Assembly: GCA_037176705.1 (NCBI GenBank)
Contig: CM073895.1
Span: forward strand, 104,172,551 to 104,236,550
Length of the DNA stretch: 64,000 nucleotides
From: Molossus alvarezi
Taxonomy: Eukaryota; Chordata; Mammalia; Chiroptera; Molossidae
Direction: 5' to 3'
This document shows positions 1-64,000 of this stretch, piece by piece. The position numbers and the translations under genes were made by a program. The notes below the pieces were generated by a model, which ran no database searches, was not told where the DNA came from, and saw only the letters and a list, made by a program, of their open reading frames with translations. Numbering within the stretch: position 1 is the first letter of the stretch; each line of letters starts with the position of its first letter.

Positions 1-205
1 ACTTTCAAATATGCAGTACTGTATAATTAACTATAGTCACCATACGGTACATTAGTTGCTAAGTAAATCTTAAAGCTTCTCATCACGAGAAAAAATGTGT
101 AACTATGTATGATGACATGTGAACTACTTACTGTGATGACCACTTTGCAATATGTTGTAGAGCTGAAACTAGTGTAATATTATATATTACAATTTGAAAA
201 AGATA
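1..205 (+). mobile_element. Ancient L1 3' UTR fragment
   Basis: The AT-rich text matches the 3' end of old mammalian L1M-type elements. It has a block about an 'aactatagtcaccat' core and 'tacattag', then a 'tctcatcacgagaaaaa' block, then 'gctgaaactagtgtaatat' leading into an A-rich end. The order of blocks fits plus orientation. It is non-coding and cut by the window edge. The subfamily is not assigned because that needs a consensus alignment. Confidence 0.72.
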
Positions 206-525
206 TGAGAAAATACATGTTACTTCCGAGAGTTTCACATTTTAATGAATTATATAATAATCATCAGCACCCTGATTTGGGGCATGGGTGTTATTTTGAT
301 TAATTTTAGTGTTAGTATTGAATTCAGAGATAATCCATGAGCATAGCAAGTGGGCACGTGGGCACTGTATTCAGAGAAATGCCAATCAAATCCGAGTGCA
401 CTGCCGAGGCTGAACTGCGCAGCTTGTTACTGTGTCTGCTTTTCTCACTATGACCCTCATACCAGAGTCAAGCCCTTCACTGCTGTCATAACCAGATCTA
501 CCCTCTTCCTGCAGAGGGAAGGATG
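206..525. other. Single-copy DNA, nothing recognised
   Basis: This is AT-rich to neutral sequence between the ancient L1 end and the target-site duplication of the full-length L1. Short open frames have no domain or composition suggesting a gene. Confidence 0.5.
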
Positions 526-544
526 CAGAATGCTGTGTTTATTT
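526..544. repeat. Target-site duplication, left copy (19 bp)
   Basis: The 19 bases starting 'cagaatgctgtg' recur exactly at 6444-6462. The pair brackets the L1 at 545-6443 and shows that it arrived by target-primed reverse transcription. Confidence 0.95.
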
Positions 545-783
545 ATTTTTTTTAATTAATTAATTTTTGTTACAGATGTTTCTCCTTTTTCCCCCACTGT
601 TTCCCCCCTTCCCCTTCCTCCCCGCCCTGTCCCCAGTTTGTTGTCCATGTCCACTGTTCATGCATACATGCATATAAGTTCTGTGGTTTATCTCTCCCCA
701 CCATCCCCTCTTCTAGGGATTGTCAGTCTGTACCCCACCTCCACGTCTCTGGGACTACCCCATTCCTCAGACTGTTATGTTCA

Positions 784-3700
784 TTATATTCCACAAATAC
801 GTGAGATCATAGGATACTTGTCCTTCTCGGTTTGGCTTGCATCACTCAGGATGATACTCTCCAGGTCCCTCCATGTAGTCTCAAAGGACAAGAGATCTTT
901 CTTTCTTAAAGTTGCATAGTACTCCACTGTGTATATGTACCACAGCTTTTTCATCCATTCATCTACTGATGGACACTTGGGCTGTTTCCAGATCTTAGTT
1001 ATGGTAAATAGTGCTGCTACAAACATGGGGCTACATATATTCTTTCTGATTGGTGTTTCAGGCTTCTTAGGATATATTCCTAGAAGTGGGATCCCTGGGT
1101 CAAATGGAAGTTCAATTTTTAATTTTTTGAGGTAACACCATATTGTTTTCCATAGTGCCTGCACCAGTCTACATTCCAACCAGCAGTGTACTAGAGTCCC
1201 CTTTTCTCCACACCCTCGCCAAGACTCCTTTGATGATTTGTTGATGGTGGCCATTCTGACAGGTGTGAGGTGATACCTCATTGTTATTTTAATTTGCATT
1301 TCTCAGATGATTAGTGATGATGAGCATTTCTTCATATGTCTCTTAGCCATTTGTATGTCCTATTTGGAGAGGTGTCTATTTAGTTCCTCTGCCCATTTTT
1401 TAAATTGGGTTCTTTGTCTTCCTTTTGTGGAGTTGTATGAACACTCTCTATATATTGGAAATTAACCCCTTATCTGATGTATCATTGGCAATTATACTCT
1501 CCCATACAGTGGGTTCCCTTTCCATTTTGATGATTGTATCTTTTGCTGTGCAGAAGCTTTTCAGTTTGATGTAGTCCCATGTGTTCATTTTCTCCTTTGT
1601 TTCTATTGCCTTAGGTGATGTATCAGTGAAAATTCTGCTGTGTATGATGTCTGAAATTTTGTTGCCTACAGTTTCTTATAGGATTTTTATGGATTCATGA
1701 GTCACATTTAAGTCTTTTATCCATTTTGAGTTTATTCTTGTGTAGGGTGTAAGTTGATGGTCTAGTTTCATTTTTTTGCATGTAGCTGTCCAAATTTTCC
1801 CAACACCATTTATTAAAGAGGCTGTCTTTACTCAATTGTATGCTCTTACCTCCTTTCTCAAATATTAATTGAGCATAATATCTTGGGTCCATTTCTGGGT
1901 TCTCTGTTCTGTTCCACAGGTCTACATGCCTGTTCTTGTGCCAGTACCAGGCTGTTTTGGTTACAGTAACTTTGTAGTATAACCTGAAATCTGGTAATGT
2001 GATCCCTCTAACTTTGTTCTTTCTTTTCAAGACTGCTGTGGCTATTCGAGGTCTTTTTGGTTCCATATGAACTTTTGAAGTACTTGTTCTAATTCTGTGA
2101 AGTATGCCATTGGTATTTTGATGGGAATTGCATTGAATCTATAGATCTATAGATTGCTTTGGGTAATATGGACATTTTAATGATGTTAATTCTCCCAATC
2201 CATGAACAGGGTATGTGCTTCCACTTTTTTATATCTTCCTCTATTTCTTTTTTCAATGACCTGTAGTTTTCTGTGAATAGGTCCTTAATTTCTTTGGTTA
2301 AGTTTATTGCTAGGTATCTTAATTTTTTTGCCGCAATGGTAAATGGGATTGTTTTCTTAGTTTCTCTTTCTGTGAGTTCGTCCTTAGTGTACAAGAATGC
2401 CATAGATTTCTTGACGTTAATTTTGTATCCTGCTACTTTGCCAAATTCATTTATTAAGTCTAGTAAATTTTTGATGGAGTCTTTGGGGTTTTCTACGTAT
2501 AGTATCATGTCATCTGCAAATAATCAAAATTTCACTTTCTCCTTTCCAATTTGTATCCCTTTTATTTTTTCTTCCTGTCTGATTGCTATGGCTAAGACTT
2601 CCAGTACTATGTTAAATAAGAGTGGTGAAGTGGGCATCCCTGTCTTGTTCCTGTTCTTAAGGGAAATGCTTTTAGTTTTTGCCCATTGAGTATGATGTTG
2701 GCTGTAGGTCGTTCATATATGGCCTTTATTATGTTGAGATATGATCCCTCTATTCCTACGTTGCTGAGCGTTTTTATCACAAATGGATGCTGGATTTTGT
2801 TGAAGGCTTTTTTGGAACCTATTGATATGATCATGTGGTTTTTATTCTTCATTTTATTTATGTGGTGTATCATGTTTATTGATTTGCAAATATTGTACCA
2901 GCCTTGCATCCCTGGGATGAATCTCACTTGGTCATGGAGGATAATTTTTTTGGTGTATTGCTGGAGCTGATTTGCTAGTATTTTGTTCAGGATTTTGGCA
3001 TCTATCTTCATCAGGGATATTGGCATGTAGTTTTCTTTCTTTGTAGTGTCTTTTTCTGGTTTTGGAATTAGAATTATGCTGGCTTCATAAAACGAGTTTG
3101 GAAGTCTTCCTTCTTCTTGAATTTTTTGAAATAGTTTGAGGAGAATGGGTATTAGTTTTTCTTTGAATGTTCAGTAAAACTCCCCCATGAAGCCATCTGG
3201 GCTTGGGCTTTTGTTTGCTGGGAGAGTCTTGATTAGCTCTTCAATTTCCTTAGTTGTTATTGGTCTGTTCAAGTTTTCTATCTCTTCCTGGTCCAGTTTT
3301 GGGAGACTATGTGTTTCTAGATATTTGTCCATTTCGCTTAGATTGTCGAATTTATTGCCATATAATTGTTCATAGTAGTTGTTAACGATCTTTTGTATTT
3401 CTGTGGTGTCAGTTGTTACTTCTCCTCTTTCATTTCTGATTTTGTGTATTTGGGTTCTCTCTCTTTGTTTCTTGGTGAGTCTAGCTAAGGGTCCATCAAT
3501 CTTGTTTATCTTTTCAAAGAACCAGCTCTTTGTTTCGTTGATCCTTTGAATTGCTTTTTGGTCTCTATGTCATTTATTTCTGCTCTGATCTTTACTATTT
3601 TCTTCCTTCTACTTGCTCTGGGGTTTTCTTTCTGTTTGCTCTCTAGTTCTTTAATTTGTGAGATTAGACAGTCTATTAGAGATTTTTCTTGTTTTTTGAG

Positions 3701-4610
3701 GTAGGTCTATAGTGCTATGAACTTCCCTCTCAGAACTGCTTTCGCTGCATCCCATAGATTTTGTGTTGTTGTGTCGTCATTTTCATTGGTCTCCATGAAG
3801 TTTTTGATTTCTTCCTGGATCTCCTCGGTGACCCATTCATTGTTTAATAACATGCTATTTACCTTCCATGTGTTCAAATGACTTTGTATGTTCTTGTTGC
3901 AATTGATTTCTAGTTCCATGCCATTGTGATCTGAGAAGATGCTTGATATGATTTCAGTCTTCTTAAACTTGTAGAGACTTAGTTTGTGCCCTAACATGTG
4001 GTCTATCTTTGAGAATGTCCCATGTGCACTTGAGAAGAATGTGAATTCTGTAGTTTTGGGATGTAATTCTCTGTAGATATCTATTAAATCCATTTGGTCT
4101 AGTGCTTCATTTAGAGTCTCTGTTTCCTGGCTAATTTTTTGTCTAGAGGATCTATCCAGTGATGTCAGTGGGGTGTTGAAGTCCCCTGCTATGATTGTAT
4201 TGCTATCAATTTCTCCTTTGAAGTCCTCCAGAAGATTTTTAATATATTTCGGTGCTCCTATATTGGACGCATGTATGTTTACCAAGGTTATATCTTCCTG
4301 TTGGATAGATCCTTTCAATATTATGTAGTGGCCTTCTTTGTCTCTAGTTGCGGCCTTCATTTTGAAGTCTATTTTATCAGATATGAGTATTGCTACCCCC
4401 GCTTTTTTTTTTTCCGTTTGCTTGGAAGATTTTTTCTCATCCCTTCAATTTCAATCTATGTGAGTATTTTGTTGTGATGTGGGTCTCTTGTAAACAACAT
4501 ATAGATGAGTCATGCTGTCTTATCCAATCAGCTACTCTGTGTCTTTTTATGGGAGCATTCAATCCATTTACATTTAAGGTCATTATTGATATGTACTTAT
4601 TTATTGCCAT
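784..4610 (-). pseudogene. L1 ORF2p-like endonuclease/reverse transcriptase, broken
   Basis: ORF2p nicks target DNA and reverse transcribes L1 RNA. The remnant starts at an ATG at 4610 and ends at 784. An APE-like endonuclease segment at 3707-4360 keeps AGDFNT and SDHNG motifs. Reverse-transcriptase pieces at 2607-3026 keep the RQGCP block. The FADD catalytic motif survives near 2505-2518, but a stop lies just before it. The C-terminal segment (784-1299) keeps the cysteine-rich [14 protein letters not shown] motif (residues 30-43 of that segment). Several frameshifts and stops separate these pieces, so no full enzyme can be made. Confidence 0.9.
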
Positions 4611-4655
4611 TTTTGTTTAGTGTGGTTCTATTTTTCTTCCCATTTCTACTGCTAA

Positions 4656-5545
4656 TTACAGCAGTCCTTTTAACATTTCTTGCAGTGCTGGTTTGGTGCT
4701 AATGTATTCCCTCAGCCTTTTTTTCTCTGGGAAGCTCTTTATTTGACCTTCTATTTTGAATGATAGCCTTGCTGGGTAGAGTAGTCTTGGATTCAGATCC
4801 TTGTTTTTCATGACCTTGATTACTTCATGCCATTCCCTTCTGGCCTGTAATGTTTCTTGTGAGAAGTCAGCTGAGAGCCTTATGGGGTTTCCTTCGTAGG
4901 TAACCTGTTGCTTATCTCTTGCTGCTTTTTGGATTCTCCCTTGTCTTTAATTTTTGGCAGTTTGATTACTATGTGTCTTGGTGTGGGCCTGTTTGGGTTC
5001 TTCTTACTTGGGGCTCTCTCTGCTTCTTGAACTTGAATGCCTTCTTCCTTCACCACATTAGGAAAGTTTTCTGTCACTATTTCTTCAAATATATTCTCTA
5101 ACCCTTGCTCATTTTCTTCTTCGGGGACTCCTATTATGCGAATATTATTACGTTTCCAGTTGTCCCACAGTTCTCTTAAGCTGTCTTCTTGTTTTTTAAT
5201 CGTTTTTTTCCTTTTGGTTTTCTGATTGGTTGATTTTTCTACCCTGTCTTCTAATTCACTCATCCGGTCCTCAGCTTCCTCTACTCTGCTTTTTAGACCT
5301 TCCAATGTGTTTTTCATTTCTGATATGTCGTTTTTAATGTCCAACTGGTTGATTTTCAACATTTCTATGTCTTTACTCATGGTGCTTATGTCCTTACACA
5401 TGCTGTTGAGCTTCCTCGAGATCATGGCTCTGAATTCTTGTTCTGTTAACTTGCTTAACTGCACCTCATTTATCTCATCTTTGGTAGAGGTCTCTTGTTC
5501 TTTCATTTGGCTTCTGTTTCTGTTTTTCACCATTTTGGCTATCAC
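4656..5545 (-). pseudogene. L1 ORF1p-like RNA-binding protein, frameshifted
   Basis: ORF1p is the L1 trimeric RNA-binding chaperone that coats L1 RNA in the cytoplasm. The frame opens at 5545 with MIAKMVKNRNRS and reads 221 residues. Residues about 40-110 form a heptad-rich coiled coil (MSKDIEMLKINQL, ending in SELEDRVEKS). After about residue 125 comes the start of the RNA-recognition domain (NNIRIIGVPEEE). The frame breaks near 4880. L1-like sequence continues to a stop at 4656-4658, giving an ancestral length of about 296 codons. The C-terminal half, needed for RNA binding, is therefore lost from the main frame. Confidence 0.85.
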
Positions 5546-5674
5546 AGTGGACTTTGGAGTCTGGAAAATTTTTCCTGTGGTGTTGGTGTTCTGCTGTTTG
5601 TGCCTCCCTCTCCTGGGTTTGGATGAGGCATGGAGGACCCACTTTAACCACCACTGTCAAGTCTTAACTTTCCT

Positions 5675-5679
<5 letters not shown>

Positions 5680-5705
<26 letters not shown>
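5680..5705. repeat. 26-base T run (poly-A on the L1 sense strand)
   Basis: An uninterrupted T26 lies in the L1 5' UTR just upstream of ORF1. The sister elements at 51-63 kb have only a T6/A6 run at the same place, so this tract expanded after, or within, this lineage. Confidence 0.9.
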
Positions 5706-6443
5706 GCCTGTAGGCTATTAGTAGAGGTCACCTGAAGAACCTTGGTTTCTGAGTTGCCTGAAAAACTCCCTCAGGTGTTCAGTGTAAGAGGATTTCCCGA
5801 GGGTGAGGCAGATGCTGGTTGTTAATGGGCCTCAATTAGCATTTCAATGGCCACCAGGTGGGGTTGAATCTCCCAGGGAGGGGCCGCTGCCTCTCCCCAG
5901 GGCCCTGGGATGGAGTAAGATGACCATAGTCCTGAGTGGCTGCACTCAGCAAAATCTCTGAGCACCCTCCAAATCCCGAGTGTACCCACACAGTTCCAGT
6001 GCAGTCTGCCTTCCCTCTCCCGGAGCCCAAGGTGAGTGGTTGCTGCCAATTTAGCCTCTGTCCAGACTGCGTCGTGGAGCCACCTGGACTTTTAACCCAA
6101 GGGCGCTGCTCCCAGCAAAGGGCAGCCGAGTCTGCGGCACCAGCTGAGGGTGTAGCACTCAGCCAAGTTCGCAGGACTTAGCCATGGTCACAGCTGAGGC
6201 GGCAGCAGCTTCCCGCCGAGTCCCCTGGTCCCAGCCCAGGCCGCTGCGGACTGTGGGCTCCTGGCCCCCTCTCGCGTCCTCGCAAGCCTACCATGATTGC
6301 ATCGGTGTCCCTGGTTATGTGGTCCTCCAGGCTGCCTTTCAGTTGCTCCTTCCTGATGATTTGTCTTTATTTTCATTGTAAATCCAGTTTGGTCCTGGGA
6401 GATGGTCTCTGTAGCTCCATTCACTCCGCCATTTTTTTCTCTC

Positions 6444-6462
6444 CAGAATGCTGTGTTTATTT
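6444..6462. repeat. Target-site duplication, right copy (19 bp)
   Basis: This is an exact copy of 526-544 and marks the 5' boundary of the full-length L1. Confidence 0.95.
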
Positions 6463-7869
6463 GGGGGGATGTTTATTTGGGGGATGTTTCAATTGGGAGG
6501 GAGAATCTTTGAGCCTGGCTATTGGGGAATCTACTGGGCTGTGCCTGTCTCTGTCACTGACACATCCAGAGTCCCTGGGGCAGACCCTGAGCTTGGGTTA
6601 CAAGTCTTCACTTAGAGAACGGTGGTAACAATCCCTCCCATTCCTTTCTTCAGAGGACATCACAGGACTCAGCAGTTTGACAACACGCACTGCCTCAGGG
6701 TAGCTGACATAGTGCTTTGTGAGAAACATTTCAGGTCAGTGTGGGCACTCAGCTCCCACTGTGCCCTCGGGACACCAGGGCCCTTCCCTCACCCTGCGGT
6801 CGTCACCTCACCTCTTGACCTGCATCCATTTGCGATGAAAACCTCAGCGCTGGGTGAGGGGCGACCCACAATACAGAGTTGGCCATTAGAATCTTCGCAT
6901 TTCTTTCTGCTTCTTGGAAATCGCCTTCATAATGTCTTGATCTCTGTGTTACAGGTTTAAACCTGGAAAACATTTGGAAAGAAAGGAAGAGTTTGGGGGT
7001 TTGAATTAGGAGCAGAACGCCCACTGAGAAGACGCATGTTTCCTGGCAGGGAGCACGCTAGACGCGCGGACTAGGGGAGGAACCACAGCCGCCAAGAGCC
7101 GGGAGGGGGAGGAGAGGAGGGTGGGCGGCAGACAGAGCAAAGCGCAGAGTCCCAGGAAGGAGGGCGTTTCCTTCCCGTTGAATCGGCTCCTTCCAGCACG
7201 CCTGGCTCCTCTGCATGCGGAGCTCCTCCCCGGGGCCTCCCTGGGCTCTGTGCCTTGCTCGGCGTCTTTCGCCTCCGTTCCTGGGCCAGCGTCCCGAGAG
7301 CCGAGGCTGCGCAGTCTGCGTCTGGAACCCGCCACCTGGCTCCCTCCTGGAACTGGCTGAGTGTAAGCCGTGGTTCCATCTCCCGACTAGCACGGTCACA
7401 GGTCGGGGTCATTTTCTACATAAAAGCCTGTCGGGATATTTCCTTCCCCATCACTCCTGACCTGCACACCCCATTTGTTTCACTCTGAGAGGGGTGAGCA
7501 GAGCGATGCCTCGGCCTGTTCTGAAAACCAGCGGCGAAGCCACAGCCCTCGACTCCCCAGCAGAGCGTGAGTCCATGAAGTCGGGCTGTTCGGCTGGTGG
7601 GGTCCGGGCAGGCGAGGAACTGGTTTCCAGAGCTCGGGCAGCCTCTTGCCAGTGACCTGCCGGCCTCTGCAGTGTCTGCCCAGCAAAGCCTCGCTGGCAA
7701 CCAGCAGAAGGGTACGCTTCCTCCCCCGCCCCAGCTTCTAGCCCCCCATACCAGCTGAAGGAGTGGGCAAGGATGTGCCTGAACAGGAAGAAACCTGGTT
7801 TATCTGAGTGCTAAGGGCAGGCGGGGCGGGCGGAGGGCACAGGGGAGGCCCCTTGTGAGGCAGCCCCAC
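6463..7869. other. Single-copy DNA with a GC-rich, CpG-bearing core
   Basis: The segment has no recognised mobile element. From about 7030 to 7420 it is GC-rich with many CpGs (for example 'gacgcgcgg', 'ctcggcgtctttcgcc'). Overlapping open frames there on both strands are expected from the composition and show no domain. A small duplication of 'gggatgttt' words lies at 6464-6490. A short CpG island or unannotated first exon is possible but not supported. Confidence 0.4.
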
Positions 7870-8130
7870 CCAGCTGGGAGGGGGAGGTGAGTCAGGAGCA
7901 TCTCCTGGAAGAGGTGGCGCTGGGGCTGGGTCCTGAAGGACAGGAGGAAGTGGGCTGAGCAGAGGGTGGGGAGGGAGGAACATTCCAGGCAGAGCAAGGT
8001 GCCCAGAAAGTGTGGGTCACACAGTAAACTGTGGGGTGTGCCGAGGGGACAGGGTGGCCGCATCAGGAAGACTTCACACACGATGTAGGCACCCAGACGG
8101 CTGGCGATGGGACGTGGTCACAGAGCTTCC
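7870..8130 (+). mobile_element. Ancient L2 LINE fragment
   Basis: The text follows the usual L2 3'-region order: a 'tcctggaagaggtggcgctggggctgggtcctgaaggac' block, then 'aacattccaggcagag' and 'caaggtgcccag'. It is heavily diverged and non-coding. It is identified by recall of L2 word order, not by alignment. Confidence 0.6.
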
Positions 8131-8332
8131 AAGCAAAGTGTTTGGTTGTTTCCTTTCAAGTGTCCTGTACATAAATCAGTGGCAGAGTTGATAGATACAT
8201 GAGGCCCATGTTCTGTTGGCAGCATTGATCCACAGTACAAAACAAAACCAGAAAAAAAACTGATACTATTACTTTATTTTTTAAAACAAAAACTACTAAA
8301 TGGTTTACTTTTAAAATCATCCTTTCTATTTA

Positions 8333-8575
8333 AAAATGACAACACATGCCCGGCCAGTGTGGCTCAGTGGTTGAGCGCTGACCCTGCACCAAGAGGTCAC
8401 TAGTTCAATTCGCAGTCAGGGCACATGCCCAGGTTGTGGGCCTGATCCCCAGTGGGGGGCATGCAGGAGGCAGCCAATGGATGTTCTCTCTCATCTCTCT
8501 TTCCCTCTCCCTTCCTCTCTCTCTAAAATCAATTTTTAAAAATATTAAAAAAATAATAATAAAATGACAACACAT
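8333..8575 (+). mobile_element. VES-type SINE with 15-bp target-site duplication
   Basis: The SINE body is 8348-8560. It opens with a tRNA-derived head (A box 'gtggctcagtggttgag', degenerate B box 'agttcaattc'), then a conserved middle 'gatccccagtggggggcatgcaggagg', a CT-rich stretch and an A-rich tail. Direct repeats 'aaaatgacaacacat' lie at 8333-8347 and 8561-8575. VES SINEs are known from bats and depend on L1 for movement. Confidence 0.93.
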
Positions 8576-9423
8576 AATGGAAGGATTTAATAGCCACTTC
8601 AGTGCTGGCCTCCCCCATTAAGTTCCCCCTGTCCACTGCAGCCCGCATATTCCGGGGCCGGCCACAGCGGGGACACCTTCTTGGGACTGGACCATGGCTG
8701 CTGTAAACCAAAACCTCAGGATGCGCAGAGCCAGGTGGTTCTGAGCGTTTGACTTCCACGTGCCCTCTGACTGAAGGGGGAGTTGGATGATCTCAATGAT
8801 TCTGATCCCCCGGCTAGTATCAGCCACTCAAGGAAATGGATTTGCCCACATTAAGAAGTCCCAGCACAGGGCAGCTCCAGCATGGCCTGACCAGGGCTTC
8901 CTCTCCTGTCCGTACAAGTCCCTTGCTCTGTCCTCCTGCACACGCTGGCACTGTCCTCGGGCTGCCTCCCTGGCCACAGCTGTCACCAGAGCAGACACAC
9001 GGCTGCCCTGTGGACAGGCTCTCCTCCAGCTGCGGAGTAGCAGTGCCTCCTCACAGTCTTATTGGGCCACTGAGGCCACTTGCCCAAACCTAGACCAATA
9101 ATAAGTTGGTGCCAGAAGAATGCAAGGTCCTGATTGGCTTAAGCCTGGATCCCTGAACCAATCACTGGCAAGAAGAGGTGGGATCCAAGAAGAGTTTATT
9201 TAGACTGATCAGGACCCATCCCTGGAGTCTTGGGTCAGCTTCCCTTGGGTCACTTGGCCCGCAAAATCTAAGTTCTAATAAAATAAAAATCCAAAAAAGA
9301 GGAAGGACACAAAGAATACTTGGCAGACAACTAAGAGTGTTCACAATTCCCTGCTTAAGAGCAATAGCCGTTATCTGTTAATCCCATTGTTCTCAATTCT
9401 TGGGGTGCCTCATTTAGGGGGTT
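8576..9423. other. Single-copy DNA with a possible ancient repeat
   Basis: No gene is recognised. At about 9060-9180 the words 'cctgattggctta' and 'ctgaaccaatcact' recall a common dispersed mammalian repeat whose family I cannot name. Longer frames are chance readings. Confidence 0.4.
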
Positions 9424-9713
9424 TCCTGACACTTTTTCTTTTTCTTTTTTTTTTTTTTTTTATCCTCACCCGAGGACATTTTCCACCTTTTGTACAGACA
9501 GAGTGGGAGGGAGAGAGAGGAAGGGAGAGAGAGAGAAACATCGATGCAAAAGGGACACATCGAGTGGCTGCCACCCGCACGACCAACCAGGGCCGGGGAC
9601 AAACTGCAACCGAGGTACATGCCCCTAGCGGGAACCAAACCCGGGTCTCTCTGGACCACAGGCAGACGCTCCAACCACTGAGCCAAACCGGCCAGGGCTC
9701 CTGACACTTTTTC
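9424..9713 (-). mobile_element. Long-form VES-type SINE with 15-bp target-site duplication
   Basis: The body is 9439-9698 on the minus strand. It belongs to a longer subtype (about 260 bp) than the SINE at 8348. It has an extra 'gtcccttttgcatcgatg' block, a 'ctctgtctgtacaaaa' segment, and a palindromic 'cctcgggtgaggat' motif before the poly-A tail. The direct repeats 'tcctgacactttttc' are at 9424-9438 and 9699-9713. Confidence 0.93.
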
Positions 9714-10832
9714 ATAGCTCCTCAGTGATGTCCCCGTCTTCGCTTTTCCTCAAGAACTCCTGGTCTGAACCTAATCTTGTATTTATCTCACGTTTTTTTC
9801 ATGTGTTCTAGTCAAGTCTCTCACTAAAATGTCAGCTTTCTGAAGACGGGCTCAGGACATAAAATACATCCTCTGGCAAAGACATTGCTTTCCAAAGACA
9901 GTGTATAACATACACGTCAAAAACGTCATCCATGATGTGGAAACGACGCAAGGCGAAGAGAGGCACTGTGGGACAGAAACCCTGTCCCTGGCACACCCTC
10001 AGGGACACGGAGCTGCCATTCCCGGCTGCGTCTTGGCTAGAATGACCTGCTGATGCTCAGCTCTGAGCGCCCCTCTTGCTCAGAACCCTGCGGCTGCTGG
10101 GGTGCTGCTCGGCGGCCCTCACTCAGCTTTCGGGACACTTCCCTCCCTGGTCTTCAGCAGACATTCACTGGCGTCCTCCACCTCCAGGCCTTTCCCTGCA
10201 TGATGGCCTAAGTTACCTTCTTTCTGTCACTGCTTCTTGAAACCTTCAGGGCTCAGTTCAAATGCTGTTTCTTCTCTGAAGAACAGGAGTGAGGTGTGAG
10301 GTATGTGCTCAGATTTTATCACCCGAGACTTGTTTCCGCTTCCGTCACCCGGACCCAGCATGATTCCCCTCTCTCCGGGCTCCCGGGCTCTCTCCAAAGC
10401 CACACTTGCTGTAAAGCTTCAGTACATGGGAGGACGTCTGCCCACATGGGGTCCTGTGATCTGGCCATAACCAGAGCACTTAGCAAAGTCTCCACGGAGA
10501 CCTGTCAGATCTCGTGGTCACTGAGATCACAGTGGTCACCTTTTAGCAGCATTTGACACAGATGATCACACCCTCTTCTTGATACACCTTCTTGTGGCTT
10601 TGAGGACAACATGCTCTCCAGGTTTCTTCCCCGGCACAGTGCATCTGTCTGCCTGGTGGCCTCATCTCTCCCTGAAAATGTTGGGTGCCTGGGCTTCCTT
10701 GGTCCACTTCTCCTCTGGTCTCACGGCTTTAAGTACCACTTATCTGCTGGCTACTCTCTACTTATTTCCAGCTCAGTTTTCCCTCCACACTTCAAGCTTG
10801 TGTATCCCACAGCCTAGCTGATACCTCTGCTT
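9714..10832. other. Single-copy DNA with an L2-like patch
   Basis: At about 10130-10290 the phrase 'accttcagggctcagttcaaatgctgtttcttctctgaag' matches the word order of an ancient L2 3' end in plus orientation. The rest (to 10832) shows nothing recognisable, and frames of 68-86 codons lack domains. Confidence 0.45.
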
Positions 10833-11715
10833 GGGACATCTCCAAGGCAACACCCCCAACTAAGTTCTCCATCAAGCCCTCCTCTCAAAGCCTGCTCACC
10901 ACTGCCTTCCAAGGGACATCTCCAAGGCAACACCCCCAACTAAGTTCTCCATCAAGCCCTCCTCTCAAAGCCTGCTCACCACTGCCTTCCAAGGGACATC
11001 TCCAAGGCAACACCCCCAAGCTAAGTTCCCCATCGAGCCCTCCTCTCAAAGCCTGCTCACCACTGCCTTCCAAGGGACATCTCCAAGGCAACACCCCCAA
11101 GCTAAGTTCCCCATCGAGCCCTCCTCTCAAAGCCTGCTCACCACTGCCTTCCAAGGGACATCTCCAAGGCAACACCCCCAAGCTAAGTTCCCCATCGAGC
11201 CCTCCTCTCAAAGCCTGCTCACCACTGCCTTCCAAGGGACATCTCCAAGGCAACACCCCCAAGCTAAGTTCCCCATCGAGCCCTCCTCTCAAAGCCTGCT
11301 CACCACTGCCTTCCAAGGGACATCTCCAAGGCAACACCCCCAAGCTAAGTTCCCCATCGAGCCCTCCTCTCAAAGCCTGCTCACCACTGCCTTCCAAGGG
11401 ACATCTCCAAGGCAACACCCCCAAGCTAAGTTCTCCATCGAGCCCTCCTCTCAAAGCCTGCTCACCACTGCCTTCCAAGGGACATCTCCAAGGCAACACC
11501 CCCAAGCTAAGTTCCCCATCGAGCCCTCCTCTCAAAGCCTGCTCACCACTGCCTTCCAAGGGACATCTCCAAGGCAACACCCCCAAGCTAAGTTCCCCAT
11601 CGAGCCCTCCTCTCAAAGCCTGCTCACCACTGCCTTCCAAGGGACATCTCCAAGGCAACACCCCCAAGCTAAGTTCCCCATCGAGCCCTCCTCTCAAAGC
11701 CTGCTCACCACTGCC
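10833..11715. repeat. 81-bp minisatellite, about 10.9 copies
   Basis: The unit begins 'gggacatctccaaggcaac' and restarts at 10833, 10913, 10993, 11074, 11155, 11236, 11317, 11398, 11479, 11560 and 11641. The first two units are 80 bp (one G missing after 'cccccaa') and share 'ttctccatcaag'. The later units are 81 bp and mostly identical ('ttccccatcgag'). The unit at 11398 has the hybrid 'ttctccatcgag'. The last unit stops at about 11715. Because 81 is a multiple of three, a 270-codon frame (minus strand, 10885-11697) stays open with a 27-residue repeat. This is a by-product of the period, with no other sign of a protein. Confidence 0.97.
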
Positions 11716-12535
11716 TCTGCACCCCAGTCAAGGCCAGTGCTGCTCTTCCGCTGTGCAGAGCGAAGCTTGGAGTCACCTCGGACTATTCTCTTCCACTTCC
11801 AGCTGGGCAGGCCCTGCTTCACGATGTCCCTGGAATACATTCCTAGCCACCTCCACAGCCACAGGCTGGTCCCAGCACCACCGTCTCTCACCAGGATGAC
11901 CTGGCACCTCCTGCTGGCCCCCCAACTCCATCTTTGTCCCTCAATTTCTCCTCATAACACAGAAACCCAAATGGTCCTTCAGAAACAGCTTGGATTACGT
12001 CCCTCCTCTGCTACCAAGCACCCAGTGGTTCTACTACTCAGTCAGGGCAGAAACCAGAGACTTCCTCTGCTAAGGGCGCCAGGATTTGTTTTAATCAGGT
12101 GTGGTAAGACAGACAGACACGGACATGACTGTCATGAAGGAAGCAGAGTTTGTACTTACAGGTTCCCTGGAAACAGGAAGCATGCCACACAGGGCCGCGT
12201 GGGCAGCCCGGGCCCGTCGGGAGGCACGAGCCTCCGCCGTGGCTTCTGCGAGCAGGTGCTGGCAAGCTTGGAACGCAGGTTCAGGTTGGCTGGTGTGAAT
12301 GATGTCGGCGGCTCTGGAGTGTAGGGCGGTCCCTGGTCCCTGGCAGCGGCCCTGGGCTGACTGGGCTGGGGAACCGTGGTGGGTGAGCGCCCAGCAGAGA
12401 AGGCAGTGGGCATAGGCTCTGCACCGGTTGGTTTGCATCATTATCTCTAAGAATTAGTTGATCCTGGGAGAAGCAGTCCCCCCAGGGTCAGCAAGATGTC
12501 CAAGCATAAAAAACGCAGACTAACAAGGACGGGGC
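11716..12535. other. Single-copy DNA, nothing recognised
   Basis: The longest frame (11737-12324, plus, 195 codons) starts inside low-complexity text next to the minisatellite. It has no domain, signal peptide or splice context and is treated as chance. Confidence 0.45.
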
Positions 12536-12725
12536 AGGGCCTGGCAGTGGCTCAGTTGGCTGGAACATCGTCCCATACACCAAAACATTGTGGGTTTGAT
12601 TCTGGATCAGGGCACGTATGGGAGGCAACCAATCCATGTTTCACATTGATGTTTCTCTCTCTCTCTTTCTCCCTTCCTCTCTCTCTAAAAATCAGTAAAA
12701 AAGCATATCCTCGGGAGGATTTGGA
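12536..12725 (+). mobile_element. Diverged VES-type SINE
   Basis: The tRNA-like head 'ggcagtggctcagttggctggaaca' and B-box region 'gtgggtttgattctgg' are followed by 'catgtttcacattgatgtttctctctc', a CT-rich stretch and the long-subtype tail motif 'atcctcgggaggat'. No clear target-site duplication is left, which suggests an older copy. Confidence 0.82.
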
Positions 12726-12889
12726 AAAAAGACAGGACTCGGACATCTAGCGACTTCTGACATATGCTGCTGCCCTCCCCTGGCCTTCCTGGCCGTCCCG
12801 CTGTCCCCTCACTGACCGCCTGGCAGCCACCTGGCTGCTCCTGACTGAGGGGTTCACCTCTGAAAGGACAGCTCTTCCCCGGCTAGCGG

Positions 12890-13190
12890 GGCTCACCTGC
12901 ACCTCCTGTGTGGTCTTTCCTCAAACACGCCTTCTCGGTGGGTCGGCTCGCCCACCCTTTGGGGACCTTGCAGTTTTCCCCACCCCGCCCTGCTCTGCCG
13001 ACCCCTTTACCTTGCTCTTCACTTTGCTTAGCACTGTGCCTTCTAACCTGTCACACGATTTACTCCCCTTCCATGTTCACTGTGTTCCTGTCGTCTTTGA
13101 ACTGAGTGCCACAGGCAAAGGCCTGAGCGTCCCAACTGCGGGAACAGCGCCCGGCACGGTTCCTCAATAAGTGTGTCGGGTGAGTCACAG
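12890..13190 (+). mobile_element. Ancient L2 LINE 3' end
   Basis: The order 'gtctttcctcaaacacgcctt', 'cttagcactgtgccttctaac' and 'agcgcccggcacggttcctcaataagtg' matches a decayed L2 3' end in plus orientation. It is non-coding. Confidence 0.65.
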
Positions 13191-13494
13191 CGGCTGAAGG
13201 GTGTCCAATGAGGCGAATACGTGCCCTGCACTTTGTGGGGGCATTGATTCAGGCAGCCATTGGCAGCTTCCCGGAGCACCCCGAATTCTGACTGCAGCAG
13301 AGACAGCGTGGCCAAGGGCCCGGGCAGGCAGGACCGGACGAGCCCTTGCATGTTTTCGGGGTTCCTCCCACGTAGCACGTAGCCTTGGGCTGAGCCAAAA
13401 GCAAGCGGAGAACAGGGACTTCCCTAGCAAGCGAGGCGGGGCCTCTTGGCTTCGATTTTGTTTTTCTCGGCTCTGCAGTCGCATTTAACTTCCA
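13191..13494. other. Single-copy DNA, nothing recognised
   Basis: Moderately GC-rich sequence between the L2 fragment and an old L1 fragment. Frames of up to 111 codons on both strands overlap each other and have no recognisable domain. Confidence 0.4.
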
Positions 13495-13770
13495 TTTGTT
13501 TTTTATCAACATATTTACACACCACGCTCAGCCATTCGAAGTGCACAGCTCAGTGCTTTTCAGTCCATGCCGAGCGTTCCACCCAGCACCACTGTAATCG
13601 ATCTTAGGACGTTTTTATCACGAGAAGATACTCAACACCCTTTGCCGTAACCCCGTCTGCGCGCCTCCCCACACCTCCTAGCCTTAGGCACCCCAACCTA
13701 CCGCTGTCTCTGTGTCTGCCTGCTCGGGGCAGTTCATACATGTGGCACCACACACATGAGGCCTTTGGTC
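13495..13770 (-). mobile_element. Ancient L1 3' UTR fragment, CpG-rich
   Basis: The blocks 'gtgcacagctcagtgcttttcagt', 'caccactgtaatcgatcttaggac', 'caccctttgccgtaacccc' and 'gccttaggcaccccaac' follow the order of the 3' UTR of old L1M-type elements read in reverse. The call rests on recall of consensus word order. Confidence 0.6.
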
Positions 13771-16145
13771 TGCCCTTTCTGCTGACGCTTGCTCAGCACC
13801 TGATGGAACGCCCGTCACGCCATGGGCCCAGGCCATGCACTGGCAGAGGTGGGTTTGGGTCTGATGGGCAGGAATCGAGAACAGATCAAACTTCCCAGGG
13901 TGCTTATCACTGGGACTGAACACGGCGGCACATGCCCAGGACTTCCCCAGGGGTTCGGGGGTTCGCTTTACCGCACAGACGTTTCTTATGGCTGCGTGTC
14001 TGTCCTTAGCTGCACCCTGACGTCCCAAGGAACAGGGGAAGGTAGGGGGGTGAGAGCCTAGGACCCAAAGACCGCCTGAAGCAGCTCCAAGTGCCCTTCA
14101 GGGGCTGCCGTGCTCTGTGGAGTCTGCTCTGAACCCCGCTGGCTCCTGAGGCTCCGAAGCTCCAGCCAAATTCGGGGCATCGCTGCTTTGATGCTGCGCA
14201 GACAGCGGCTGGGAAACACCCAGCTCCAGCCCCCGGAGGGGGAGGGGCTCCCTGAACAGCTGGCACTGTTGGATCTGCCTCTGGGTGGCTGTCCCTCACA
14301 TCTCTGGTTTAGGCCCCAACCACCACTGTCACGTGGCATCCACTAACAACCTGCTGTTTAAGGGAAGTTTCTCCCATCAACAGCTGACAGTTGGATCTGT
14401 TACTTGAAATTCAGTGAGTTTTTTCTTAAACACATTTGCTGTGTTTCTGGCAGGGCCACTGTAGACCCCTCCCAGCATTTCTTCATATTTTCAGCCCAAG
14501 TCTGGCAGTGCTGGGAGAGACCCAAGGTCTTCGCTCTTCCTTTGCACAGAACTCGCCTGGCAGCAGGACTGAGCGGCTTGTTCTGGCGTTGACGATTCTA
14601 AAACCTGCGGGTCCAGATGTCCCCTGAGCTGCTGAGGCGCCCACAGCGGCCGGGAGGGAGAGCGAAGCCGAGACCGGGAAGGGGCAAGCCGAGGGCAATG
14701 TCCAAGCTCTAATGACTGCGGAGAAGGCGGGTGCAGGGGAACACAGCCAGGCGGGTGGGTGTTGCAGAGTTCTTGGGCCACCCGCGTGCTCCCAGGGGAG
14801 CAGCAGGGGGGTGATGGCAGCCTGGCTGCGGGGTGGCTCAGTCTCTGACTCACAGTGGGACCTTCACACGTCACGTCACGAAGGCCTCAGCACCTGGCGG
14901 CTTCTTCTGCCAGCGACATACTAAGAACTTAGTAACAGTATCATCGTCATCCATTCCTAGTTCCCTGGTTAGACTGATAACTGCTGGAGAACAGGAAGCA
15001 GTAGCCTTATCTTTGGGCCCCTGGGTACTACCCCGATATGTACCTGATACATATTTTTAAATGTCATGAATGGCGGTGCAATTGAACAACATTTTAGGTA
15101 CGGGGGGAGAGTGCGTGCAGATAACTTTGGGCATTCAGTTATCATTTTTCTTAGAAAAACATTTTATTGTTCTGAGACTCTTGCCAATGGGGTAGCTCTT
15201 ACACAAGAGTGGCCTTTGAGAGTTAAGTGTAGATAATCCAACCCACATGGGTCAGGTTTCCTGGGAGGCGCCTGGACATGCTTCTGAAGCGGAGCAGAGC
15301 GGGGAGGGGATTCCTGGCAGGAGGAATGTGAGTTTGCGCAGCGGAGTAGAGAGGAAAGGGCAGGTCCCAGGAGTCGGGCGGCTGGGTTTGTCATTGCTAA
15401 TGAGAAGCAGGTACTGGAAATACGTGAGAGACAGCTGAGAATCTCCACGAATGCTCCCATGGCCTTTCCCTCCTCCACGCCAGGGGCCCCAAGTGCATGG
15501 AAAGATGACGATGTTTACATTTAAGTTTACATTTAGCTTCTGCCCTGTTGCTTTTTTGAAAAGAAATGCTGGGGCGGCCGAGGCTGCAAGGGTTTGTGTC
15601 AGTCCGAGAGGCCTCCGGCTCCCCAACAAAGCTGCGCCGATTCTGCGGGCTTGCCCGGCCCAATTCCGGAGCAGTCTGCCCGGCCTTCTAACGGCCCTTC
15701 CCTACCCACAAGGCTGCGTCTAACCGCCCACCAGACTTGGGAGGGGCGAACAAGTTCCCACAAAATATCAGCCAGGGACTGAAGATACGGACGCAAGTGA
15801 AGTGAGAGAAAACTTTCCCTTTCATTCTAAAGGACAAAGTGGAGATCCACTAGATCTAGTTTATTAACCAATAAAGATCTGAAGCTGTAAAGCAATTTAG
15901 AAGTTTATGTGGGGGGGGGGTTAAAGATTTGAATCTTGGAGAATCAGACTCAGGTAATATCCCAAACTGTTCTCCAAACAGAACAAAGAAAGGAAGTGTT
16001 TACACAGGGAAAACCACAAAGCACAATTCTTTCATGCAAGTGAAGGTTGCTAGCCAGGTCACCAGTGAGGCCAAGACTAGGAGGAGGAGGTCTCTCCACT
16101 GTGTCCAAGCAGCAGCCGGTCCAGGATGTTTAGAAAGTTGGGATT
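13771..16145. other. Single-copy DNA, nothing recognised
   Basis: No repeat, RNA gene or supported exon is seen. Local oddities are a G10 run at about 15911-15920 and a short 'tttacatttaag' duplication near 15511. Many overlapping frames of 60-127 codons reflect GC-rich composition. Confidence 0.4.
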
Positions 16146-16256
16146 TTTTAAATGTTGTTTTTTTTTCTTTATTGATTTAGAGAGAGAGAGGAACATCCAG
16201 GGGTAGAGCCCCCAGCAGGACGTTCTAGCTGCAGAGCCTCCCGGCCAGGATGCTCT
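16146..16256 (-). mobile_element. Truncated VES-type SINE fragment
   Basis: 'tttttctttattgatttagagagagagaggaacatcca' matches the reversed 3' part of VES SINEs. It then runs into 'gcccccagcaggacgttctagctgcagagcctcccggcca', which no longer holds a clear promoter box. This is an old or rearranged copy. Confidence 0.6.
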
Positions 16257-16380
16257 GAGTGAGTGTAAGAACAGGTTTAGCACCGTAATAGCTGGAAATT
16301 GAAGCACAGGACCAGCATAGGCCCCACTCCCCTGGCAGCCTCCTGACTCGAAGTGACTCCCTTAACAGGGCTGATGACAT

Positions 16381-16565
16381 TTTTTTTTCCTTTATTGATT
16401 TGAGGGAGAGAGGAAGGGAGAGGGGGAGAGAAATAGGCACATCGATGAGAGAGAACATAGATTGGCCGCCTCCTGCACGCCCCACACTGGGCATGTGCCC
16501 TGACCAGGAATCGAACCTCTTGTGCATGGGTCACGCTCAACCACTGAGCCACACTGGCTGGGCGC
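16381..16565 (-). mobile_element. VES-type SINE, short form
   Basis: Reversed VES order: T-rich tail, 'agagaggaagggagag', 'catcgatgagagagaacatagattggccgcctcctgca', then the reversed B box ('aggaatcgaacct') and A box ('caaccactgagccacac'). No convincing target-site duplication is seen. Confidence 0.88.
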
Positions 16566-16744
16566 TTATTCCATTTCCCCCCAGTTGTTGATTTTCAGCT
16601 GGAAGGAGGCTGACCGCAGGGACTGCCCGCGTCGCACTCTAGAGAAGTGCAGGGCGCCTGGAGCCTTCTGAGCCCCTGAAGGGGGCTAGTGTTCATTCAA
16701 GGTCCACACAAAACAAAGTCAAATTGCAGAACATTCTCAAAAGA

Positions 16745-17010
16745 ATCTGCACGGAACAGAACGTGAAGCCGCAGAGCCTGGGGAGCCCGTGAGCACCGGA
16801 GTCCACGCGCCAGGCTGTCCCGAGAAGGGTCTGCACAGGCCCGGCTGCCCGGAATCGCCCTCGCTGCGGGCGCCGGGAAGAGCTTCCCGCGATGCCACGA
16901 AGACCCACACCGCTGCCTCTGGGCCCTCGGCGCCCGGGCGGCGGTGGCGCCGCCGCGGATTCAGGGCAGCGGCTTAGCTTTGTTCTGCGCCCGCCCTCTC
17001 CTGCCAGGTC
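16745..17010. promoter_or_regulatory. CpG-rich patch, possible small CpG island
   Basis: CpG dinucleotides are dense between 'gaccggagtccacgcgcc'-like text near 16800 and the '(gcc)n'-like block near 16930-16970 ('ggcgcccgggcggcggtggcgccgccgcgg'). The surroundings have few. It could be a promoter CpG island, but no first exon, TATA box or donor site can be argued. Frames inside it are uninformative. Confidence 0.4.
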
Positions 17011-17315
17011 CCAGCACCTTCCGTCTCTGCGTCCTTCCACCATCTATGAAATCAAATATTCCCCCGACCGAAAAGAGGGATGTGTCAGCTAAAGCAAAAC
17101 GAACTGTAGAGACGAGATACGTCTGTTCCTCCCAGAGAAGGGCTGGCGACTCTGGAGTTAGCCGTGTGTCTCGGGGCTGAACAGACGAACATGGAGAGGA
17201 CAGGGCGGGTTTCTCACTGCTGGAGAGAGAAGTTACAGGTGCAGCTAGAATGAACTTGGGGTGTGCAGTGGGCGTCGGGTGTTACTATCAACCCATGATG
17301 TTTTAAATATATAGA

Positions 17316-17359
<44 letters not shown>

Positions 17360-18850
17360 CAGTTCTGTTACTGATAAGGTCTAGGAACAGTGACGCCCTA
17401 ATCACGGAGCACACCCAGCTCCCAGGTACTGTTCTCCAGGGGAAGAAACAGGGCTCCTTGGAAAAGAGGTTGATCCCAGGGATGGAAAGGAATATACATG
17501 ATGAGCCCAAGCTTCTCGTGCTGGCAAAGAGTGAGGAGGTGTTCAAAGATCCAGCGGGGCGTCCACGCAGGGGGCAGCTTGAAGGGACTCCTGAGGGCCC
17601 ATGCTGGGACAACGAGAGCACCAATATCAGCGATGATAATGCCGGATTGTAACCCCATAGATGAAATAAGTATTCTTGAGTCGATACTGATATAAATCAA
17701 TCAATCCATAGGTAACTTAATTGAATGCATTGAGCGTAATGAGGGCCTAGCAAGGTACTCAGTCTGCACAGCAGACCGATATTGTAAGTGCATGACGGCT
17801 ACGTAAATAAAATACTTCTGAGTAAAGAGAAGTCACGTGTTCCCTGTGCAGGACGGGGGCTGCACTGAAGGGTAAACACCACTGTGAGCGATGCTGCATT
17901 TCTGTAGGCGTATTTAAGACACGAGCTCTTCCTGTCCGGCCAGCGCGGTTGGGGTTGGGGTCAGCGATGCGGACAGCCGCACAGACGCGCTCACATCTGC
18001 AATGGGGTGAATAATGGAGTGGGGTCACCGCATCTACCATGCGGCAGTCCCTCCCCTTCCAGAGGTCACAGGGGCAGGGCCTTGACTTGCTTTAGCAAAA
18101 ATCCAGGAAACCCTCTCAAACCCGTCTCAAAGTTGCCCCTCACGCTGTCCGTGGTCCCCAAGACACTGGTATCCGGTCACTGAGTGACTGAGCAGAAAGG
18201 GTGGAACCATCTCAATGAAAAAGGCTTTGCAGTGTGAGGACCGGAGGCTGGCAGGTGCGGAAATTCCAAAACTTACCAAGTTAAACACAAATACCTCTAA
18301 AAAATTACTTTTCCGTAACCCCCTCCGGGAGGTTCCCCCCGCGGGCTAGCCTCACTTTTGTCTCCACAGCTGGATGTCTCCCTGTCCCCTGCTCATCCCA
18401 GCTCCAGCCCCTGACCTCCAGCATCAGGCCCCTTTCTGCCGTCTTCCCCCACTGTCGCCGCCCTCCTCACCCCGGGCACCCTCTCCCCACATTTTGTATC
18501 CTGGAGGTCAGCCTTCCTGCAGACTGACTGCCACTTCCGGACAAACCAGAACCACAGCAGCCCAGCACCCCCGTGGCCAGCCCTCGGAGACCCGCCTTGT
18601 GCTGCACGCGGTTGCTCTTCCCGGGCGGCTCAGCCCAGCGCAGGGCCAGGGTAGCAGCCCAGTGGGGCCACGCCCTCCTTCCGCTTTCCACGTGTTCACA
18701 AGCAGAGTGCTACCCTCAGACCGAGGACTCGGAAAATAGTTTTTGTCTCAAGATTAGAAAACATGGTAGGTTCCTGAGAGCATGGGAAACATACCTCATA
18801 TATTGCTTGTCACTTGTTACATCCACTATAAAGGCAATTTGCAATAATTA
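17011..18850. other. Single-copy DNA with a TA microsatellite
   Basis: Apart from the TA repeat (listed separately), nothing is recognised with confidence. The stretch at about 17540-17710 has the feel of an old dispersed repeat, but I cannot name it. Confidence 0.4.
17319..17357. repeat. (TA)n microsatellite, about 19 units
   Basis: Uninterrupted TA dinucleotides cover 39 bases. The tract is preceded by 'atagacac'. Confidence 0.95.
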
Positions 18851-18854
18851 CTGA

Positions 18855-19340
18855 CATTTGAAATATACATACCCCAAGACCCATAATTCTACTCTTCAGT
18901 AAGCATCCTACAGGCATGCGGGTATGAGGACACAATTGTGTGTCTATAAGCATTTCCACTGCAACGCTGTCTGTCTGACATGTTCATCAGTGGTGACCTG
19001 GATAAATAAATCATGATCACACAACAGAATAGTATGCAGCTGTTTTGACAGGCAGTCAGTCTGTGTGCATTTAAATGGTACATACCTCAGGGTGCAGTGG
19101 ACAATGACAAAGCAGCAGGCAGGATCGAGTGCAGCATACTGTCACTCGTGGGAAAACTACTACGCATACTCACTGATGTCCATCAACATACAGCGGATTT
19201 CGTGCAGGATGCCCACAAGGCCCACAAACATCTGCCCTGAAGGTAACTACGTGGAATGAAAGGCAGAGGAGAAAAGAAACTTTGATTTTCCCTTTTATAC
19301 CTTTACAGTCCTCTTTATTCTAAAAAATAAAATATTAAAA
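18855..19340 (+). mobile_element. Ancient L1 ORF2 C-terminal and 3' UTR fragment
   Basis: 'ttcatcagtggtgacctggataaataaatcatga' and 'acagaatagtatgcagctg' correspond to the end of ORF2 in old L1s ('tggataaataaattgtgg', 'atggaatactatgcagc'). The text ends in 'tttgattttcccttttataccttt', typical of old L1 3' UTRs. Strongly diverged. Confidence 0.6.
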
Positions 19341-20059
19341 ACTATAGGTTTTTTTTCCTTAATGAACTTGGGGGAAGTGAACGTGCTTTTGAATTTTGAC
19401 CCACTGTGGGCTTGGCACCGTGTTTGCTCCTCGGAAGACACAGAAGAACATGAAGTGGTCTCTGCTCAGAGTGAGAATGAGCAGACGACTGTCAGCAAAC
19501 AACACGGGAAGGTGCGGGGAAATGACCCCATGTACCACCACTGCCCCGCCCCGCCCCCGTCACAGTGCTGAGGGGCAGGGAGGACCGGGACCTTGGAGGA
19601 CAGCCATGCCCGGTCCTGGTGCGCAAGGCCACCGGGAGCGCTTTGGGAAAATTCTAGACAAGCAGTGAATTCTGTCCCAGGAAACGATACCTTTATCAAT
19701 CAATACGCCAGCATTTTTGTGAGGATAGTCATTGATTCAAGGCCAACAGCTTAACAGGAACAAAAGAAGTACTTAGTCTATGTTCTGGAAGTGATATTTA
19801 TTCCAGGTCACACTGTGCCACTCTTTGCTCATGACAGAGTCACCTGGTCAGGGGGAGGGAGGGAGCTGCCAGAGAGATGACATGACTTACGGAAGGTTCC
19901 TTGTGACTCAGGGTTCATGAGTCAGAGTTTGAATGTCCCTGCTGCTCCCTGCTTTTCTGGACCGTCAAGGTGTCCACATCCTGGCCACGTCTCCCAGCCT
20001 AACGCACTCCCACTGCGGCCCTTCGGGCTGACCCCACTGTCCTCCCCACGGGCGGCTTC
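19341..20059. other. Single-copy DNA, nothing recognised
   Basis: No gene or clear repeat is seen. There are short G/C-rich words near 19540-19560. Confidence 0.4.
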
Positions 20060-20375
20060 TCTGGTCAGTTTGCTCCAGCTCATGCTCCTCACTCCTGTTC
20101 CCTGGCCAAATCCTGTGCACCTGCAGTGCTTAAGTCAAGTCCTGCCTTCTTCTTCACAAAGCCTCCTCCTCCCATCCCCACTCAGGGGTTTTGATTAGTA
20201 GAATTACACAGCTTTGCCTTTAATTACATCTAATACCATTATGCGGTTTAGTTTTCTTTTCCTAACCAAGTGCAAGTCCTTTGAGGGCTAGAACTGAGTA
20301 TTATTCTACCTTGGTGACCTCTCTAGCACCTATTAGAGTCTCACTCAATACTTTTTAAATACTTGAATGATTTAA
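20060..20375 (+). mobile_element. Ancient L2 LINE 3' end
   Basis: L2 3'-end order is visible: 'tcctgccttcttcttcacaaagcctcctcc', 'aagtcctttgagggctagaactgagtattattctacc', 'tctctagcacctattagag' and 'actcaatactttttaaatacttgaatga'. Non-coding and old. Confidence 0.68.
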
Positions 20376-21050
20376 TCTCTTCTTCCTAATCATCGCCATC
20401 CAAAAGTCAGGGTCAGCGCTTCTCACTGAGATCACTGTGAGGATTTGTGCACATGTGACTCCTGGGTAACCCTTGAAGGGACATTTAAAGAAAATGAGTT
20501 GTTTGCTTCTTATTTAAGTGGGGAAAAGAAAAAAGGGATGGTTTTCCCTGGTCACAATCAGAGGCAAGTCTGCCGAGAAAAACGAAGTAGCGGTGGTCCT
20601 CCAATGAGTGTCACGGAGGAACCCCAGAGCGCCGCGCAGTCAGCATCACCACCCACAGGAGTCACTCACCGCTGTCTGGGCTGCCAGTGAAAAGTCTCCT
20701 GGCGCCACCACACCGGGGCCAGGGTCCTTCCCCAGAGCTGTGTTTCTGTGACCTTTGTTGTTCCTGTCCCTGTGGTCCTTCTGTGGGCCCCCATCTATCC
20801 CTGCTTGTGTCTGCAGCCCAGCACGCAGCTGCCCCAGCCACTGAGTCTGAGAGCCGGGGAGCAGAGCTCAGTCTCGCGTGGGAGACCTCAGCACGCACAC
20901 CACACACAAGAAGCTCAGCCAGGTTGCCGATGAGGCTTTTACAGGCTCAAACTGCAGCCAGACCTGCAACCCAATCTGGACCTTCCTCCTTGAAAACCTG
21001 TTTCCCCTAGCCCCAAATCTAAGTGTAAGCTCCCATCCACTCTATCACGA
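20376..21050. other. Single-copy DNA, nothing recognised
   Basis: Frames near 20662-21010 overlap on both strands and have no domain. The segment leads into the alternating purine-pyrimidine tract. Confidence 0.4.
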
Positions 21051-21530
21051 TCACACACAGCACACACATACACATGCCTACAGCACACATACATGCACAT
21101 GCACACAGCACACACACATGCAACACATGTGCGTACAGCACATACATACAATGCAGCACACACGTGCATACAGCACACACATGTAACACAGACACATGTG
21201 TGCACACACAATTACAACACAGGTGTGCACAGTACAGCACACGTGTAACACGGGTGCACACATGCACATGTATGTAGCCCACACATGTGCACAGCACACA
21301 CGTGCATGCAGTACACACATGTATGCCACATACACATACATACGCATATAACACGTGTACAGCACATACACACATGTAACACACATAGATATGCATACAG
21401 CACACACATACACATACAGCATACACATATGCATGCATACAGTACACACACAGACACACCTATAGTATATACACATACACACAGCACACACACGCACAGC
21501 ACACACGTACACACCTGTGCAGCACACACC
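21051..21530. repeat. Degenerate CA-rich alternating purine-pyrimidine tract
   Basis: About 480 bases are built of CA, TG, TA and CG steps with recurrent 'cagcacacacatg' words. Purine and pyrimidine alternate with few phase breaks. Frames of up to 183 codons on both strands (Cys/Val/His-rich) are artefacts of the repeat. Such tracts can adopt left-handed DNA; that is inferred from composition. Confidence 0.92.
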
Positions 21531-21654
21531 GGCTCTTCTGACTGATGAGGAAGTGAGATTGTGACTGTATGAGAAAATGAGGCCATTTGTCCCCACATCT
21601 TTCCACGTCACTATACAGACATAGCTCACTCTTCAGAAAGGTCCCATGGAATTC

Positions 21655-21935
21655 AGTTTGACAAAGATATTGCAATCTATTTAATCATTCCCCTGAAGAT
21701 GGACATTTTGGTTTTTCATTTCTGGCTTTTCATGAAAACCCAGTGCTGCAGTAAATACATTTCTATAAATTTTAGGGTTGTTCTGTTTGGTGGATTTCTG
21801 CAGGGAAATCAGGTCAAAGTGTGTGTTTATTTTTCATGTGTGTAGATATTACCAAAACACCCTCCAAAAAATTGCTGTTTACTCTCTCCCAGCTGTGCAC
21901 GAGAACACTTGTCTTCCCACCTCCACAACACCGCG
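21655..21935 (-). mobile_element. Ancient L1 ORF2 C-terminal fragment
   Basis: Reverse-oriented old L1 text: 'cccctgaagatggacattttggtttttcatttctgg', 'cagtgctgcagtaaata', 'agatattaccaaaacaccctccaaaaaa'. Compare typical 'gatagatattgccaaattgccctccaaa'. Diverged and without an open frame. Confidence 0.6.
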
Positions 21936-22194
21936 GCTGTGCATCTCGTGCAGACCTGCAGTGCACATGGTTCATTGTTCCTCTGAAATTCAATTTGCTG
22001 TCCTTCGTTAAAAAGCTCTCAGCCTGACATTTTGTGTGTGTGTCTTATTTTTCCTACAAAGGCTCCAATATGAACATAAATACATTAAATAAAATTTCTG
22101 TGCTTTTATCTTGTTAATCTGTCTCATGTCAGTTTAATTCTCAGGCCCAGTCACAGAACCCAAGAGGGCAGAGGAAAAGTTTTCCTCCCTCACA

Positions 22195-22365
22195 GTCCTT
22201 ATGCCTTCAGAAGCAGACTTGCTGGGCACAGTGTATGTGTGCATTCAATTTTAACAATGTCAAACGTTTTCCCAAGTGACCTACCCATTTGTACTGCCAG
22301 CAGCAAGGTTTGAAAATTAACTTTCTCTGTATGTCCTCACCAATGTTGGGCACCGTCCACTCCCA
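22195..22365 (-). mobile_element. Ancient L1 ORF2 C-terminal fragment (second)
   Basis: 'acttgctgggcacagtgtatgtgtgcattcaattttaacaatg', 'acctacccatttgtactgccagcagcaag' and 'tatgtcctcaccaatgttggg' repeat the same L1 region as the fragment at 21655-21935. This suggests a second insertion or a duplicated piece. Confidence 0.55.
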
Positions 22366-22683
22366 TTTCAGCCATCCAAATGGACGTGCGATCCTACTTT
22401 TCTTTTAAATACAATCGTTTTGAGAAGTAATTGTTTAAAACCAAAACATCCAGACTGAACTGGGAAGGGTTTGAAACGGGAGGTTCATGTGGTAAAAAGT
22501 GGGTGCAGGGGGGAGGCCTGGCTGGAGGGCCCTGACCGAAGTCCCCGTGAACAGGAGGGACAGTGACAGTGAGCGCTGTTCCCCACCTTTTTCGTGTGCT
22601 AACACTTTCCATTCTGTGACAGTCTCAGCAGATGACTACTGTTACCTCACCTTACAGATAAGGCGTGGGGAAGTTCAGTAACC
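22366..22683. other. Single-copy DNA, nothing recognised
   Basis: A MIR-like phrase 'acctcaccttacagataagg' near 22644 is too short to call. Confidence 0.35.
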
Positions 22684-22799
22684 TCCACTCAACTTTATTT
22701 CTTTAAATTATTTTTATTAATTTATTTTTGTTATAGACGTTTCTCCTTTTCCCCCCATTGACACCCTCCTCCTGATCCCCCAACTTCCACTCAACTTTA
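22684..22799 (-). mobile_element. Very short 5'-truncated L1 with 14-bp target-site duplication
   Basis: Only the last ~88 bases of a bat L1 3' end remain at 22698-22785 (minus strand: 'ggagaaacgtctataacaaa' then an A/T tail). Exact direct repeats 'tccactcaacttta' lie at 22684-22697 and 22786-22799. Early arrest of reverse transcription explains the size. Confidence 0.9.
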
Positions 22800-23977
22800 A
22801 ATGGAACTCCCCACAAGTCTACATTTTTCTCTCCTTGAGGTGAAATGTAGTCTGGTTTGTCTGGTTTCATCTGCTCACAGAGGTGTAGGGGGCACATACA
22901 TGTCTGTGATCTGCCTCTTGCCCTGAAGTCAGGTGAAAAAATTCAAGGCTGACTTCTCTAACTGGCTGGAAACCTCTTTGCGGTGCTCCTCAGACTTGAG
23001 CTGGGACCTTTGTAAACTGTGAAATAGATCCCTGTCCCAGGCTGCCGTCCTCTTCCCCAGGCTCCTCCGTAGGTCAGGAATGTGGCTGGGACCCACGGAC
23101 AGTCCCAGCAAAGTGCCCTGGGGACGTCCAAGCAGGGTTCGTCTGCCCGAGATGCTGTGGGGTTGGTACATTTGGAAATTTCTTGCACAAAGAGTTTTGA
23201 AACCAAGCACCAGAAGATTGCTTCAGTCAGCGCTCGGAGGTGGCACTGAGGTCAGGCGCCTTTGGGGTCATGCCTTTGGGTCACCTCATTGTGATTTGGG
23301 TGGGTACAATGAGTTTACATTTTATTTTTTAAATACCTACATATGTATGCATGTGGGTGTTGTGTGTGTTCAACTTTAACACATAATGCCCTGTGCACAG
23401 TCGATCTCATTATCACGGTTCCTGTGTGTGGATTCGCCTTGTCTCTGAAACGTATTTGTAACTCTGACGTCAAGAGGTGCGGCGCATCCCTGCTCGTCTG
23501 TGCACGAACACGCGGAGAGTGGAGACACGGCCGCCCACCCCACGTTCCCCGCCGAGGTCAGTGAGGCTCTGCTGTTCAGCTCAGCTCCCACACTGTCGAC
23601 GTGTCCTTCTCGTGGTCTGTTTCACATGGTACGTTTCCTGCAGGTGATTTCCCCATGAGCATGGCCCCAGCATGACGTTGCAGTGCCGTCTGTTCCCAAG
23701 GGCAGGAGGGCTGTCATAGCTGTCTGAAGAAAATGTGTGTGTTTGATGAGCTTTATTCAGCCTGAGTTAGAGTGATGGTGGCAAGAATACATGTTAGCAA
23801 ATCAATAACATATTGAATAAGGTGTCTTTAAACAGAAACGTACATAAGACAAGGTTCTGTGTTGACAGGTCACCGAAAGTGCTGTGCTCACAGTGTCAGT
23901 GTACTTGGATGGATATTAATAAAGAAACCAGGACAGCTGGGGACAGACCTGCACCTCCAGCCACAGCACCTCAACCA
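22800..23977. other. Single-copy DNA, nothing recognised
   Basis: No repeat or gene is supported. Frames of up to 99 codons have no domains. A modest CpG cluster lies near 23470-23550. Confidence 0.4.
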
Positions 23978-25212
23978 CCCAGCTGCATGCAAAAAAAAAT
24001 GAAACTGGACCATCAACTTACACCATACACAAGAATAAACTCAAAATGGATAAAAGACTTAAATGTGACCTGTGAATCCATAAAAATCCTAGAAGAAAAT
24101 GTAGGCAACAAAATGTCAGACATTATACGCAGCAGAATTTTCACAGATACATCACCTAAGGCAACAGAAACAAAGGAGAAAAGGAACACATGGGACTACA
24201 TCAAACTAAAAAGCTTCTGCACGGCAAAAAAACCACCAAAATGGAAAGGCAACCCACTCTATGAGAGAGCATCATTGCCAATGATACATCAGATAATGGG
24301 TTAATTTCCAATATATAGAGAGTACTCATACAGCTCAACAAAAGGAAGACAAAGAAACCAATTGAAAAATGGCCAAGGGAACTAAATAGACACCTCTCCA
24401 AACAGGACATACAAATGGCTAGGAAACATATGAAGAAATGCTCACCATCACAAATCATCAGAGAGATGCAAATTAAAACAACAATGAGGTATAACCTCAC
24501 ACCTGTCAGAATGGCCGCCATCAACAAATCATCAAACAACAAGTGTTGGTGAGGGTGTGGAGAAAAGTACACTGCTGGTGGGAATGCAGACTGGTGCAGC
24601 CACTATGGAAAACACTATAGTGTTACCTCAAAAAATTAAAAATTGAACTGCCATTTGACCCAGGGATCCCACTTCTAGGAATATATCCTAAGAAGCCTGA
24701 AACACCAATCAGAAAGAATATATGTACCCCCATGTTCAGAGGAGCACTATTTATAATACCTAAGATCTGGAAACAGCCCAAATATCCATCAGTAGATGAA
24801 TAGATAAAAAATCTGTGGTACATATACACAATGGAGTACTATGCAGCTGTAAGAAAGAAAGATCTCTTATCTTTTGAGATGACATGGAGGGACCTGGAAA
24901 GTATTATCCTAAGCGAAACAAGCCAAGCAGAGAAAGACAAATATTACACGATCTCACTTATTTGTGGAATATAATGAACATAACAGTCTGAGGAATGGGG
25001 TAGTCCCAGAGATGTGGAAGTGGGGTACAGACTGACAGTCCCCAGAAGAGGGGGTGAGGGGGAGAAATAAATCAAAGAACTTATATGCATGTACATGAAC
25101 AGTGGACATGGACAACAAAGCTGGGTACAGGGCGGGGAGGGAGGGGGACAGGGTATCAGTGGGGGAAAAGGAGAAATATCTGTAGCAAAAATAAATTAAT
25201 TAATTTTTTAAA
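23978..25212 (+). mobile_element. 5'-truncated L1, plus strand
   Basis: The copy starts within ORF2 at 'cagctgcatgcaaaaaa'. It runs through the ORF2 C-terminus ([20 protein letters not shown], then the cysteine motif region) to the stop at about 24974, the 3' UTR ('ggggaaaaggagaaatatctg') and an A/T-rich tail ending near 25220. Stops interrupt the frame. No target-site duplication was found, and the tail abuts another L1 directly. Confidence 0.88.
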
Positions 25213-27339
25213 AAAAGAAAACATGACCCATATCTATGCTGTCTACAAGAGACCCACCTCAGAAAAAAAGACTCACAGACTGAAAGTGAAAGGATGGAAA
25301 AAACATTCCTCGCAAATGGAAACACAACAAAAAACAGGTGTAGCAATATGCATATCTGACAAAGTAGACTTCAAAATGAAGGTCATAACAAGAGATAGAG
25401 AAGGTCTCTATATAATACTAAAAGGATCTATCAACAAGAAAATATAACCCTTGTAAACATATATGCACCCAATACAGGAGCACCTAAATATATATATTTT
25501 TAAAAACCTCTTAATGGACTTTAAGGAGGAGATCGACAACAACACAGTCATAGTAAGGGCACTTTAACACACCATTGACATCACTGGATAGACCTTCCAG
25601 ACCAAAAATCAACAAAGAAACAGCAGCCTTTAGTGACACACTAGATCAGATGGATTTAACTGGTATTTACAGAATATTTCATCCCCACAAGGAGGAATAT
25701 ACATTTTTCTCAAGTGCACATGAAACATTCCCAAAGATAGACCACATGTTATGACACAAAACAAGTCTATACAAATTCAACAAGATTGATGTCATAACAA
25801 GCATCTTCTCAGAACATAGTGGAATAAAATGGGAAATCAACTACAGTAAAAAAAAAAAAAAAACAGTCAAATACATTGAAGTTAAATAGCATTTTATTAA
25901 ACAGTGAATGGGTTACCAAAGAGATCAAGCAAGAAATTAAAAAAAAAAAAAATCTTCCTGGAAACAAATGAAAATGAACACACAACAACCCAAAACCTAC
26001 AGGACACAGCAAAAGCAGTCCTGAGAAGGAAATTCATAGCATTACAAGCCTACCTCAAGAAACAAGAAAAAGCTCTAATAAACTATCTAACCTTAAACTA
26101 ATAGAATTAGAAAGAGAACAGCAAGAAAAGCCCCGAGGAAATGGAAGAAAGGAAATAATAAAGATCAGACTGGAAGTAAATGGCATAGAGATGAAAAAAA
26201 AATACAAAACATTAATAAGTTCAAGAGCTGGTTCTTTGAAAGATAAAGATTGATAAACCCTTAGCCTGATTCATCTAGAAACAACAAGAAATGACTGAAA
26301 TAAACAAAATCAGAAATAAAAGAAGAGAAGTAACAACTGACATAACAGAAATACAAAGAATTGTAAGAAAATACTATGAGCAACTATATTCAAAAGAAAC
26401 TGGACAACCTGGACAAAATGGACAAATTCCTAAAGATATACAATCTTCCAAAACTGAATCAGGAAGAATAAAAAAACATGAATAGGCCAATAACAACTAA
26501 TCAAATTAAGGCAGTAAGCAAAAAACTTCCAGCAAATAAAGTCCTGGGCCAGATGGATTCACAGGAGAGTTTTACCAAACATTCAAGCAACTAACACCCA
26601 TCCTCCTCAAACAATTCTGAAAAATTCAAGAGGACAGAACACTTCTAAGCTCTTTTTATGAGGCCAGCATTATCCTAATTCCAAAACCAGATAAAGACAC
26701 TACAAAGAAAGAAAACTACAGGCCAGTATCCCTAATAAACACAGATGCTAAAATTCTCAACAAACATTAGCAAATCAGATCCAGCAATACATTAAAGAGA
26801 TCATACCCCATGACCAAGTGGGATTTATTCCCGTGATGCAAGTCTGGTACAATCATTGCAAATTCATAAATGTGATACACCACATAACACAAAATGAAGG
26901 GTAAGATAACATGATCATATCAATAGATGCAGAAAAAGCATTTGACAAAATCCAGCACCCATTTTTTATAAAAACTCTTAGCAAAGTGGGAATAGAGGGA
27001 TCATACCTCAACATAATAAAGGCCATATATGACCAACCTACAGCCAGTATTATACTCAACAGGCAAAAACTAAAAGTTTTACCCTTAAGAAGAGTAACAA
27101 GACAAGAATGTCTGCTTTCGGCACTCTTATTTAACAAAGTACTGGAAGTTCTAGCCACAGTGATCAGAAAGGGCAAAAGAAAAAGCGCATCCAAATTGGA
27201 AAGAAGAAGTAAAATTATCATTATTTGCACATGACATGATACTGTACAAAGAAAAGCCTAAAGGCCTCAAGAAACTTCTATATTTAATAAATTAATTTGG
27301 CAAAGTAGCAGGATACAAAATCAACATTCAGAAATCAAT

Positions 27340-27573
27340 GGCACTTTTTCATATATTTAATTGAATTTTTAGAGAGAGAAGAAGGGAGAGAGACATAGAA
27401 ACATCGATGTAAGAGAGCAACACTGATAGGCTGCCTCCTGCACACCCTCTGCTGGGGATCAAGCCCGTAACTCTGGCATGTGCTCGACTGGGAATTGAAC
27501 CAGGACTCTCAGTCCATGGGACTATGCTCAGTCCACTCAGCCACACCGACTGGGCTTGACGGCACTTTCATAC
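27340..27573 (-). mobile_element. VES-type SINE inside the old L1
   Basis: The reversed VES body (about 27353-27558) has 'tttttagagagagaagaagggagagag', 'catcgatgtaagagagcaacactgataggctgcctcctgca' and 'tcagccacaccgactgggc'. Imperfect direct repeats 'ggcacttttt'/'ggcactttca' flank it, followed by 'cata' words. L1 RT-domain text resumes right after it. Confidence 0.86.
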
Positions 27574-27938
27574 ACCAATACTGAACTCTCAGAAAGAGAA
27601 CCTAAAAAAATTAAATAAAATCCCATTTACCATTGAAACAAACAAACAAAAAACTAAGATACCCAGGAATAAACTTAACCAAGGATGTAAAAGACCTGTT
27701 TTCAGAAAACTATAGGACATTGAAAAAAACAATAGACAAAGATATAAACAAGGGGAAGAATATACTGTGCTCATGGATTGGAAGAATTAACATCATTAAA
27801 ATTCCATACTATCCAAAGCAATCTATAGATTCAACACAATCCCTATTAAAAAAAACCAACAGCATACTTCATAGAACTAGCATAAACACTCCAAATATTT
27901 ATATGTAGCCAAAAAATAACTCAAATAGCCACAGTAAT

Positions 27939-30039
27939 ATTTTTAAATTAAATTTATTTATTTTTGTTACAGATGTTTCTCCTTTTTCCCCCATTGACAC
28001 CGTCTTCTCCCTCCCTCCCCACCCTGTCCCCAGCTTTGTTGTTCATGTCTATTGGTTATGCATACATGCATATAAATTCTGTGGTTTATCTCTCCCCCCC
28101 ACATCCTCTTACAAGGATTGTCAGTCTGTACCCTACTTTCACGTCTCTGCAACTACCCTGTTCTTCAGACTGTTATGTTGATTATATTCCACAAATAAGT
28201 GAGATTATATGATACTTGTCTTTCTCTGCTTGGCTTGTTTTGCTAACGATAATACTTTCTAGGTCCCTCCATGTTGTCTCAAAGGATAAGAGCTCTTTCT
28301 TTTTTACAGCTGCATAATACTCCATTGTGTATATGTACCACAGATTTTTTTTATCTATTCATCTACTGATGGATATTTGGGCTGTTTCCAGATCTTAGCT
28401 ATTGTAAATAGTGCTCCTCTGAACATGGGGGTACATATATTCTTTCTGATTGGTGTTTCAGGCTTCTTAGGGTATATTCCTAGAAGTGGGATCACTGGGT
28501 CAAATGGCAATTCTATTTTTAATTTTTTGAGGTAACACCATACTGTTTCCAATAGTGGCTTCACCAGTCTGCATTCGCACCAGCAGTGTACTAGAGTCCC
28601 CTTTTCTCCACACTCTTGCCAGCACCTGTTGTCTGATGATTTGTTGATGGTGGCCATTCTGACAGGTGTGAGGTGATACCTCATTGTTGTTTTAATTTGC
28701 ATCTCTCTGATGATTAGTGATGTTGAGAATTTCTTCCTATGTTCTTAGTCATTTGTATATCCTGTTTGGAGAGGTGTTTATTTAGTTCTTCTGCCCATTT
28801 TTTCAATTGGGTCCTTTGTCTTCCTTTTGTTGAGCTGTATGAGCACTCTATATATATTGGAAATTAACCCCTTATCTGATATATCATTGACAATTATGCT
28901 CTTCCATACACTGGGTTCCCTTTCCATTTTGATGGTTGTCTCTTTTGCTGTGCAGAAGCTTTTCAGTTTGATGTGGTTCCATATGTTCATTTTTTTCTTT
29001 GTTTCTGTTGCCTTAGGTGATGTATCAGTGAAAATTCTGCTGCATATGATGTCTAAAATTTTGTTGCCTACTTTTTCTTCTAGGATTTTTATGGATTCAT
29101 GGGTCACATATAAGTCTTTTATCCATTTTGAGTTTATTCTTGTGTATGGTGTACGTTGATGGTCTAGTTTCATTTTCTTACATGTAGCTGTCCAATTTGT
29201 CCAGTTCCATGTATTAAAGAGGCTGTCTTTACTCCATTGTATGCTCTTGCCATCTTTGTCAAATATTAATTGAACATAATGTTCTGGGTCCATTTCTGGG
29301 TTCTCTGTTCTATTCCATTGATCTATGTGCCTGTTCTTGTGCCAGTACCAGGCTGTTTTGATTACAGTAACTTTGTAGTATAACCTGATATCCGGTCCTG
29401 TGATCCCACCTACTTTGTTTTTGTTTTTCAAGATTGCTGTGGCTATTCGGGGTCTTTTTTTTATTCCATACAAACTTTGGAAGTATTTGTTCTAGTTCTA
29501 TGATGTCATTGGTATTTTGATGGGGATTGCTTTGAATCTATAGATTGCTTTGTTTAGTATGGACCTTTTAATGATGTTAATTCTTCCAATCCATGAACAA
29601 GGTATGTGCTTCCACTTTTTTATATCTTCCTCTATTTCTTTTTGGAATGTCCTGTAGTTTTCTGTGAATAGGTCCTTTATTTCTTTGGTTAAGTTTATTC
29701 CTAGGTATCTTAATTTTTTTTTGCTGCGATGGTAAATGGGATTGTTTTTTGTTTTTTTGTTTTTTTTAGTTTCTCTTTCTGTGGCTTCATTATTGGTGTA
29801 TAAGAATGCCATCAATGTCTTGATGTTAATTTTGTATCCTGCTACTTTGCCAAATTCATTTATTAAGTCTAGTAGATTTTTTATGGAATCATTGGGGTTT
29901 TGTATGTATAATATCTTGTCATCTGCAAATAATGACAGTTTCACTTTCTTTCCAATTTGGATACCTTTTGTTTTTTCTTCATATCTGATTGCTGTGCCAA
30001 AGACTCCTGTAGTATGTTAAATAAGTACTGTGGCGAAAG
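27939..30039 (-). mobile_element. 5'-truncated L1 nested in the old L1
   Basis: A 2.1-kb minus-strand L1 starts at its 3' end near 27939 ('aaatttatttatttttgttacagatgtttctcc') and is truncated in the RT region near 30035. The host L1 words 'agccacagtaat' (27927-27938) and 'agccacagcagt' (30040-30051) flank it as an imperfect target-site duplication. Confidence 0.9.
28223..29944 (-). pseudogene. L1 ORF2 C-terminal half in the nested L1
   Basis: The segment 29498-29944 keeps the catalytic KLSLFADD motif and GYKIN. The 28778-29473 segment covers the post-RT region ([23 protein letters not shown]). The 28355-28702 segment keeps the cysteine motif [14 protein letters not shown]. Frameshifts separate them, and the 5' half is absent. 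Confidence 0.85.
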
Positions 30040-31485
30040 AGCCACAGCAGTCTTGAGAAAGAAGTACAAAGTTGGAGAGATCACAATACCAGATACCAGG
30101 CTATACTACAAAGCCACTGTAATCAAAATAACCTGGTCTGACACAAAAACAGGTATATAGACTGATGGAACAGAACAGAGACCCCAGAAATCAACCCAAG
30201 CCATTAAGCTCGATTAATATTTGACAAAGGAGTCAAGAATCTACAATAAAGCAAAGACAATCTCTTCAGCAAATGATGTTGGAAAAATTAGACAGGTACA
30301 TGCAAAAATATGAAACTAGACCACCAACTTACACCATCCACAAGAATAAACTCAAAATGAATATAAGACTTAAATGTAAGTCACGAAACCATAAATATCC
30401 TAGAAGTAAACATAGACAGTAAAATCTCAAACATCTCACATAGCAGAATTTTTGCTGATATATCTCCTTGGGCAAGAGAAACAAAGAAAAATAAATAAAT
30501 AAATGGGCCTACATCAAACTAAAAGGCTTCAGCACAGCAAAAGAAACCATCGACAAAATGAAAAGGGAACCCTCTCTCTGGGAGAATATATTTGCCAACG
30601 ATACATCAGATAAAGGGTTAAGATCCAAAATATACAAAGGACTCATACAACTCAACAACAACAACAACAAAGCCAAACAATACAATTTAAAAATGGACAA
30701 AACACCTGAATAGACACTTCTCCAAAGAGGACATACAGATGGCCAAGAGACATATGAAAAAATGTTCAGTCACTAATCATCAGAAATGAAAATTGAAACT
30801 ACAGTGAAATATCACCTCACACCTGCCAGAATCAACAAACAACCAGAGCGGGCGAGGGTGTGGAGAAGAGGGAACCCTAGTACACTGCTGGTGGGAATGC
30901 AGACTGGTGCAGCCACTGTGAAAAACAGTGGTGTTTCCTCAAAAAATTAAAAACGAAACTACCACTTGACCCAGCAATCCCACTTCTGGGAATAGATCCT
31001 AAGAAGCCTGAAACACCACTCAAAAAGAATATATGCACCCCTATGTTCATAGCAGCACTATTTTCAATCACTAAGATCTGAAAACAGCCCAAGGGTCCAT
31101 CAATAGCTGAGTGGATAAGAAAGCTGTGGTACATACACAGCTGGAATGGAATACTATGCAGCTGTATGAAAGAAAGATCTCTTATCCTTTGAGATGACAT
31201 GAGGGACCTAGAGAGTATTATGCTAAATGAAATAAGCCAGTCAGAGAAAGACAAAAATCACATGAACTCAGTTGTTTGTGGAATCTAATGAACAAAATAA
31301 ATTGACCAACAAAATACATCCAGAGGCAAGAAACAGACTGACAGATCTTGGGGGTGGGGGAACAACAAGAAGAGATAAACCAAAGAACTTGTATAGCCCA
31401 TGGACACAGACAATAGTGTGGTGAAGGCCTGGTGGGGGACAGGGACTGGGTGGAGAGGTAAAGAGGGGGGAATGGGGGACATCTA

Positions 31486-31922
31486 TAACACTGTCTATAT
31501 ATATAACTATTGACTATATATATAACTATTAACTATATATATATACCTATTGACATATATAACTATTAACTATATATATACCTATTGACATATATAACTA
31601 TTAACTATATGTATACCTATTGACATATATAACTATTAACTATATATATACCTATTGACATATATAACTATTAACTATATATATACCCATTGACATATAT
31701 AACTATTAACTATATATATATACCTATTGACATATATAACTATTAACTATATATATACCCATTGACATATATAACTATTAACTATATATATACCTATTGA
31801 CATATATAACTATTAACTATATATACACCTATTGACATATACAACTATTAACTATATATATACCTATTGACATATATAACTATTAACTATATATATACCT
31901 ATTGACATATATAACTATTAAC

Positions 31923-31935
<13 letters not shown>
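31486..31935. repeat. 35-bp AT-rich minisatellite, about 12-13 copies
   Basis: The unit 'tgacatatataactattaac' + 'tatatatatacctat' restarts at 31551, 31586, 31621, 31656, 31691, 31728, 31763, 31798, 31833, 31868 and 31903. All steps are 35 bp except one of 37. Two more diverged copies precede it from about 31495. It starts directly at the old L1 3' end, where a tail would be, and ends in a (TA)n(CA)n stretch. Confidence 0.95.

Positions 31936-31953
<18 letters not shown>
31936..31953. repeat. (CA)n microsatellite
   Basis: About nine CA dinucleotides follow '(ta)n' at the end of the 35-bp array. Confidence 0.9.
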
Positions 31954-32519
31954 CAGGGGCAGCCTTCTACTTCCACCCAAATAAATCTTGCCTCCACTGT
32001 CTCCCAGGCGTGGGTCCTTGGAGTGCTTTTCTGGATCCCATGGGAGAACCATTTCCACTGACAGCAGCAGAACCTATGCTCAGAATTCCCTCAGGGGCAG
32101 TGACTCAGGATTTGGTATTTCGGTGTTCACTGCGACCTTACAGGAAGAGATCTCTGCGACGTTATATGAGAGATCACCGTGACCTTACAGGAGAGATCTC
32201 TGCCACCTTGCAGGAGAGTTCTCTGAGACCTTACAGGAGGGAGCCCCTGGGAAAACCCGAGAGGCTGGGCAGAGCAGCCGCACTATCTGGTTGTCGGGCA
32301 GACCGGGTTCCACGTGCGGGGGCACCCTGTGCCTCTGCAGGGCCTGGCCGGCACAGCTGCTGGGGGCAGGGATGTGTTCACTGCTGTGCCTCTGGTATAC
32401 GCCTCTCAGAGAGCTGCTGGCTCTGTGTTATCAGAGGTGGGGTCCCCTGTGCCCACAGGCTTGACAGGAGCCCTAATGCACCAGCTCCACAGCTGATCCA
32501 GATCCCAACCACCCTTCTT
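31954..32519. other. Unassigned sequence with AATAAA and a 23-bp tandem array; LTR end possible
   Basis: 'cacccaaataaatcttgcctcc' at about 31975-31997 resembles the polyadenylation region of a class I retroviral LTR, but no TG...CA ends or paired copy can be shown. A frame of 298 codons (31902-32798) begins in the CA repeat, passes through tandem repeats and a poly-Pro stretch from the C run, and is rejected as a gene. Confidence 0.35.
32132..32243. repeat. 23-bp degenerate tandem repeat, about 4.7 copies
   Basis: Units of the type 'gYgaccttacaggagagatctct' restart at 32132, 32156, 32179, 32202 and 32225. Confidence 0.85.
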
Positions 32520-32546
32520 CCCCCCCCCCCCCCCCCCCCCCCCCCC
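32520..32546. repeat. 27-base C homopolymer
   Basis: An uninterrupted C27 run is followed by 'gccgctggg'. It encodes a poly-Pro stretch in frames that cross it. Confidence 0.9.
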
Positions 32547-33071
32547 GCCGCTGGGAGCAAAGCAAAAGAGGAAAAACAGCAGAGTGTGTGCGAGTTCTCT
32601 GGTGCAGAGGGACTGGGCTTCATTATTTGTGACCACCAGGCTCATGAGCAACTTTTTCAGAGCAAATCTTTCAAGAAACTACAAAGGTTTTCTGGATTTC
32701 AGATGGACAATAATCCTGAATGCTTCTTCCCGGGCGAAGCGAAGCTAACAGGGACATTTCCGTCCTGGGTGAGCAGCCCCGTCCAGGAGCTGAGGTGAAC
32801 CCTGGAGACCACACTCCAGGTGGGAACGGCCACAGCTCTCCCGGGGCCGGAAATCCGCTCCATGTCCCTCTGCCCCGGTTACCCTTCTGACGAAGTAGAG
32901 TCTTGGGTATGAAGAGTTAGACTCTCAATATTTTTTGCCCTTGTGGTCCTTTTAAAAATGACATACTTTGAGCTGAGACAAAAGGAAAGGTCTGACCTAT
33001 TTGTGTCATGGGTCAAAAGACCTAGTCTTGCCATAAGAATCGTTTTGCCCTGGACGTTCTGAGTGACCCAA
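32547..33071. other. Single-copy DNA, nothing recognised
   Basis: No gene or repeat is supported up to the SINE at 33085. Confidence 0.4.
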
Positions 33072-33308
33072 AAGTGAGGGAATGCCTGGCCGGTGTGGTC
33101 AGTGGTTGAGCGTTGACTCTGCACCAAGAGGTCGCGGGTTCAATTCTCAGTTAGGGCCCATGCCCAGGTTTGTGGGCCTGATCCCCAGTGGGGTGCATGC
33201 ACGAGGTGGCCAATCCATGTTCTCTCCCATCGATGTTTCTATCTCTTTCTCCCTCTCCCTTCCTCTCTCTCTAAAATCAATAAAGAAAAAAAACAGTGAG
33301 CAAATCTT
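33072..33308 (+). mobile_element. VES-type SINE, short form
   Basis: The body is about 33085-33296: 'cctggccggtgtggtcagtggttgagcg', 'gcgggttcaattctcagt', 'tgatccccagtggggtgcatgca', 'catcgatgtttctatctc' and a CT tract ending in 'aatcaataaagaaaa'. The A box has lost a few bases. Imperfect repeats 'agtgagggaatg'/'agtgagcaaatc' flank it. Confidence 0.9.
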
Positions 33309-33459
33309 GCCAAGCAAAACCACATATCTCTCCCCAAAACTCCATCATCACCTAGGAACAGGCTGCCCGGTGTGACCTCAGGCTTCTGAGCAGTAGGACC
33401 TCCACAGTGCACGTTGCCGACAGGCCGGTTTGCCTTTTCTCTTCGGTCAGTCTGGCAAC

Positions 33460-33605
33460 ACGTGGATTCACTGTGCACTTACTGAGTTCCCTCGCCAAGT
33501 ACTAGGGATACAGAGATCAAAGGTCAGGGCTTCAGGGAGCTAGCTGGTTTTGGAGAGAGAACAGAAACAAAGGATTCGACTACAGGGTGGTAGTTGCTAG
33601 AGCAA
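33460..33605 (+). mobile_element. Possible ancient L2 or MIR-type fragment
   Basis: 'cactgtgcacttactgagttccctcgccaagtactagggatacagagatcaaagg' recalls the 'acctactatgtgccaggcactgtgctaggc' then 'gatacagagatgaa' text of ancient LINE2/MIR repeats. Weak match. Confidence 0.4.
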
Positions 33606-34534
33606 GGAATTAACTGTTTTACCCAAACAGTCAACACCAGTTCTTCACTGGGAGGAACTGGCTTTATTTGGGCCAATCAATACCTTGATAAACTTCTGGG
33701 TGGGGATTTGGCCCCAAGAGCACAGATGTAGCTGGAGAGGAGTCGAGGTGGGAGTCCCCGAAAGAGGGGAGGAGAAGGGAGAGAGAGGCAGCCTGGCTGT
33801 GAGGAACCCCCGCTGCAGGACAAGTTAAAGAGTCATGTGGACTGTAAGTTCACTGCTCCTAAAAGCACCCCTTGTGACCCACAGCCTTCGATACAGACTT
33901 GGCTGCCCTGGGCAGAACTCAGTGTGTGTTACTGTGAAGGGGCTGATCGAAGAGAAAGGGTCTCCACTCGTATGAGTCAGGACAGAGACAAAAGAAGAGC
34001 TGCCACATGTAGAGAAGCGATCAGTTTGGGCTGGACACCGGCACAAGGGTGACCTTGAGTACATCCCCCCCCCACCCACACACACACACACAAGTTCAGA
34101 GCAGTATTGGGATGGGCATGGACTTCCAGTCTGAGACGCCGGGGGACAGGACCTGTGCCGACCCTGTGCCGACCCTGTGCCGACCCTGAGCAGTGCTGAG
34201 ACCTTGGCCAGTGCCAGGCTGTCCTGTGACAGGTGAGGGCAGGGGTCGGGGAAAGGTGCCCAGAGGATGGGACTCCCAGGAGAACTTCTGAAGGAGGAAA
34301 ACATGGCCAGGTGCTGAGGAGAAGGGGGCACGAGCAAAAGCAAAGGGAACAAATATCAGAAAATGAAAAATTTGTCAGAAAGGGATGGGGCCACAGTTAG
34401 TAAGGAATAGAGCAAAGGTGCAAAACCTCAGAGATGGCATCCTAGCTTCTGAAAAAAAAACTGTATTTTTCTCTCAAATTCACATCTCATGAGTATGGCC
34501 CCGTCTACCTTCAAGAATGTCACTGTGTCCACAG
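33606..34534. other. Single-copy DNA with small tandem repeats
   Basis: A C9 and (CA)n run lies at about 34067-34092. Three 11-bp units 'gtgccgaccct' lie at 34155-34187. A weak L2-like phrase is near 34300-34345. No gene. Confidence 0.45.
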
Positions 34535-34554
34535 GTAGATAAATGATAGATGAT

Positions 34555-34597
<43 letters not shown>

Positions 34598-34668
34598 GAT
34601 AGATAGATAGATAGATGATAGATAGATAATAGGTAGATAAATGATAGACAGACAGATAAATGACAGAC
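34535..34668. repeat. (GATA)n microsatellite, interrupted
   Basis: GATA/TAGA tetranucleotides with 'gatgata' and 'gacaga' interruptions. Frames rich in Ile/Tyr/Leu/Ser across it are artefacts. Confidence 0.95.
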
Positions 34669-35981
34669 ACGCAGTGAAGAGAGCCCACTGCTGTCTGTGT
34701 CACAGATCCCCTGGAGATCGGCCTCTGGCGGTGGGCACGCCCAGCGCTCCCACAGTTCAACCACTGTGCAAAGTGAACACACTGTTATCTTGCCTTCCTA
34801 AGTCATTAACACCTTGCTTGCCTCCCTGTTTGGGGGAGAAAAAAGTGCGTCCTTTTCTTTTCTTGAAGAGGCTCAAGGCCCCTCCTTGAGCTGGAATTTC
34901 CTGAGCCTGTCATGTCATGTCCGCTCGGTAGCTTCTGCTGGGGTGCAGGTGATCTCGGTGCTCGAGTGAGGTTGGCACTTCTTACCTGGCAGTGCTGAGC
35001 AGGCAGAAACAGGCTGACGACATTGCACAACCCGGCTCCGGGCCATGGGTGTGCTCGGTGTGTCTCGGCACGCCTGGGAGCGACTCGCTGGTTCTCTGCG
35101 AGAGGACGGTTGAACTGAACTGAGCAGAGTCAGCACTGGGTCAGTGGCCAGGAGGGCGAGCACGGCAGCGTGGCGGTGAGGGGGATGCTGGAGGTGTCCT
35201 CCAGGGAGGAGGGAATGCTAAGGGAGAGCCTGCCTCCACCCCCATGCCTTCCGGGGGCCTGTGGGTGGAAATAAGAAAGCAGAGGTTAAGGCAGTGCCTC
35301 CTGGCGGGGGACAAGGGTCAGGAAGGGTGACAGTGCTGTTTGGCTCTGGCCCTTGTTGGAAGAGACCTCTCAGTAGCCCGCACAGGGCAAGGTGGGGCAG
35401 AGCGACACCCGAGGGGCCTCGAGCCGTGCACGCTGTGGAAGGGATGCGTGCAGACGGCTGGGACCAGCGGGTCAGTGTCCCTCATCGGCCACTGTGATCT
35501 CCCTGATCCACACACGCCCTGTGTTCCCACAGAACCACAGTTCACGTCACAGGGGAACATGAAGGGTCCTCCTGAGTCCTCAGGATCCCAGGGCTTTCAG
35601 GGATCGGACCAGGACCATCAATCCGCCCAGTGACCCCCAGACAGCTTCCAGAAAGCTCACCCTGGTAAGACGCAGGGAAAGCAAGCCGGGCGCGGCCGAC
35701 ACTGAGCCACCGGGCTGCCGAGGCGCCGCTCCCGGCTCCGGCTCCGGGGCTGCCTTCTGACGGAGTCCAGGACCTTGGGGACTCGGTGACACTGTGCGTT
35801 AGGGAGGGGCGGCCTTGGGAACGAATCCGCACGCCCTGGACTGCACAGCACAGCGCTACAGGAGGTGTCGGGGGCCTCGTCAGTGGCCCTGCCCAACCAC
35901 TTTCTATTTGCCAAACTGTACTTTGAGTTTGAAGGTAACAGACCTTCTTCAGTATCTGAGGAAATCAGCATCTAAGGACCC
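34669..35981. other. Single-copy DNA, GC-rich in parts
   Basis: No repeat or supportable exon. CpG-bearing text near 35690-35750 gives overlapping frames on both strands. Confidence 0.4.
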
Positions 35982-36491
35982 TTAAACTGTAGTTGAGCCC
36001 TGGCCAGTGTGGCTCAGCGGTTAGAACGTCGGCACACAGACCAGAGAGTCGTGTGATTGATTCTGGTCAAGGGCATGTACCTCAGTTGCAGTTCGGACCC
36101 TGGCCCTGGTTGGGGTCGTGTGGGAGGCAAACAGTCGATGTGTCTCTCTCACATCGATGTTTCTCTCTCTCTCTCTTTCTCTTTGCATCCCTCCCACTCT
36201 ATCTAAAGATAAATGGAAAAATATCCTCGGGTAAGGATTAAAAATTTTTTTATTATTATTGAATTGTAGAGAGAGAAGAAGGGAGAAGGAGAGAGAGATA
36301 GAAACATCGATGAGAGAGAACATCGATTGGCCGCCTCCTGCATGCCCCCCACTGGGGATCGGACCCACAACCTGGGCATGTGCTCTGAACAGGAATCAAA
36401 CCCTCGACCTCTTGGTGCACAGGTGGACACTCACCCACTGAGCCACACTGGCCCGGCCTCGGGTGAGAATTTTTTTTTAAATTGTAGTTGA
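35982..36491 (+). mobile_element. Long-form VES SINE carrying a nested SINE
   Basis: The outer element is 35997-36476, flanked by 15-bp repeats differing at one base ('ttaaactgtagttga' at 35982-35996, 'ttaaattgtagttga' at 36477-36491). Its head reads 'tggccagtgtggctcagcggttagaacg', and its 3' motif 'cctcgggtaaggat' is at 36225-36238. A second SINE lies in its tail. Confidence 0.92.
36243..36456 (-). mobile_element. Short-form VES SINE nested in the tail of another SINE
   Basis: The reversed VES body runs from the T-rich tail to the head 'ccacactggcccgg'. The host word 'cctcgggtaaggattaaaa' before it is partly repeated as 'cctcgggtgagaat' after it (36457-36470), as expected for a target-site duplication made from the outer SINE's tail. 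Confidence 0.88.
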
Positions 36492-36765
36492 AAATGAAGT
36501 CTAGCCAAACAAGAGATGAAACAAAACATGAAGTGAGGGGCGGGGAAGCCGTGGTGACTGGTGGAGAGGGCGGCTCCGCAGGCCCAGCGGGAAGGTGTTC
36601 TGCGGCAGAAAGGGTGGTTTCAGGTTGAAACATAGTATCCAACAGGAGGCTGGGAGAGGCGGGAAAGGAGCCGGGAAAGGAACCGTAGAATGTTCATGTC
36701 CTTATTCATGAGGAGGAGTGTGCAGATACTATCTAAACTTAGGACATACTGAAAAACAGCTGCTA

Positions 36766-37060
36766 CCTATTAATGGTTTTCTTTCTTTTTTTTTTTTTTT
36801 TTTATTTTATCCTCATCCGAGGATATTTTTCCATTTTTTGTACAGATAGAGTGGGAGGGAGAGAGAGGAAGGGAGAGAGAGAGAAACATCGACGTGAAGG
36901 GACACATCGAGTGGCTGCCACCCGCACGACCAGCCAGGGCCGGGGACAAACTGCAACCGAGGTACATGCCCTTAGCGGGAACCGAACCCGGGTCTCTCCG
37001 GACCGCAGGCCGACGCTCTAACCGCTGAGCCAAACTGGCCAGGGCCTATTAATGGTTTTC
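36766..37060 (-). mobile_element. Long-form VES SINE with 16-bp target-site duplication
   Basis: The body is 36782-37044, minus strand. The sense-strand tail contains the palindromic motif 'atcctcggatgaggat' before poly-A. It closely resembles the SINE at 9439-9698. Exact repeats 'cctattaatggttttc' lie at 36766-36781 and 37045-37060, so it is probably young. Confidence 0.95.
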
Positions 37061-37289
37061 ATAAACGCTTTAGAAACCAGTATTTTTTTATGGTGAGGAA
37101 ACATTTTTCTGAAATTCAGCAATTCCTTCAATTACACTTCAGATTTTTTTCCGGTAAATTGAAGTAAAATTACATTCAGTGTTCATTGTTTAAAACATGA
37201 ATGTACTAACTGTGAACTAAAGGCTGACACAATGAAACGTTGTCCTCAGGCAGCATTAAGAGAGTAAAAGACATGTCATTCTCTCTCAG

Positions 37290-37860
37290 GGCCCAGACCG
37301 GATTTGCAACATAATCCTAACACAGTAATGACAAAAATGCAGAAGACCCAGTAGAATAATTGGGCAAAAGATTTGAACAGGTAACTTCACAGAACAGAAA
37401 CCCCAAATGAGCAATAAATACATTGACAGGTGCTCAATCTCATTGGTCTTCAGAGAAATGCTGATTAAAACCACAATGAGCTATCCCTGGCCGGTGTGGC
37501 TCAGTGTTTGAGCACTGGCCCATACGCCAAGAGGTCGCCGGTTCTATTCCCAGTCAGGGCACATGCCCAGGCTGTGGGCCCGATCCCCAGTGGGGGGCAT
37601 GCAGGAGGCGGCCAGCTGATGCTCTCTCATCGATGTTTCCATCTCTCTCTCCCTCTCCCTTCTTCTCTCTCTAAAATAATATTGAAAAAAAATTTTAAGA
37701 AATAAATAAGTAAAACCACAATGAGCTACTACATTACTCCCAGAATAGCTAAAATGAAGAGAAAAAAAAAAACTGTCATTGTTAAATATAGACAAGGTTG
37801 GGGATCCCTGGAATTCTCATACACTACAATGGTGAATTAATATTTCTACCTTGTGAAACT
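37290..37860 (+). mobile_element. Ancient L1 ORF2 fragment, split by a SINE
   Basis: 'taattgggcaaaagatttgaacaggtaacttc', 'gtgctcaatctcattggtcttcagagaaatgctgattaaaaccacaatgag' and 'ggaattctcatacactac' give the ORF2 C-terminal region of an old L1M-type element. The SINE at 37484-37710 interrupts it. Confidence 0.8.
37466..37728 (+). mobile_element. VES-type SINE with 18-bp target-site duplication
   Basis: The body is 37484-37710, between exact repeats 'taaaaccacaatgagcta' (37466-37483 and 37711-37728). The repeated word is itself ancient L1 sequence, which dates the SINE as younger than that L1. It has intact A and B boxes ('ggttctattccc'). Confidence 0.95.
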
Positions 37861-37879
37861 GGTTGGACTTTTCTGATTA

Positions 37880-38328
37880 AAGTTGAGTACTCCAACTTTT
37901 AGTTTGATGTAGTTTCTCTCGTTCATTTTTGCTTTTGTTACCCTGGCCCAAGAAAGCATATCCAAAAAGATATCGCCAAGACCGATGTCATAGGGCATAC
38001 TGCCAATGTTTTCTTCTAGGGGTTTTATGGTTTCAGGTCTTACAATGAAGTCTTTCATCCATTTTGAGATTTTTTTTTTTGTATATGATGTAGGAGAGTG
38101 GTCCAGTTTAATTTGTTTGTGCATGTATCTGTGCAGTTCTCTGGACATCACTTATTAAAGAACTGTCTTTAGCCCTTTGTGTATTTTTGTCTCCTTTGCC
38201 ATAGATTAATTGACCATATAAACAAGGATTTATTCCTGAGCTCTCATTATAGTTCATTGATTTTTGGCTGTTTTTGTGCCAGTACCACACTGTTTTGATT
38301 ATTGTAGCTTTAGGGTTAGTCATCTATC
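37880..38328 (-). mobile_element. Ancient L1 ORF2 fragment in reverse orientation
   Basis: The minus strand reads [35 protein letters not shown] and ISKWMKDFIV, which is the ORF2 region just upstream of that in the plus-strand fragment 37290-37860. It sits between that fragment and an L1 3' UTR in plus orientation. Confidence 0.8.
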
Positions 38329-38495
38329 AGGACTCTGATGGGGGAGGCAGGAGCAGAGCTTTGGGACACTGGTAGTGTTCTATTTCCTGACTAGATAGAA
38401 TTATATCAACATTTATTTTGATTGCATTTATAGTTTTGATTTGTTCCCTTTTCTGTATGGATGCTCTACTTCAAAACAGAGTTAAATAAAATTAA
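38329..38495 (+). mobile_element. Ancient L1 3' UTR
   Basis: 'ggcaggagcagagctttgggacactggtagtgttctatttcctgac', 'cccttttctgtatggatgctctacttcaaaac' and an A/T tail match the 3' end of old L1s in plus orientation. Confidence 0.7.
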
Positions 38496-38637
38496 AACTT
38501 AGAAGTAGAATTGTGGTATCTCATTTTGGTACAACTACTTTTATTTTGGGTATATTTATTTAGGTATATCATTGAGAAATTTCTATGGAGATGTTCATTA
38601 AATACTCATGGAGGTTCTTTTTGGGTGGCAGGGTGAT

Positions 38638-38892
38638 TTTAAATGTTCCTGTACATGCCCGGCCGGTGTGGCTCAGTGGTTGAGCACCAACCCATGCACT
38701 AGGAGGTCACTGGTTCGATTCCCGGTCAGGGCACATGCCCAGGCTGTGGGCCCGATCCCCAGTGGGGGGCGTGCAGGAGGCGGCCAATTGATGTTCTCTC
38801 TCATCGATGTTTCTCTCTCTCTCTCTCTCTCCCTCTCCCTTCCTCTCTCTCTAAAAATCAATAAAGAAAAAAAAATTTTTAAGTTCCTTGTA
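38638..38892 (+). mobile_element. VES-type SINE, short form
   Basis: The body is 38657-38875. It has a clean head 'gcccggccggtgtggctcagtggttgagc', B box 'ggttcgattcccgg', 'catcgatgtttctctctc' and tail 'aatcaataaagaaaa'. Flanks 'aaatgttcctgtacat' and 'taagttccttgtat' are an imperfect duplication. Confidence 0.93.
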
Positions 38893-39690
38893 TGGCTGCT
38901 TCATTTTCTATTAACACATGGATCATTTCCACAGAAACATACTGCAGGCGTCTGGCCACAAGCAGAGATCTCACTCAGTGGGAGGTCTGGGCAAACACCG
39001 AGGTGCCGTAGAAGAGGAATCAGTGTGACGAGGACGCCCAGCCACAGGACAGAGCAGCCGCTTTGCGAAACGCTGGTGTCCTCAGTCGGGAGCATCGGAG
39101 CAGAAGAGGACAGGTGCTGAGGACCCCTCTGCCCTGTGTGCCTGGATGTCTTAGAGCTAAGATTTTGTCCACGTCCAGGACTGCGCTTCAGGCTGGCTGC
39201 TGGCCAGTGACACCAGCACAGCAGCTCAATGTCACGAGGCCACTTTCCCCAGCACCTGCTGGAGGAGGAGTCATTTGTGGAAATAATTCCTAGACAAGTC
39301 TGGTGTCTGCCAACACGTGGATTCCCGTTCGCTTCGACACAGAGGCTGTTCCCTATCATTTGATGTTCTGTTAAACTTCCTACCTTCTGCCTCAAGTTCT
39401 TGCCCTAAATCTGTGGCTTGTCTCACTTTTGTCTGTGTAGTTCTGCAGTTTCTGCAGGTATTCTAAGCCATCATTCCATTTCCCTCCTAAATGCATGTGA
39501 GCGTCAGCACTGCTGTTAGCGGTATGTTTGGTTAGTACAGTATTGTAAATGACTCTTTCCTTTTTGAGACACTTGCTATATGCAAGAGCACCACTCAACA
39601 CTGGGAATATGCTAAAATACACTCCATAGAAATAGAAATTTTTTAAATCTTTTGTTGATCTACCCCCAACACCCAGGAGAGGAACCAGGG
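38893..39690. other. Single-copy DNA, nothing recognised
   Basis: A 164-codon frame on the minus strand (38901-39395) has no domain and lies in ordinary sequence. It is left out as a gene. Confidence 0.4.
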
Positions 39691-40165
39691 CACAGTAGGT
39701 GCTCAGAAATTATTTGCTGAATGAATAAAGAAATGGAACATTATCTTTGCCTTCAAAGATCTCCAGCAAGGTAAGGAATATATGCAAGATGCAGTGAGAA
39801 CCCAGAAGGGCGAAGAGATAGGTCTTTGAGGGTTAGGACAGGTTTTGAGCTGAGCTCTAATAAATGAGATTTTGCTAGAATGAAAAATGGCTGGAACCCA
39901 TTTCAGGTAGACAGAGGAGCCCAGACAAAGGGAGAACAGCATAATTTAGGACAAGGCAAGTATTCCAAGTATGGAAAGACAGTGGGAGGAGGACAGGTGG
40001 GGGAGACACTGTGAAGGATTTTTAGCCACGTTTTAAGAAATTTAGGTAGACTCCATCAGCGGCAGTTGGAATGATTGAAGGCGTTTGATCAGAGGAGTGA
40101 TGTGTTACTATCTCTATTTGGAAATGGAACTCTGTGGTCATACAGATGCTCTGTTTAAAAAGAAC
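39690..40165 (+). mobile_element. Ancient L2 LINE fragments
   Basis: 'gcacagtaggtgctcagaaattatttgctgaatgaataaag' is an L2 3'-end word. It is followed by 'aggacaggttttgagctgagctc', 'gtgaaggatttttagccacg' and 'gatcagaggagtgatgtgtta', in the order of the L2 region upstream. At least two pieces may be joined. Confidence 0.6.
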
Positions 40166-40905
40166 TAGATTGGAGGTAGGAAGACCACGAGCTTTAGAAA
40201 CAGTACAAGGGAGAAGGAGAGTGCATCTGAACCAGGTCAGTTATGGTGGGGTGAGAAAGCTTACTTTGAAACTGCTTCAGTTCAGGTCCTCTAAATAGCA
40301 GATGCCAACACGTATTAAACTTCTTTGTGAGGTTCATTGAGGGGAACACCTGTAAAGGATAAAGGTGCGGAGAGCCTGGAGGCCACAGAGCAGGTCTGAC
40401 CTTGGTGGAGCAGAGAAAAGGAAGGAGCACTGGGGGGGAGTCTCTGACCCAACAGAAGGCTAAGAAAGTTTCTGCCAGGCTGATGGGGAGTCGTCAAGCC
40501 AAGGTCTCCCTCTGAAGGAGCCCCACGACTTGTGGGGACAGGTTGTGCGTGCGCAGTCACAGCCTGGAGCCACCCTTGGGAAGTGAGGCCCCGGTGCAAG
40601 CACAGACATGACCCGAGACGTGTCTTCAACGGCTGGTGCCTTCAGTCACCCATGTTCCCCAAAGCAGGAGACATGAGCTGTGCATTCTCGCGGCCACTGA
40701 AATTTACTGATAGAGGGAGAAGTGAAGCTTCCTTGAAGGTTTGTAGGTGAGCATCTGAATAAATAATACCATTAGCAGAGGAAGAAATATAGTAGAATGA
40801 GCAGGTTTTATTGGGGACATGAGTGAGTTTGATTTTGAGCAGGTTTGGTTTGAGGTTCGTGGCGGGCAGGGGTAGTTCCTAAGCATAGTTAGAAATCAAG
40901 GATGA
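40166..40905. other. Single-copy DNA, nothing recognised
   Basis: No supported gene. Frames near 40315-40750 overlap on both strands. Confidence 0.4.
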
Positions 40906-41292
40906 GCATGGCAGAGACTTAAAGCTGCTTCCTGGACCCCGTGTCCCCACTTTCTGAGCGCACCACCTGTCTGCATTTCTCAGCCTTCCTTGCAGTCAGT
41001 TGTAGTCTTGTGACTGAGTTATAAACAGTGGAATGTAAGCAAAAGTGTGCGCCACTTTCATCCCTAGCCATTTAAACCTTCTCTGCCTGCTCCCTCTCGT
41101 CCCTTTCCTTCCACCAGCAGCTCTGATGGAATAGCCATGAAGCTACATGTTGAAGGCAGCAGTGCCTCCATCAACCTGGGTCCCTGAATGACTGCGTGGA
41201 GCAGAGTCGTTCTGCCCTCCTACCATGGTCATGGGCTGCTTACTTGAGCAAGAAATACATTCTATTGTGTTTAGGCCATTGCTTACTTATCT
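40905..41292 (+). mobile_element. Possible ancient dispersed repeat, family not assigned
   Basis: 'tctcagccttccttgcagtcagttgtagtcttgtgactgagttataaacagtggaatgtaagc' through 'aacctgggtccctgaatgactgcgtgg' and 'attctattgtgtttaggccattg' follows the order of a widespread mammalian repeat ending in a 'cttgtttaagccactg'-like phrase. I cannot name the family. Confidence 0.45.
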
Positions 41293-42292
41293 TCTACCTA
41301 TTTATTTTATTTTATTTTATTTTATTTTATTTTATTTTATTTGTTTGAGTTTTTACTCGATGACGGTTTTTATTTCTTTATTTTTCCTTATTTTGACTGT
41401 TACTCTTACAGATGTTCCCATTCCCCCCTTTCCCCCCTCCACCCAGCCCCTACATCCATCAATGACAACTCTAATTCCATCATTTCTTATACAAGTAGTT
41501 AGCTTTTTTACTGTAAGGGGTTTTTCTTCCTGTTACAAAATGTTTTTAGTGTTTATGTATCTATACATACACATGCATTTCTTTATATCAAGTGTATTTA
41601 GTGGTTTTTTATTTCTTCACTATGTTATATTCTTTCCTATCAATGATAGACCCTTCACGCTGGCCCCTCTGTTTTTTGTTTGTTTTTTATTCCTTTAATA
41701 TTTTTCTTTTTTTGTTACCAATGTTTCTCCTTTTCCTCCCACTGATTCCCCACCTTCCCTCCCCACCCTGTCCCCAGCTTTTCTGTCCCTGTGCATTATT
41801 CATGTACACATGCATTTAAGTTCTGTGGTTTATCTCTCCCCCACCACCCCCTCTTCTGGGGACTGTCAGTCTGTACCCCACTACCACGTCTCTAGGACTA
41901 CCCCATTCCTTAGACTGTTATGCTCATTATATTCCACAAATAAGTGAGATCATGTGATACTTGTCTTTCTCTGTTTGGCTTGTTTCACTTAGGATGATAC
42001 TTTCCAGGTCCCTCCATGTCGTCTCAAAGGATAAGAGATCTTTCTTTCTTACAGCTGCATAGTACTCCATTGTGTATATGTACCACAGCTTTTTTATCCA
42101 TTCACCTACTGATGGACATTTGGGCTATTTCCAGATCTTAGCTATTATAAATAGTGCTGCTACAAACATGGGGGTACATATATTTTATCTGATTGGTGTT
42201 TCAGGCTTCTTAGGGTATATTCCTAGAAGTGGGATCACTGGGTCAAATGGAAGTTCAGTTTTTAATTTTTTGAGGTCATCTACCTATTTATT
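41293..42292 (-). mobile_element. 5'-truncated L1 with probable 3' transduction
   Basis: Exact repeats 'tctacctatttatt' (41293-41306 and 42279-42292) bracket the insertion 41307-42278. On the minus strand, L1 ORF2 end and 3' UTR run from 42276 to about 41695. Then comes an A-rich stretch, about 350 bp of extra sequence, an AATAAA signal (near 41375-41385) and a (TAAAA)n tail at 41307-41341. The extra sequence resembles the 3' end of an older L1 type. Confidence 0.82.
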
Positions 42293-44990
42293 AAAGCAGA
42301 TAAGCCAGCCCTGACTCTCCTAATGAACCATTAGTGGTACACGAAGGTCCAAGAAAGAGCCAAGGCTGAAGATGTAGCTGTAGGCGTACATGAGGGAGTC
42401 CAGGGAGAGAATGTGGAACGAGAGGAGGAGGCTGAAGACCGGCACCAGACTAACACCTTCCGCACAGCCAAGGACCAGATGAACAACAAGGAACCAGGGA
42501 GGAAAATGAGATCTTAACCCCGATCGTTAGGAGGAGGTGGTATTACTACCACTCTTTCTCAGAAGAGAAAAATAAGGTTGAGAGGTGAGTGTAAAGCCAT
42601 CTGGGGGCAGGACCAGAGGCAGGACTCTGCGGCTCAGGCCGCTGCAGCCTCGTCCAGCCTGCTCCTGGACCACTCCGCCTTCAGTCCCCGCTGCCTGCTG
42701 CCCATGGGGACCACTGACCCTCCTGTAGGCTCAGCTCTTCCTGCTTTTGACTTCCCAGGACCAGTCCTGGCCTGAGACAAGAGCCGGGCTCCCGCTATTG
42801 GTCCATGCCCTACCTTGTGCCTCAGTTCTCACATCTGGGCTATCATCTAGCCCCTGGCCCCAAGAGCCCTGTCCAACTAACCCGCCTAGAATACCAGTTC
42901 CCGCGAGACTGGAACTTTGCTTTTTGCTGTTGTTTGACGTACTGAGACCTGGGACCCTGCAGACACAGCCTTCAGGTGTCCTGGTCCTTCTGCTCCCCCT
43001 GGCCCAGAGCCCCTCCCCCTCATCTGGAGCCCCTGCTAATTCCTTTTCTAACGCTGGGCGCTGGGCTTTCACACTCTGTCAGCCAGACACAACTTTCTTT
43101 GCACTCAGTACCTGCTGCAGAAGATGTGCCCCTGCTCCTGCCAGCCCGAGCCTGTGCCGCCCCCGGCCCCTGAAACGGCTGTCTAGGTGCAAGGCCATGA
43201 CCACACGCACCAATCTCCGAAGTAAGTCACAGAACGTGTCCCATTGGAACGCAGCATTCTGACTGATCTTCACCAACATTCACTTTTAAATGGAGCCAAG
43301 GTCACTGGGGCGCTATTATTTGAGCTTATTTGATTTTATCTATTTCCTTCTTGGGATGTCACCGATGTCATCTGTCCCTCTGTGGGTGGTGTTAAAAGAT
43401 CTCTTCATGATGACTCAACCTTGTTCCAAATGTATCTCATTACCAGAGAGCATCTGATCTGTTTACAGAAGGAGAGTGGTAGGGCTCTGATGTATATTTG
43501 TTAGGAAAGAAATAATTTTATTCAGAAAAAAAAAAAGGGAAAATTACCTTATATACCACAAACTCTGACTTGAGATCATTTCAAAGTTATGAACTCGGGG
43601 TAGGGCCTTCACATCAGGGAACTAACGACAAATTCAACTGGTGATGCCTTGGGAATGTTCAGCCCACTCAGGTGCTCTTCTGAGAATGGGTTCGTCCTCC
43701 CCTCACGGCAGACGCTATTCTTAACAGTCAAACACGACTGAGCACGAACCTATAACTCACAAACATTCACCGCACGTGGGACTTCCCTCTGCGCTCCTGC
43801 GCTCTTCTCTTTCTTCAGGACTAGGACATGGTCGGGACCATCCCAGTTCCACGTAACAAACAGCTGTTTGGCGCGTGGACATGCAAACGCCTGCCTGTCC
43901 CGGGCAGGGGAGGAACGTCTGGGCCGTTCATGAAGGCAGGAGGGCCAGCGGCGGATCTGCTTTACCTGAGATGACTTCATCTTTCAAACCACATCATAGA
44001 ATTGCTTGACCCCATTGTTGAAATCGTTGGTCACAAAATCATCCTCATCCTACGGTTAATTTTTACCAATTATCTTTTTTTTCCTCCATTGGGGATCTCA
44101 AGTTTTCCTACGAATCTTCCTACTTTTCTCAATTATTTCCATTATCTTAATAGGATCCTAGTGGGCCATGTTTCATCTCTAACCAATCCCTTGAGGCCCT
44201 ATTCTGCACTCACTAAAATGTTCACTGAAGAACTCGGAACACTCACGTAACATTAATGCCAAAAGGAAAACTAATTTTGTAATTGCAGGTTATCATGTGA
44301 GATACATCTCAGAAGTAATTATATATAATAAGCACCCTAACACATGAGGCTGGGCTGCACTTGGAGTTTTAATTTTAAGAAAAGGAGTTGAGCATTTTTT
44401 AAAAGGGTGTGACTCTGAACACTCGTTCAGCAAGGGTTCTGTGCGCCTCCTCTCAGAGAGGTTGTGGGCATGCCCACGGGCCACGGCACCCGGCCCTGAC
44501 CCAGGGCGCTCGCGACACGGCAGCAGACACGAGGCAGGCGTGTCGGTGCTAGTACTCGAGGCAGAATAGGGTCAGTCTACTGAGGCGGAGAGGGAAGGTG
44601 GTCCCTGGAGGGCTTCGGAAGGACTTCTGGAAACGTCACTTGAGTAGACTTCCAGTGGAAGCCGATAGGCCGGGAAGGGCGGTCCAGATGGAACTACTAG
44701 CTCCTTCCAGGGGCGGACGAGCAGGGAGAGCGGGACCCCAAGGCCGGCTGGAAGGTGGCGGGCCCAGAGTTTTAACCCCTAGCGAGCCGATTCTGGGAAC
44801 AAGTGTTGTTTTCCCAGTTCAGCTTGGCTTTTGCACAAATCACCTCACTTCATATTCCTAACAACGTGTTAAAGATGTTCTTTCTCCCCCAGCCAGGATC
44901 TTTTGGTTTTAAGGAAAAAGACCACGTAAACACTTCAGGTGAAAGGGAGGTTTTCGTTTTGTGAGTTTTGCTTTTGCTTGTTTGTTTCTG
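42293..44990. other. Single-copy DNA with weak ancient repeats
   Basis: A MIR-like phrase is near 42540-42610. An L2-like phrase is at about 44590-44730 ('cggaaggacttctggaaacgtcacttgag', 'gggaagggcggtcca'). An A11 run lies at about 43527-43537. The 171-codon frame at 42747-43262 (plus) overlaps an antisense frame, has no domain, and is not called. Confidence 0.4.
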
Positions 44991-44994
44991 TTCT

Positions 44995-45250
44995 AAAATA
45001 AAGATACAGGGCCCAGCCGGTGTGGCTCAGTGGTTGAGCATCAACCCTGCACCAAGAGGTCGCCAGTTCGATTCCCGGTCAGGACACATGCCCAGGTGTG
45101 GGCCCGATCCCCAGTGGGGGCGTGCAGGAGGCAGCCAGTCAATGTTCTCTCTCATCGATGTTTCTCTCTCTCCCTCTCCTTTCCTTTCTCTCTGAAATCA
45201 ATAAAGAAAACTAAATAAATAAAAATATTTAAAAATAAAGACATAGGGCC
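44995..45250 (+). mobile_element. VES-type SINE with 19-bp target-site duplication
   Basis: The body is about 45014-45231. It is a short-form copy with A box 'gtggctcagtggttgag' and B box 'agttcgattcccgg'. The repeats 'aaaataaagatacagggcc' and 'aaaataaagacatagggcc' (44995-45013, 45232-45250) differ slightly. Confidence 0.93.
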
Positions 45251-45384
45251 TCCCAAGGAACCCAAGTGAGGAGCCAGGCCAGAACCTTATGGGTACCTGT
45301 AAAGGCCCTCAGCCTCCTCAAGGTCTCTGCAACCCCCCCCCCCATTTGCTCTTCTCTCCATTTTTCTCTTCCTGTGACTGAGTT

Positions 45385-45654
45385 GTCTCTGCTTCTTCTT
45401 TTTTTTTTTTTAGCCTCTCCCGAGGACATTTTTCCATTTTTTTGTTCAAATAGAGTGGGAGGGAAAGAGAGAGAGAGAAACATCGACGTGAAAGGGACAC
45501 ATCAGTGGTTGCCACTCGCACAATCCAACCAGGGCCGGGGACAAACTGCAACCAAGGTACATGCCCTTAGCAGGAACCGAACCCGGGGCTCTCTGGACCG
45601 CAGGCCAATGCTCTAACCGCTGAGCCAAACCAGCCAGGGCGTCTCTGCTTCTTC
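45385..45654 (-). mobile_element. Long-form VES SINE with 14-bp target-site duplication
   Basis: The body is 45399-45640, minus strand, long subtype. The sense tail carries 'cctcgggagaggct' instead of the usual palindrome. Exact repeats 'gtctctgcttcttc' lie at 45385-45398 and 45641-45654. Confidence 0.94.
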
Positions 45655-46989
45655 ATCAGCTTGCCCATGGCCCCAGAACTTTTCCAAACCCGAGGAGTGC
45701 CCAGGCCGTATCTATGCTAATTCTTAGATGAGGGACTTGATTGGAGCTCTCATCTGTCTGGGCAGAACCCTTCCCTGCCAGTCAGTTATACGCTGCTGGT
45801 CTGTTGACCTCCGCGTCCCAAACACTTGCGGTTGGAAACAGTGGGAGCAGAAATGTGTCCATCATGGCCACGTGGCCACGTGCGTTAGGACTGAGAAATA
45901 GTATCACCTGGACTTCACAAAGGACGGTGCTCCCGGGGAGATCACACAGCATCCAAAGACCACACAGCCAGTGGGCCATCCGGTGCCAACTCTATAGCCG
46001 ATCACTTTGCCGGAATGTGTTCTGTCTCAGGTGCATCTCCTGCCCTGACTGACTTCTGGCTGATCCCAGAAAAGCTCCCAAGAATCCTAACACTCAAGAA
46101 TTCTGCGGCTGCTGACCTATTTGAGCTTGAAGGCAGTGATAAGCTCTGACAGTTTTATGAAAGCACATGACTTAAATTATCATCTACGCTGATTGGAGAT
46201 GAAGGGCCTTTGGAAAGCAAGATTTTGGAACATGAAGTAGCTGATACTAATGATGGTAATGGTAGTAATTACGGTAGCACTGATTGTTACAGTAAAAATG
46301 CAGAAACAACGATGCCCTCGAGAGCTCACAAGGGAGGGGAAGCGCTGATCTCAGGGCTTCAAACTCAGCTCAAGTCGAGGCAGGTCAAAGAAACTGAGAA
46401 CGTCCATAATTGCCTTAAAAAATGTCTCATTTTTATACCACAGGCTGAGGGCTAGACCAAAATATAGTCTGTGGGCTTCCAAATTACAGACAAGTTCAAC
46501 CTTCAGCCTGGTCATATCACTTATGTTAACGTTAGGAAATTATTAGTGCGACTTGTGGGGCCTGGAGACTGAGCGGAGGACATCTGGATGGGTTTGTGAG
46601 AATCTGAGCACCGTGCATCCCGAACCCCCTGAGCCTTCCTTACCAGCAGAAACATGTCTCCACACCACCTGACGCCACGAACTTGAGAGCATGGCCTTGG
46701 CCTGCCTAGTTTCCTGAAGACTGGCGCTCACCTCTGCTATTACCTCGTCAACCTTGGCCACTGGCGCCAATTCAGTTCAACAGGACCCCCAGTTTGGGAT
46801 GCGGTGGAGGACAAACAGCTCAATGGTGACACAGCCCGCTGCAGAGCAGTTCAATTGTGATCTAGCACGAATGGGAGGGGCCCCCAGGGCCGGGCCGCTT
46901 CCGCCAGGCAGCTCAGCTGTGCGCACTCTGCGGCAGCTGCCCGCAGTCCTCCACGGGAAGGGAAACCACTCTGAGCCGGAGGGGAGCTG
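45655..46989. other. Single-copy DNA, nothing recognised apart from the promoter-like flank
   Basis: No gene is supported. From about 46755 the sequence may belong with the CCAAT array as the downstream part of an LTR-like unit on the minus strand, with 'attgagctg' and 'attgaactg' words repeated. Confidence 0.4.
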
Positions 46990-47150
46990 GCTTATAGCAC
47001 AGGCGTCCTGCCCGAGTCCCTGATTGGTCTGTCCTCATGCAAATGAGGACTCCAAATCTTCGCATTTTGATTGGTCCAAAAGACACTGTCCTGATTGGTC
47101 AGAATAGAGCCGCTCTGGTTGGTCAGAGCTGCCCAGCTCCAATTGGCTGG
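46990..47150 (-). promoter_or_regulatory. CCAAT-box array with octamer and TATA-like motif
   Basis: On the plus strand ATTGG occurs at 47023, 47070, 47094 and 47142, with GTTGG at 47118. The last four are exactly 24 bp apart. Read on the minus strand these are CCAAT boxes, followed by the octamer ATTTGCAT (about 47036-47043) and then 'gctataagcc' (about 46991-47000). This is the order of a polymerase II promoter, as seen in some retroviral LTRs. NF-Y and octamer binding are inferred from the motifs. Confidence 0.5.
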
Positions 47151-47164
47151 GGAAAGGCTCAGTC
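47069..47164. repeat. 24-bp degenerate tandem repeat, four units
   Basis: Units start at 47069, 47093, 47117 and 47141, each opening with a 'gattggtc'-type word. The first three are more similar to each other than to the fourth. Confidence 0.75.
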
Positions 47165-49715
47165 CTCTTGGCTGAAGCAGGACCCCAGGAACTCCTCTGT
47201 AAGGACTGGCTCGGCGGCAGGAACATGGGCAGGTGGGCAGATCAGGGCGGGCTCATCACAGCGATGCTGAGCTTTTAAAAATGTGAGCCATTAGCTACCA
47301 GGAGCCCTTCTCAGTGGGTGCTTCTTTCTCAGGGTTCACAACTTCCAAACCCATCGTTAGAGGCAGACCCACACATGGAGGCCTGTTTCTGGAGGAAATA
47401 GCTTATGTGCCACAGCTACTCCAGGAATTCGCTAAAGCTATATCCACAAGAACCTAGAGAAAATAAAACATGGACTGACCACGGTTATTGATACTGGGCG
47501 ACATCTTCCGGGACTGGTGTGCTAGCTTGAAGACCAGGCGTGGCCCTAACCATCTGAACGTTGGTTGACTGCAACCCGGCCCAACAGCGGTCTGCATGTC
47601 GCAAAGTAGAGAGACCAGACGTTTCCTGGGGTGGTGTCGGGAAGGAACCCAGAGATTTAGGAATATGAGAAAGTTGAAAGGAAATTATTTTGCGTAACCT
47701 GCCTGCCCACAACCTGTGTGTTTCCCAGGAGGACCCAGAGACTCCCCTTTACTAAGATTTTGAGAAATGCTTTGGTGGGAGAGGACCGGCGGCCTTGAGA
47801 AGCCGGTGAGCATGACGGTGGGCAACTCCCTTGGAATGGGCTTCCTGACTCGGTGGGCACGGTGGGCCTGCAGCAGCCCGTCCAGCCGACAAGGCGAGTG
47901 TGGTCGCTGTAGTGTGCCAAAGGGGTCAGCATTGTCTTCGGTGTGAACTCTGGGGCCGCAGGCGCCTTTGACGTGAGGCAAGCAGGCACCTACCAAGCAC
48001 TGAGTTATGTAACAAACCAGTTCTCAGTCAGCAGAAACATGAGGCATAACCAAAAGGAAGTTATTTCTCTTTCAATTCCCAGACCTTTGCCAGCTCAGGG
48101 GCCCCGACCTCTTGAAGAGAAAGCCAGCTCTCCTTGCCAGCTTAAAAATAGAAATAGAAGAGCTTGTTAAGTCTTCCTGCCGGTGCTCCCCAAAGAGACC
48201 GAGGTCATTTCCCCGGGTGACTGCATCTGAGAAAGGGAGGGAATGAGGTGTTTGAGCACTTATTAAGCACTGAACACATACTGACATGAATCTCTGGAAA
48301 GCCAAAACATCCCTGTGTTCTGTAATTCAGAGCAAGTATTATTTTGCAGCATGTCCTAGTGCACAGATAACCGCAATTCATCCTATTGAGAAACAGCACG
48401 GGTCTCCTACCAGGCTCGGATCCAGACTGAAAGGGTGCCATGGGGCACTAGGTCTGTGGGTGAGTCAAGTTGCCATCATGATCCGGGTGCCGTCTGCCCC
48501 TCCCAGCCACAGGGCTGTGTATGCCTGGCAGAAGTCCCTCCTGAAGTGAAAAAGGCCTCACTTCTTTTGATGCGTAAGAGTCCTTTGGTCAGAACGAGGT
48601 TTTGCAGGACTCTGACAGTCAGTAAGACGGTCTCTGAATCGAGAGAGCGGGGTGAGCAGCGGCCCTGTGGGCAGCAAGGGCAAGCTCACACCAGGACAGC
48701 TGACTGCTGCAGTGAGAACAGGCGGCCTCCCCTCCCTGAGGGAAAGGGGTCTGATGGCGTCAGCCACCCCCTGGAGCTGGCCTCCGACCACCCCACTCTT
48801 GGCCATGGTGCCCTCCTGGGAAAGAAGTGTCGGCTTCTGCCATCGGCAATCCGGGCACTCAGCCGTGGCAGGCGCCAGGACAGCCTCACGGAGGGGTGTC
48901 CGCGTGGTTGGACCCAGGCACAGCCGTCACTCGGTGCCTTGGCCACCTTGTGAGGAAAGTGGCCACCGAGCAAACGGAGGGTCCAGCTAGTGTCCACAGA
49001 TGAATATCATCTTGTTCACCGACTTCTGAGAGTCGCCCCTGGCACCCACTGGGGTGCAGGTGTGTGGGACACACCCCATCCTGCTCTGTCCGCTCTGGGA
49101 GCTCAGACCTCTTCCCTAGACGTTCTCCTCACAGAGCCTCCAATGTTGTTCCAAGTTCTCAAGTTCTCAACCAATGAGCCACACTGCCAGCCACTGTCTG
49201 AATCGCAGGTTCCGGCCGCTGGCTGTCTCCTGCATGGCTTTGCTCACTGGGAGGATGTCCCTTCCCCGCGTCCCTTCAGGGCCACCCTGGATGGGGCTCA
49301 GTGCAGCGGCCCTGTCTAGAAACCAGACCCAGGTGCTCATCTGGTCTTGGAGCTTCGCCAGGCCTGATTTGGGGCGCGAGGAGGGGAGCAGAGCCACCGA
49401 CCGTGGTGGGCGTCCGCAACCCTGGGGCAGTCTAGGCACACTCGGGTCGGAGCCAGCAGGGGGAGGGGTGGGCGCCTGGAGCCGGGGACATATGGTGCCT
49501 CTTCTCCCGCAGCAGGAATTCCCAGGGCCGGGGTCACGGGTGGAATGGTCACGAACCTGTTCCCGTTGCCCCATAACCCATTTCTTCCCTGAAAGCTTGT
49601 CCTGGAGGTTAGCTTTCTGCCTTGTCAGGGGAGGATGCTCCCCGGGCCCTACAGCAGCGGCCCTTTGGCTTTCCCGCTGAGACCCACTGCCGGGCACCCG
49701 CCGCCGAGCTGACTC
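47165..49715. other. Single-copy DNA, nothing recognised
   Basis: GC-rich in the second half. Long frames at 48435-48953 (plus, 172 codons), 49167-49901 (minus, 244 codons) and 49174-49680 (plus, 168 codons) overlap in opposite directions and lack domains or conserved composition. The 244-codon frame includes the 38-bp repeat. None is called a gene. Confidence 0.4.
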
Positions 49716-49830
49716 GGTAACACATCCCGATCCCCCAGGGACACCGGGTTGGCGGTAACACATTCCGATCCCCCAGGGACACCGGGTTGGCGGTAACACA
49801 TCCTGATCCCCCAGGGAACGCCGGGTTGGC
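49716..49830. repeat. 38-bp tandem repeat, three copies
   Basis: The unit 'ggtaacacatcccgatcccc' + 'cagggacaccgggttggc' restarts at 49716, 49754 and 49792. The third copy has an inserted base and small changes. Confidence 0.93.
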
Positions 49831-51369
49831 CGCATGCAGCGGAGACAGGAGAAGACCAGGCTGCGCACCCAGATTTCGGGGACTCTTCCTAGTACTTCCA
49901 TACCCCCAGTAAAATGTCATGAAGAGCTACAGGAGTCGGAAATAGAGCTCGTGCCATCTCCCACGGGTGGACACGAGTACCTGGAAAGGGTGGTGAGGGA
50001 AAACATGATAATCTCCACCTCATGGCGGTTACAGACATGAGCACTGTAATAGACATATACAGTCAAATAGAATGAAAAATATAATACATAAGTGTTAAAA
50101 CTATATATACACATGTACCTACAGTTCTGCTCCACCTGTTGCCTACCATCTGGTATGAGGAAGGTTGGCAGTAATTAACCAGGTGGTTCATACCCGCCTA
50201 AAGCCACGCACGGATCTGACAGCGGGGACTGGGGACCCGGAGGTCCCGGGCTTTGATCCAGAGATTGGAGGGAGAGGGTGCACTGAGAAGAGCTAACCCT
50301 GGAGGTTGGACCCGTGATGCTGAATGGGAACAGACACATGGGAACAACACGGAGCCCGAGATGGAGTGGCAGTGCCCGTTATTTGCCATCTGCTCTCGGC
50401 TCCCTCCCCGCCCTCCCCTGCTCTGCTCCATCGGACTACACTTCCCAGACTGCCGTGCCAGCTTCCCTTAGGACTGGCCAATGGGCGGTCCAGGGAAGAG
50501 ATTGGCAGGAGGGAACAGGAGAGAACAGGGTGATCCCTCCCATTCCCCCTGCTCAGGTTGTGTCTTGGCCTTGTCCCCTCCCTGTCCCTGCTCTGCTGGG
50601 CACCCCTTCCCCAGGCCCCAGCTCCAGCCGGCGCCTGTGGCTCCAGCTCACACAGGTAGTTCGGGCTCTGGGCACCTGGCATCACCCCTCTTTGTCTTGC
50701 CTGCCCCAGGGAGGCCGTGGTGTTCTGCATCACTAGTGTCTGGGACACTGCTGTGGCTTCCTGACAGCTGCCCTGATGGAGTTCCCGCCGCTGGGCGGGG
50801 CTCGGCTGCTTCCTGAGCCGGCTGCCCCTCAGTGTGCTGGGTTGTGACAGGCCTCAGGAATGTCCTTCAGTGCCATGGCTTCTGTTTCCCGCAAAATCTA
50901 ATGAGCACACACAGGTGTGAATCAACTGATAACCAAAGTTACACACAGTGCCCAGCATAAGCCTTCAAACCGAGATTGTTACTGAACCCATTGGGTCATG
51001 ACAGCCTTGCGTAGGATGGGTCGCAGCTGCTCTGCAACAAAAGGCTGCATTCTAGACTTGTCCTTTCATCATACGCACTAGGACAGGCCGAGGGGGACGG
51101 GCCAGGGGAACAGGCCAGGGGGACAGGACAGCTCTTGACCTCCGGGGGACCAGTGTGCCCACTCCCCACCTCTGCCCAGCTCATCACTCCCTTCAGTACC
51201 CAGGGAAACAGGGTGTTCTGGAAATCAACTGTTGAGAAAACGGAATATAAAAAAGTTGGAGTTTTAAAATAGATACATGACAAATTAATCAGATGCTTTA
51301 CCAAAAATATTTATTATTTTAGGAAAGTGTAACATTCAAAGTACCTTTGACTATTAAATCGCTGTATTG
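49831..51369. other. Single-copy DNA, nothing recognised
   Basis: Overlapping frames at 50293-50816 on both strands show no domain. The sequence becomes AT-rich before the L1 3' end at about 51370. Confidence 0.4.
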
Positions 51370-51603
51370 CACTTGTTGTTGTTGTTACACATGTTTCTGC
51401 TTTATTTCCCCATTGACACCCTCCTCCACATCCCCCCACCCCGTCCCTGGTTTTGTTGTCCATGTCCATTGGTTATGTGTACATGCATATAAGTTCTGTG
51501 GTTTATCTTCTCCCTCCCCACCACCGTCTCTTCCGAGGGTTGTCAGTCTGTACCCTATTTCCACGTCTCTGGGTCTACCCTGTTCCTCAGACTGTTATGT
51601 TTA

Positions 51604-54600
51604 TTATATTCTGCAAATAAGTGAGATCATGTGGTAATTGTCTTTGTCTGCTTGGCTTGTTTCACTTAGAATAATAATTCCCAGGTCTTGCCATGTCGTC
51701 TCAAGTGATAAGAGATCTTTCTTTCTTACAGCTGCATAGTACTCCATTGTGTACATGTACCACAGCTTTTTGATCCATTGTCTAATGATGGACACTTGAG
51801 CTTCCAGATCTTAGCTATTGTAAATAGTGCTGCTATGAACATGGGGGTACATATATTCTTTCTGATTGGTGTTTCAAGCTTCTTAGGGTATATTCCTAGA
51901 AGTGGAATCACTGGGTCAAATGGAAGTTTAATTTTTAACTTTCTAACACCATATTGTTTTCCATAGTGGCTGCACCAGTCTGCATTCCCACCAGCAGTCC
52001 ACCAGAGTCCCCTTTTCTCCACACCCTCGCCAACACTTGTTGTTTGATGATTTGTTGATGGCGGCCATTCTGACAGGTGTGAAGTGATACCTCATTGTTG
52101 TTTTAATTTGCATTTCTCTGATGATTAGTGATGATGAGCATTTCTTCATATGTCTCTTAGCCATTTGTATGTCCTATTTGGAGAGGTGTCTATTTAGTTC
52201 CTCTACCCATTTTGTAATTGGGTTCTTTGTCTTCCTTTTGTGGAGTTGTATGAGCACTCTCTATATATTGGAAATTAACCCCTTATCAGATATATCATTG
52301 GCAATTATGCTCTCCCATACAGTGGGTAGCCTTTCCATTTTGATGATTGTATCTTTCGCTGTGCAGAAGTTTTTTAGTTTAATGTAGTCCCATGTGTTCA
52401 TTTTCTCCTTTGTTTCTGTTGCCTTAGGTGATGTATCAGTGAAAATTCTGTTGCGTATGATGTATGATGTCCGAAATATTGCTACCTGTATTTTCTTCTT
52501 GGATTTTTATGGATTCATAGGTCACATTTAAGTCTTTTATCCATTTTGAGTTATTTTTGTGTAGGGTGTAAGTTGATGGTCTAGTTTTATTTTTTGCATG
52601 TAGCTGTCCAATTTTCCCAACACCATTTGTTAAAGAGGCTGTGTTTACTCCATTGTATGCTCTTCCCTCCTTTGTCAAATATTAATTGAGCATAATGTCT
52701 TGGGTCCATTTCTGGGTTCTCTGTTCTGTTCCACAGGTCTATATGCCTGTTCTTGTGCCAATACCAGGCTGTTTTAATTACGGTAGCTTTGTAGTAAACC
52801 TGATATCCAGTATTGTGATCCCACCTACTTTGTCCTTTTGCAAGATTGCTGGGGCTATTCGGGATCTTTTTCGGTTCCATATAAACTTTTGAAGTCTTTG
52901 TTCTAGTTCTGTGAAATATGTCATTGGTATTTTGATGGAGATTGCATTGAATCTTTCGATTGCTTTGTGTAACATGGACATTTTAATGATGTTAATTCTT
53001 CCCATCCATGAACAAGGTATGTGCTTCCACTTTTTTATGTTTTCCTCTACTTCTTTTTTCAATGTCCTGTAGTTTTCTACGAATAGGTCCTTTACTTCTT
53101 TGGTTAAGTTTGGTCCTAGGTATCTTAACTTTTTTGGCCGTGATGGTAAATGGGATTCTTTTTTCAGTTTCTCTTTCTGTGTGTGCATCATTGGTGTATA
53201 AGAATGTCATCGATGTCTTGATGTTAATTTTGTATTCTGCCACTTTGCCAAATGCATTTATTATGTATAGCAGATTTTTTATGGAGTCTTTAGGGTTGTC
53301 AATGTGTAATACCATGTCATCTGTGAATAATGACAGTTTCACTTTCTCCTTTCCAATTTGGATCCCATTTATTTTTTCTTCATTTCTGATTGCTGTGGCT
53401 AAGACTTCCAGTACTATGTTAAATAGGAGTGGTGAATGTGGGCATCCCTGTGCAGTTACTTTTCTTAAGGGAAATGTTTTTAGTTTTTGCCCATTGAGTA
53501 TGATGTTGGCTGTAGGTCTTTCATATATGGCCTTTATTATGTCAAAATATGATCCCTCTATTCCCAGATTGCTGAGCATTTTTATCAGAAATGGATGCTG
53601 GATTTTGTTGAATGCTTTTTCAGCATCTATTGATATGATCATGTGGTTTTTATTCTTCATTTTGTTTATGTGTGGTATCACATTTATTGATTTGCAAATA
53701 TTGTACCAGCCTTACATCCCTGAGATGAATCCCACTTGGTTATGGTGACTAATTTTTTTGATGTATTGCTGGATCCGATTTGCTAGTATTGTGTTCAGGA
53801 TTTTGGCATTTCTGTTTATCAGGAATATTGATCTATAGTTTTCTTTCTTTGTAGTGTCTTTTTCTGGTTTTGGAATTATAATTATGCTGGCTCATAAAAT
53901 GAGTTTGGAAGTCTTCCTTCTTGAATTTTTAAAAATAGTTTGAGGAGAATGGGTGTTAGATCTTCATTGAATGTTTGGTAAAACTCACCGGTGAAGCCAT
54001 CCGGGCCTGAGCTTTTGTTTCCCGCAAGAGGCTTCATTACCTCTTCAATTTCCTTAGTGGTTATTGGTCTGTTCAAATTTTTTATCTCTTCGCGGTCCAT
54101 TTTTGGGAGACTATGTATTTCTAGAAGTTTGTCCATTTTGCTTAGATTGTCGAATTTGTTGCCATACAATTGTTCATAGTAGTTGTTAATGATCCTGTGT
54201 ATTTCTGTGGTGTCAGTTGTTACTTCTCCTCTTTCATTTCTGATTTTGTGTATTTGGGATCTCTCTCTTTGTTTCTTGGTGAGTCTAGCTAAGGGTCTAG
54301 CAATCTTGTTTATTTTTCGAACCAGCAGCTCTTTGTTTCACTGACCCTTTGCATTTTTTTTTGGTCTCTATGTCTTTTATTTCTGCCCTGTCTACTATTT
54401 CCTTCCTACTACTTGCTCTAGGGTTTTCTTTTTGTTTGCTTTCTAGTTCTTTAAGTTTTGAGGTTAGATAGTCTATTAGATATTTCTCTTGCTTCTTGAG
54501 GTAGGCCTGTAGTGCTATGAACTTCCCTCTCAGAACTGCTTTTGCTGCATCCCATAGATTTTGTGTTGTTGTGTGTTCATTTCCATAGGTTTTCAGGACA

Positions 54601-55407
54601 TTTTAATTTCTTCCTTGATCTCTCTGTATCCCATTCATTGTTTAATAACATGCTATTTAGCCTCCATGTGTTCCAATGTCTTTGCAGGTTCTTGTTGCAA
54701 TTGAGTTCTAGTTTCATGCCATTGTGACCTGAGAAGATCCTTGATGTGATTTCAGTCTTCTTGAACTTGTAGAGATTTAGTTTGTGTCCTAATATGTGGT
54801 CTAGCTTTGAGAATGTCCCATGTGCACTGGAGAACAATGTGAATTCTGTAGTTTAGGGGTCTAATTCTCTGTAGATATCTATTAAATCCATTTGTCTAGT
54901 GCTTCATTTAGAGTCTCTGTTTCCTGGCTAATTTTTTGTCTACAAGATCTATCCGGTGACGTCAGCGGGGTGTTGAAGTCCCCTGTTATGATTGTATTGC
55001 TATCGATTTCTCTTTGAAGTCCTCCAGAAGATTTTTAATATATGTTGGTACTCCTTAATTGGGTGCATATATGTTTACCAAGGTTATATCTTCCTGTTGG
55101 ATAGATCCTTTCAATATTATGTAGTGGCCTTCTTTGTCTCTAGCTATGACCTTCATTTTGAAATCTATTTGATCAGATATGAGTATTGCTAACTCAGCTT
55201 CTTTCCCCTTTTCATTTGCTTGAAAGATTTTTTCCATCTCTTCACTTTCAACCTATGTGAGTCTTTTGTTGTGAGGTGGGTCTCTTGTAAACAACATATA
55301 GATGAGTCATGCTTTCTGATCCAATCAGCTATTCTGTGTCTTTTTATGGGGGCATTCAACCCATTTACATTTAAGGTGATTATTGATCTGTACTTATTTA
55401 TTGCCAT
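51604..55407 (-). pseudogene. L1 ORF2p-like gene, broken (left copy)
   Basis: It starts MAINKYRSIITLNVNG (55407). The endonuclease is in pieces. The RT finger/palm segment 52992-53681 has [14 protein letters not shown], and the catalytic FADD is changed to FTDD. The C-terminal part (51726-52164) keeps the cysteine motif in decayed form ([14 protein letters not shown]). Frameshifts throughout. Confidence 0.87.
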
Positions 55408-56733
55408 TTTTGTTTAGTGTGGTTTTATTTTTATTCCTATTTCTTTTACTTATTACAGCAGTCCTTTTAACATTTGTCACAGTGCTGGTTTGGTGCTAAT
55501 GAATTTCCTTAGCCTTTTTTTTTTCTGGGAAGCTCTTTATTTGACCTTCTACTTTGAATGATAGCCTTGCTGGATAGAGTAGTCTTGGATTCAGATCCTT
55601 GTTTTTCATGACCTTGATTACATCATGTCATTCCCTTCTGGCCTATAGTGTTTCTGTTAAGAAGTCAGCTGATAGCCTGATGGGGGTTCTTTTGTACATA
55701 ACCATTTGCTTATCTATTGCTGCCTTTATGATTCTTTCTATGTCTTTAATTTTTGGCTTTTTAATTATTATGTGTCTTGGTGTGGGCCTGTTGGGTTCTT
55801 CTTACTTGGGGCTTTCTGTGCTTCTTGAACTTCAATGCCTTCTTCCTTCACAAATTAGGAAAGCTTTATGTCACTATTTCTTCAAATATATTCTCTAACC
55901 TTTGCTCATGTTCTTCTTCGGGGACTTTTATGATGCAAATATTATTACGTTTCCAGGTGTCCCATAATTCTCTTAAGCTGTCTTCCTATTTTTTAATTGT
56001 TTTTTTTTTCCTTTTGGTTTTCTGATTGGTTGATTTTTTCTACACTGTCTTTTAATTCACTGATCCAGTTCTCAGCTTCCTCTGCTCTGTTGTTTAGTCC
56101 TTCCAATGTGTTCTTTATTTCTGCTATGTCATTCTTTATTCCTCCTTGGTGGTTTTTAATTTCCAATTGGTTAATTTTCAATGTGTCTATGTCTTTACTC
56201 ATGGTGCTGATGTCTTTACATATGCTGTTGAGCTTCCTTGAGATCATGGCTCTGAATTCTATCTCTGTTACCTTGCTGAACTGCACCTCATTTATCTCAT
56301 CTTTAGTAGAGGTCTTTTGTTCTTTCATTTGGGATTTGTTTCTTTGTGTCACCATTTTGGCTATCACAGTGGGCTTTGGAGCCTGCCAAATTTTCCCTGT
56401 GAGTGTAAGAATTCTGGTATTTGTGGCTCCCTCTCCGGGGTTTGGATGAGCATGGGAGGACCCACGTTAAACACCACTGTCAAGTCTTACTTTCCTGGGC
56501 AGAGTTGCAAGCCCAGGAAAGGTTCAGTTATCCTCTAATTTTTTGCCTGGAGGCTATTAGTTATGGTTGAAGAGCCTTTGGTTCTCAGTTGAATGAAAAA
56601 CTCCCCAGGTGTTCAGCTGAGGAGCAGACATGGAGGTGTTCAGCATTAGGGGATTTCCCAAGGGTGGGGCAGATGCTGGTTGTTAGTGAGCCTTAATTTG
56701 CATTTCAATGGCCCACAGGGTGGTGTTGAATGT
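53509..56733. repeat. Inverted repeat, left arm (3,225 bp)
   Basis: Every paired position tested between 53882 and 56538 satisfies left + right = 114831, so there is no net length difference. Spot reading near 53740-53880, 54350-54420, 55500 and 56540-56733 is identical. One substitution was found (54793 against 60038). The edges are sharp: mismatch at 53508, and divergence after 56733. Confidence 0.93.
55453..56367 (-). pseudogene. L1 ORF1p-like gene, frameshifted (left copy)
   Basis: It opens with MIAKMVTQRNKSQ and has a coiled-coil region (KDIDTLKINQLEIKN to WISELKDSVEK). The frame ends after 124 residues at a long A run on the sense strand (about 56003-56012). The RNA-binding half follows in other frames to a stop at 55453. 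The same break is in the right-hand copy at 58838, as expected if one copied the other. Confidence 0.85.
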
Positions 56734-57038
56734 CATGTCAAGGAAGAGCCCTGGGAAGGAGTAAGATGGTCACTGTCCTGTGTGGTCGCAACTCAGCAAA
56801 AGCTCTGAACACCCTCCAAATCCTGAGTGTCCCCACACAGTTCCAGTTCAGTCTGCCCTGTTTCTGCCAGAGCCCAAGGTGAGTGGCAGTGACTATTTTA
56901 GCCTCTGTCCCAGCTCTGCGCTGTGGAGCTGCTTGGGACTTTAATCCCAAGGGCACTGCTCACAGCTAAGGCCGCTGCTGTCCAAGGCTCCCAGCCCACC
57001 ACCCTCTCATGCCTCCACAATCCTACCAGGATTGAGTC

Positions 57039-57143
57039 TCCACCACTCTCCACCTTCGCCCCTCACCTACTGAGTCAGAATCCAAATTTCAACAAGATTC
57101 CCAGGTAATTCACATTCATGGCCAAGTTGGAGAAGCACTGGTC
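57039..57143 (+). mobile_element. MER5-like hAT DNA transposon remnant
   Basis: 'acctactgagtcagaatccaaatttcaacaagattcccaggtaattc' and the terminal 'ttggagaagcactgg' match the second half of the non-autonomous MER5A/Charlie family, ending in its terminal inverted repeat. The first half is missing at the L1 junction. Confidence 0.65.
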
Positions 57144-57173
57144 TCTGGTGTGGAGGTTTTTACTAAAGCAATA

Positions 57174-57188
57174 AAAAAGTTTAAATGG
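57174..57188. repeat. Target-site duplication of right L1, left copy (15 bp)
   Basis: 'aaaaagtttaaatgg' recurs exactly at 63474-63488. Confidence 0.95.
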
Positions 57189-57275
57189 ATTCGATTCCAA
57201 AATGGAGGCAGAGTGAATGAAAGCTACACAGACCATTTCCCAGGACCAAACTGGAATTACAACAAAAATAAAGAC

Positions 57276-57724
57276 AAATCTGTAAGAATGAGGTGGAATG
57301 AGGTGGTGCAGGGTCTCCAGAAGTGCAGGTTTATTGGGAACCAGCCTGCCGGACTACCTCTAAGGGGAGAGTAGCAACCAGCTTGTATAGACCAGGGATT
57401 TTTAAACTCAGAGCTGGGGGGGGGAGGGGTCGTTCAGCCGAGGAGATGTGGCCGTCTTTGATTGGTCGGGCCTGGGGTCTCCCTAGTTCTTGATGGGTCG
57501 GGAGCTGGGATCTCCTGAAACTTGTTTTTCTTGTTGAGTGACCATTTGCAGTTTTGGATGGGTTAGGGTGGTTCCGTCATTCGTTCCCCCTGACTGGAGT
57601 GCTGGGTTTTGGATTTCTGGAATGAGAGGCTTAGGGCAAGGTTAAACAATAAGAGTGATAGGTTTTAGTTTCTTGGAATGAGAGGTTTAGGGCAATAATA
57701 TGGAAGTTAAGAGCTAACAAAATC
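57276..57724 (-). mobile_element. Solo LTR of an endogenous retrovirus (class I-like)
   Basis: The LTR is 57281-57719 (439 bp) with TGT...ACA ends and a 5-bp duplication 'aaatc' (57276-57280, 57720-57724). Joining the flanks restores L1 5' UTR sequence. Minus-strand reading gives a CCAAT box (about 57461), a TATA-like 'tttaaaaa' (about 57399-57406) and AATAAA (57330-57335), in the order of U3-R-U5. No internal viral genes remain. It probably formed by recombination between two LTRs of a provirus. Family unassigned. Confidence 0.9.
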
Positions 57725-58097
57725 ATCGGGAAAAAGCAGAAGAAAAGCAGCTTGATAGGACCATATGGCCAGGGACAATGACTCAATCCTGGTAGGATTG
57801 TGGAGGCATGAGAGGGTGGCGGGCTGGGAGCCCTGAACAGCAGCAGCCTTAGCTGTGAGCAGCGCCCTCAGGTTAAACTCCCAAGCAGCTCCTCAGCCCA
57901 TGCTGGGACAGATGCTAAAATAGCCACAGCCACTCACCTTGGATTCCAGCACAGGGAGGGCGGACTGGACGGAAAAGGTGTGGGGACACTCAGGATTTAG
58001 AGGGGGCTCAGAGCTTTTGCTGAGCAGCAGACATGCAGGACAGTGACCATCTTATTCCTTCCATGGGCTCTGGGGAGAGGTGGCCACCTCTTCCTTC

Positions 58098-61000
58098 ACA
58101 TTCAACACCACCCTGTGGGCCATTGAAATGCAAATTAAGGCTCACTAACAACCAGCATCTGCCCCACCCTTGGGAAATCCCCTAATGCTGAACACCTCCA
58201 TGTCTGCTCCTCAGCTGAACACCTGGGGAGTTTTTCATTCAACTGAGAACCAAAGGCTCTTCAACCATAACTAATAGCCTCCAGGCAAAAAATTAGAGGA
58301 TAACTGAACCTTTCCTGGGCTTGCAACTCTGCCCAGGAAAGTAAGACTTGACAGTGGTGTTTAACGTGGGTCCTCCCATGCTCATCCAAACCCCGGAGAG
58401 GGAGCCACAAATACCAGAATTCTTACACTCACAGGGAAAATTTGGCAGGCTCCAAAGCCCACTGTGATAGCCAAAATGGTGACACAAAGAAACAAATCCC
58501 AAATGAAAGAACAAAAGACCTCTACTAAAGATGAGATAAATGAGGTGCAGTTCAGCAAGGTAACAGAGATAGAATTCAGAGCCATGATCTCAAGGAAGCT
58601 CAACAGCATATGTAAAGACATCAGCACCATGAGTAAAGACATAGACACATTGAAAATTAACCAATTGGAAATTAAAAACCACCAAGGAGGAATAAAGAAT
58701 GACATAGCAGAAATAAAGAACACATTGGAAGGACTAAACAACAGAGCAGAGGAAGCTGAGAACTGGATCAGTGAATTAAAAGACAGTGTAGAAAAAATCA
58801 ACCAATCAGAAAACCAAAAGGAAAAAAAAAACAATTAAAAAATAGGAAGACAGCTTAAGAGAATTATGGGACACCTGGAAACGTAATAATATTTGCATCA
58901 TAAAAGTCCCCGAAGAAGAACATGAGCAAAGGTTAGAGAATATATTTGAAGAAATAGTGACATAAAGCTTTCCTAATTTGTGAAGGAAGAAGGCATTGAA
59001 GTTCAAGAAGCACAGAAAGCCCCAAGTAAGAAGAACCCAACAGGCCCACACCAAGACACATAATAATTAAAAAGCCAAAAATTAAAGACATAGAAAGAAT
59101 CATAAAGGCAGCAATAGATAAGCAAATGGTTATGTACAAAAGAACCCCCATCAGGCTATCAGCTGACTTCTTAACAGAAACACTATAGGCCAGAAGGGAA
59201 TGACATGATGTAATCAAGGTCATGAAAAACAAGGATCTGAATCCAAGACTACTCTATCCAGCAAGGCTATCATTCAAAGTAGAAGGTCAAATAAAGAGCT
59301 TCCCAGAAAAAAAAAAGGCTAAGGAAATTCATTAGCACCAAACCAGCACTGTGACAAATGTTAAAAGGACTGCTGTAATAAGTAAAAGAAATAGGAATAA
59401 AAATAAAACCACACTAAACAAAAATGGCAATAAATAAGTACAGATCAATAATCACCTTAAATGTAAATGGGTTGAATGCCCCCATAAAAAGACACAGAAT
59501 AGCTGATTGGATCAGAAAGCATGACTCATCTATATGTTGTTTACAAGAGACCCACCTCACAACAAAAGACTCACATAGGTTGAAAGTGAAGAGATGGAAA
59601 AAATCTTTCAAGCAAATGAAAAGGGGAAAGAAGCTGAGTTAGCAATACTCATATCTGATCAAATAGATTTCAAAATGAAGGTCATAGCTAGAGACAAAGA
59701 AGGCCACTACATAATATTGAAAGGATCTATCCAACAGGAAGATATAACCTTGGTAAACATATATGCACCCAATTAAGGAGTACCAACATATATTAAAAAT
59801 CTTCTGGAGGACTTCAAAGAGAAATCGATAGCAATACAATCATAACAGGGGACTTCAACACCCCGCTGACGTCACCGGATAGATCTTGTAGACAAAAAAT
59901 TAGCCAGGAAACAGAGACTCTAAATGAAGCACTAGACAAATGGATTTAATAGATATCTACAGAGAATTAGACCCCTAAACTACAGAATTCACATTGTTCT
60001 CCAGTGCACATGGGACATTCTCAAAGCTAGACCACATGTTAGGACACAAACTAAATCTCTACAAGTTCAAGAAGACTGAAATCACATCAAGGATCTTCTC
60101 AGGTCACAATGGCATGAAACTAGAACTCAATTGCAACAAGAACCTGCAAAGACATTGGAACACATGGAGGCTAAATAGCATGTTATTAAACAATGAATGG
60201 GATACAGAGAGATCAAGGAAGAAATTAAAATGTCCTGAAAACCTATGGAAATGAACACACAACAACACAAAATCTATGGGATGCAGCAAAAGCAGTTCTG
60301 AGAGGGAAGTTCATAGCACTACAGGCCTACCTCAAGAAGCAAGAGAAATATCTAATAGACTATCTAACCTCAAAACTTAAAGAACTAGAAAGCAAACAAA
60401 AAGAAAACCCTAGAGCAAGTAGTAGGAAGGAAATAGTAGACAGGGCAGAAATAAAAGACATAGAGACCAAAAAAAAATGCAAAGGGTCAGTGAAACAAAG
60501 AGCTGCTGGTTCGAAAAATAAACAAGATTGCTAGACCCTTAGCTAGACTCACCAAGAAACAAAGAGAGAGATCCCAAATACACAAAATCAGAAATGAAAG
60601 AGGAGAAGTAACAACTGACACCACAGAAATACACAGGATCATTAACAACTACTATGAACAATTGTATGGCAACAAATTCGACAATCTAAGCAAAATGGAC
60701 AAACTTCTAGAAATACATAGTCTCCCAAAAATGGACCGCGAAGAGATAAAAAATTTGAACAGACCAATAACCACTAAGGAAATTGAAGAGGTAATGAAGC
60801 CTCTTGCGGGAAACAAAAGCTCAGGCCCGGATGGCTTCACCGGTGAGTTTTACCAAACATTCAATGAAGATCTAACACCCATTCTCCTCAAACTATTTTT
60901 AAAAATTCAAGAAGGAAGACTTCCAAACTCATTTTATGAGCCAGCATAATTATAATTCCAAAACCAGAAAAAGACACTACAAAGAAAGAAAACTATAGAT

Positions 61001-61322
61001 CAATATTCCTGATAAACAGAAATGCCAAAATCCTGAACACAATACTAGCAAATCGGATCCAGCAATACATCAAAAAAATTAGTCACCATAACCAAGTGGG
61101 ATTCATCTCAGGGATGTAAGGCTGGTACAATATTTGCAAATCAATAAATGTGATACCACACATAAACAAAATGAAGAATAAAAACCACATGATCATATCA
61201 ATAGATGCTGAAAAAGCATTCAACAAAATCCAGCATCCATTTCTGATAAAAATGCTCAGCAATCTGGGAATAGAGGGATCATATTTTGACATAATAAAGG
61301 CCATATATGAAAGACCTACAGC
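58098..61322. repeat. Inverted repeat, right arm (3,225 bp)
   Basis: Reverse complement of 53509-56733 with at least one substitution (60038). It covers part of the 5' UTR, all of ORF1 and about half of ORF2. It is separated from the left arm by 1,364 bp. Confidence 0.93.
58464..59378 (+). pseudogene. L1 ORF1p-like gene, frameshifted (right copy)
   Basis: The first 124 residues are identical to those of the left copy and have the same coiled coil and the same frameshift at the A run (about 58819-58828). The C-terminal region continues out of frame to the stop at 59376-59378. Confidence 0.86.
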
Positions 61323-63224
61323 TAACATCATACACAATGGGCAGAAATTCAAAGCATTTCCTTCAAGAACAGGAACAAGACAGGGATGTCCATGTTTGCC
61401 ACTCCTATTTAACATAGTTCTGGAAGTCTTAGCTACAGCAATGAGACATGAAGAAATAAATGGGATCCAAATTGGAAAGGGGGAAGTGAAACTGTCATTA
61501 TTTGCAGATGACATGATATGATACATTGACAACGCTAAAGACTCCATGAAAAATCTACTAGACTTAATAAATAAATTTGGCAAAGTAGCAGGATACAAAA
61601 TTAACGTCAAGAACTCAACGGCATTCTTATACACCAGTGATGAAGTCACAGAAAAAGAAACTAAAAAACAATCCCATTTACCATCTCGGCAAAAAAAATT
61701 AAAAAACCTCGGAACAAACTTAACCAAAGCAGTAAAGGTCCTATTTGCAGAAAACTACAGGACATTGAAAAAAGAAGTAGAGGAATATATAAAAAAGTGG
61801 AAGCACATACCTTGTTCATGGATTGGAAGAATTAACATCATTAAAATATCCATATTACCCAAAGCAATCTATAGATTCAATGCAATCCCCCTCAAAATAC
61901 CAATGACATATTTCACAGAACTAGAACAAATACTTCAAAAGTTCATATGAAACCAGAAAAGACCCAAATAGCCACAGCAATCTTGAAAAAGAAGGACAAA
62001 GTAGGTGGAATCACAGTAGCAGATGTCAGATTATACTACAAAGCCACTGTAATCAAAACAACCTGGTACTGGCACAGGAACAGGCATATACACCAGTGGA
62101 ACAGAACACAGAACACAGAAATGGACCCAAGACATTATGCTCAATTAATATTTGACAAAGGAGGGAAGAGCATACAATGGAGTAAACACAGCCTCTTTTA
62201 CAAATGGTGTTGGGAAAATTGGACAGCTACACGCAAAAAAATGAAACTAGACCATCAACTTACACCATGCACAAAAATAACTCAAAATGGATAAAAGACT
62301 TAAATGTGACCCGTGAATCCATAAAAATCCTAGAAGAACATGTAGGCAACAAAATTTCAACATTATATGCAGCAGAATTTTCACTGATACATCACCCAAG
62401 GCAAAGAAAATAAAGGAAAAAATGAATACATGAGACTACATCAAACTAAAAAGTTTCTGCACAGCAAAAGAAAAAATCACCAAAATGAAAAGCAACCTAG
62501 TTTATGAGAGAGCATAATTGCCAATGATACATCAGATAAGGAGTTAATTTCCAAAATATATAGAGTACTCATAGAGCTCAACAAAAAGAAGACAAATAAC
62601 ACAATTAAAAAATGGGTAGAGGAGCTAAATAGACTCTTCTTCAAACAGGACATACAAATGGCCAAGAGATATATGAAGAAATGCTCAACATCACTAATCA
62701 TCAGAGAGATGCAAATTACAACAACAATGGGGTATCACCTGACACCTGTCAGAATGGCCGCCATCAACAAATCATCAAAGGAGTCTTGGCGAGGGTGTGG
62801 AGAAAAGGGGACTCTAGTACACTGCTGGTGGGAATGCAGACTGGTGCAACCACTATGGAAAACAATATGGTGTTTCCTCAAAATATTAAAAATTGAACTG
62901 CCATTTGACCCAGTGATCCCACTCATAGGAATATACTCTAAGAAGCCTGAAACTCCAATCAGAAAGAATATGTGTACCCCCATGTTCATAGCAGCACTAT
63001 TTACAATAGCTAAGATCTGGAAACTGCCTAAATGTCCATCAGTAGATGAATGGATAAAAAAACTGTGGTATATATACACAATGGAGTATTATGCAGCTTT
63101 AAGAAAGAAAGATCTCTTATCCTTTGAGACGACATGGAGGGACCTGGAAAGTATTATCCTAAGCGAAACAAGCCAAACAGAGAAAGATAAGTATCACATG
63201 ATCTCACTTATTTGTGGAATATAA
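59424..63224 (+). pseudogene. L1 ORF2p-like gene, broken (right copy)
   Basis: It starts MAINKYRSIITLNVNG. Endonuclease pieces lie at 59594-60254. The RT segment 61150-61521 keeps RQGCP and LFADD, with a stop shortly after FADD (near 61520). The C-terminal 188 residues (62658-63224) are open and keep [14 protein letters not shown]. Up to 61322 it matches the left copy almost exactly; beyond that it differs at many residues. Confidence 0.9.
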
Positions 63225-63473
63225 TGAACATAACAGTCTGAGGAATTGGGTAGACCCAGAGACATGGAAGTAGGGTACAGACTGACAACCCTTAGAAGAG
63301 GGAGAGGTGGGGGAAGGGCAGAGATAAACCACAGAACTTATATGCATGTACGCATAACCATGGACACGGACAACAAAGCTCGGTATGGGGTGGAGGTGAT
63401 GGGGAGGAGGGTGTCAATGGGGAAAAAAAAGGAGAAACATCTGTAACAAAAATAAAGTAATTTAAAATTTTTT

Positions 63474-63488
63474 AAAAAGTTTAAATGG
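63474..63488. repeat. Target-site duplication of right L1, right copy (15 bp)
   Basis: Exact copy of 57174-57188, directly after the A/T-rich L1 tail. Confidence 0.95.
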
Positions 63489-64000
63489 CTGTAAGGGCAC
63501 CGACAGTCAAGGTCTGAGTCTGGACGGTCCCAGCTCCGAAGGGACGGCAGAGAGCAGCTCTGGTCCCTGACAGCCCCCTGCACACCTGGGGCATAGGCCG
63601 GGGACAGGGAGGGCATCGCCTCTTCTCCCCTGCTCTGCCAGCATGAAGACCACCTGCAGAGGACGTCCCTTCCCTCCCCTTCGTCCACAGGGCCCTGGGC
63701 AGGTGGCCCTCTTCCCAGCTGTGGGCAGATCCTGCTCAGCGAACATCGGCTCCTTCCTTCCAGAGGGAGCGGCCCTTTCGCAGACCGTCCAGCAGACCTC
63801 GTCACACATCTCGCCAGCAGGATCAGTTGCAGCCCTTGCCTAAAGTTTGCCTGGCAAAACAGTGGGTCCTAGTGGCTGGCTGAGACTGACCCATATTTCT
63901 ACACTGGGGAAAGGTCACCTCCCAGATGGTGGACTCCTGCGCACAGCTGGGAAGGAGAGGCGTGTGCACGGGAAGGCGTCCACACACCTGGTGCAGAGAG
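63489..64000. other. Single-copy DNA, nothing recognised
   Basis: GC-rich end of the window. Frames on both strands overlap and have no domain. Confidence 0.4.

Follow-up and report, generated by a model that had tools for sequence, protein, structure and literature searches.

Two L1 elements lying head to head, with their 5' ends facing each other on opposed strands, carry an inverted tract of 3,225 bp that is almost identical between them, whereas the flanking parts of the same elements are 11-17% apart. A sequence-only reading of this DNA had proposed gene conversion, and our results support it: the block is sharp, its flanks are diverged, the trees of block and flanks disagree, and private states are held wholly in common only inside the tract. 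We therefore consider it very likely that the tract arose by a recent, long, noncrossover gene conversion between independently inserted, decayed inverted L1s. The process itself is already known; the locus is a new example of it, unusually clean and long given how far the two repeats have diverged.

Layout of the locus

All coordinates refer to the window, that is the whole stretch of 64,000 nt that was analysed (contig positions 104172551-104236550), which belongs to a genome of 2.50 Gb in 285 contigs. The features on which the analysis rests are the following.

51376..57038, minus strand: L1 element A, delimited by self-alignment, with its 3' end outer and its 5' end inner
57189..63473, plus strand: L1 element B, apparently full length, bounded by a target-site duplication (TSD) and delimited by alignment with A, with the third long L1 of the window (C) and with genome copies; 5' end inner, 3' end outer
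53509..56733, minus strand: arm of the probably converted tract in A, 1 mismatch in 3,225 columns against the reversed 58098-61322
58098..61322, plus strand: arm of the tract in B, from the reverse-complement comparison with the arm in A
56734..58097, no strand: spacer of 1,364 bp between the identical arms, made of the diverged 5' regions of A and B and ~135 bp of other sequence
57174..57188, plus strand: 5' copy of the TSD of B, 15 bp, 15/15 identical to 63474-63488 in direct orientation
63474..63488, plus strand: 3' copy of the TSD of B, 15/15 identical to 57174-57188 in direct orientation
57281..57719, no strand: insertion of ~440 bp nested in the 5' region of B, seen as a BLAST gap between B and the genome copies L069-L076 and C
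52599..52714, minus strand: possible older, short conversion patch in A, suggested by 1 A/B mismatch in 116 bp
62116..62231, plus strand: counterpart of this patch in B, from the A/B alignment

Both A and B have a match to the reverse transcriptase domain RVT_1 and, judged by eye, an A-rich 3' end. The RVT_1 matches, in reading frames 52995-53711 of A and 61120-61518 of B, straddle the outer edge of the tract, which in A extends from the 5' region to within the RT domain of ORF2 and, from its position, should include ORF1. A TSD was found in B only; the best direct match at the ends of A was 7 bp. Judged on the genome copy L069, the 5' end of A is ~140 bp shorter than that of B, and relatives extend beyond A's end. 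Between A and B, positions 57039-57173 hold a short non-L1 sequence that looks like an old, MER5-like DNA transposon. The insertion nested in B is missing in the other copies read there, several of which repeat ~5-6 bp at the join, and our guess is that it is a solo LTR.

Elsewhere, the window holds C (549-6121), a very homogeneous tandem array at 10833-11716 (81-bp unit, 10.9 copies, 99% matches), an AT-rich tandem array at 31495-31932 (35-bp unit, 12.3 copies, with a 177-bp period too) and, at 23980-31394, clustered L1-like fragments in mixed orientations that are 76-81% or 86-89% alike to A, B or C.

A near-identical tract between diverged flanks

By comparing position i with position 114831-i base by base, we found a single mismatch and no indel in the 3,225 columns that pair 53509-56733 with the reverse complement of 58098-61322 (99.97% identity). 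The constant coordinate sum, the lack of a net indel and the one substitution described in the sequence-only reading are thus exact, and the homopolymers that it had compared (T10 near 55516 and T9 near 54352) indeed agree in both arms. The sole difference lies at 54793, with T on A and C on B when read on A's strand. With inverted arms more than 99% identical, the A/B tract has the arm identity that characterizes a palindrome whose arms convert each other repeatedly.

The tract ends abruptly, since the first mismatches beyond it are the immediately adjoining bases, 53508 and 56734. On the outer side, 22 A/B mismatches fall within 53384-53508; on the inner side, a 15-base gap follows 56744. 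On the 3' side, A and B agree at 88.73% of 1,020 columns and 89.04% of 1,095; on the 5' side, where ~85% with indels had been estimated by inspection, they agree at 82.9% of 310. Likewise, the RT difference noticed just outside the tract was recovered, with FTDD at 53327 in A and FADD at 61501 in B. The block is therefore far more alike than its homologous flanks (99.97% versus 82.9-89.0%), as expected of conversion, and this excludes an even divergence along both L1s, which had been named beforehand as the outcome that would speak against conversion.

Run lengths give the same picture. The longest identical A/B run is 1,940 bp inside the tract and 83 bp outside it. Of the other dispersed pairs, mostly L1, that align within the window over 500 bp or more, none has an identical run longer than 85 bp (maxima 21-85 bp), and the only other runs above 85 bp in this set of alignments belong to the 81-bp tandem array. 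At 88.5% identity, the chance of an identical run of 1,940 bases is log10 P ~ -103.

Relatives in the genome and tree incongruence

Searching the genome with 601 of the 3,225 bp of the tract, we found A and B only at 100% among the 40 matches scored of 8,396 candidates; the next match reached 91% and the rest 89-90%. The 1.5-kb pieces of the 3' flanks of A and B each matched only themselves at 100%, and besides a 38-base fragment at 92% their other matches were at most 91% and 90%, respectively (40 scored each). As the genome copies among the matches scored are ~86-91% identical to the pieces used in the searches, both the 601 bp of tract and the two 3' flanks, the identity of A and B comes neither from conservation nor from youth. 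Consistent with this, other copies are diverged over the first 890 bp of the tract as they are in the flank, in one alignment with 28 copies besides A and B and in another with 51. Also, C shows the same 88-90% identity to A and B whether compared over the tract or over the 3' flank, so the tract is no specially conserved stretch. The diverged A/B flanks rule out two young sister insertions.

The main trees had 53 tips, namely A, B and the 51 copies that cover the 1-kb flank 52508-53508 and 890 bp of the tract. In these, A and B were separated by a distance of 0.150 in the flank tree and of 0 in the tract tree. Over 1,059 pairs, with a flank distance above 0.06 required for the comparison, the tract/flank distance ratio had a median of 1.0; it was 0.0 for A/B and 0.67 for the next lowest pair. 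Among the states absent from the 51 other copies, 33 were common to A and B in the tract and none was found in A or B only, whereas the near flank had 5 common to both, 28 in A only and 21 in B only. Private states that are common in the tract and separate in the flank indicate that one old element passed its mutations as a block to the other.

A and B were not neighbours in the tree of the farther flank (51440-52507; smallest joint group 23 of 58 tips), nor in that of the near flank minus 52570-52720 (20 of 53 tips). Given that this could result from midpoint rooting, the trees were re-read with another root, and the result held; in the tract tree, A and B were neighbours after re-rooting. 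The tree of the block thus conflicts with those of the near flank without the patch and of the farther flank, as conversion would have it. When the patch was kept, A and B did pair in the near flank, yet at a distance of 0.15, and they also paired in a 26-tip tree of the whole 3' flank, as expected from the patch being included there. They paired as well in a small tree of the 5' side, for which the patch at 52599-52714 gives no explanation. Because A and B pair in some flank trees, they possibly share some ancestry or an older exchange.

Mechanism and alternative explanations

The exact direct TSD around B indicates that there was no net inversion. A crossover in the tract would have parted the 3' half of B from its 5' end and TSD, so the outer flanks were not exchanged, as is directly visible for B from the TSD copies at both of its ends. 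In the scenario that we propose, A and B would have inserted independently, head to head, perhaps ~30-40 My ago, and then decayed. A break or a stalled fork in one of them could later have been repaired with the other, 1.4 kb off and inverted, as template: a free 3' end would have invaded the other element, ~3.2 kb would have been copied, and the new strand would have rejoined its original flank with no crossover, thereby replacing the 3.2 kb of the acceptor. The route might have been synthesis-dependent strand annealing or an equivalent template switch, which would give the same product. Template switching between the inverted copies had indeed been offered beside conversion in the sequence-only reading; it accounts for the tract equally well and is inseparable from conversion here. 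The inner edge of the tract coincides with the onset of dense mismatches and the 15-base gap, as if synthesis or branch movement had failed at this heterology. A study by Tremblay in 2000, cited in PMC3055243, is said, from its title, to have obtained break-induced conversion between chromosomal LINEs in mouse cells, where likewise an L1 was repaired from another L1, the difference being that the event was induced in cell culture.

Some observations count against conversion. Recombination in yeast is quoted as falling 9-fold when identity is 99% and 50-fold when it is 91-94% (PMC2996329). Such a suppression by mismatches implies that a 3.2-kb event at ~89% identity should be rare, and the short identical runs outside the tract (83 bp at most) weigh in the same direction.

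As near-perfect identity of nearby repeats is a classic warning of an assembly artefact, one arm could have been filled or polished with the sequence of the other. We regard this as improbable, since arms truly ~11% apart over 3.2 kb would presumably not be collapsed normally, the edges lie in the middle of the elements with differing sequence on all four sides, and one difference between the arms exists. Moreover, the contig is 107.6 Mb long, the window contains no N, and the 7.8 kb in total fits one long read. That a crossover between the arms accompanied the conversion and inverted the spacer is more improbable still. The 3.2-kb inverted repeats would suit it as a substrate, but a single inversion would join the 3' half of B to the 5' end of A, and the TSD copies that match directly at both ends of B contradict one net inversion; an even number of inversions would be compatible with them. 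Least credible of all is that one third L1 was the donor for both tracts. L1 copies are abundant, but no third copy exceeded 91% to the 601-bp piece of the 3,225-bp tract among the 40 scored of 8,396 candidates, as expected if conversion involved no third donor, and this explanation would need two events with identical ends.

Comparison with known systems

Long gene conversion between A and B resembles several known cases. In human segmental duplications, where a paralogue is likewise overwritten over kilobases, putative interlocus conversion events have a mean of 6.26 kb (PMC10172114); those are segmental duplications, whereas A and B are L1s that inserted separately and are 11-17% apart in their flanks. 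Conversion between human LTRs and between Alu copies also swaps sequence among transposon copies, as here (PMC4921805, PMC8230782). Alu conversion is reported within about 10 kb, with neighbours favoured (PMC8230782), and LTR conversions have maximum tracts of 14-450 bp with a mean of 99, compared with 3,225 bp for A and B (PMC4921805). The earlier claim that the tract is unusually long holds when it is set beside the LTR events but not when it is set beside the segmental-duplication mean (PMC4921805, PMC10172114). Taking this mean together with the suppression in yeast, the event is more surprising for the divergence that it crossed than for its length.

The palindrome P6 of the human Y chromosome, in which conversion is far commoner than inversion, shares with A/B its inverted arms, tracts of several kilobases and a resolution mostly without inversion (PMC3723533). 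However, its arms are ~100 kb long and repeatedly homogenised, while A/B is a 3.2-kb tract inside old L1s in which recurrence is only hinted at (PMC3723533). X-Y gene conversion at KAL also has a conversion boundary inside an L1, but there the L1 is the edge of a larger exchange, and the X and Y copies derive from one insertion, in contrast to the two separate insertions here (PMC3055243). We found no report of multi-kilobase conversion between two inverted L1s among open-licence titles and abstract openings, which does not prove its absence from the literature.

The locus offers a clean example from nature, its edges defined to the base, of noncrossover conversion that extends over several kilobases between repeats differing by more than 10%, a divergence at which mismatch-dependent rejection should suppress recombination. 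It also indicates that the age of an L1 read from part of the element can mislead, and that old inverted L1 pairs can become near-perfect inverted repeats again, and hence substrates for inversion.

A possible older patch

The conversion explanation could be extended, compatibly with all of the above, to a small evolving palindrome that was homogenised repeatedly, the 3.2-kb event being merely the latest. We hold this recurrence to be possible but doubtful. It starts from the patch at 52599-52714, whose 1 A/B mismatch in 116 bp hints at an older, short conversion. When the flank mismatches were shuffled, the observed minimum was reached at 0.0006-0.0046 over six window sizes, and in a scan allowing for local rate A/B was the second most extreme of 817 pairs. 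Furthermore, 52570-52720 alone groups A with B (support 0.884), and the near flank without it does not. However, a pair on different contigs scores above A/B in the same rate-aware scan, and the patch holds only 3 of the 8 shared private sites, or 2 of 5 with more copies. Also, A and C have an identical run of 85 bp in the same flank (52120-52204 in A, 1306-1390 in C), which shows that such runs arise without a patch. We consider it less likely than not that these two independent insertions form a nascent palindrome with repeated exchange, in which a short early patch preceded the overwriting of 3.2 kb at a divergence above 10%. If so, inverted L1 pairs could rejuvenate into near-perfect inverted repeats, and for pairs of this kind both the apparent age and the capacity to provoke inversions would be reset.

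Age and direction of copying

For dating, we took neutral substitution to proceed at 2.0-2.5e-9 per site per year. At this rate, 1 difference in 3,225 bp would date the event to ~62-78 thousand years ago (Poisson range 1.6-432 thousand), and the conversion was probably recent, about 10^3-10^5 years old. Half of the A-B flank distance (0.1555 in the 26-tip tree) gives an insertion age of ~31-39 My. At position 54793, 35 other copies, counted with the four A/B rows left out, have C in 33 cases, T in one and A in one; the T of A, where 33 of 35 copies have C, fits a mutation after the conversion.

As for the direction of copying, the two elements have terminal branches of similar length on the 3' side (0.079 for A, 0.072 for B). 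Rare states shared with the nearest relative of the tract piece (L003/L069) favour neither element clearly: in the near flank L003 has 2 in common with A and 3 with B, and on the 5' side L069 has 3 in common with A and 1 with B. All 9 of the 9 relatives compared on the 5' side lie nearer to A than to B, and this lower divergence of A is no more than a weak hint on which element was the donor.
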